39,844 nt of DNA from Hydrogenophilus sp. GTDB lineage: Bacteria > Pseudomonadota > Gammaproteobacteria > Burkholderiales > Thiobacillaceae. Both the position numbers and the translations under genes were made by a program. The notes under the pieces are model-generated. The model was given only the letters and a program-made list of their open reading frames with translations. It ran no database searches and was not told the DNA's origin. Positions 1-39,844 of the stretch are shown piece by piece. Position 1 is the stretch's first letter, and each line of letters starts with the position of its first letter. Location of the stretch: the NCBI GenBank assembly GCA_020692235.1, contig JAIMKU010000009.1:9184-49027 (forward strand), in the 5' to 3' direction.

Positions 1-922
1 CCGCGCCAGCCAACCTCTCGGCGGCGGTCCAATCCTGGCTTTCGGCCACACTATTGAACAAGATATGAAACAGGTCTGCGCTCGGCTGGCGTTCCAGGTA
101 ACTTTTCAGAAGTTCGACCCCCTCCAGCGGTCGGCCCAATCGCCGATAGGCATTGAGCAGACGTTCGGCGACCACCGGCAGATAGGCCACATTCTGCTGT
201 TCAATCCGCCGCCAATGGTCGATGGCGGATTGGTCATCGCCAACCTGAGCGGCGAGGTCGCCATGCAACTGACTGGCCCGCACCGCCTTGCGGTTGATGC
301 CAAGTGCCTGATCGAGATGCCGGCGGGCCGCGTCCATATCCTTGCGCAGCATCTCGTTCAAGGCCAGTTCGCAGTAATAGTGCGCGGTATCGGCCTTCTG
401 GCAGGGACTGCCCGATTTCTCCAGGCGCTCGGCAATGGCGATGGCCTGTGGCCAGTCCTTCTCCAAAACGTAGATATTCAGTAAGTTGCGCAGCGCGTCC
501 AAGGCATGAGGGCCGGTCTCCAGTTTCTTGAATATATCCTCGGCCCGGTCCAGCAGGCCGGCCTTGAGGAAATCCTGACCTAGTTCATACAACGCTTTCA
601 GGCGCTGATCCTGCTTAAGGTTACTTCGGTCGACCAGATTCTGGTGGATGCGGATGGCCCGCTCGATCTCGCCCCGACGTCGAAACAGCGCGCCCAGGGC
701 GAAGTGCAATTCCAGGGTATCGGGGTCGAGCCGGGTAACCTCAAGAAATGCCTCAATGGCCTGATCCGGCTGCTCGTTGAGTAGGTAATTCAAGCCTCGG
801 AAGTAGGAGATGGGGATAACCCGCGACTCATTGACCACCTGGCGTATATCGACCCGCGCGGCCAGCCAGCCCAGGGCAAAAAACAGCGGTATAACCAAAA
901 GTTGCCAGGTCTCGAACTCCAT
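1..922 (-). CDS. lapB: LapB, LPS assembly TPR protein (3' end outside window)
   Basis: LapB (YciM) is an inner-membrane-anchored tetratricopeptide protein. In the well-studied relatives it works with FtsH to control LpxC turnover and so lipopolysaccharide synthesis. The 307 visible codons begin MEFETWQLLVIPLFF, a single N-terminal membrane segment (about residues 7-22), followed by DIRQVVNESR and a chain of TPR units such as YFRGLNYLLNEQPDQAIEAF. The C-terminal rubredoxin-like metal domain expected of the family would lie beyond base 1. The ATG at 922 lies 5 nt after the lapA stop, so the two genes are co-transcribed, and the start matches the family N-terminus. No frameshift is seen in the visible part. 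The assignment rests on sequence character plus the lapA-lapB order. Confidence 0.9.
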   Translation of the reverse strand, partial: MEFETWQLLVIPLFFALGWLAARVDIRQVVNESRVIPISYFRGLNYLLNEQPDQAIEAFLEVTRLDPDTLELHFALGALFRRRGEIERAIRIHQNLVDRSNLKQDQRLKALYELGQDFLKAGLLDRAEDIFKKLETGPHALDALRNLLNIYVLEKDWPQAIAIAERLEKSGSPCQKADTAHYYCELALNEMLRKDMDAARRHLDQALGINRKAVRASQLHGDLAAQVGDDQSAIDHWRRIEQQNVAYLPVVAERLLNAYRRLGRPLEGVELLKSYLERQPSADLFHILFNSVAESQDWTAAERLAGA

Positions 923-927
923 GGCGG

Positions 928-1191
928 TCAGCTCGGTTTGGCCGAATCGGTCTGGCCCGCCGCACCGCGCAGGCGGCGGATTTCGCGCCGGTTTTTGAAT
1001 AGATGGCGGGAGCAGCCAAGCAGACCTAGCAGCATCCCCAGGGCAAACGTAATTAGCAGCACCAGGGAAAGCGGCGCCTGCCACTCCAGGCCCATAGGAT
1101 AACGAACGCTGACCGTTTCACTGTTCTTGGCCGCGAAGCCAAGCAGCAACAAGAACAGAAAAATTTTCAGCGATAACGTCAAAAAACGCAC
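928..1191 (-). CDS. lapA: LapA-domain inner-membrane protein
   Basis: This is a small protein of 87 residues, close to the usual size of about 100, with two hydrophobic segments (FLTLSLKIFLFLLLLGFAA and APLSLVLLITFALGMLLGLL) and a basic tail, which is the LapA/YciS (DUF1049) layout. It acts in the inner membrane beside LapB in LPS assembly. The frame is open back to 1269, but the upstream part encodes RRRLFFFLAG. That is just the translation of the ihfB terminator stem and T-tract, so I place the start at the GTG at 1191, directly before the first membrane segment. No clear Shine-Dalgarno sequence precedes it, which suggests weak initiation. The lapB start follows 5 nt after the stop. Confidence 0.82.
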   Translation of the reverse strand: MRFLTLSLKIFLFLLLLGFAAKNSETVSVRYPMGLEWQAPLSLVLLITFALGMLLGLLGCSRHLFKNRREIRRLRGAAGQTDSAKPS

Positions 1192-1237
1192 GGTGGACTC
1201 GTTTTGGGAATGGCCGGATTGTAACGCCCCGGCCAAG

Positions 1238-1291
1238 AAAAAAAATAAGCGGCGCCGGTTGCCCGACACCGCCGATTACCGCCTTGTGGCG
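1238..1291 (-). terminator. Intrinsic terminator after ihfB
   Basis: Just downstream of the ihfB stop, on the minus strand, lie a small hairpin (CCGCC ttgt GGCGG, 1278-1291) and a second GC-rich stem (CGGCG...CGCCG with inner CGG/CCG, 1250-1274). A run of eight T follows (1238-1245 on the plus strand as A8). The stem-plus-T-run arrangement fits a Rho-independent terminator. It would reduce read-through into lapA-lapB. Confidence 0.65.
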
Positions 1292-1293
1292 GA

Positions 1294-1578
1294 TCAGTCC
1301 TTGAAATCGACCCGGTCGCGCAATTCCTTGCCGGCCTTGAAGTGCGGCACATGCTTGCCCTCCACCATCACCTGTTCGCCAGTCTTCGGATTGCGGCCAA
1401 CCCGGGGCGGACGGAAGTTCAGGCTGAAGCTTCCGAAGCCACGGATTTCGATGCGATTCCCGTCCACCAGGTTTTGCACCATGGCATCCAGGATGGTCTT
1501 GACCGCCAGCTCGGCATCCGCGGCAACCAGGTGCGGATTACACTCTACCAGCCGGTCGATCAACTCCGACTTAGTCAT
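1294..1578 (-). CDS. ihfB: Integration host factor beta subunit
   Basis: This is the beta subunit of the IHF heterodimer, which bends DNA at specific sites for recombination, replication and transcription. The 94-residue length is typical. It begins [10 protein letters not shown] and carries the HU/IHF DNA-binding arm signature [20 protein letters not shown], with proline at the tip of the arm. The frame is open seven codons further upstream (to 1599), but the ATG at 1578 gives the conserved family N-terminus. It lies 21 nt after the rpsA stop, the standard rpsA-ihfB arrangement, and is followed by a terminator. Confidence 0.96.
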
Positions 1579-1599
1579 AGCCGACAAAACCAGAAGCAA

Positions 1600-3312
<1,713 letters not shown>

Positions 3313-3375
3313 GAATGAAAGGAACCTAATCAATTTCCGTATCGCCCGACCAGCGGGTTCACGGGGGGGTTAGTT

Positions 3376-3418
3376 AAAAAAAACGCCAAGCCCGGACCAT
3401 TCCGGGTTCAGCCTTGGC
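3376..3418 (-). terminator. Strong intrinsic terminator or attenuator overlapping the cmk stop
   Basis: Read on the minus strand, GCCAAG...CTTGGC forms an outer stem (3413-3418 with 3385-3390) and CCCGGA/TCCGGG a six-pair inner stem around an ATGG loop (3391-3406). Eight T follow (3376-3383). The stem starts inside the last codons of cmk, so it ends or attenuates the cmk transcript about 65-70 nt before the rpsA start. Confidence 0.8.
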
Positions 3419-4082
3419 CGGCCTCGCGGTACCAGCCAATGACCTGATTCACGGCGTGCGTGATGGTCATGTCGGTCGTTTCCAACAAATGGGCACCGGC
3501 CTCTAAGCGCAGTGGCGCGGCGGAACGGTTCGCGTCGCGCGCGTCGCGTTCCCGCAGGTCCTGCACAAGGGCCGGCAGACTAGCATCGAATCCTTTTTCG
3601 ATCAACTGCTTATAGCGTCTTTTTGCCCTTTCCTCGGCCGTGGCGGTCAGGAACACCTTGAGCCGCGCATCGGGAAACACCACCGAGCCCATATCACGGC
3701 CATCGGTGACCAGACCGGGTGCTTTGCGGAAGGCGCGTTGCAGTTCCAGCAAGGCCGCGCGCAAGTCCGGCAACGCGGCAATCTGCGAGGCCGCACGGCC
3801 CGCCGCCTCGGTACGGATGGCATCGCCGACCGGCTGGCCGTCCAGATAAACCTCGGCACCGTCGAAACGCAGGTCCAGCACGCGGGACAGCGCGACCAGG
3901 GCCGGCTCGTCGTCCAGGGCGACGCCCTTGTCCATGGCGGCGTAAGCCGTCACCCGGTAGATAGCGCCGCTATCCAGGTAATGGAAGCCCAGCTCGCGGG
4001 CCACCAAGGCCGCCACCGTGCCCTTGCCGGAAGCCGAAGGGCCGTCGATGGCGATGACTGGAATGGTGCAGGCGGTGCTCAT
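3408..4082 (-). CDS. cmk: Cytidylate kinase
   Basis: The enzyme phosphorylates CMP and dCMP with ATP in pyrimidine salvage and RNA turnover. The 224 residues match the family length. The P-loop GPSASGKGT is at residues 14-22, followed by the NMP-binding LDSGAIYRV segment. Further on are the conserved [13 protein letters not shown] box and a lid region ([15 protein letters not shown]). It normally follows aroA closely, as in other proteobacteria; here its ATG is instead about 25 nt after the mod' stump. Its stop is inside the stem of a strong terminator, so rpsA is likely driven largely by its own promoter. Confidence 0.95.
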
Positions 4083-4107
4083 GGTTTACTGTCTCAACTG
4101 GTTCGCA

Positions 4108-5715
4108 TCAGCCCACGTTCACCGGCACCAGCACCATCGTGTCGTTGCCGAAGATGTCGATCACTTTCACCGCGACGGTGTAGCGGCCCGCTTGGGTGTA
4201 GGTGTGCGGCGCGGAGATGAATTCCAGGTCGCGGTTCTTGCGCGTGCGGAAGCTCTGCCATTCGTTTTCGAAGATGTAGCCACCGGTCCAGCGTTCTTCA
4301 AATTCGGTTAACTCGCCTTGAGCGGCCTCGATACCGGGCAAGTGGCCCTCAGTTCCCATGTTCACCGCCACCTTGATGATTTCCTTCTTGCTTTGGTAGT
4401 CGAAGTCCACCGCCCAGTAGTCCACCCAGTCGGCCCAGTGTTTGGTGAGCGTCTCGCGCGTGACGACGCCGTCCTTGTTCTTGCTCACCTTGATGAGATG
4501 GCCCTGTTCGCACACGACTTCGCTCTTACCGTCCTTGAGGCTCGCGGCGGCGGCTTCCGCCGCGCCTTGGGTGTAGTAGACGGAGAAATCGGTCAGCTCG
4601 ATCTGGAGCGTAAACTTATCCTTCTTGGCATAGCGCGGCGTGGCCTCGATGAAGCTGATGTCGAAAAACACCACCTGGCCTTTTTCCACCGCGCGCTTGT
4701 CGAACACCTCGGGCGGAATCTGCTTGGGCGTGAGGTCGATGCCTTTTTGCTTCGCCTCTTCCAGCACGGCGGGGAACAGGCCCATCTCGAATTCGAAGGC
4801 CAGCATGTCCACGCGCGAGGCGCCGCGCTTGCGGCATTCGGTGATGATCTCCTCGACGAACAGCCGCCCCACCGGCAGGTTGATCGGGCCGATGACAACC
4901 AGTCGCCCGGCATTTTTGCCGTGGAAAAAAGGCTCGCCCTCCAGCGGCTCGGCGCGGTACGCGCGCAGGATCAGGTCGCGGAACTCACGCTCTTTTTGCG
5001 CCAACATTGCTGCTCGCCTTTGCTCACGCGTCAAAACTTTCCCGTCATGCCCGCGAAAGCGGGCATCCAGTTCTTCGAGTTCTGGATTCCCGCTTGGCCG
5101 CAAGCTCGAAACTTCGCTGCGCTCGTTTTCGCGGGAATGACGATCAAATGAGAAGTTCACGCCCAGATAGGCTTGGCGCTCGTAGCGCCCGAGGTTCAAC
5201 ACCTCGAAGGCGCGGAACGGTTTGCCGGATTCCTTCAACTCGCGCTGCACGCCGATCAACCGCTTGCGCGTGGTGTGGATGCCGAACTTGCCGAGGTCGG
5301 TGGCAATCCACTTGCGCCCCAGCTTCTCCGCCACCGCAGCCGTGGTGCCGGAGCCGCAGAAAAAATCGGCGACTAGGTCGCCTTCGTTGCTGCTGGCTTT
5401 GATGATGCGTTCGAGCAGTGCTTCGGGTTTTTGGGTTGGGTATCCGATACGCTCTGGACTATTACTCATGCTACCTGTTTCCCAAAGGGAATTTTCTAGC
5501 ACTTCTTCTCTTATCTCATACACAATTCTCCCAAATTCATCTCGAACCATATCAGCCTTCTTTGTCACAGGATTGAATTTTCGCTTAGCCTGTTTTGATT
5601 GACCGTCTTTTCTTTCCTTCAGTAGATGATTAAAGACAAAATTTTCTGTTTTTGAGTAAACAAATAATGTGTCCGACACTTGATGAAATTTCTTAGAGCG
5701 CGCTTTAAGCCCCCC
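4108..5715 (-). pseudogene. mod': N-terminally truncated beta-class DNA methyltransferase
   Basis: This is the C-terminal part of a site-specific DNA adenine methyltransferase of the type III Mod kind, related to the intact copy at 24229-26454. It keeps [14 protein letters not shown] and motif I (FFCGSGTT), then the long C-terminal region with [15 protein letters not shown] and [14 protein letters not shown]. It lacks the catalytic DPPF motif (motif IV), which in this class lies upstream. Homology begins at [12 protein letters not shown], exactly at the IS left end near 5716; the open frame continuing into the IS is antisense noise. A 100-bp palindromic repeat is embedded in frame. An internal ATG near 5470 might give a fragment, but without motif IV it should not methylate. 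The stop is 25 nt before cmk. Confidence 0.85.
5043..5142. repeat. 100-bp palindromic dispersed repeat inside mod'
   Basis: The terminal inverted repeats CGTCATGCCCGCGAAA and TTTCGCGGGAATGACG differ at one position, and internal hairpins such as CCCGC gaaa GCGGG are present. Translated fragments of this repeat ([23 protein letters not shown]) are familiar from spurious ORFs across proteobacterial genomes, which marks it as a widespread miniature element. Here it is read through in frame within mod' and adds about 38 codons. Confidence 0.8.
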
Positions 5716-5790
5716 TGTGTCAGGATAGATGTCGCCTCCTGTGTGAGGAGTGAGTAGACAAATCGGGGGCATGATGCTGGTGGAGATGAT

Positions 5791-5855
5791 CTGGTTGGGG
5801 GAGGGGAACAGGCATGAGCCCGTAGGGCAACTGGATGTTCGCCTCTCCCAACCAG
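5791..5855 (+). repeat. Imperfect inverted repeat in the IS leader
   Basis: The arms 5791-5810 and 5836-5855 (CTGGTTGGG...GAACA against TGTTC...CCCAACCAG) pair at 18 of 20 positions around a 25-nt loop, ending about 30 nt before the orfA start. The transcript would fold into a long stem. Such leader structures in IS elements can block translation from read-through transcripts, but that role is inferred here. Confidence 0.6.
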
Positions 5856-5886
5856 ACACCGCCGGCCCGACTGGAATGGAATACAG

Positions 5887-6405
5887 ATGAAACTCTATCC
5901 TCAAGAACTGAAAGACCGCCTGATCGTCCGCATGCTCGCGCCTCACAACGAGTCCGTGCCGGCGCTGGCTCGGGAGACGCAAATTCCCAAAGACACCCTC
6001 TACGGTTGGAGAAAGATCGCCTTGGGCCAGGTCACCCCCGGTCCAGCGGAAGCGCCGTCGCCCGTCCCCCTGAGCAGCGACGAAAAATTCGCCATCGTGC
6101 TTGAAACCGCACGACTGAACGCACACGAACTGGGCGAGTATTGCCGCACCCAAGGCCTCTTCACCCAGCAGGTGCAGGCTTGGCGTGAACGTTGCACCGC
6201 CGCCAATGCCCGCGGACCCAGCCGGGCCGAACAGGCGCAGAGCCGCGAGCAGGCCCATGAGATTCGTCAACTGCGGGTCGAGCTGCTGCGCAAAGAGAAA
6301 GCCTTGGCAGAGGCCGCCGCCCTGCTCTTGCTCCAAAAAAAAGCCCAATCCTTGTGGGGCGAGGACGAGGCGGCAAGATCGCGCTCACGGAGCGTCAGCA
6401 AATGA
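5887..6405 (+). CDS. IS3-family transposase OrfA
   Basis: This 172-residue protein has an N-terminal helix-turn-helix of the transposase_8 type ([12 protein letters not shown]...[20 protein letters not shown], about residues 6-45). It also has a second DNA-binding-like stretch ([20 protein letters not shown]) and a C-terminal coiled-coil or leucine-zipper segment ([20 protein letters not shown]). OrfA recognises the IS ends; alone it is usually a regulator. It is longer than the roughly 100 residues of many IS3 OrfA proteins. The A8 run at 6335-6342 near its 3' end allows -1 slippage into orfB. A long inverted repeat lies upstream, and only a weak GGAAT ribosome site precedes the ATG. Confidence 0.85.
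6336..6342 (+). other. Programmed -1 frameshift heptamer A_AAA_AAA
   Basis: In the orfA frame the codons are CAA AAA AAA GCC, so the heptamer A AAA AAA is in the canonical slippery register. Slipping by -1 after the second AAA gives AGC CCA ATC CTT GTG GGG CGA. This enters the orfB frame without a stop, producing an OrfAB fusion, the active transposase form in the IS3 family. Confidence 0.82.
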
Positions 6406-7442
6406 CCACCTGGATCGATCAGGCCTGCGTTGCCGGTGCCCGACGTGACCGGGCGTGCGCGGTACTCGGGTTGACCTCGCGCAGCGTACAGCGCTGGCAG
6501 TCGGACGGCGGGATCAAGGCCGATGGCCGTCAGGCGGCGGCCCGGGGGCGCACCCCGGCCAACGCCCTTTCGGCCGAAGAGCGGGCGCGGGTTCTGGCGG
6601 CCGTCAACCGTCCCGAATTCGCCGACCTGTCGCCCAAGCAGATCGTGCCGCATCTGGCTGACCAAGGGGAGTACCTTGCGTCGGAATCCACGGTCTACCG
6701 CCTCTTGCGCGCCGAGAAGCAACTCGCTCACCGAGGCAAGGCCAAGGTGGCCACGCGCCGTCGGCCGTTGCCCTGGGTGGCGACCGCCCCCAACCAGGTC
6801 TGGACCTGGGACATCACCTACCTGGCGACGACGGTGCGGGGCACCTTCTTCTACCTCTATCTCATCCTGGATATCTTCAGTCGCAAGATCGTGGGGTGGG
6901 AGGTTCATGAGCAGGAATCCGCCAGCCAGGCCGCCCGCCTGTTTCAGCAGACCTATTTGCGCGAAGAGGTGGACAGCGCCGCGCTGACGTTGCACTCCGA
7001 CAATGGGACGCCCATGAAGGGGGCCACGATGCTCGCGACCTTGCAACGCCTGGGCGTGGTGCCTTCGTTCAGTCGCCCCTCGGTCAGCAACGATAATCCC
7101 TACTCGGAGTCCTTGTTTCGCACCCTCAAGTACACCCCGGCCTACCCCGATAGCCCCTTTGAAAGCCTCGCGACGGCCCGGGCCTGGGTAGCAACCTTCG
7201 TGCCTTGGTACAACGAGCGACACACGCACAGTGCGATCAAGTTCGTGGCCCCAGGACAACGCCACCGCGGCGAGGACCCTGTGTTGCTGCAGGGACGGGT
7301 CAAGGTCTATGAGGCCGCGAAAGCACGAAATCCAAACCGCTGGTCTGGCAAAACCCGCAACTGGGATCCGGTTGGCCCTGTGTCCCTGAACCCTGGAAGA
7401 CTACCGGCTAAAGAGGCGATCAACTCAAACAATTATTCATAG
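6354..7442 (+). CDS. IS3-family transposase OrfB (DDE catalytic part)
   Basis: This is the catalytic portion of the transposase. After an HTH-like segment ([16 protein letters not shown]) comes the rve-type RNase H fold with the DDE triad: the first Asp in [10 protein letters not shown], the second in [11 protein letters not shown] and the Glu in [13 protein letters not shown]. The C-terminal [10 protein letters not shown] motif is also typical. All catalytic residues are present, so the element may still be active. The GTG at 6354 could start a separate OrfB, but the fusion by frameshifting is more likely the working product. It is 362 residues from that GTG and ends 25 nt before the right terminal repeat. 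Confidence 0.88.
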
Positions 7443-7467
7443 CTAATGCGACAACTTACTTGACACC

Positions 7468-7768
7468 TACCGCTCTCCACCGCTTCGCGTTGCGCGAAGT
7501 AATATTGGAATGGCGAGAGCGTGCCGTCGGCCTGCTCGATGAGGTGCTCGGTATCGAACCACCAATGCAGCAGTGACTTCGACGTTGCCGAAGCACTCTG
7601 ATATCCAGCATCCCGCCAAGCCTTGACCTCTTCGCGTATCTTGGCCACCAAAGGTGGCAACAGTTTTTCATACGCGACCGCTCGCATTTCCTCGTCTACG
7701 GGGAACCAGCGCTGCTCGGGTTCGAGCGTGGCGTACGGCGAAGAGGGGAAATCCGGGTGCAGAGACAT
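7468..7768 (-). pseudogene. res': N-terminal stump of a type III-like restriction helicase
   Basis: The first 90 or so codons (from MSLHPDFPSSPYATLEPE) correspond to the start of the intact restriction gene at 27324: the PSSPYA.L / PQSPHAILD start, the KSLLHWWF / RSLLNWWF box and FQYYFAQREA are shared. Homology stops at AVESG, at the right end of the IS. The helicase motifs and nuclease domain are missing, so it is nonfunctional. The ATG is only 4 nt after the aroA stop, with no clear ribosome site. On this strand res' lies upstream of mod', the reverse of the order in the intact operon. Confidence 0.85.
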
Positions 7769-7772
7769 CGGC

Positions 7773-9068
7773 TTATTGCGCGATAGACTTGAACACGTCC
7801 CAATACGTTGGGAAGGTCTTGGCGGTGCATTTCGGGTTGTTGATCCGCACCGGCACGCCGCCCAGGCTGATGAGCGAGAAGCACATGGCCATGCGGTGGT
7901 CGTCGTAGGTGTCGATGACCGCGTTGGCCGTGAGTTTGGCTGGCGGCGTGACCCGGATGTAGTCGGCGCCCTCCGCCACCGTGGCGCCGACCTTGCGTAG
8001 TTCGGTGGCCATGGCGGCGATGCGGTCGGTCTCCTTGACCCGCCAGGAGGCGATGTTGGTCAGCGTGGTGGTACCGTCGGCGAACAGGGCCAGGATGGCC
8101 AGGGTCATGGCGGCGTCCGGGATGTGGTTACAGTCGAGGTCGATGGCGCCGAGCCGATCGGCGCAGGCGAGGCGGCTCTCGACCCAGTTGGGACCGAAGC
8201 TGATCTCGGCGCCCATGCGGGCCAGGGCCTCGGCGAAGCGGACATCGCCCTGAATGCTGTCGCGGCCAATGCCTTCAACCCGCACCGGGCCGTGGCCGAT
8301 GGCGCCGGCGGCCAGGAAATAGGAGGCCGACGAGGCATCGCCTTCGACCTCGATTGCGCCGGGACTTTTATACGTGGCGGCAGGTACGACGAAGCTCGCC
8401 CAGTCGTCGCGCTTGACCTCGACGCCGAAGCGCCGCATCAAATTCAGGGTGATCTCGACATAGGGTTTGGAGATCAACTCGCCATCCACAACGATCGTCA
8501 CCTGCCGGCCGAGCAAGGGTGCGGAGAGCAAAAGGCCGGTGAGGTACTGGCTAGAGACGTTGCCTTTGACCCGGATTTCGCCATCGTTCGGCGTCGGCGC
8601 GAGGATGTGCAGCGGCGGATAGCCGGCGTTTTCCAGGTAGTTGATCTGGGCGCCGGCCTGGCGCAAGGCCTCGACTAGGTCGCCGATGGGCCGCTCGTGC
8701 ATACGCGGCACGCCGGTCAGGGTGTAATCGCCGCCGGCTAGGGCGCAGACGGCGGTGAGCGAGCGAAAGGCGGTACCGGCGTTGCCCAGGAACAGATTGG
8801 CATATTTGACCTGGAAGCGGCCGGCCACGCCCTCGACCCGATAGTCGTCGCTGCCTTCATGGCGGCTCCAGTTCACGCCCAGATGTTTCAGTGCCTCCAG
8901 CATCACGCGGGTATCGTCGGAATCGAGCAATGCCTTGACCTCGGTGACGCCTTCAGCCAGAGCGGCCAGCAGCAGGACGCGGTTGGAGATGCTCTTGGAG
9001 CCGGGCAGGCGTACCGTACCGCGAGCGCCATGGGCGGCGGGCAGGTCGATATGGTCAACAGTGGTCAT
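7773..9068 (-). CDS. aroA: 3-phosphoshikimate 1-carboxyvinyltransferase (EPSP synthase)
   Basis: The enzyme joins phosphoenolpyruvate to shikimate 3-phosphate, the sixth step of the shikimate pathway. The 431-residue product has the [10 protein letters not shown] substrate loop at 21-30, GNAGTAFR at 95-102 and a C-terminal TYDDHRMAM box. Together these match the family's two-domain fold. The start overlaps the tyrA stop by ATGA (9065-9068), indicating translational coupling. In relatives cmk follows directly; here the RM/IS debris begins 4 nt after the stop. Confidence 0.96.
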
Positions 9069-9970
9069 TCGTCGTCTTCCAGGTTAGTGCCGCCGGGCGC
9101 CCAGTTAGCGCGCGCCCGGCTGGCCCGGATAAAGGTATCGAACAAGGTCTGGCCATCGCCGGCCAGCAGTGCGTCACGCAGGCACAAGAGCCGGGAGACA
9201 TAGGCATCCAGCTCGGCCGCCAGCGCCTCGCGGTTGGCCATGGCGATGTCACGCCACATCTCGGGCGAGCTGGCGGCGATCCGGGTGAAATCGCGAAAGC
9301 CGCTGCCGGCATGGCGAAAGTAGACCTCGGCCTCGGGCCGGCCGGCCAGTTCGTCGACCAGGGCGAAGGCGGCCAGGTGCGGCAGATGACTGACGGCGGC
9401 AAAGATGCGGTCATGTTCAGCGGCGGTCATCTCCATGATTCGTGCGCCACACGCCCGCCACAGATCGGCCACCGCAGCGACGGTCGCGGTGGAGTTTTCC
9501 GGCAGCGGCGTGAGGATGACGTTACGACCGTCGTAGAGGCCCGACTGGGCAGCGGCGGCCCCACTCTTCTCGGCACCGGCGATGGGGTGGCCGGGCACGA
9601 ATTGCCCGATTCGGCCGCCCAGACCGCGCCGGGCGGCGGCGATGACGTCCTGCTTGGTGCTGCCTGCGTCGGTCAGCACGGCGTTGGCGGCAAGATGCGG
9701 CGCGATGCGGACGAAGGTCTCGGCCATGGCGCCCACCGGCATGGCCAGCAGGATGCAATCGGCACCGGCAACCGCCTGTTCCGGGCTGGCCGCAATCTCG
9801 TCGATCACAGCCAGCGACCGGGCTTGCTCCAGATTGGCCCGGCTGCGGCCAAAGCCTACCACCCGCGCCACTCTGCCCGCCCGTTTCAAGGCCAGCGCGA
9901 ACGAGCCGCCGATCAGGCCGATGCCCAGTACCGCCAGTCGCTTGATCTCTGTCCCGGCTGCTTGGCTCAC
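9065..9970 (-). CDS. tyrA: Prephenate dehydrogenase
   Basis: The enzyme oxidatively decarboxylates prephenate (or arogenate) with NAD(P) on the way to tyrosine. The 301 residues include the Rossmann loop [11 protein letters not shown] (about 15-25), the conserved [11 protein letters not shown] box near residue 130 and the helical C-terminal dimerisation domain containing [14 protein letters not shown]. It is a stand-alone dehydrogenase: there is no chorismate mutase domain at the N-terminus and no AroA fusion at the C-terminus. It overlaps hisC upstream and aroA downstream by 4 nt each. Confidence 0.93.
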
Positions 9971-11067
9971 TTGCCCAGCACCTCGGCCAGCGCTGCCAGG
10001 AAACGGGCGTTTTCGCTTGCCAAACCGATGCTGACCCGCAGATGTTCGGGCATACCGTAACCGGCGATCGGCCGGACGATCACACCGCGTTCAAGCAGGG
10101 CCCGGTTGACGGCAGCGGCATCGCCCACCCGGCAGCAGATGAAGTTGCCGTGCGACGGGATGTACTCGACACCCAGGCCGCGCAGACCTTCAGTCAACTG
10201 GACCATGCCGGCCGCATTAATGGCCAGGCAGTGTTCCAGAAAGGCCATGTCCGCCATCGCCGCCACGGCGGCCGCCTGAGCCAGGCTGCTGACATTGAAG
10301 GGCTGCCGCACGCGATTGAGCAGGTCGGCCATTTCCGGCGCGCACAGGGCATAGCCGACCCGCAGGCCGGCCAGGCCATAGGCCTTGGAAAAGGTGCGGG
10401 TAATAATCAGATTGGGGTATTGGGCGAGCCAGGCCAGGCTGTCGCCACGCAGGTCGGCGGCCAGGTATTCGTAATAGGCCTCGTCCAGCACCACGGCAAC
10501 ATCGGCCGGCACAGCGGCGAGGAAGGCGGCCAGATCGGCAGGCGCGGCCAGGGTGCCGGTCGGGTTGTTGGGGTTGGCGATGAACACGATACGGGTATCG
10601 GACGCGATGGCCTTGAGCATGACCGGCAGGTCGTGGCCCCAATCACGGGCCGGCACCTCAATGCCCCGTGCGCCGGAGGCCTGCACCGCGAGCGGGTAAA
10701 CGGCAAAGGCATATTGCGAATAGACGGCGCTGGCGCCGGGCGCCAGGAAGGCGCGGGCGGCCATTTCCAGGACGTCATTGGAGCCATTGCCGAGGACGAT
10801 CTGCTCGCGCGCCACGGACAGGCGTTCGGCCAGCGCCGACTTCAGGCCATAGCCGTTGCCATCGGGATAACGGGCCACTTCCAGCAATGCGTTCTCGATC
10901 GCCGCCAGGGCGCACGGACTGGCGCCGAGCGGATTCTCGTTGGAGGCCAACTTGACGATGTCGGCCTCGTCCAGGCCCATTTCGCGGGCCACCTCGGAGA
11001 TCGGTTTGCCGGGTTGATAGGGGGCGATGGCGCGGATATGCGCGGGGGCGCGATCAATCGGTGACAT
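9967..11067 (-). CDS. hisC: Histidinol-phosphate / aromatic aminotransferase
   Basis: This is a PLP-dependent class I/II aminotransferase of 366 residues. The lysine that should bind PLP is Lys228 in [12 protein letters not shown], and [27 protein letters not shown] and LDEAYYEY are all present. Copies within the pheA-tyrA-aroA operon commonly act on phenylpyruvate or hydroxyphenylpyruvate as well as imidazole-acetol phosphate. Its position here suggests an aromatic role, but the sequence alone does not settle substrate preference. The stop overlaps the tyrA start; the start is 3 nt after the pheA stop. Confidence 0.92.
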
Positions 11068-11070
11068 GGC

Positions 11071-12141
11071 TTAAAGCGCGCTCGGATAGGCGCCCAGCAC
11101 CTTCAAGGCCAGTGCATGGCCGGCGGCCGCGTCGAGCGCCTCGGCCACTCTGGCGTCCTGACGATGGCCTTCCAGGTCGATGAAGAAGACATATTCCCAG
11201 TTGCCGCTCTTGGCCGGGCGAGACTCCAGCTTGCTCAGGCCGACCCCCAGACGGGCAAAGGGTTCGATCAACTCCATGAGCGCTCCGGGTTTGTTCCTGG
11301 CGTAGACGGCCAGCGAAGTCTTGTCGCTGCCGGAGGGAGCTGGCGCCGCCGAGCCCTGGCCGATGACCAGAAAACGGGTGGTGTTGCCGGCCACGTCCTC
11401 GATGTCGGCGGCCACCACGGTCAGACCATAACGGTCCGCCGCAATCTCGCCGGCGATGGCGGCGGCATCGGGCTGCTCCGCCGCCAGCCGGGCCGCCTCG
11501 GCATTGCTGGCCACCGCGACCCGTTCCACGCCGGGCAGATGAGCGGCCAACCAGCCGGCACATTGGCCAAGCGACTGGGCGTGGGAATAGATCACGCGGA
11601 TGCCATCCATGTTGCCTTCGCGCCGCAGCAGATTCTGACGCACCCGCAACATGACCTCGCCGCAAATCGTCAGCGGCGTGGTCAGCAGCAGATCGAGCGT
11701 GCGGCCGATGGCGCCTTCGCTGGAGTTCTCCACCGGCACGATGCCGTATTGGGCCTGTCCCTGCTCCACCGCGCGGAACACCTCATCAATGCCGGCCACC
11801 GCCATGCCCTGGGTGTCCCGGCCAAACTGCTTGATCGCCGCCGCCTCGGAGAAGGTGCCCTGCGGGCCGAGATAGGCCACGGTCATCGGTTGTTCAAGGG
11901 TTCGGCAGGCGGACATGATCTCCTTGAACAGCCGTTCCACGGACTCGTTCGGCAACGGTCCGCCATTGGCGCTATGGAGACGGCGCACCACCTGGGCCTC
12001 GCGTTCGGGTCGGTAGATGGGCGCGCCATTCTTGATGTGGCCGACGGACTGGGCCAGCCGGCCGCGCTGGTTGAGCAACTCCAGCAGTTGGTCGTCCAGG
12101 GCGTCGATCCGGCGACGCAGTTCGATGAGTTCCTTGTTCAT
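11071..12141 (-). CDS. pheA: Bifunctional chorismate mutase / prephenate dehydratase (P-protein)
   Basis: This converts chorismate to prephenate and then to phenylpyruvate for phenylalanine. The 356 residues hold three parts. An N-terminal AroQ chorismate mutase spans about 4-85 (ELRRRIDALDDQLLELLNQR). The prephenate dehydratase domain begins at VAYLGPQGTFSEAA (88-101) and includes VPVENSSEGAIGRTLD. A C-terminal ACT domain follows with the GALMEL and ESRPAKS boxes that bind phenylalanine for feedback inhibition. It overlaps serC upstream by ATGA and is followed closely by hisC. Confidence 0.96.
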   Translation of the reverse strand: MNKELIELRRRIDALDDQLLELLNQRGRLAQSVGHIKNGAPIYRPEREAQVVRRLHSANGGPLPNESVERLFKEIMSACRTLEQPMTVAYLGPQGTFSEAAAIKQFGRDTQGMAVAGIDEVFRAVEQGQAQYGIVPVENSSEGAIGRTLDLLLTTPLTICGEVMLRVRQNLLRREGNMDGIRVIYSHAQSLGQCAGWLAAHLPGVERVAVASNAEAARLAAEQPDAAAIAGEIAADRYGLTVVAADIEDVAGNTTRFLVIGQGSAAPAPSGSDKTSLAVYARNKPGALMELIEPFARLGVGLSKLESRPAKSGNWEYVFFIDLEGHRQDARVAEALDAAAGHALALKVLGAYPSAL

Positions 12142-13220
12142 CCGTGTTGCTGTTCGAAAGCGTCCATGAAGTCCATCAGGGCCTGCACGCCGTCCAGCGG
12201 CATGGCGTTATAGATTGATGCGCGCATCCCACCCACCGACTTGTGCCCCTTGATCTGCAGGATGCCGTGCTGCCTGGCCTGTTCGATGAAGGACTCATCC
12301 AGCTTGGGGTCGCGCAGTGTGAACGGCACATTCATGCGCGAGCGGCAGGCCGGTTGCACTGGGTTATGGTAGAAACCGCTACGGTCGATCATGGCGTAGA
12401 GCATCCGTGCCTTCTCGATATTGACCTGTTCCATGGCCGCCAGGCCACCCTGACGAATCAGCCACTTGAATACCAGGCCGGCCATATAGATGGCGAAGGT
12501 CGGCGGCGTATTGAGCATGGAATGCTGCTCGGCCTGCACCGCATAATCGAGCAGGGTTGGCGTGCCTGCCGCCACCTTACCCAACAGGTCCTCGCGGACC
12601 ACGACCAGGCAAACGCCGGCCGGACCGATATTCTTTTGCGCGCCGGCGTAGATCAGGCCGAAGCGCGACACGTCGATGGGCCGCGACAGGATGTGCGAAC
12701 TCATGTCCGCCACCAGCGGAACGCCTTTCGGCAGAGCGGAGAAATCGAACAACTCGACGCCGCGGATGGTCTCGTTGCTGCACAGGTGCAGATAGGCCGC
12801 ATCTGGATTCAACTTCAGATCGGAGCCGGCGGGAAACGAGGTGAAACCGTCCGCCTCGGTCGACGCCGCCTGATGCACCGCGCCGAAGCGCTGGGCCTCC
12901 TTGTAGGCCTTCTTGGACCAGTCGCCGGTGACAATATAATCAGCCGAGTCGCCCGCCAAGAGGTTCATCGGCACCTGGGCAAATTGCAGGGTCGCGCCGC
13001 CTTGCAGAAACAGCACCCGGTAATTGGCCGGGATGCCCAGCAAGGTTCGCAGATCGGCCTCGGCCGCTTCCAGAATGGTGCCGAACTCCTTGCCCCGGTG
13101 GCTCATTTCCATGACCGACATGCCGCAGCCGTGCCAGTTCATCAACTCGTCACTGGCCTGCTCCAGCACTTCGCGGGGCAGGACCGCCGGCCCGGCGCTG
13201 AAATTGTGGATTCTTTCCAT
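12138..13220 (-). CDS. serC: Phosphoserine aminotransferase
   Basis: This PLP enzyme makes 3-phosphoserine from 3-phosphohydroxypyruvate and also serves pyridoxal biosynthesis. The 360-residue product starts MERIHNFSAGPAVLP, has GMSVMEMSHRGKEF and the PLP lysine at about residue 196 in YAGAQKNIGPAG, and ends with the family's KSVGGMRASIYNAMP signature. An AGGGG ribosome site lies 5 nt before the ATG. It is the first gene of the aromatic operon here; gyrA, common upstream in relatives, is not adjacent. Confidence 0.96.
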   Translation of the reverse strand: MERIHNFSAGPAVLPREVLEQASDELMNWHGCGMSVMEMSHRGKEFGTILEAAEADLRTLLGIPANYRVLFLQGGATLQFAQVPMNLLAGDSADYIVTGDWSKKAYKEAQRFGAVHQAASTEADGFTSFPAGSDLKLNPDAAYLHLCSNETIRGVELFDFSALPKGVPLVADMSSHILSRPIDVSRFGLIYAGAQKNIGPAGVCLVVVREDLLGKVAAGTPTLLDYAVQAEQHSMLNTPPTFAIYMAGLVFKWLIRQGGLAAMEQVNIEKARMLYAMIDRSGFYHNPVQPACRSRMNVPFTLRDPKLDESFIEQARQHGILQIKGHKSVGGMRASIYNAMPLDGVQALMDFMDAFEQQHG

Positions 13221-13331
13221 GATGCCCCTAATGGTTGCTCAATGATCTGTGGCCTTGTTCGTCGCGGCCGCATTGTCAAATGCGCCATTCTATCCAATCT
13301 GCCGCCGCTGCGGGCGGGTGCAGAGCAGCCC

Positions 13332-15011
13332 TTACTCCCTGCCGGAGCGCCAGATCGACCAGAGTATTCCGATGCTGTTGAAGAAGGCGATCAGAAAACC
13401 CAACAAGCCGAACAGCGGCAGGCCAAACAGTTCCGGGCCGCCCTTGACGGTCATGACGATGGACGAACCGACAATCAGCGACGCAGTGAGCACGCCCATG
13501 GTCATGCGATTGGCGGCGTGATTGACTTGCTGACCGAAATGGTCGAGCCGCTTCAGATCGAGATCGATACGGATACGACCGCGCCGGGCCTGGCGCAGCA
13601 GCCGGGCCAGGTCTCTGGGCAGGCCGGTGACCATCTCGCCGATCTCGCGCAGTCCGCGCCGGGCCCGCAGGTAGATTGCACCGGGCGAATAACGGGCCTC
13701 CATCACTTCGAGTACAAACGGCTCCAAGTGATCGACCATATGAAAATTCGGGTCGAGCTGGTGGCCGAAGCCTTCCAGAGTAATCAATGCCTTGAACAGC
13801 AGCGTGAGGTCGGGCGGGACCGCCAGATTGTTTTCCCGCAACACGGCGGTCACATCGGACAGCAGCGGCCCGATGCGGATTTCTCGTAGCGGCAGATCGT
13901 CATAACTAAAGATGAGATCGGTCAGGTCGAAGGCCAGCTTATCTTCGTCGATCTCGGCGTCGCCGGCCCAGAGCGTCAGCACGTTGAGCAACGCCTGTTC
14001 ATCCTTCTTGATTAGCGCCCACAGGAAATCCGTGATTTGCCCGCGCCGGGTCTCGGTCAGCCGGCCGACCATGCCGAAATCCAGGATGCCGACCCGATTC
14101 CCCGCCAGGAAGATGACGTTGCCCGGATGTGGATCAGCGTGGTAATGGCCATGCACCAGGATCATCTTGAGCACCGCGTCGGCGCCGCGCGCCGCCAGCA
14201 GCCGCATGTCCATGCCGGTGCTGACCGCAGTGCTCAGATCGGTGGCCGGTATGCCCTGCAACTCCTGTTGGACATTGACCATTTCACCGCAATAGTCCCA
14301 GTAGACACGCGGAATTACGACCGTGTCGTCGTCCTTGAAATCGCGCGCGAAGAGGACCAGATTACGGGCCTCCTTGGCCAGGTCCATCTCGTTCATCAAG
14401 GAATGCCGCAACTGGCCGACGATCTGCACCGGCCGGTAACGTCTGGACTCGGGCATCTCGGACTCGATCAGGCGCGCCAGGTGAGTCAGGATGCGCAGGT
14501 CCGCTTCGACCTTGGGCACGATGTCCGGCCGGCGCAGCTTCAACACCACCGGGGAACCGTCCTTGAGCCGGGCCCGATGCACCTGGGCGATGGAGGCCGC
14601 CGCGAAGGGGGTGGTCTCGATGGCATCAAACACCGCTTCCAGCGGCTGACCGTACTTAGCCTCCAGGGCTGGGCGCAATAGGTCGAACGGCACCGGTGGG
14701 ACCTTGCTGTGCAGTTGTCCGAATTCGGCGATCCAGGACAGTGGAAAGACATCCACACGAGTGGCCAGTATCTGACCCAATTTGACGAAAGTGGGACCCA
14801 AATCGATCATGGCCATCCGGATACGCACCGGCAGATCAAGTTTGGTAATCTCGTCGGAGACGCGCCAATGCAGCAGCCTGCCGGCCCGTTCCAGCATCTT
14901 GGCCAGACCCAGCACGCGCACCACATCGCCCCAGCCGTAGCGAATCAGGACTGAAGCGATCTCATGCAGGCGCGGCAGGTCCCGCACCATGGAAATGGTT
15001 TCCCGGAGCAT
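13332..15011 (-). CDS. ABC1/AarF (UbiB-like) atypical kinase, membrane-anchored
   Basis: This 559-residue member of the ABC1/ADCK/UbiB family is linked to ubiquinone synthesis or lipid handling. It shows the family KxGQ motif (KLGQILATRVDVFP, about 76), the Ala-rich nucleotide loop AAASIAQVHRARLKDG, the catalytic HADPHPGN (291-298) and DFG (about 310). Two C-terminal membrane helices follow (MGVLTASLIVGSSIVM and FGLLGFLIAFFNSIGILW). Whether it is the true UbiB or a paralog cannot be told here, because ubiE and ubiJ are not adjacent. It follows the small gene at 15027 by 15 nt, likely in one operon. Confidence 0.88.
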   Translation of the reverse strand: MLRETISMVRDLPRLHEIASVLIRYGWGDVVRVLGLAKMLERAGRLLHWRVSDEITKLDLPVRIRMAMIDLGPTFVKLGQILATRVDVFPLSWIAEFGQLHSKVPPVPFDLLRPALEAKYGQPLEAVFDAIETTPFAAASIAQVHRARLKDGSPVVLKLRRPDIVPKVEADLRILTHLARLIESEMPESRRYRPVQIVGQLRHSLMNEMDLAKEARNLVLFARDFKDDDTVVIPRVYWDYCGEMVNVQQELQGIPATDLSTAVSTGMDMRLLAARGADAVLKMILVHGHYHADPHPGNVIFLAGNRVGILDFGMVGRLTETRRGQITDFLWALIKKDEQALLNVLTLWAGDAEIDEDKLAFDLTDLIFSYDDLPLREIRIGPLLSDVTAVLRENNLAVPPDLTLLFKALITLEGFGHQLDPNFHMVDHLEPFVLEVMEARYSPGAIYLRARRGLREIGEMVTGLPRDLARLLRQARRGRIRIDLDLKRLDHFGQQVNHAANRMTMGVLTASLIVGSSIVMTVKGGPELFGLPLFGLLGFLIAFFNSIGILWSIWRSGRE

Positions 15012-15026
15012 GCGGGTCAGCCGCGC

Positions 15027-15662
15027 TCAGGCTTTTCGGCTATCGAGCGCATCGGCCAGGCCATGCAGTATGCCGGAGGCCACGGCCGACAGACGACCGG
15101 CGGCCTCTCGGGCATCGGCGCCGGCATCACGCGCCGCCGCACCGGCGACCTGGCCGAAATCCCGACCCAGCACGGCCAATACTGCACTTATCTGTTTACG
15201 CGTATCGCTGCCATTGCGGCTCAAGTGTTCGCTCAGCCGGGTGAATTCTTCCTTGACCACGCCCTGGCTCCTGCCTCCGACCTCCCTCAAGGTGCCGAGC
15301 AGGTCGGATTCGAGATTGCGCACCGCATCGTAGGCCTCGCGCAGGTCGGAATCGGCAAACCGGCGACCTTGATCCCAGCCTTCCTCCACCGCCACCCGTA
15401 GCGCGTACAGGCTCTTGCCAACAGCTTCATCAAGCCCAGCGACGGCAGTCTTCAACGACGCGCCGGCATTGCCGGCATGGGCGCCATACCCCTCACCAAG
15501 GCCAGCCAGGGCCGACTTCATGACCCCGACGATGGCCTTGGGATCGGTCTTGCGCTCCATTACGGCAGTCAGCACCAGACTACGTACCTGGTCCCGCAAA
15601 TCGCCACCTTGGCTAGCGGCATCCCGCGCTGGGGAACGGACTTCGTCATATTCGTCGGTCAT
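15027..15662 (-). CDS. Hypothetical helical protein upstream of the ABC1 kinase
   Basis: I do not firmly recognise this family. The product is 211 residues, rich in Ala, Gly and Arg, with no signal peptide or membrane helix. Predicted-helix-like stretches run throughout (SLYALRVAVEEGWDQGRRFA, AYDAVRNLESDLLGTLREVG), and the end GILHGLADALDS is amphipathic. A strong AAGGAG ribosome site precedes the ATG by 7 nt. The tight 15-nt spacing to the ABC1 kinase suggests a shared job, perhaps in membrane or quinone physiology, but this is inference from position only. Confidence 0.75.
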   Translation of the reverse strand: MTDEYDEVRSPARDAASQGGDLRDQVRSLVLTAVMERKTDPKAIVGVMKSALAGLGEGYGAHAGNAGASLKTAVAGLDEAVGKSLYALRVAVEEGWDQGRRFADSDLREAYDAVRNLESDLLGTLREVGGRSQGVVKEEFTRLSEHLSRNGSDTRKQISAVLAVLGRDFGQVAGAAARDAGADAREAAGRLSAVASGILHGLADALDSRKA

Positions 15663-15774
15663 GGCAACACTCCTTGGTTATCACGCCTTGCGGCTCAAAC
15701 TGCATCTTATGGTAATAGTAGACAACCCCACGCAAAAATGGCCTAATCAAGAAGTTCATCAGCAATCCCAGTAC

Positions 15775-16266
15775 ATGCGAAACCTGCCCGCCTTCATCTT
15801 CTGCACCATCGCTCTCTGCCTGTTCATCCGGACCGCATCGGCCGACGAGGGTGGTCTCATGGACACCATGAAGAAGCAGGCCGAGCCGTTGCTGGTGGCC
15901 ATGGGCTTGCTGGGCACGCCCTACAAAATGGGTGGAACCGATCCCAAAAAAGGCGTCGATTGCAGTGGACTGGTCCACTACGTCTACAAACAATCCGCCG
16001 ATCTCGACCTGCCCCACAGCGCCAAGGCGCTCAGCCAGAGCGGCACGGCGGTGAAAAAGGCTGAGCTACAACCGGGCGACCTGGTCTTCTTCCACACCCT
16101 CAAGAAGCATTTCTCGCATGTCGGCATCTACGCCGGCGACGGTAAATTTGTCCATGCAAGCAGCCGCGAAGGCAAGGAAGTCATAGTCTCCAGCATCGAC
16201 ACCCATTACTGGGCCAAGCACTTCGACGGCGCCCGCCGACTCCAGTTGGACACACAGATCAGGTAG
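15775..16266 (+). CDS. Secreted NlpC/P60 cysteine peptidase
   Basis: This is a cell-wall endopeptidase of 163 residues. It starts with a signal peptide (MRNLPAFIFCTIALCLFI, probable cleavage after TASA). The NlpC/P60 domain follows: catalytic Cys63 in VDCSGLVHYVY, His115 in FSHVGIYAGDG, and a further His at 127 in KFVHASS. The family cleaves D-Glu-mDAP or similar peptide bonds in peptidoglycan. The frame is open far upstream, but the ATG at 15775 is the one directly before the signal sequence. No clear ribosome site is visible. It is divergent from the 15027 gene and convergent with the tas-like gene, 2 bp apart. Confidence 0.88.
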   Translation: MRNLPAFIFCTIALCLFIRTASADEGGLMDTMKKQAEPLLVAMGLLGTPYKMGGTDPKKGVDCSGLVHYVYKQSADLDLPHSAKALSQSGTAVKKAELQPGDLVFFHTLKKHFSHVGIYAGDGKFVHASSREGKEVIVSSIDTHYWAKHFDGARRLQLDTQIR

Positions 16267-16268
16267 CC

Positions 16269-17306
16269 TTAAGGCGCCGGATTCATATAGCGCAGGTGCA
16301 GCGCCTCGATCTCGGCCAGAATATCCTCCGTCAGTGGTTTCCCCCAGGCGCCCAGGTTCTCCTTCAGTTGCTCCATACCAGTCGCGCCAATGAGCGTGCT
16401 GGCCGTAAACCAGCGCCGATAGACGAACGACAGTGCCAATTCGGCTGGCGTCAGTCCATGCCTGCGGGCCAGCGCCGCATAGGCCGCCACGGCCGGCTGG
16501 ACGTTGGGTTTCTCGTAGCGCTGGGCAAAACCCTTGAAGTGGGTGACCCGCCCTGGCGCCGTTGGGTCGTCCAGATATTTGCCGCTCAGGTGACCGAAGG
16601 CCAGCGGCGAATAGGCCAACAGGCCGACCCGCTCCCGGTAGGCAATCTCCGCCAGGCCAAATTCAAAACTGCGGTTAATCAAGCTGTAGGCGTTCTGGAT
16701 CGAGACCACGCGGGGTAAACCGTGTGTCATAGCCAGGCGCAGAAACTCCATCAGCCCCCAGGGATGCTCGTTGGACAGGCCCACATAGCGCACCTTGCCC
16801 TCCCGGACCAGCTCGGCCAGGGCTTCAAGCTGCTCGCGGATGGTCACAGCGGCCATTTCCTGCGTCGGATCGAACTGAAACCGGCCGAACATGGGCACGT
16901 TGCGGGCTGGCCAGTGGATTTGATAGAGGTCGATATAGTCGGTTTGCAGGCGTTTCAGCGAACCCTCGATGGCCTCCCGGATATTGGCCCGGTCGAGCGC
17001 CTTCGGCCCGCCCCGTATCCACGCCATCGAGCGGTTCGGTCCGGCCACCTTGGTGGCGAGGACGACCTTGGCGCGCGGCTGGCGCTTGAGCCAAGTACCA
17101 ACCAGGGTCTCGGTCCGGGTGCAGGTCTCGGCCTTGGGCGGTACCGGGTACATCTCCGCCGTGTCGATGAAATTGATGCCCTGAGCGAAGGCGTAATCGA
17201 GTTGCGCGTGCGCCTCGGCCTCGGTGTTCTGCTGGCCGAAGGTCATGGTGCCCAGACAAATGGCGGAGACCTTCAGATCGCTGTCACCCAGGCAAAGGTA
17301 ATCCAT
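16269..17306 (-). CDS. tas: Aldo/keto reductase of the Tas type
   Basis: This NADP(H)-dependent oxidoreductase closely resembles E. coli Tas (346 residues; here 345). Shared features include LGTMTFGQQNTEAEAHAQLD, the INFIDTAEMYPVPP stretch and the C-terminal TLIGATGMEQLKENL. The AKR catalytic tetrad is visible as Asp48, Tyr53, Lys86 and His131. The natural substrate is unknown; E. coli Tas can complement a tyrosine auxotroph in starved cells. Two in-frame ATGs exist (17312 and 17306). The AGAGGA ribosome site fits 17306. It lies 11 nt after pgm, so the two form an operon. Confidence 0.9.
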   Translation of the reverse strand: MDYLCLGDSDLKVSAICLGTMTFGQQNTEAEAHAQLDYAFAQGINFIDTAEMYPVPPKAETCTRTETLVGTWLKRQPRAKVVLATKVAGPNRSMAWIRGGPKALDRANIREAIEGSLKRLQTDYIDLYQIHWPARNVPMFGRFQFDPTQEMAAVTIREQLEALAELVREGKVRYVGLSNEHPWGLMEFLRLAMTHGLPRVVSIQNAYSLINRSFEFGLAEIAYRERVGLLAYSPLAFGHLSGKYLDDPTAPGRVTHFKGFAQRYEKPNVQPAVAAYAALARRHGLTPAELALSFVYRRWFTASTLIGATGMEQLKENLGAWGKPLTEDILAEIEALHLRYMNPAP

Positions 17307-17317
17307 GGTCATTCCTC

Positions 17318-18952
17318 TCAAGCCAATGCGGCGCCGACCATGCGCCGGGCATCGTCGATGATGGTCTGTAAGTGCCCGACACTGACAAAGCTCTCGGCGT
17401 AAATCTTGTAGATGTCCTCGGTGCCGGACGGCCGGGCGGCAAACCAGCCGTTCGCCGTGGTCACCTTGAGGCCGCCGATGGCCGCGTCGTTGCCCGGCGC
17501 GCGGGTCAGTTTGGCGGTGATGGCATCGCCGGCCAGAGTGGCGGCATTGACCCGCTCCGGGGTCAGACGCTTGAATGCGGCCTTCTCTTGCTTGCTCACC
17601 GGGCTGTCGATGCGGGTATAGAACGGCGCACCGTATCGCGCCGCCAGGTCCAGATAATGCTGGCCCGGGTCGCGGCCGGTGACCGCTGTGATCTCGGCCG
17701 CCAACAGACCCAGAATGATGCCGTCCTTGTCGGTGGTCCAGACCGTGCCGTCGCGGCGCAGAAAGGAGGCCCCGGCGCTCTCCTCGCCGCCAAAGCAAAG
17801 GCTGCCATCAAGCAGGCCGGCCGAGAACCACTTGAAGCCCACCGGCACCTCCACAAACTTGCAGCCCAGGCCCGTCACCACCCGGTCGATCATGGCCGAG
17901 CTGACCAGGGTCTTGCCCACGGCGGCATCCGTAGGCCACTGCGGCCGGTGCGTCAACAGATAGGCGATGGCCACGGCCAGGTAATGATTGGGGTTCATCA
18001 GGCCAGCAGACGGGGTAACGATGCCATGCCGATCGACGTCGGCGTCGTTGCCCCAGGCAATATCGAAGCGGTCCTTGAGACTGACCAGCGAGGCCATGGC
18101 ATAGGGGCTGGAGCAGTCCATGCGAATCTTGCCGTCATGGTCCAGGGTCATGAAGGCGAAGGCCGGATCGACCTTGGGGTTCACTACTTCCAGGGTCAGG
18201 CCGTAGCGCTCGGCGATTGGCCGCCAGTAGGCTACCGCCGCGCCGCCCATGGGATCGACGCCGATCTTCAGTCCGGCGGCGCGAATCGCCGCCATGTCGA
18301 TGACGTTCTCCAAGTCGTCGATGTAGGGCGTCATCAGATCGACTGCATGGCTGGTTGATGCGGCCAGCGCTTGTTCGTAGGTCATCCGTTTGACCTCGCG
18401 ATTGCCGGCCGCCAGCAGGTCGTTGGCGCGCTGTTCGATCCAGCCGGTAACGTCGGTATCGGCCGGGCCACCGTTGGGCGGGTTGTATTTGATGCCGCCG
18501 TCTGGCGGCGGGTTGTGCGAGGGGGTGATGACGATGCCGTCGGCCCTCGCTGCCGAGGGCACCCGGTTATGGACCAGGATGGCATGGGAAATCACCGGCG
18601 TTGGGGTAAAGCCGCCATTCGCCTGCATCCGCACCTCGACCCCGTTGGCGGCCAGCACCGTCAGACAGGTCTGCTGCGCCGGCGCCGACAATGCGTGGGT
18701 ATCCATGCCCAGGAACAACGGGCCGGCAATGCCCTGAGCGGCGCGGTATTCGCACACCGCCTGGGAGATGGCCAGAATATGCGCCTCGTTGAAGCTGCGC
18801 TTGAAGGCGCTGCCCCGATGGCCGCTGGTGCCAAACGCCACCCGTTGGCCCGGATCATTCGGGTCGGGCAGGTCGCGATAGGCCCTGAGCAGGGCATCGA
18901 TGTCGGTCAGGTGGTCGGCTGGTGCAGGTTGTCCGGCGAGGGGATGGATCAT
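17318..18952 (-). CDS. pgm: Phosphoglucomutase (alpha-D-glucose specific)
   Basis: This interconverts glucose 1-phosphate and glucose 6-phosphate, feeding UDP-glucose and glycogen metabolism. The 544-residue length matches the E. coli enzyme (546). The catalytic phosphoserine is Ser145 in [13 protein letters not shown], and the metal site is D303-x-D305-x-D307 in [10 protein letters not shown]. The sugar loop GGEESAG and the phosphate-binding [12 protein letters not shown] are also present. The ATG at 18952 is chosen because GGAG lies 7 nt upstream and the product starts [11 protein letters not shown] like its relatives; the frame is open to 19009. Its product would also supply UDP-glucose for the glucan synthase at 30642, a metabolic rather than genetic link. 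Confidence 0.95.
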
Positions 18953-19140
18953 GGTCAACTCCGTGGTAACGCTGATGCAAAATGGTACGCTGCCGGCATT
19001 ATGAGTCACCTTCCTAAATATCGGCCACTCCGCCGAGGCCGTCCCTGATAGGGTTAAAATCCGCTGTCAGGGCTCGACATGACGGTGTAATTGCCCTGCC
19101 CGCTTGAACCTTTCACCTGAGAACCGCTCTCTAACCCATC

Positions 19141-20019
19141 ATGAAAATTCGACTATTGACCTCCCTGGCGCTGGTCCTGCTGGTGGCCGCCTGCGCCCAA
19201 CAACCGACCCAGCCGCCGCCAGCCATCCCGCAGCAAACCAAAGCGCTCAAGATCGGCCTGGCCCTGGGTGGCGGCGCCGCGCGCGGTTTTGCCCATATCG
19301 GGGTCATCAAGGTATTGGAGGCCAACGGCATCAAGCCCGATATCATTGTCGGCACCAGCGCCGGGTCGGTGGTCGGGGTCCTGTATGCCTACGGCCTGAG
19401 CGGCTTTCAGTTGCAAAACATGGCGCTGCAAATCAAGGAAGGCGAGATGACCGACTGGACTCTGCCCAGCCGGGGCATATTCAAGGGCGAAGCCATACAG
19501 GACTTCATCAACAAGATGGTGGCCAACCGACCCATCGAGAAACTGGCCAGGCCATTCGGGGCCGTGGCCACGGACCTCGGCACCGGTGAAATGGTGGTCT
19601 TTCGGCGCGGTAATGCCGGCATGGCGGTACGCGCCTCCAGCACCGTGCCGGGGGTATTTCAGCCGGTCACCATCAACGGCCACGAGTATATCGACGGCGG
19701 TCTCACCTCACCGGTGCCGATTCAGGCCGCGCGAGACATGGGCGCCGACTTCGTGATCGCCGTTGATATTGGCCATAAGCCCAGTTGGAGCAAGGCCAAT
19801 GGTTTGATGAGCGAGTTGTTGCAAACCTTCACCATCATGGGCAATGCCATCAGCCGCCATGAACTGAGCGCCGCAGATGTCGTGATTCGGCCCCATATCT
19901 CTGGGGTCGCGGTCACCGATTTCAACGATCGCCATTTGGCCATCATGGAAGGCGAAAAGGCGGCCACCCAGGCGCTCCCGGCACTTCTGGCGAAACTGGC
20001 CAAGGCTCGGGTCCGGTAG
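19141..20019 (+). CDS. Patatin-like phospholipase, lipoprotein
   Basis: This is a 292-residue lipoprotein with a signal sequence ending in the lipobox LVAAC (lipidated Cys18). Next come a Pro/Gln linker and a patatin domain: the oxyanion loop GGGAARGFAHIG (43-54), nucleophile Ser73 in GTSAGS and Asp185 of the DGG dyad. The fold is that of the RssA/NTE group of serine acyl hydrolases, which act on phospholipids; the true substrate is unknown. It probably sits in the periplasmic face of a membrane. The ribosome site is weak. It converges with the gene at 20049. Confidence 0.9.
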   Translation: MKIRLLTSLALVLLVAACAQQPTQPPPAIPQQTKALKIGLALGGGAARGFAHIGVIKVLEANGIKPDIIVGTSAGSVVGVLYAYGLSGFQLQNMALQIKEGEMTDWTLPSRGIFKGEAIQDFINKMVANRPIEKLARPFGAVATDLGTGEMVVFRRGNAGMAVRASSTVPGVFQPVTINGHEYIDGGLTSPVPIQAARDMGADFVIAVDIGHKPSWSKANGLMSELLQTFTIMGNAISRHELSAADVVIRPHISGVAVTDFNDRHLAIMEGEKAATQALPALLAKLAKARVR

Positions 20020-20031
20020 ACGCCGCCGGAC
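20011..20031. repeat. Small hairpin at the convergent gene ends
   Basis: GTCCGG (20011-20016) and CCGGAC (20026-20031) pair perfectly around a 9-nt loop spanning the stop codon of the patatin gene. There is no T-run, so terminator function is uncertain. Confidence 0.35.
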
Positions 20032-20048
20032 GCATCAACGCGGCCCGG

Positions 20049-20399
20049 TTATTTCTTGCAGCTAAACTTTTCGCTCAAGACCCGATCCAGCCCCTTGGGG
20101 GCGGGTTTCTTTTTGTAGTCCGGATGGGCGGCCAGCCAGATCGCTATGGCCATCGGCAGCCGCCCTCTGTCGCCCTTGCCGAAGCAGAACTGGCCCTTGC
20201 GCAAACCACTGGCCACAGCATCCAGATAGCCGTTGATGTAGTTGTTGCACATGAGTGATAAGGCCTGCACCTTGGCGACCATACACATCCGCATCAGGTC
20301 CTCGCCGGTTTGCATTTTGTGGCCGCCTTGGCCTTCATCGGACCAGGTCGAAGATGTCATACACAGACAAACCACGATGACGATCAATTGACGTTTCAT
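20049..20399 (-). CDS. Small secreted protein, Rap1a/Tai-like
   Basis: This 116-residue protein has a signal peptide (MKRQLIVIVVCLCMTSSTWS). The cysteine pattern LMRMC...CNNYINGYLDA...FCFGKGD...FSCKK resembles the Rap1a/Tai domain, a fold best known from periplasmic immunity proteins against type VI peptidoglycan amidases. No cognate effector is nearby, so an immunity role is not supported here; many solitary homologs have unknown jobs. AGGAG lies 8 nt before the ATG. It starts 27 nt after the ygiQ stop, so the two are probably co-transcribed. Confidence 0.7.
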   Translation of the reverse strand: MKRQLIVIVVCLCMTSSTWSDEGQGGHKMQTGEDLMRMCMVAKVQALSLMCNNYINGYLDAVASGLRKGQFCFGKGDRGRLPMAIAIWLAAHPDYKKKPAPKGLDRVLSEKFSCKK

Positions 20400-20426
20400 T
20401 GGTATATCTCCTCTTTCTCCTCGTCT

Positions 20427-22493
<2,067 letters not shown>

Positions 22494-22580
22494 GACGGAA
22501 ACACAAAAAGAATTAGACCCAAGGTAGGATAGCAGCTTGCGCCACCTCGCTAAAATCTCATACCGATTCAAGGGTGCCCA

Positions 22581-23771
22581 ATGACCATGGATATTTACCC
22601 GCTGTTCCGGCCACTGATTTTTCAACTCGACCCGGAAACCGCCCACAACCTGACCATCGACGCACTGCGCCGAGCCCCGACTTGCCTGCTCAAGGCCATG
22701 CTGCCCACGATCCAGGACGACCCGCGCCAGGTTATGGGCCTGACCTTCCCCAACCCGGTCGGGCTGGCCGCTGGCCTGGACAAGAACGGCGAGTGTCTGG
22801 ACGCCTGGGCCGCCATGGGCTTCGGCTTTATCGAGGTCGGCACGGTCACGCCGCGGCCGCAGCTAGGTAACCCCAAACCACGGATGTTCCGGCTGACCGA
22901 GGTAAACGGCATCATCAACCGCATGGGCTTCAACAATGACGGTATCGACGCCCTGCTGGAAAACGTGGCCCGGTCGAATTTCCAAGGTGTGCTCGGCATC
23001 AACATCGGCAAAAACTTCGATACCCCGATCGAAAACGCCGCCGACGACTACCTGATCGGCCTGCGCAAGGCGTACCAACGAGCCAGCTATGTCACGATCA
23101 ACATCTCCTCGCCCAACACCAGGGGTCTGCGCAGCTTGCAATATGGCGACGAACTTGATGCCCTATTGACGGTACTCAAGGCCGAGCAGACACGACTGGC
23201 TGACCAACACGGCAAATACACCCCGTTTGCGGTCAAGGTGGCCCCGGACCTGGGAGACAAACAGATCGCCGATATGGCCGCCCTGTTCCGCAAACACCGG
23301 GTCGACGCGGTTATCGCCACCAATACCTCGCTCTCCCGCGTCGGGGTCGATCACCTGCCCTACGGCACCGAGATTGGCGGCCTATCCGGGGCGCCCGTCA
23401 AAAGGGCCTCGGACCAGGTACTGGCGGCACTCGCCTTCGCCGGTGCGCTGAAAGACGAGATTCCGCTCATCGGTGTAGGCGGCATACTTGGCGGCGATGC
23501 CGCCGTCGACAAACTGCGCCTGGGCGCCAGTCTGATACAGGTCTACAGCGGCCTGATCTATCGCGGTCCGACACTGATTTCAGAATGTGCAGCGGCCTGC
23601 CGGGGGCTCGGCCACGCCCCGCAGTTGCGGCAGTTCAACCGCTCAACCAGCGCCCCCCCCAGACCGGGTCGGACAAATAACAATTTGAAACATTTGGTAG
23701 CACTCCCGAAATCCACCGAAACCACCTACTGGCTAGCATGGAATCGTCACAACACAGGAGAACTACCATGA
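22581..23771 (+). CDS. pyrD: Dihydroorotate dehydrogenase (quinone), with long C-terminal tail
   Basis: This is the class 2, membrane-associated enzyme of pyrimidine synthesis that passes electrons to ubiquinone. The N-terminal [17 protein letters not shown] is the quinone-tunnel helix. [14 protein letters not shown], the catalytic Ser region [18 protein letters not shown] (174 onwards) and [13 protein letters not shown] are present. The homologous part ends near [10 protein letters not shown] (about residue 345); the reading frame then runs about 50 more codons of unrelated composition. The tail begins after a C8 tract (23653-23660), and both other frames stop within about 15 codons of it. 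Its TGA overlaps the next gene's ATG. AAGGG lies 6 nt before the ATG at 22581. Confidence 0.92.
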
Positions 23772-24042
23772 AATCGAAATATGCCCTGCCGCTACTCGTT
23801 GCCGCGCTGACCGCCGCGGGTTCGACCACCGCCTCGGCGGACGAAGTATAGAACGTATTGATCGGCACTGGCGTCGGCGCAGCGCTTGGCCACGCCATCG
23901 GCGGCCATAATGGCGCGGTGGCCGGCGGCGTAGTTGGCGCCATTGCCGGCGTCGCCGCATCGCGGCCACGGACAGTCTATGAAAGCCGGACAGTCTATGA
24001 AAGCCAACCGGTTTATTACCAAAGCCAGCCGACAACCTATAC
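23768..24042 (+). pseudogene. 5' part of a secreted glycine-zipper gene, interrupted by the RM island
   Basis: It starts with AGGAG 8 nt before the ATG and a signal peptide ([18 protein letters not shown]...ASADEV). A TAG at 23849 interrupts it; the frame then continues as a glycine zipper (IGTGVGAALGHAIGG, GAVAGGVVGAIAGVA) and a Tyr-rich segment with an 18-nt direct repeat coding TVYESR-like units (23966-24001). The frame is lost at 24043, where the restriction-modification island begins; the rest of the gene is at 30053-30275. The intact protein would be about 165 residues, resembling small envelope proteins with a glycine-zipper 2TM motif. It is broken twice: by the nonsense codon and by the insertion. 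Confidence 0.85.
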
Positions 24043-24101
24043 CTACAAAGTTTGCGCTGGTATCAACTTCGAGAACAAAATTGTCCTCTTGATTGCCATA
24101 C

Positions 24102-24121
24102 GAATTGCTGCTGAGCAATTC
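24102..24121. repeat. Perfect inverted repeat upstream of mod
   Basis: GAATTGCT (24102-24109) and AGCAATTC (24114-24121) flank GCTG. It lies about 110 bp before the mod start inside the island leader. It may be an operator or hairpin; there is no T-run for a terminator. Confidence 0.5.
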
Positions 24122-24145
24122 ATGGTAAGGAAAATTAACGACGAC

Positions 24146-24163
24146 ACGCGGCTAAAACCGCGT
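24146..24163. repeat. Second inverted repeat upstream of mod
   Basis: ACGCGG (24146-24151) and CCGCGT (24158-24163) flank CTAAAA, about 65 bp before the mod ATG and next to a possible -35-like TTTACA (24173-24178). A regulatory site for the RM operon is possible. No controller (C-protein) gene is seen. Confidence 0.4.
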
Positions 24164-24228
24164 ATTCAATTGTTTACAATGTCTCTCGATTTGTAACCAG
24201 GTAGAACACCGGGAAAAAGAGGCTTTTT

Positions 24229-26454
24229 ATGTCACGACTGACCGAACAGGAACAGCAGGAGATCATCCGCTTTATTGAGGCGGACAAGCCGCTGCCGGAC
24301 AAATACCGCTTTCTGCTGTTCGAGGACAAGCGCGAGGTCGAACTGGTCTGGAATGGAAAGACAAGCGAGGTCTGCAATATTGTCCTGCCCTTCCAAGTCA
24401 TCGAGCAGGTGGACGAGCCACGGGCGGAGAAGCCAGAGGACACTTCATCACAAGGATTGCTTTTTGACGAACGTGGCCGCCAGCTCAAGGGTTGGACCAA
24501 TAAGCTCATCTGGGGCGACAACAAGCTCATCCTTTCCAGCCTGAAAAACGGCCCGTTGCGCGAGGAGATTGAAAAGCAGGGCGGGCTGAAATTGATCTAC
24601 ATTGACCCGCCCTTCGACGTAGGCGCGGATTTTTCGATGGACATCGAGATTGGTGGCGACACTTTCACCAAGAAGCCCAACATCCTGGAAGAAATCGCCT
24701 ACCGCGATACCTGGGGAAAGGGCGCAGATTCTTTCATCGCTATGATCTACGAGCGGTTGGCGCTGATGCGGGATTTGCTGGCGGAGGACGGCAGCATCTA
24801 TGTGCATTGTGATTGGCGACTCAGCGGATATATGCGTCTAGTGCTGGATGAGGTATTTGGGAAAGGTGGAGAAACTGAAAAGGCAGGATTTCGTAATGAA
24901 ATTATTTGGTGCTATCGCGGCGGGGGCGTGCCCAAAAATGATTTCGCTCCAAAGCATGACACCATTTTCAGATACAGCAAATCAACCCAATTTACTTTTA
25001 ACGTTGATGATGTCCGTATCCCATACTCTGACGACGTAATGAATTCTGATCCAAGCCGCTACGATAAATCGTATAGAGACAATAAGGTGTATGAAGGTTA
25101 CAAACCAAACGAGAAAGGCAAGCACCCCGAAGACTGGTGGACAATTCAACCGATCATGCCATCAGATAAAACAGAGAGAGTTGGCTACCCTACGCAGAAA
25201 CCAGTCGAACTGATACAGAGGATCATTGATGCAAGCACAAATCCAGACGATATTGTTATGGATGTTTTTTGTGGCTCAGGCACAACCCTTGCGGTTGCAC
25301 AAGGACTAAGAGCTCGGAGAGTTAAGCTGCAATCAGGCAAAGAGAATATTGAATATTACTTTACAGATCAGCGCAAATGGATAGGTGCTGATCTAAGCAA
25401 GTTCGCAATCCACACCACGCGCAAGCGTCTGATCGGCGTGCAGCGCGCGCTCAAGGCCGATGGCAAGGACTACCGCGCCTTCGAAATCCTCAACCTCGGC
25501 AAATACGAGCGCCAGCACTACATCGGCGTCAACCCCAACCTGCGCGAGGCGGAACAACAGAAGCAGTTGGCGGAGAAGGAAACGGCCTTTATTGACCTGA
25601 TCCTGCGCGCCTATCGCGCCGAAAAGACCGATGGCTTCAATACCTTCCACGGTAAGAAGGCCGGGCGGCTGGTGGCAGTGGGGCCGGTGAACCTTCCGGT
25701 AACGCGGCTCTTCGTGGAAGAGGTTATTTTGGAATGCCGCAAGAAGCATATCACCAAAGTGGACATCCTTGGCTTCGAGTTTGAGATGGGGCTGTTCCCC
25801 AACGTGCTGGACGAAGCCCGTGCCAAAGGCATAGACATCGCACCCAAATACATTCCGGCCGAGGTGTTCGATAAGCGGGCGGTGGAGAAAAACCAGGTGG
25901 TGTTTCACGATGTCTCCTTCATCGAGGTCAAGCCGCACGTCAAGAAGAACAGCGTGGCGGTAGAGCTTACCGACTTTTCAGTTTTTTATTCGCAGGATTC
26001 TATCGCCAATGCGGAGGCCACGCTCAAGGACAAAGCCAGCCGGATCGTCGTAGAAAAGGGGCAGATCGTGAAGGTGAGCAAGGACAAGGACGGCGTCGTC
26101 ACCCGCGAAACACTTACCAAGAACTGGACCGACTGGATCGACTACTGGGCGGTGGACTTCAACTTTGAGAGCAAGCGGGAGATTATTCGGGTGCCGGTAA
26201 ATCCCTCCCAGCCCCCCTTTGACAAAGGGGGGAGCGAAGCGGGGGGATTTGAAGAGGTCTGGACCGGGGATTACATCTTTGAGAATGAGTGGCAATCCTT
26301 CCGCACCAAAAAGGATCGTTCGCTGGAACTGAAAAGCGTCTTTCATGAATGCCCGCCGGGCCGGCGCAAGCTGGCTGTCAAGGTGGTGGATATCTTCGGC
26401 ACCGACACGATGACGATCGTGGACGTGAGCGTGGGAAAGGGAGTAGGAAGGTAA
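24229..26454 (+). CDS. Type III-like DNA adenine methyltransferase (Mod), beta class
   Basis: This protein of 741 residues has motif IV (IDPPFD, 125-130) ahead of motif I (VFCGSGTT, 346-353), the order of the beta class used by type III Mod proteins. The part between carries YERLALMRDLLAEDGSIYVH and should include target recognition. A long C-terminal region (about 400-741) with RLFVEEVILECRKK and [15 protein letters not shown] is shared with mod' at 4108-5715. AAGAGG precedes the ATG by 7 nt. The segment 24840-25390 is clearly AT-rich compared with the flanks, and a 52-bp dispersed repeat is translated at 26199-26250. It probably makes N6-methyladenine to protect host DNA from the Res protein; the recognition sequence is unknown. 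Confidence 0.9.
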   Translation: MSRLTEQEQQEIIRFIEADKPLPDKYRFLLFEDKREVELVWNGKTSEVCNIVLPFQVIEQVDEPRAEKPEDTSSQGLLFDERGRQLKGWTNKLIWGDNKLILSSLKNGPLREEIEKQGGLKLIYIDPPFDVGADFSMDIEIGGDTFTKKPNILEEIAYRDTWGKGADSFIAMIYERLALMRDLLAEDGSIYVHCDWRLSGYMRLVLDEVFGKGGETEKAGFRNEIIWCYRGGGVPKNDFAPKHDTIFRYSKSTQFTFNVDDVRIPYSDDVMNSDPSRYDKSYRDNKVYEGYKPNEKGKHPEDWWTIQPIMPSDKTERVGYPTQKPVELIQRIIDASTNPDDIVMDVFCGSGTTLAVAQGLRARRVKLQSGKENIEYYFTDQRKWIGADLSKFAIHTTRKRLIGVQRALKADGKDYRAFEILNLGKYERQHYIGVNPNLREAEQQKQLAEKETAFIDLILRAYRAEKTDGFNTFHGKKAGRLVAVGPVNLPVTRLFVEEVILECRKKHITKVDILGFEFEMGLFPNVLDEARAKGIDIAPKYIPAEVFDKRAVEKNQVVFHDVSFIEVKPHVKKNSVAVELTDFSVFYSQDSIANAEATLKDKASRIVVEKGQIVKVSKDKDGVVTRETLTKNWTDWIDYWAVDFNFESKREIIRVPVNPSQPPFDKGGSEAGGFEEVWTGDYIFENEWQSFRTKKDRSLELKSVFHECPPGRRKLAVKVVDIFGTDTMTIVDVSVGKGVGR
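26199..26250. repeat. 52-bp palindromic dispersed repeat translated within mod
   Basis: The ends AAATCCCTCC and GGGGGGATTT pair with one mismatch, and the centre CCCCCCTTTG A CAAAGGGGGG is a perfect inverted repeat. It resembles dispersed repeats whose translations (PPFDKGG) are familiar in many bacterial genomes. It encodes NPSQPPFDKGGSEAGGF in frame within a linker that is variable between mod and mod'. Confidence 0.75.
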
Positions 26455-26456
26455 TA

Positions 26457-27317
26457 ATGGGGAAAGAAATAACGAAGGAAACAGGCGGGCATGCGTCGCC
26501 TTTCGAGCGGATCCGGAAGGTCAATGAGGCGGGCAATGAGTATTGGGAGAGTCGCGACCTGGCCGGGGTGCTGGACTATACCCAATACCGCAATTTTGAG
26601 ACCGTAATCGAGAAGGCGAAGCTGGCGTGTTTCAACAGCGGGCATCATATTGAGGATCATTTTGCTGACGTCAGCAAAATGATCGAGATCGGGAAAGGTG
26701 GCAGGCGCGAGATCAACGTCACTTTGCTTTCACGCTACGCCTGTTACCTCGTCATTCAGAACGCCGATCCCAAAAAGGGGATCGTGGCGCATGGTCAAAC
26801 CTACTTTGCCATCCAGACGCGGCGGCAGGAATTGGCTGACGAAAATATCGAAGAAAATCAGCGGCTGTTATTGCGTGCAGAAATTCGCCGCCATAACGTT
26901 CAGTTGGCCGACGCTGCCAAGGGTGCCGGCGTTATCGAACCCATTGACTACGCTATCTTTCAAAATCACGGATATATGGGGCTTTATGGCGGGTTGAAAC
27001 AGGAGGACATTCATAGGCGGAAAGGATTGAAAAAGAGCCAGAAGATTCTGGATCACATGGGCAGCACGGAACTGGCGGCGAACTTGTTTCGCGCGACCCA
27101 GGCAGAGGAGAAATTGCGCCGGGATGAGGTGAAGGAAAAAGACGCAGCGAACCGGACGCATCGTGAAGTCGGCGCGAAGGTGCGGCAAACCATCCGGGAA
27201 TTGGGCGGCACGATGCCCGAAGAATTGCCGGTAGTCGAAAGCATCAAGAAGATCAAGACCCAACAGAGAAAGCGACTCGGCACTACTGAGACGCCCACAA
27301 AAAAGAAAGGCAAATAA
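26457..27317 (+). CDS. dinD: DNA-damage-inducible protein D (DinD)
   Basis: This 286-residue protein closely matches E. coli DinD. It has a BRO-N-like N-terminus (PFERIRKVNEAGNEYWESRD), LSRYACYLVIQNADPKKGIV, GQTYFAIQTRRQELAD, FQNHGYMGLYGGLKQEDIH and the long conserved KSQKILDHMGSTELAANLFR. In E. coli, DinD is LexA-controlled and inhibits RecA filament-dependent strand exchange. Here it lies between mod and res: its ATG is 2 nt after the mod stop, with AGGAAGG inside the mod 3' end, and res begins 6 nt after its stop. All three genes are therefore likely on one transcript. No LexA-type box was identified. A 30-bp perfect palindrome lies in its coding region (26655-26684). The tail is Lys-rich. 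Confidence 0.93.
   Translation: MGKEITKETGGHASPFERIRKVNEAGNEYWESRDLAGVLDYTQYRNFETVIEKAKLACFNSGHHIEDHFADVSKMIEIGKGGRREINVTLLSRYACYLVIQNADPKKGIVAHGQTYFAIQTRRQELADENIEENQRLLLRAEIRRHNVQLADAAKGAGVIEPIDYAIFQNHGYMGLYGGLKQEDIHRRKGLKKSQKILDHMGSTELAANLFRATQAEEKLRRDEVKEKDAANRTHREVGAKVRQTIRELGGTMPEELPVVESIKKIKTQQRKRLGTTETPTKKKGK
26655..26684. repeat. 30-bp perfect palindrome within dinD
   Basis: The half site GATCATTTTGCTGAC is followed at once by its exact reverse complement with no spacer, for 15 matched pairs. It codes for part of DHFADVSKMIE, a moderately conserved stretch. It could be a protein-binding site or a cruciform, or partly a coincidence of coding constraint. Confidence 0.9.
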
Positions 27318-27323
27318 CCGGAT

Positions 27324-30011
27324 ATGGCCCTGCATAAAGACTTTCCGCAATCCCCGCACGCGATTCTCGACCCGGGCATCCGCTGGTTTCCCGCCGATGA
27401 GGCGCTCAGGGAAAACAGCATGGATAAACTCATGCCGCCGCTGGTGCCGGTGCTGCGCCGCAAAGTGAAGGAGTTCCGGGACGGGGGGTACGTAGGAGCA
27501 ACAGACACCAGCCGCAGCCTGCTCAACTGGTGGTTTAACACGCCACACCTGCTGCCCCAGGCCGACGGAACCATGGCCGAGTTTCAGTATTACTTCGCAC
27601 AACGTGAGGCGCTGGAAACCATCATCTACCTGTACGACGTGGTGGGGGTAAAGGACAAGTTTGACATGATGCGCTTCGACGGTTCCGGCCTGGTCTCCGC
27701 CGGGATGTTTGACGAGACCTGGCGGCGGTTCGTGGTGAAGATGGCGACGGGCACAGGCAAGACCAAGGTGATGAGCCTGGCGCTGGCGTGGAGTTTTTAT
27801 CACAAGCTGTACGAGCCGGAATCTGAACTGGCACGCAACTTCTTGGTGATCACCCCCAACATCATCGTGCTGGACCGGATTTACCGGGATTTCCAGGGCT
27901 TGCGTATCTTCTTTGAAGACCCTGTCATTCCAGACAACGGCGTGGACGGGCGCAACTGGCGCGACGATTTCCAGCTTACCCTGCATAAACAGGATGAAGT
28001 ACGCATTACCCGACCCACCGGCAATATCTTTCTGACCAACATCCACCGCGTCTATGCCGGCGACGATATCCCCGCATCGCCCGACGACGAGAACACGATG
28101 AACTATTTCTTGGGCAAGCGGCCCAGCGGCGCGACCACCGACTCCAAGGTGGACTTGGGCATGATTGTGCGGGACATCGACGAGCTTGTGGTGCTGAACG
28201 ACGAGGCGCACCATATTCACGACCCGCGCATGGCATGGTTCAAATCCATCGAGGACATCCACAACCGACTGAAGCAAAAAGGATCCGCGCTCTCTCTGCA
28301 AGTGGACGTGACCGCCACGCCCAAGCACAACAACGGCGCGATCTTTGTGCAGACCGTGGCCGATTACCCGCTGGTGGAGGCCATCTCGCAGAATGTCGTC
28401 AAGCATCCCGTCCTGCCCGACGCGGCCAGCCGGGCAAAGTTGACCGAGCGCCAGAGCGCGAAGTTCACCGAAAAATACGCCGACTATATTCATTTGGGCG
28501 TGATCGAATGGCGCAAGGCCTATACCGAACACGCAAAGATGGGCAAGAAGGCGATTTTGTTCGTGATGACCGACGACACGCGCAACTGCGATGACGTAGC
28601 TGAATATCTGGAGGGGAATTACCCGGACTTGAAAGACGCCGTGCTGGTGATTCACACCAAGAACAACGGAGAGATATCCGAATCAACGTCGGGCAAGAGC
28701 AAAGAAGAGTTGGATAAGCTGCGCGAACGAGCCAATGCGATTGACGGGATGGACAGCCCCTACAAGGCCATCATCTCGGTGATGGTCCTTAAAGAGGGCT
28801 GGGATGTGCGCAACGTAACCACAATTGTGGGGCTGCGCGCCTATTCCGCGAAAAGCAACATTCTGCCCGAACAAACCCTGGGGCGCGGCTTGCGCAAGAT
28901 GTATCCCGGCGGCCTAGAAGAATATGTCAGCGTGGTTGGCACGAATGCCTTTATGGATTTTGTGGAATCCATCCAGGCGGAAGGCGTGGTGTTGGAGCGC
29001 AAGCCGATGGGCGAAGGCACTGGGCCGAAAACGCCGCTGGTCGTCGAAGTTGACAACGAGAACGAGAAGAAAGACATCGACGCGCTGGATATTGAAATCC
29101 CGGTGCTGACCCCCCGCGTCTTCCGGGAATACAAGAACCTTGGCGCGCTGGACGTGGGCGCGCTGGGGCATCAACGCGTGGCCTATCTACAGTTCAGTGA
29201 AGAAGAACAGCGGGAGATCGTCTTCAAGGACATCACCACCGGCGAGGTGACGCATACCACGATTCTCGACACAGCCGGCGTTGCCGACTACCGCAGCGTG
29301 ATAGGCTACTTTGCGCAGACCATCATGAAGGACTTGAGGCTGGTCGGCGGCTATGACGTGCTCTATGGCAAGGTCAAGGCGTTTATTCAGGACCGGTTGT
29401 TTGACCGGCAGGTAGACCTGGAAGACCCCAACACCCTGCGCAACCTGTCGGAACCGGCCGCCACCAAGACACTGATTGAGACCTTCAAGAAGGCGATCAA
29501 CGCCCTGACCGTACAGGACAAAGGAGATGCCGAAATCCGCGACACCATCAAGCTGCGGCAAACGCGCCCCTTTGTGGCAAAGGATCAGAGCTACCTTGTC
29601 CCGAAGAAGAGTGTCTTTAACCGTATTATCGGGGACAGCCGGTTTGAACTGCTGTTCGCCCGCTTCCTGGAAGACTGCGACGATGTGGTTTCATATGCTA
29701 AGAACTATATGGCAGTGCATTTCAAGCTGGACTACGTGAATGCGGACGGCGACATTTCTAACTACTACCCGGATTTTCTGGTCAAGCTGTCTGAAAAACG
29801 AATTGTTGTTGTCGAAACCAAGGGGCAGGAAGATTTTGACGTGCCACTCAAAATGCAGCGGCTGCGCCAATGGTGCGAGGACATCAACCGGGTCCAGTCA
29901 GATGTGATGTATGATTTTGTTTATGTAGACGAAGAGAGCTTTGAGAAGTTTAAACCCACATCATTTCGGAAATTGGCTGATGGTTTCAGGGAATACAAAG
30001 AAAAGCTATAA
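27324..30011 (+). CDS. Type III-like restriction enzyme, Res subunit (helicase-nuclease)
   Basis: This 895-residue superfamily 2 helicase is fused to an endonuclease. Walker A is MATGTGKTKVM (140-150) and motif II is DEAHH (293-297). Later helicase motifs include VMVLKEGWDVRNVTTIVGLR and EQTLGRGLRKM. The C-terminal PD-(D/E)xK nuclease shows YYPDF with Asp817 and VETKGQ with Glu831 and Lys833. In type III systems Res needs Mod, ATP and two inverted unmethylated sites to cut. All catalytic motifs look intact, so the system may be active. It is the third gene after mod and dinD, and only a weak ribosome site is visible. A truncated relative is at 7468-7768. Confidence 0.92.
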   Translation: MALHKDFPQSPHAILDPGIRWFPADEALRENSMDKLMPPLVPVLRRKVKEFRDGGYVGATDTSRSLLNWWFNTPHLLPQADGTMAEFQYYFAQREALETIIYLYDVVGVKDKFDMMRFDGSGLVSAGMFDETWRRFVVKMATGTGKTKVMSLALAWSFYHKLYEPESELARNFLVITPNIIVLDRIYRDFQGLRIFFEDPVIPDNGVDGRNWRDDFQLTLHKQDEVRITRPTGNIFLTNIHRVYAGDDIPASPDDENTMNYFLGKRPSGATTDSKVDLGMIVRDIDELVVLNDEAHHIHDPRMAWFKSIEDIHNRLKQKGSALSLQVDVTATPKHNNGAIFVQTVADYPLVEAISQNVVKHPVLPDAASRAKLTERQSAKFTEKYADYIHLGVIEWRKAYTEHAKMGKKAILFVMTDDTRNCDDVAEYLEGNYPDLKDAVLVIHTKNNGEISESTSGKSKEELDKLRERANAIDGMDSPYKAIISVMVLKEGWDVRNVTTIVGLRAYSAKSNILPEQTLGRGLRKMYPGGLEEYVSVVGTNAFMDFVESIQAEGVVLERKPMGEGTGPKTPLVVEVDNENEKKDIDALDIEIPVLTPRVFREYKNLGALDVGALGHQRVAYLQFSEEEQREIVFKDITTGEVTHTTILDTAGVADYRSVIGYFAQTIMKDLRLVGGYDVLYGKVKAFIQDRLFDRQVDLEDPNTLRNLSEPAATKTLIETFKKAINALTVQDKGDAEIRDTIKLRQTRPFVAKDQSYLVPKKSVFNRIIGDSRFELLFARFLEDCDDVVSYAKNYMAVHFKLDYVNADGDISNYYPDFLVKLSEKRIVVVETKGQEDFDVPLKMQRLRQWCEDINRVQSDVMYDFVYVDEESFEKFKPTSFRKLADGFREYKEKL

Positions 30012-30052
30012 GAAGGAAAAGGCCACTGATCTGTTTTCCCATTAATCTATAC

Positions 30053-30275
30053 GCTCTATGAGCCGGCCGTGGTTTATCAAGCACCGCCGCAGGTAATCTA
30101 CGCCGCCCCCGTGTGGCATCAAGACCAGCGTTGGGACCGGCGTTGGGACCGGCGTCATTACCGCAACGGCGATCGTTTCTATGGTCATCGCCACGACCAT
30201 GACCGCTTTGCCGATCACCGCCCGGATTTTGAAGAACACCGCCACGAAGAACACCGCCATGGTGAGTGGCGGTAA
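30053..30275 (+). pseudogene. 3' part of the interrupted glycine-zipper gene
   Basis: It continues the frame broken at 24042. After the junction the codons read CTC TAT GAG (LYEPAVVYQAPPQVIYAAPVW), then a tandem 12-nt repeat (WDRRWDRR) and a His/Asp/Arg-rich tail (HRHDHDRF, EEHRHEEHRHGEWR), ending in TAA. A GTG at 30069 could open a short frame, but there is no ribosome site and the signal peptide is on the other side of the island. Confidence 0.85.
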
Positions 30276-30641
30276 ACAGGCCGGTCTCAACATGAGTCTC
30301 TGACGGGGGTGTGACTCTTGGGGTTAACGGACTCGGAAACGGGTTTCGCTTGAGTCTGAAATGCCACCCTCGTCATCCGCATCATCCAACACACCTGCCG
30401 GGATGGTGCCGACACAGCGTCCGATCTCCCGATGGCCCCCGTGCGGCGCGTGTATGATCCAGTCAAGTACCTGGGCGCAGGTGTTCCGTGCCGCCCCAAC
30501 CACTTCGCCACTGTTCCGGGAACGTCTCCCGGGCGCCCGGGCCAAGCGCCCCGCATACCCAAATCGTCATAGTCATCGACACCATGGTGTCGAATCGCAT
30601 GGCGCATCCGCCGCCGTTCGCCGAGAGGCTGGGAGAAATGC
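30276..30641. other. Intergenic region before the glucan synthase gene
   Basis: These 366 bp lack a convincing gene. They contain a 14-bp palindrome CCCGGGCGCCCGGG (30528-30541) and an 18-bp palindrome (30576-30593), and end with GGGAG at 30631-30635 before the TTG start. No clear sigma-70 promoter was recognised. Confidence 0.6.
30576..30593. promoter_or_regulatory. 18-bp perfect palindrome upstream of the glucan synthase gene
   Basis: TCGACACCATGGTGTCGA reads identically on both strands, about 50 bp before the TTG start at 30642. A dimeric regulator could bind it; this is inference from symmetry and position only. Confidence 0.4.
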
Positions 30642-33600
30642 TTGAAACCAACGCGGAAGTCGGGCAAGGCTTTCAATGAAGAATCGCCACTGCGGGCTGA
30701 ATTGTTCAGTACCGATCAGATGGCGAAGCACGGGGTCCGACTCGCGTCCACCCACCGCCTGATGCCGGAGCGCGCCCCGGACCAGTTGCTGGCGCGACTG
30801 GCGGCGAACGAGGGCGTTCTGATCGAGACCTGCGACCAGCTCACGGCCGCGGTCGGGGCAAAGCAACGCATCACGCCGGCCGGGGAATGGCTGCTCGACA
30901 ACTTCTATCTGGTCGAGGAGCAGATACGTACCGCCCGGCGGCATCTGCCCAAGGGCTACAGCCGGGAACTGCCCAGCCTGTCCGAAGGCGCTTCGGCCAG
31001 TTTGCCGCGCGTCTACGACATTGCCCTGGAAACCATCGCCCACGGCGACGGACGGGTGGACCCGGACAGCCTGAGCCGCATCGTCGCGGCTTACCAGACG
31101 GTCACGCCACTGCGGCTGGGCGAGCTGTGGGCCATCCCTATCATGCTGCGTCTGGCGCTGATCGAGAATCTGCGCCGCGTCGCTGTGCGCATCGCCGCCG
31201 GCAGGCGGGATCGGGATATAGCCGTCGTCTGGGCGGATACATTGGTGGAGATCGCCCACCGGGATGCGAAAAACCTGATCCTGGTCATCGCCGACATGGC
31301 GCGCTCGAATCCGCCCATGACCGCCCCGTTCGTGTCGGAATTCGCGCGCCGCCTGCAGGGGCAGGGTCCCGCCCTGGCCCTGCCGTTGACCTGGATGGAA
31401 CAGCAACTGGCCGAGACGGGGCTGAGCATCGAACAGTCGGTGCGCGCGGGCAACCAGCAGCAGGCCGCCGATCAGGTCTCCATCAGCAACAGCATCGGCA
31501 GCCTGCGCTTCCTCGGCACCATGGACTGGCGCGAGTCCGTCGAGGCCATGAGCCTGGTCGAAGGGATATTGCGCGGCGACCCGAGGCAGGTCTACGCCGG
31601 GATGGATTTCGCCAGCCGCGACCGCTACCGCCACGCCGTCGAGGCGATCGCGAAGGCGAGCCGTCTCACCGAAGACGCGGTCGCCGTCCGCGCCATCGAG
31701 CTGGCGCGGGGAGCGGCCCGGATCGGCGAGGCCGATGGAACGGCCCACGTGGGCTACTACCTGATCGGGCCGGGCCGGCCGGCGCTGGAAAGCGCCACCC
31801 GGGCGAGCCTCGCCCCGGCCGCGCGGCTTCGGCGCCGGGCCAGCCGATCACCCCTGTTCCTGTATGTGGGCGCCATCACCTTGCTGACTCTGCTGATCGC
31901 GGCGGGCCTGTCGCTCCAGGCCTGGGCCGACGGCGTCGCGGATTGGGTGCTCGTCGTGACGGGGCTGCTCGCGTTGCTGGCCGGCGGTCAGCTCGCCACC
32001 GCGCTGGTGAACTGGCTGGCCACCCTGCTGGTGTCGCCGCATCCCCTGCCGCGCATGGACTACTCCGCAGGCATCCCGGCAGAATCGCGCGCCATGGTGG
32101 TAGTGCCTACCATGCTCTCCAGCCCCCACAACATCGACAGCCTGGCGGAGGCTCTGGAAGTCCGCTTCCTGGCCAATCGCGACGAAAACCTGCGCTTCGC
32201 CCTGTTGACCGACTTGCGCGATGCGTCCGAGGAAACCCTACCGGAGGACTCCCCCCTGCTGGAACAGGCCCGGGAGCGGATCGAGGCCCTGAATACCCGC
32301 TACGGATCGGGTCGCAACCACGCGAACAATGACATCTTCTTCCTGCTGCACCGCCCGCGCCGCTGGAATCCCCATGACCGCATCTGGATGGGCTACGAGC
32401 GCAAGCGCGGCAAGCTGGCCGACCTGAACACCCTGCTGCTCGAAGGCAAGCGGGACGGTTTCTCCCTGGTGGTGGGCGACACTGCGGCCCTGGCCGGCGT
32501 GAAATACGTGATCATCCTGGACACGGACACCCAGTTGCCGCGCGATGCCGCGCGCCAGTTCGTCGGCGCCATGGCGCACCCGCTCAACCGGCCGGTCCAC
32601 GATGCGGCCCTGGGCAGGGTGCGGGCGGGCTACGGCATCCTGCAACCGCGCGTGAGTGTGAGCCTGCCAGGCTCCAGCCAGTCCCGCTATGCCCGCCTGA
32701 ACGGCGGCGAGCCGGGCATCGATCCGTACACCCGCGCCGTTTCGGACGTCTACCAGGACGTGTTCCAGGAAGGCTCGTTCATCGGCAAGGGCATCTACGA
32801 CGTCCGTGCCTTCGAGCAGGCTCTGAAAGGGCGTTTCCCGGAAAACCGCATCCTCAGCCACGACCTGCTGGAAGGCTGCTACGCCCGCTCCGGGCTGTTG
32901 AGCGACGTGCAGTTGTACGAGGAATACCCGGCCCGCTATGGCGCCGACGTCAATCGCCGCTATCGCTGGACCCGGGGCGACTGGCAGCTCGCGGCCTGGC
33001 TGCTACCCCGGGTGCCCGGCCCGGACGGGCGGCGACGGAAGAATACCCTCTCCCTGCTGTCGCGCTGGAAGCTGGCCGACAACCTGCGCCGCAGCCTGGT
33101 GCCGGCAGCCTTGACGCTGCTCCTGGTACTGGGCTGGACGGTGTTTGCATCGGCTGGATTCTGGACCACGGCGGTGCTCGGCGTCCTCCTGCTTCCGCCA
33201 CTGCTGTCCACCTTGCTGGATCTGATCCGCAAGCCGACGGACATGCGGCCGGGCCAGCACCTTGCAACTGTCGTGCAGGCCGCCGGCCAGCGCTTCGTCC
33301 AGGCCGGCTTCGCCCTGGCGACCCTGCCCCACGAGGCGTTCTATAGCCTGGATGCGATCCTGCGCACCCTCGGTCGCTTGGCTGTCACCCACAAACGGCT
33401 GCTGGAATGGAATCCCTCCAGCGACGATCTGCAAAACCGGGGTGATCTGGTCGCCTCGTTCCGCACCATGGCGTTCGCGCCCGTCCTCGCCGTCGGCACG
33501 GGCATCGCCCTGGCAACGCTGAATCCGGCCGCGTTGCTGGTAGCCGGCCCCATCCTGCTGCTGTGGCTGGCCTCTCCCGTCATCGCCTGGTGGATCAGCC

Positions 33601-36600
33601 TACCCCTGGCCCGCCGCGAGGTCCGGCTGACGGCCGATCAGACCCGTTTCCTCGGCCGCATCGCACGCAAGACCTGGGCCTTCTTCGAGACCTTAGTCGG
33701 CCCCGACGACCATTGGCTGCCGCCGGACAACTACCAGGAATACCGGGCCGCCACCCTGGCCCACCGCACTTCGCCCACCAACATGGGCCTGGCGCTGCTG
33801 GCGAACCTGTCCGCCCACGATTTCGGCTACATCCCAGCCGGGCAACTGATCGAGCGCAGCGCCGGCACCCTGGAGACGATGGCGGGTCTGGAACGCCACC
33901 GCGGCCATTTCTACAACTGGTACGACACCCAGTCCCTGCGCCCGCTGCATCCGATGTATATCTCCACGGCGGACAGCGGCAACCTGGCGGGACACCTGCT
34001 GACCTTGCGTCCGGGCCTGATGGCCCTGCTCAATCTCCCCATACTGGAGCCCCGCTGCCTGGCAGGACTACGCGACACGCTGGAGATTCTGGAAGAGCTT
34101 GAGGGCGAACGGGCGCCGGCCACCCTGGCCCAATACCGGAGAGACCTGAAAGCGGCATTCGACACCCCACCAGCCACGCTTTCGGCCGCGCGGGTTTTGC
34201 TGGACCGGCTGGCGCAATCCGCCGGGGCCATCGCCGCCCACTTCGGCCAGGAGCCCGAGAGCCAGACGGCCTGGTGGGCACGGGCGCTGGCCCGGCAAGG
34301 CCAGGCGGTTCGCGATGAACTGGCCTATCTCGCGCCCTGGGCCGAGCTGCCGGACGCGCCGGACGGATTCGGCGGGTTTGCCGAAATCGACGCGATTCCG
34401 ACTTTGCGTGCCCTGGCGGGGCTTGCTCTGGCGGAGCCTGTCGACTTCGCAAGCCGGTCCGGGGCGGCCACGTCGCACGCCTCGCCCGAGCAAGCCGCGT
34501 GGATCGACGATCTGCGCCGGCACATCGCCGAAGGCAGCGAACGCGCCCAGGCCCGCATCGCCAGCATCCAGCGCCTGGTCCTGCTGGCCGGTGAACTGGC
34601 TAACATGGAATACGGTTTCCTCTACGACAAGGCGGCACGCCTGCTCTCCATCGGCTACAACGTGGACGATCGGCGCCGCGACACCAGCTACTACGACCTG
34701 CTGGCCTCGGAAGCGCGTCTCTCCGTGTTCGTCGCCATCGCCCAGGGACAGTTGCCCCAGGAAAGCTGGTTCGCCCTCGGCCGCCTGCTCACCAGCGCCG
34801 GCGGCGAGCCGATCCTGCTGTCCTGGAGCGGCTCCATGTTCGAGTACCTGATGCCGCAACTGGTGATGCCCAATTACGAGCACACCTTGCTGGACCAGAC
34901 CCTGCGGGCGGCGGTGGCGCGGCAGATCGAGTACGGCCAGCAGCTCGACCTGCCCTGGGGCATGTCGGAATCCGGCTACAACACGATGGACTTGCATTTC
35001 AACTACCAGTACCGGGCCTTCGGCGTGCCTGGCCTGGGGCTGAAGCGCGGGCTCGGCGAGGACCGGGTGGTGGCGCCCTACGCCTCGGTGATGGCGCTAA
35101 TGGTGGCGCCGGAGGCGGCCTGCCAGAACCTGCAACGCCTTTCCGCCCTCGGCGCGGAAGGGCAGTACGGCTTCTTTGAGGCCATCGACTACACCCCGGC
35201 CCGGCAACGGCGTGGCGAAACCCATGCCCTGGTGCGCTCCTACATGGCCCACCACCAGGGCATGAACCTGCTGGCCCTGGCCTGGCTGCTTCTGGATCAG
35301 CCGATGCAGAAGCGCTTCACCGCCGATCCCCTGTTGCAGGCCACCCTGCTGTTGCTGCAGGAACGGATCCCCAGGGCATCGGAGTTCTATACCCACATCG
35401 CCGAACTCAGCGGTCTCCAGGTCGGCATGGCCAGCCCGGAAATGCCGATCCGGGTGTTGAACGACCCCGATACGCCAATCCCGGAAGTGCAGTTGCTCTC
35501 CAACGGACGCTATCACGTCATGGTCACCCATGCGGGCGGCGGCTACAGCCGCTGGAACGATTTGGCCGTGACTCGCTGGCGCGAGGACGGCGTGCGCGAT
35601 CCCTGGGGCACGTTCACCTATCTGCGCGACGTGGAAAGCGGCGCGACCTGGTCCACGGCGCACCAACCCATGCTGCGGCGCGCGAAACGCTACGAAGCAA
35701 TCTTCTCGGAAGGGCGCGCGGAATTCCGTCGCAGCGATCGGGGTGGCGATAAGGGTGAAGATTTTGACTTCGATACCCACACCGACATCGTCGTCTCGCC
35801 GGAAGACGACATCGAACTGCGCCGGGTGCGCATCACCAACCGCGCCGACAAGCCCCGCACCATCGAGGTCACCAGCTACGCGGAAGTGGTGCTGGCCACG
35901 CCCGCCGCCGATGCCATGCATCCGGCCTTCAGCAATCTCTTCGTCCAGACCGAGATCGTCGCGCTGCTCCAGGCCATCCTCTGCACCCGCCGGCCCCGCT
36001 CGCTCGAAGAGCACGCGCCCTGGATGTTCCACCTGATGTCGGTGCACGATGCCGAAGTCGAATCCCTCAGCTACGAAACCGACCGGGCCCGCTTCCTCGG
36101 CCGCGGGCGCGGCCCCGGCGCGCCCCACGCCATGGAAGCGGCGGGCGCCCTGTCCGGCGGCCAGGGTTCGGTGCTTGATCCGGTGGCCGCCATCCGCTGC
36201 CGCATCACCCTGGCGCCGGAACAATCCGCCAGCGTGGACCTGGTGTACGGCATCGGCGACAGCCGCGCGGCGGTTCTGGGCCTGGTGGAGAAATACCGGG
36301 ATCGCTGCCTGGCCGACCGGGTCTTCGAACTGGCCTGGACCCACGCCCAAGTGCTGCTGCGCCAGATCAACGCCAACGAGGCCGACGCCCAGCTCTACGG
36401 ACGGCTGGCCAAATCCATCCTTTACGCCCATGCCGGGCTGCGTGCCGACAGCAGCGTGCTGATGCAGAACCGGCGCGGCCAGTCCAGCCTCTGGGGCTAC
36501 GCCATTTCCGGAGATCTGCCCATCGTCCTGGTGCGCATCGCCGACCTGGCCAACATCGAACTGGTGCGCCAGATCATCCAGGCCCATGCCTACTGGCGTC

Positions 36601-39332
36601 TGAAGGGCCTGGTGGTGGACCTGGTGATCTGGAACGAGGACCGCGCCGGCTATCGCCAGGCCTTGCAGGACCAGATACTAGGATTGGTGGCGGTGGGCCT
36701 GGAAACCCAGGTCATCGACCGGCCCGGCGGCATCTTCATCCGCTCGGCGGAGCAGATTTCCGAGGAAGACCGCACCCTGTTCCAGACCGTTGCCAGGGTG
36801 ATCCTCAGCGACAGCCGGGGCACCCTGGCGGAACAGCTCGACCGGCCGGGCCCACCCGTGGTCCGCGCGCCGTTGTTGCAAATCAAGACCCCACGCCCGG
36901 AACCGCCCGCCGCCTTCGAACTGCCGCAACGAGACCTGATCCTGCCCAGCGGCCTGGGTGGTTTCACCCCGGATGGGCGCGAGTACGTCATCACCACCAC
37001 GCCGGAGCAACTCACCCCGGCGCCCTGGGTCAACGTGCTGGCCAATCCCCGCTTCGGCAGCGTGATTTCGGAAAGCGGCCAGGCCTATACCTGGGGCGAG
37101 AACGCCCACGAATTCCGCCTCACCCCCTGGGACAACGACCCGGTGTCCGATTCCAGCGGAGAAGCCTTCTACCTGCGCGACGAGGAGACCGGCCAGTTCT
37201 GGTCGCCCACCCCACTGCCCCGGCGCGGTGCCACGCCCTACGTCAGTCGCCACGGCTTCGGCTACAGCGTGTTCGAACACATGGAGAGCGGCATCCGCTC
37301 GGAACTGTGGGTCTATGTGGCCACCGACGCGGCGGTGAAGTTCTCAGTGCTCAAGGTGCGCAACCAGTCCGGGCGGTCCCGGCGGCTGTCCGCCACCGGC
37401 TATGTGGAATGGGTGCTGGGGGACCTGGGACCGAAATCGGCCATGCACGTCACCACCGAAGTTGATTCCTACAGTGGCGCGCTCTACGCCCGCAACCCCT
37501 ACAACACCGAGTTCCCCGACCGGGTCGCCTTCTTCGATGTGGACGACGCCAACCGCACCCTGACCTGCGACCGGGCCGAATTCATCGGCCGCAACGGCAG
37601 CCTGGCCAACCCGGCGGCCCTTGGCCGCACCCACCTGTCCGGCAGGTGGGGCAGCGGGCTGGCCCCCTGCGCCGCACTCCAGGTGGGCTTCAACCTGGAC
37701 GACGGCCAGGAGCGCGAGATCGTCTTCCGGCTAGGCCTGGGCGGCACACCGGGTGGAGAGGACGCCAACCGTCTGGTTCACCGCTTCCGGGGTGGCAATG
37801 CCGCGCGGCGGGCGCTGGAAGAAGTCTGGAATTTCTGGAACCACAGCCTCGGCGCGGTGCAGGTGGAGACGCCCGACGAATCCCTCAACGTGCTCACCAA
37901 CGGCTGGCTGCTGTATCAAACCATGGCCTGCCGCATGTGGGCGCGCAGCAGCTATTACCAGTCCGGCGGCGCCTTCGGCTTCCGCGACCAGTTGCAGGAC
38001 GCCATGGCCCTGGTCCACGCCGAGCCCGGCCTGCTGCGCGCGCAACTCCTGCTGTGCGCCAGTCGCCAGTTCCGCGAAGGCGATGTCCAGCACTGGTGGC
38101 ACCCGCCCGCCGGGCGTGGCGTGCGCACCCATTGTTCCGACGATTACCTGTGGCTGGCCCTGGCCACCAGCCGCTATGTGCTCAGCAGCGGCGACACCGG
38201 CGTACTGGAGGAAGCCGTGCCCTTCCTGGAAGGCCGCCCCCTCAATCCCGACGACGAGTCCTACTACGACCTGCCCGGCCGTTCCGAGGGCACGGAAAGC
38301 CTGTATCAACACTGCGTGCGCGCCATCCGGCACGGCATGCGCTTCGGCGAACACGGCCTGCCGCTGATGGGCTCCGGCGACTGGAACGACGGCATGAACA
38401 GGGTCGGCATCGGGGGTTTGGGGGAAAGCGTCTGGCTGGGCTTCTTCCTGCATGAAGTGCTGCGCCAGTTCGGCACCCTGGCTCGCCGCCACGACGACCC
38501 CGCCTTCGCCGAATTCTGCGCTTCAGAAGGCGACCGTCTGCGCGACCACATCGAACGGAACGCCTGGGACGGTGCCTGGTACCGCCGCGCCTGGTTCGAC
38601 GACGGCACGCCGCTGGGTTCCGCCACCAACGCCGAATGCCAGATCGATTCCATCTCGCAAAGCTGGTCGGTGCTGTCCGGGGCGGGAGATACCGAGCGTT
38701 CCCACCAGGCCATGCAGGCGCTCGACGAGCGCCTGGTTCGGCGCGAAGTGGGCCTTGTACAGTTGCTCGACCCACCCTTCGACCAGACCGACCTGGACCC
38801 AGGCTACATCAAGGGTTACGTGCCCGGCGTACGGGAAAACGGCGGCCAGTACACCCAAGCCGCCATCTGGGCCGCCATGGCCTTCGCCGCCCAGGGCGAC
38901 AGCCGCCGCGCCTGGGAGATCACCACCATGATCAACCCAGCCAACCACGCCAAGTCGAAGGAAGCCATCGCCACCTACAAGGTGGAACCCTACGTCATGG
39001 CCGCGGACGTCTACGCCGTCGCCCCCCACATCGGACGCGGCGGCTGGACCTGGTACACCGGCTCCGCCGGGTGGATGTACCGGCTCATCGTCGAATCCCT
39101 CCTGGGCCTGCGCCTGGAAGTGGACAAGCTCCACGTCGCGCCCTGCCTGCCCGCCCACTGGCCAGGGTACAAGGTCCACTACCGCTACCGGGAGACGGTG
39201 TATCACATCGCCGTCGTGCAACTCGATGCGGCGGGCCTCAGCCTTGATGGGCTTGAGCTGGACGGTATGTCCATTCCCTTGGTGGACGACCATCGGGAAC
39301 ACACCGTCGAGGTTAGGGTGCTAGCGCGGTGA
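30642..39332 (+). CDS. Cyclic beta-1,2-glucan synthase (NdvB/ChvB type)
   Basis: This giant inner-membrane enzyme of about 2,896 residues builds cyclic beta-1,2-glucans from UDP-glucose, using itself as primer. An N-terminal conserved part (PLRAELFSTDQM; ITPAGEWLLDNFYLVEEQ) leads into membrane helices near 403-465, then a GT84 glycosyltransferase with the DTD motif at 627-629 and RRYRWTRGDW (W776). More helices lie near 820-870 and 945-985. A middle glucoamylase-like region, two carbohydrate-binding or super-sandwich regions and a C-terminal GH94 phosphorylase-like domain follow, with the GDWNDGMN box at 2579-2586 that sets chain length in relatives. The TTG start has GGGAG 6 nt upstream; a start at the ATG 30720 would cut conserved sequence. 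The C-terminus is complete. Relatives are best known in alphaproteobacteria. Confidence 0.93.
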   Translation: MKPTRKSGKAFNEESPLRAELFSTDQMAKHGVRLASTHRLMPERAPDQLLARLAANEGVLIETCDQLTAAVGAKQRITPAGEWLLDNFYLVEEQIRTARRHLPKGYSRELPSLSEGASASLPRVYDIALETIAHGDGRVDPDSLSRIVAAYQTVTPLRLGELWAIPIMLRLALIENLRRVAVRIAAGRRDRDIAVVWADTLVEIAHRDAKNLILVIADMARSNPPMTAPFVSEFARRLQGQGPALALPLTWMEQQLAETGLSIEQSVRAGNQQQAADQVSISNSIGSLRFLGTMDWRESVEAMSLVEGILRGDPRQVYAGMDFASRDRYRHAVEAIAKASRLTEDAVAVRAIELARGAARIGEADGTAHVGYYLIGPGRPALESATRASLAPAARLRRRASRSPLFLYVGAITLLTLLIAAGLSLQAWADGVADWVLVVTGLLALLAGGQLATALVNWLATLLVSPHPLPRMDYSAGIPAESRAMVVVPTMLSSPHNIDSLAEALEVRFLANRDENLRFALLTDLRDASEETLPEDSPLLEQARERIEALNTRYGSGRNHANNDIFFLLHRPRRWNPHDRIWMGYERKRGKLADLNTLLLEGKRDGFSLVVGDTAALAGVKYVIILDTDTQLPRDAARQFVGAMAHPLNRPVHDAALGRVRAGYGILQPRVSVSLPGSSQSRYARLNGGEPGIDPYTRAVSDVYQDVFQEGSFIGKGIYDVRAFEQALKGRFPENRILSHDLLEGCYARSGLLSDVQLYEEYPARYGADVNRRYRWTRGDWQLAAWLLPRVPGPDGRRRKNTLSLLSRWKLADNLRRSLVPAALTLLLVLGWTVFASAGFWTTAVLGVLLLPPLLSTLLDLIRKPTDMRPGQHLATVVQAAGQRFVQAGFALATLPHEAFYSLDAILRTLGRLAVTHKRLLEWNPSSDDLQNRGDLVASFRTMAFAPVLAVGTGIALATLNPAALLVAGPILLLWLASPVIAWWISLPLARREVRLTADQTRFLGRIARKTWAFFETLVGPDDHWLPPDNYQEYRAATLAHRTSPTNMGLALLANLSAHDFGYIPAGQLIERSAGTLETMAGLERHRGHFYNWYDTQSLRPLHPMYISTADSGNLAGHLLTLRPGLMALLNLPILEPRCLAGLRDTLEILEELEGERAPATLAQYRRDLKAAFDTPPATLSAARVLLDRLAQSAGAIAAHFGQEPESQTAWWARALARQGQAVRDELAYLAPWAELPDAPDGFGGFAEIDAIPTLRALAGLALAEPVDFASRSGAATSHASPEQAAWIDDLRRHIAEGSERAQARIASIQRLVLLAGELANMEYGFLYDKAARLLSIGYNVDDRRRDTSYYDLLASEARLSVFVAIAQGQLPQESWFALGRLLTSAGGEPILLSWSGSMFEYLMPQLVMPNYEHTLLDQTLRAAVARQIEYGQQLDLPWGMSESGYNTMDLHFNYQYRAFGVPGLGLKRGLGEDRVVAPYASVMALMVAPEAACQNLQRLSALGAEGQYGFFEAIDYTPARQRRGETHALVRSYMAHHQGMNLLALAWLLLDQPMQKRFTADPLLQATLLLLQERIPRASEFYTHIAELSGLQVGMASPEMPIRVLNDPDTPIPEVQLLSNGRYHVMVTHAGGGYSRWNDLAVTRWREDGVRDPWGTFTYLRDVESGATWSTAHQPMLRRAKRYEAIFSEGRAEFRRSDRGGDKGEDFDFDTHTDIVVSPEDDIELRRVRITNRADKPRTIEVTSYAEVVLATPAADAMHPAFSNLFVQTEIVALLQAILCTRRPRSLEEHAPWMFHLMSVHDAEVESLSYETDRARFLGRGRGPGAPHAMEAAGALSGGQGSVLDPVAAIRCRITLAPEQSASVDLVYGIGDSRAAVLGLVEKYRDRCLADRVFELAWTHAQVLLRQINANEADAQLYGRLAKSILYAHAGLRADSSVLMQNRRGQSSLWGYAISGDLPIVLVRIADLANIELVRQIIQAHAYWRLKGLVVDLVIWNEDRAGYRQALQDQILGLVAVGLETQVIDRPGGIFIRSAEQISEEDRTLFQTVARVILSDSRGTLAEQLDRPGPPVVRAPLLQIKTPRPEPPAAFELPQRDLILPSGLGGFTPDGREYVITTTPEQLTPAPWVNVLANPRFGSVISESGQAYTWGENAHEFRLTPWDNDPVSDSSGEAFYLRDEETGQFWSPTPLPRRGATPYVSRHGFGYSVFEHMESGIRSELWVYVATDAAVKFSVLKVRNQSGRSRRLSATGYVEWVLGDLGPKSAMHVTTEVDSYSGALYARNPYNTEFPDRVAFFDVDDANRTLTCDRAEFIGRNGSLANPAALGRTHLSGRWGSGLAPCAALQVGFNLDDGQEREIVFRLGLGGTPGGEDANRLVHRFRGGNAARRALEEVWNFWNHSLGAVQVETPDESLNVLTNGWLLYQTMACRMWARSSYYQSGGAFGFRDQLQDAMALVHAEPGLLRAQLLLCASRQFREGDVQHWWHPPAGRGVRTHCSDDYLWLALATSRYVLSSGDTGVLEEAVPFLEGRPLNPDDESYYDLPGRSEGTESLYQHCVRAIRHGMRFGEHGLPLMGSGDWNDGMNRVGIGGLGESVWLGFFLHEVLRQFGTLARRHDDPAFAEFCASEGDRLRDHIERNAWDGAWYRRAWFDDGTPLGSATNAECQIDSISQSWSVLSGAGDTERSHQAMQALDERLVRREVGLVQLLDPPFDQTDLDPGYIKGYVPGVRENGGQYTQAAIWAAMAFAAQGDSRRAWEITTMINPANHAKSKEAIATYKVEPYVMAADVYAVAPHIGRGGWTWYTGSAGWMYRLIVESLLGLRLEVDKLHVAPCLPAHWPGYKVHYRYRETVYHIAVVQLDAAGLSLDGLELDGMSIPLVDDHREHTVEVRVLAR

Positions 39333-39430
39333 ATATGGCAGCGTCGGCCTTGCCGGCCGTCATTGCGGCGTTCTTCATCCGTATCCGACCTCTTCGCTGC
39401 AAACCGGCCTATGTCACGTACAATGACCGA

Positions 39431-39844
39431 ATGAAAAGCATTCCACATCCTATTCAGTACCAAGGTAGCAAGCGAAACTTGGCTGCCGTTATTTTGCGCT
39501 ATGTTCCCAAAGGCGTTGATTGTCTGATTGAGCCGTTTGCAGGCTCCGCCGCAATTAGTATTGCCGCCGCCGCTCGACTGATGGCCAAAACCTACCTGGT
39601 TAACGACCTGAATAAGCCGTTGGCTGAGCTGTTACGACTGATTGTGGAATTCCCGGTTGAAACAGCTTTGTTTTATGAACAGGTCTGGAATGCGCAACAT
39701 GACGATTCCATCGAACACTATTACCGGGTTCGCGAGGATTTCAACCGCACACAAGACCCGCGTCTTTTCCTGTATTTGCTAGCGCGATGCGTCAAAGGTT
39801 CGGTGCGATATAACTCGAATGGGCTGTTTAATCAAGGCTATGTC
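39431..39844 (+). CDS. D12-class DNA adenine methyltransferase (3' end outside window)
   Basis: The 138 visible codons begin MKSIPHPIQYQGSKRN, the usual Dam/DpnII-type N-terminus with a QYxGSK motif. Motif I is IEPFAGSAAISIA and TYLVNDLNKPL matches the next strand. The catalytic D/S-PPY motif would lie beyond the window. It is an alpha-class N6-adenine methyltransferase, either a solitary enzyme or half of another restriction-modification pair. It lies 98 bp after the glucan synthase. The codons are more AT-rich than those of the neighbour, suggesting acquisition. Confidence 0.88.
   Translation, partial: MKSIPHPIQYQGSKRNLAAVILRYVPKGVDCLIEPFAGSAAISIAAAARLMAKTYLVNDLNKPLAELLRLIVEFPVETALFYEQVWNAQHDDSIEHYYRVREDFNRTQDPRLFLYLLARCVKGSVRYNSNGLFNQGYV

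What the first reader, a model, noticed from the sequence alone, without database searches (positions are those of the whole stretch)
24037..30275. RM island precisely splits a glycine-zipper gene; removing 6,010 bp restores the frame
The 5' part (23768-24042) and 3' part (30053-30275) share Tyr-rich composition. Joining them at the CTATAC copies gives TAT ACG CTC TAT GAG without a shift. This fixes the exact borders of a mobile RM cassette that has no recombinase of its own.
Basis: seen in the sequence. Interest (0 to 1): 0.72.

Follow-up and report, generated by a model that had tools for sequence, protein, structure and literature searches.

The report
Restriction operon splitting a glycine-zipper gene
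A 6-kb bacterial DNA-defence operon with no recombinase of its own has landed inside a small glycine-zipper gene; close relatives carry that gene whole, and some distant relatives of the operon end in integron-type recombination sites, which suggests how such operons may travel.

Summary
The 5' part (23768-24046) and 3' part (30057-30275) belong to one glycine-zipper gene. Two relatives carry it uninterrupted: G004, after pyrD, and G006. About 6,010 bp with mod-dinD-res sits inside it in the window. Predicted length and frame match G006; G004's empty site is 6 bp shorter, so "exact borders" stay uncertain (24043-30052 or 24047-30056). The CTATAC pair lies in the register set by G006 (chance 0.001-0.003), so a short target duplication is likely, not proven. 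No terminal inverted repeats and no Ku were found. The left end carries a scrap of a foreign ATPase gene.

The operon is Type III-like with intact motifs. Relatives sit in MAGs of many phyla, with divergent recognition domains and a variable middle gene. In 7 of 80 relatives an attC-like site follows res; the model built from these ends also finds cassette arrays beside integron integrases in one relative's genome. The window copy has the matching leader but no attC. Best reading: an RM unit of integron-cassette ancestry, pasted in by illegitimate recombination. A new variant of a known kind.

The parts
22581..23771 (+). pyrD (dihydroorotate dehydrogenase), left neighbour; ORF as listed
   Evidence: PF01180, E 1.9e-74; 91% aa identity to G004
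23768..24046 (+). 5' part of the split glycine-zipper gene
   Evidence: 91% aa identity to G004 residues 1-92; Pfam glycine-zipper models ring in the intact G004 copy (best E 3e-6) but below their curated cut-offs
23849..23851 (+). in-frame TAG, codon 28 of the split gene
   Evidence: sense codon in both intact relatives
24037..24042 (+). left CTATAC copy
24059..24154 (+). remnant of an AAA/SMC-type ATPase gene carried in on the left end (about 32 codons, matching codons ~620-648 of proteins of ~720 aa)
   Evidence: (72% identity over 32 aa, E 8e-6)
24172..24228 (+). leader of the RM unit, starting at a GTT; related to the leaders of L058, L096, L057; sequence to its left is not
24229..26454 (+). 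mod: DNA methyltransferase, Type III-like; DPPF and FCGSG motifs present; residues ~201-400 (recognition region) divergent among relatives
26457..27317 (+). dinD-like gene (Bro-N), in the variable middle slot
   Evidence: NF008573, above cut-off
27324..30011 (+). res: ResIII helicase with a C-terminal PD...E-T-K motif
30012..30046 (+). tail after res; begins ATAAG-AAGG, like an attC start (ATAAC-AAGG), but no attC found
30047..30052 (+). right CTATAC copy
30057..30275 (+). 3' part of the split glycine-zipper gene
   Evidence: 74% aa identity to G004 residues 90-163

Best explanation
A Type III-like RM operon (mod-dinD-res) was inserted, as part of a ~6.0-kb foreign fragment, into a glycine-zipper gene downstream of pyrD. 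Shown: one gene is split, two relatives have it uninterrupted, none of the three genes is a recombinase, no terminal inverted repeats were found, and the left end is a scrap of another gene. Shown for relatives: the RM family occurs in genomes of many phyla with a divergent recognition region and a variable middle gene, and in a minority an attC-type site follows res. Inferred: the ancestor of this unit moved as an outsized integron gene cassette, excised and inserted in trans by an integron integrase. The window's copy was later picked up with neighbouring donor DNA and joined into the chromosome by illegitimate (short-homology) recombination, leaving a 6-bp direct repeat. Lacking an attC, it should now be fixed in place. 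Inferred function: the cell methylates its own sites and Res cuts incoming unmethylated DNA; DinD is a passenger or a damage-response partner.
For: Empty sites in G004 and G006. In-register repeat, P 0.001-0.003. Foreign ATPase scrap at the left end. No terminal inverted repeats (p 0.49). 110 relatives of Res found, the best 80 listed, 65-91% identical, in MAGs of many phyla, yet in the family only 10 of 117 genomes (own included) match at E<=1e-20, and of the six same-genus relatives only G004 does, with 112 residues at a contig end. attC-like hairpin after res in 7 of 80 loci (these seven trained the model); 6 of 10 pairs with a compensatory change. In L058's genome the model's three other hits lie on the two contigs with integron integrases, in the orientation and spacing of cassette arrays. 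Six relatives share a left border: beyond the pattern used to find them the right side is similar (mean z 3.2, 5 of 15 pairs above 3), the left is not (mean z -0.1, 0 of 15). The window leader is nearest to those of L058, L096 and L057 among 56; L058 and L096 have clear attC ends, L057 a weak one. Catalytic motifs present.
Against: The two empty sites disagree by 6 bp, and neither equals the predicted junction. No Ku in the genome, so classical end joining is unlikely. The window has no attC and no integron integrase above cut-off, so no integron step can be shown for this copy. Integrases above cut-off are in 6 of 11 genomes with the signature and 6 of 22 without, Fisher p 0.15. Of 8 fetched integrase regions from 6 genomes, the model rang in 2, both from L058's genome. 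In the other genomes that were searched with both queries, no model hit shares a contig with an integrase above cut-off. The test for an attC just left of mod was weak (combined p 0.07-0.09), and a generic hairpin score showed no enrichment. Leaders of L062 and L074 also resemble the window's (z 6.3, 4.8) without an attC hit.
Confidence: 0.58

Rival explanations
1. Transposition in trans: a resident transposase mobilised the fragment (one-ended or composite event) and left a 6-10 bp target duplication.
For: In-register direct repeat. An IS with transposase-HTH and rve domains lies in the same window at 5887-7442. IS-driven RM movement with duplications of 8-10 bp (IS1) or 4 bp (IS5) was shown in E. 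coli (PMC3031569, passages).
Against: No inverted repeats at the ends. The identified neighbours (pyrD, the split gene) are not IS genes, though no dedicated IS search was made there. The left end is a gene scrap.
Confidence: 0.16
2. Insertion without any target duplication; the CTATAC repeat is chance.
For: Any shared 6-mer between such flanks is expected in 13% of cases. G004's site needs none, and G006 reads ATATAC rather than CTATAC.
Against: The match is in the register set by G006's length (P 0.001-0.003), and window 24040-24046 resembles G006 (6 of 7 bases) beyond the point where G004 breaks off.
Confidence: 0.2
3. IntI-mediated insertion of the cassette at a secondary (non-attI) site, followed by loss of the attC.
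For: Integron signature in the relatives with the nearest leaders.
Against: About 125 bp of foreign DNA, partly ATPase gene, lies between host gene and leader. Neither junction is a G/TT crossover. No attC and no IntI above cut-off here.
Confidence: 0.04
4. Assembly chimera or two separate genes.
For: The genome is a 63-contig assembly of unknown origin.
Against: Both flanks are the two halves of one gene in the right order, and G004 joins them directly.
Confidence: 0.02

Closest known systems
RM systems inserted into genomes with target duplication (Kobayashi group; Nobusato 2000 and Furuta 2010, as cited in PMC3031569 and PMC3874152)
   Same: An RM unit sits alone in a place that is uninterrupted in a related genome, with a short direct repeat and no recombinase among its genes.
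   Different: Units with short duplications are said to have imperfect inverted repeats (PMC3874152, passage); none found here. The insert carries a foreign gene scrap. Furuta 2010 is not held and was not read.
Type III RM (EcoP15I Mod/Res)
   Same: Mod and Res both match EcoP15I chains by sequence (4zcf); helicase plus PD...E-K motif.
   Different: Distant (Mod E 7.8e-13, Res E 0.0026); a third gene between mod and res.
Integron gene cassettes carrying RM genes
   Same: Some relatives end in attC-type sites and share a sharp cassette-like start; RM genes on integrons are reported (PMC4176335, PMC3874152, passages).
   Different: Units of about 6 kb with two or three genes, far above the ~0.7 kb average implied by 219 cassettes in ~150 kb (PMC3856429, passage); the window copy has no attC.

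Membership tests
Type III RM system | Mod with adenine-methyltransferase motifs | tested here: met
   PF01555 E 9e-41; PADLOC MTase_III E 1.1e-111; DPPF in 59 of 59 relatives covering it. Nine of 70 relatives' Mod matches hold a stop.
Type III RM system | Res with SF2 helicase and PD-(D/E)XK nuclease | tested here: met
   PF04851; best PADLOC hit REase_III E 1.3e-19; Walker A G-K-T 75 of 75, D-E-A-H 79 of 79, P-D...E-K 79 of 79 relatives. NCBIfam's nearest model is BPTD_3080, below cut-off.
Type III RM system | cuts only with paired, inversely oriented sites; hemimethylation (recalled) | not testable with these tools
   needs biochemistry
RM insertion with target duplication | empty site in a relative | tested here: met
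   G004, G006
RM insertion with target duplication | duplicated target sequence | tested here: inconclusive
   CTATAC in the register set by G006, but G004 is 6 bp shorter and G006 reads ATATAC
RM insertion with target duplication | terminal inverted repeats (short-duplication class) | tested here: not met
   p 0.49
integron gene cassette (window copy) | attC at the 3' end | tested here: not met
   no hit to model R1 at E<=1
integron gene cassette (relatives) | attC at the 3' end | tested here: met
   7 of 80 loci, the model's own training set; the same model finds arrays beside intI in one genome
integron gene cassette (relatives) | lies in an array next to intI and is excised by IntI | not tested
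   no RM locus and intI were seen on one contig of these draft genomes

The most novel reading that the evidence does not exclude
A whole Type III-like restriction operon of 6-7 kb, with exchangeable recognition domain and an exchangeable middle gene (DinD, KilA-N, Schlafen-like ATPase, Fic, YhcG nuclease or none), travels across phyla as an outsized integron gene cassette. The window holds an escaped copy that lost its attC and became fixed inside a host gene.
Probability: 0.5. Interest if true: 0.6.

Novelty: new variant of a known kind. Interest (0 to 1): 0.42.

Why it matters
It gives a clean before-and-after picture of how a recombinase-less RM operon enters a genome. It also gives a testable answer to how such operons move between distant phyla: in part as integron cassettes, moved by an integrase supplied elsewhere. 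If so, integrons can shuttle complete multi-gene defence systems and not only small single genes.

Tried and rejected
Self-mobile element with its own ends: rejected. The three genes are methyltransferase, Bro-N/DinD and helicase-nuclease (other mechanical ORFs inside were not searched), there are no inverted repeats, and the left end is inside a foreign gene.

Phage carriage: no Res match at E<=1e-20 in 50,697 phage records. Plasmids: 11 of 72,556 records match at E<=1e-30, two of them closely (82-84%), on rhizobial plasmids. In the DNA printed after their res I saw no attC by eye; the model was not run on them.

Classical NHEJ: no Ku found (Bacillus subtilis rang among the controls).

Results against the integron reading: generic hairpin score, upstream 4 of 56 and downstream 1 of 78 loci beyond the 5% control level; fixed-position test combined p 0.07-0.09; integrase 6 of 11 against 6 of 22, p 0.15; integrase regions of five other genomes without a hit. 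The left-border loci were picked by an 11-base pattern taken from them: 7 of 56 hits, against 111 of 5,000 random segments. One of the seven, L107, was dropped from the six as it fits less well.

One search's 'down' query was translated in a wrong frame; its identities are not used (one search is).

Literature: the listings showed no paper on a Type III-like RM operon as an integron cassette. That covers only the held open-licence library; passages were read in PMC3031569, PMC4176335, PMC3874152, PMC3856429 and PMC5371416 only.

Full report
WHAT IS THERE. The window gene at 23768 begins as a short protein with a signal-like N-terminus (by eye) and a glycine zipper (Pfam glycine-zipper models at E 3e-6 to 3e-3 in the intact relative, below their curated cut-offs), runs to about 24046, and resumes at 30057-30275. 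Between lie mod (24229-26454), a dinD-like gene (26457-27317) and res (27324-30011). Of 117 genomes of the family, 20 match the gene at E<=1e-6. Two are close orthologs outside the window: G004, 163 aa in one frame, right after a pyrD 91% identical to the window's, and G006, 70% identical over residues 1-163. The other relatives' copies are 32-48% identical and were not used for the junction. In G004 the blastn alignment passes directly from window base 24039 to window base 30056. The gene is therefore one gene, split by the RM island.

THE JUNCTION. Three sites can be compared. G004 reads ACAACCTA-CTATGAG. G006 reads CGCACATATACTTACTATGAG. The window's left side reads ACAACCTATACCTAC and then foreign DNA; its right side reads CTATACGCTC and then TATGAG. 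Where G004 breaks off, the window's left side goes on TACCTAC, close to G006's TACTTAC, so a G006-like length of the ancestor is the simplest assumption. With it, the second CTATAC lies exactly in register, and either 24043-30052 or 24047-30056 (both 6,010 bp) can be removed. The latter gives the same T-Y-Y-E peptide as G006. The in-register 6-base run has a chance of 0.0012-0.0034, against 13% for any shared 6-mer. A target duplication is thus probable, not proven; its length (6, or 10 with three changes) is open. Under a G004-like ancestor the repeat would mean nothing.

THE GENE WAS BROKEN TWICE. Codon 28 of the joined frame is TAG (23849-23851); both relatives have a sense codon. Which break came first cannot be told. 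No other stop or frameshift is seen in the 498 bp, so the decay looks recent (inference).

THE ENDS OF THE INSERT. No terminal inverted repeats were found. Bases 24059-24154 encode 32 residues that are 72% identical to an AAA/SMC-type ATPase (best of 19 matching plasmid records, E 8e-6), from inside its C-terminal region. Of 250 genomes of the order, four besides the own genome hold a weaker match, in frames of 724-741 aa. The insert is therefore a piece of a donor locus whose left end is a gene scrap, and not a neatly bounded element. By homology the RM unit itself begins at about 24172. From there the 57-bp leader is related to those of L058, L096 and L057 (z 9.8, 9.4, 7.4; the best of 56 loci), then L062 (6.3) and L074 (4.8), while the sequence to its left is not.

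THE RM FAMILY. A genome-collection scan found 110 relatives of Res and kept 80, at 65-91% identity of the best segment, under record titles that name Deltaproteobacteria, Nitrospira, Chloroflexi, Acidobacteria, Planctomycetes, Omnitrophota, a Methanothrix MAG and others. Most are draft MAGs, so single placements may be wrong. In the window's own family 10 of 117 genomes, the own one included, match Res at E<=1e-20. Mean identity of Mod per 40-residue bin is 0.77-0.94 in 11 of 14 bins outside residues 201-400 and 0.31-0.40 in four of the five bins inside, the mark of exchanged recognition domains. Between mod and res, 19 of 69 loci have no room for a gene (gap of 32 bp or less) and two have the reverse order. 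Clusters of middle genes are KilA-N (12 loci), Schlafen-like ATPase (7) and DinD (6), named from one tested member each or from the window's DinD; single cases include Fic, YhcG nuclease and an ImmA/IrrE-type protein. Catalytic motifs of Mod and Res are present in the window. EcoP15I is the only solved Res relative found, and it is distant.

INTEGRON LINK. After the res stop, seven loci (L058, L059, L071, L076, L082, L096, L125) carry a hairpin with attC-like boxes, first noticed by eye; six of its ten pairs have a compensatory change. A covariance model of these seven (R1) rings in them, in one place of L132 that is not beside res, and weakly in L057, in a search of 80 loci and the window. 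In whole genomes of nine such loci it gave 30 hits. In L058's genome the three hits other than its own all fall on the two contigs that carry integron integrases above cut-off. Closer search shows further sites spaced as in cassette arrays, on the strand and side expected for an integron. That is the strongest evidence that the hairpins are attC sites. It rests on one genome: integrase regions of five other genomes gave no hit. Six loci (L053, L057, L058, L059, L069, L114) share a left border at GTTATRTTTTC (L059: GGTATATTTTC), in five of them 65-67 bp before mod. Beyond the pattern that selected them, the 40 bases to the right are similar (mean z 3.2; 5 of 15 pairs above 3) and the 40 to the left are not (mean z -0.1; 0 of 15). 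Against it: the upstream attC tests were weak, integrase presence does not differ significantly from genomes without the signature (6 of 11 against 6 of 22, p 0.15), and no RM locus was seen on one contig with intI. In the window there is neither an attC nor an integron integrase above cut-off; only the first bases after res resemble an attC start.

MECHANISM. Most likely: the operon's lineage moved as a large integron cassette. In this lineage a donor fragment holding the unit and a scrap of an ATPase gene was taken up and joined into the glycine-zipper gene by short-homology recombination. No Ku was found, so an alternative end-joining or replication-linked route is inferred. IS-assisted transfer is a live rival: IS-driven RM movement, and rare crossing-over at 1-3 bp of identity, have been shown in E. 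coli (PMC3031569, passages).

KNOWN OR NEW. RM units inserted with short or long target duplications are known (PMC3874152, passages; Furuta 2010 not held). RM genes on integrons are also reported (PMC4176335, passages). The split gene is a further case of the first. The size, modular build and attC ends of the relatives would be a new variant of the second. The listings of my searches showed no such description in the held library.

Noticed in passing
window 4111-7768: A second, dead copy of the same RM family between ORFs that look like aroA (7773-9068, -) and cmk (3408-4082, -; names by recall): Res start (99 aa, 60%) at 7472-7768 (-), Mod part (50% over a 550-column alignment) at 4111-5688 (-), with an IS (transposase HTH plus rve) at 5887-7442 between them. 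G004 has the same Res start in the same place at a contig end, so it probably predates the split of the two species.
   Followed up: partly
window 24059-24154; L144-L146: The ATPase scrap points to an AAA/SMC-type ATPase family on rhizobial, sphingomonad and other plasmids; one member is annotated 'phage infection protein'.
   Followed up: partly
L113, L120: In these two Poribacteria loci res comes before mod, unlike the other 67 of 69 loci in which both ends could be placed.
   Followed up: no
L169 (Aminobacter plasmid pANY103c), L170 (Sinorhizobium medicae pSMED02): Close relatives of Res (82-84%) on large rhizobial plasmids; in L169 near mobilisation genes.
   Followed up: no
window 30642-39332: Single ORF of 2,896 codons to the right of the split gene; looks like a cyclic beta-glucan synthase (recalled, not searched).
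   Followed up: no
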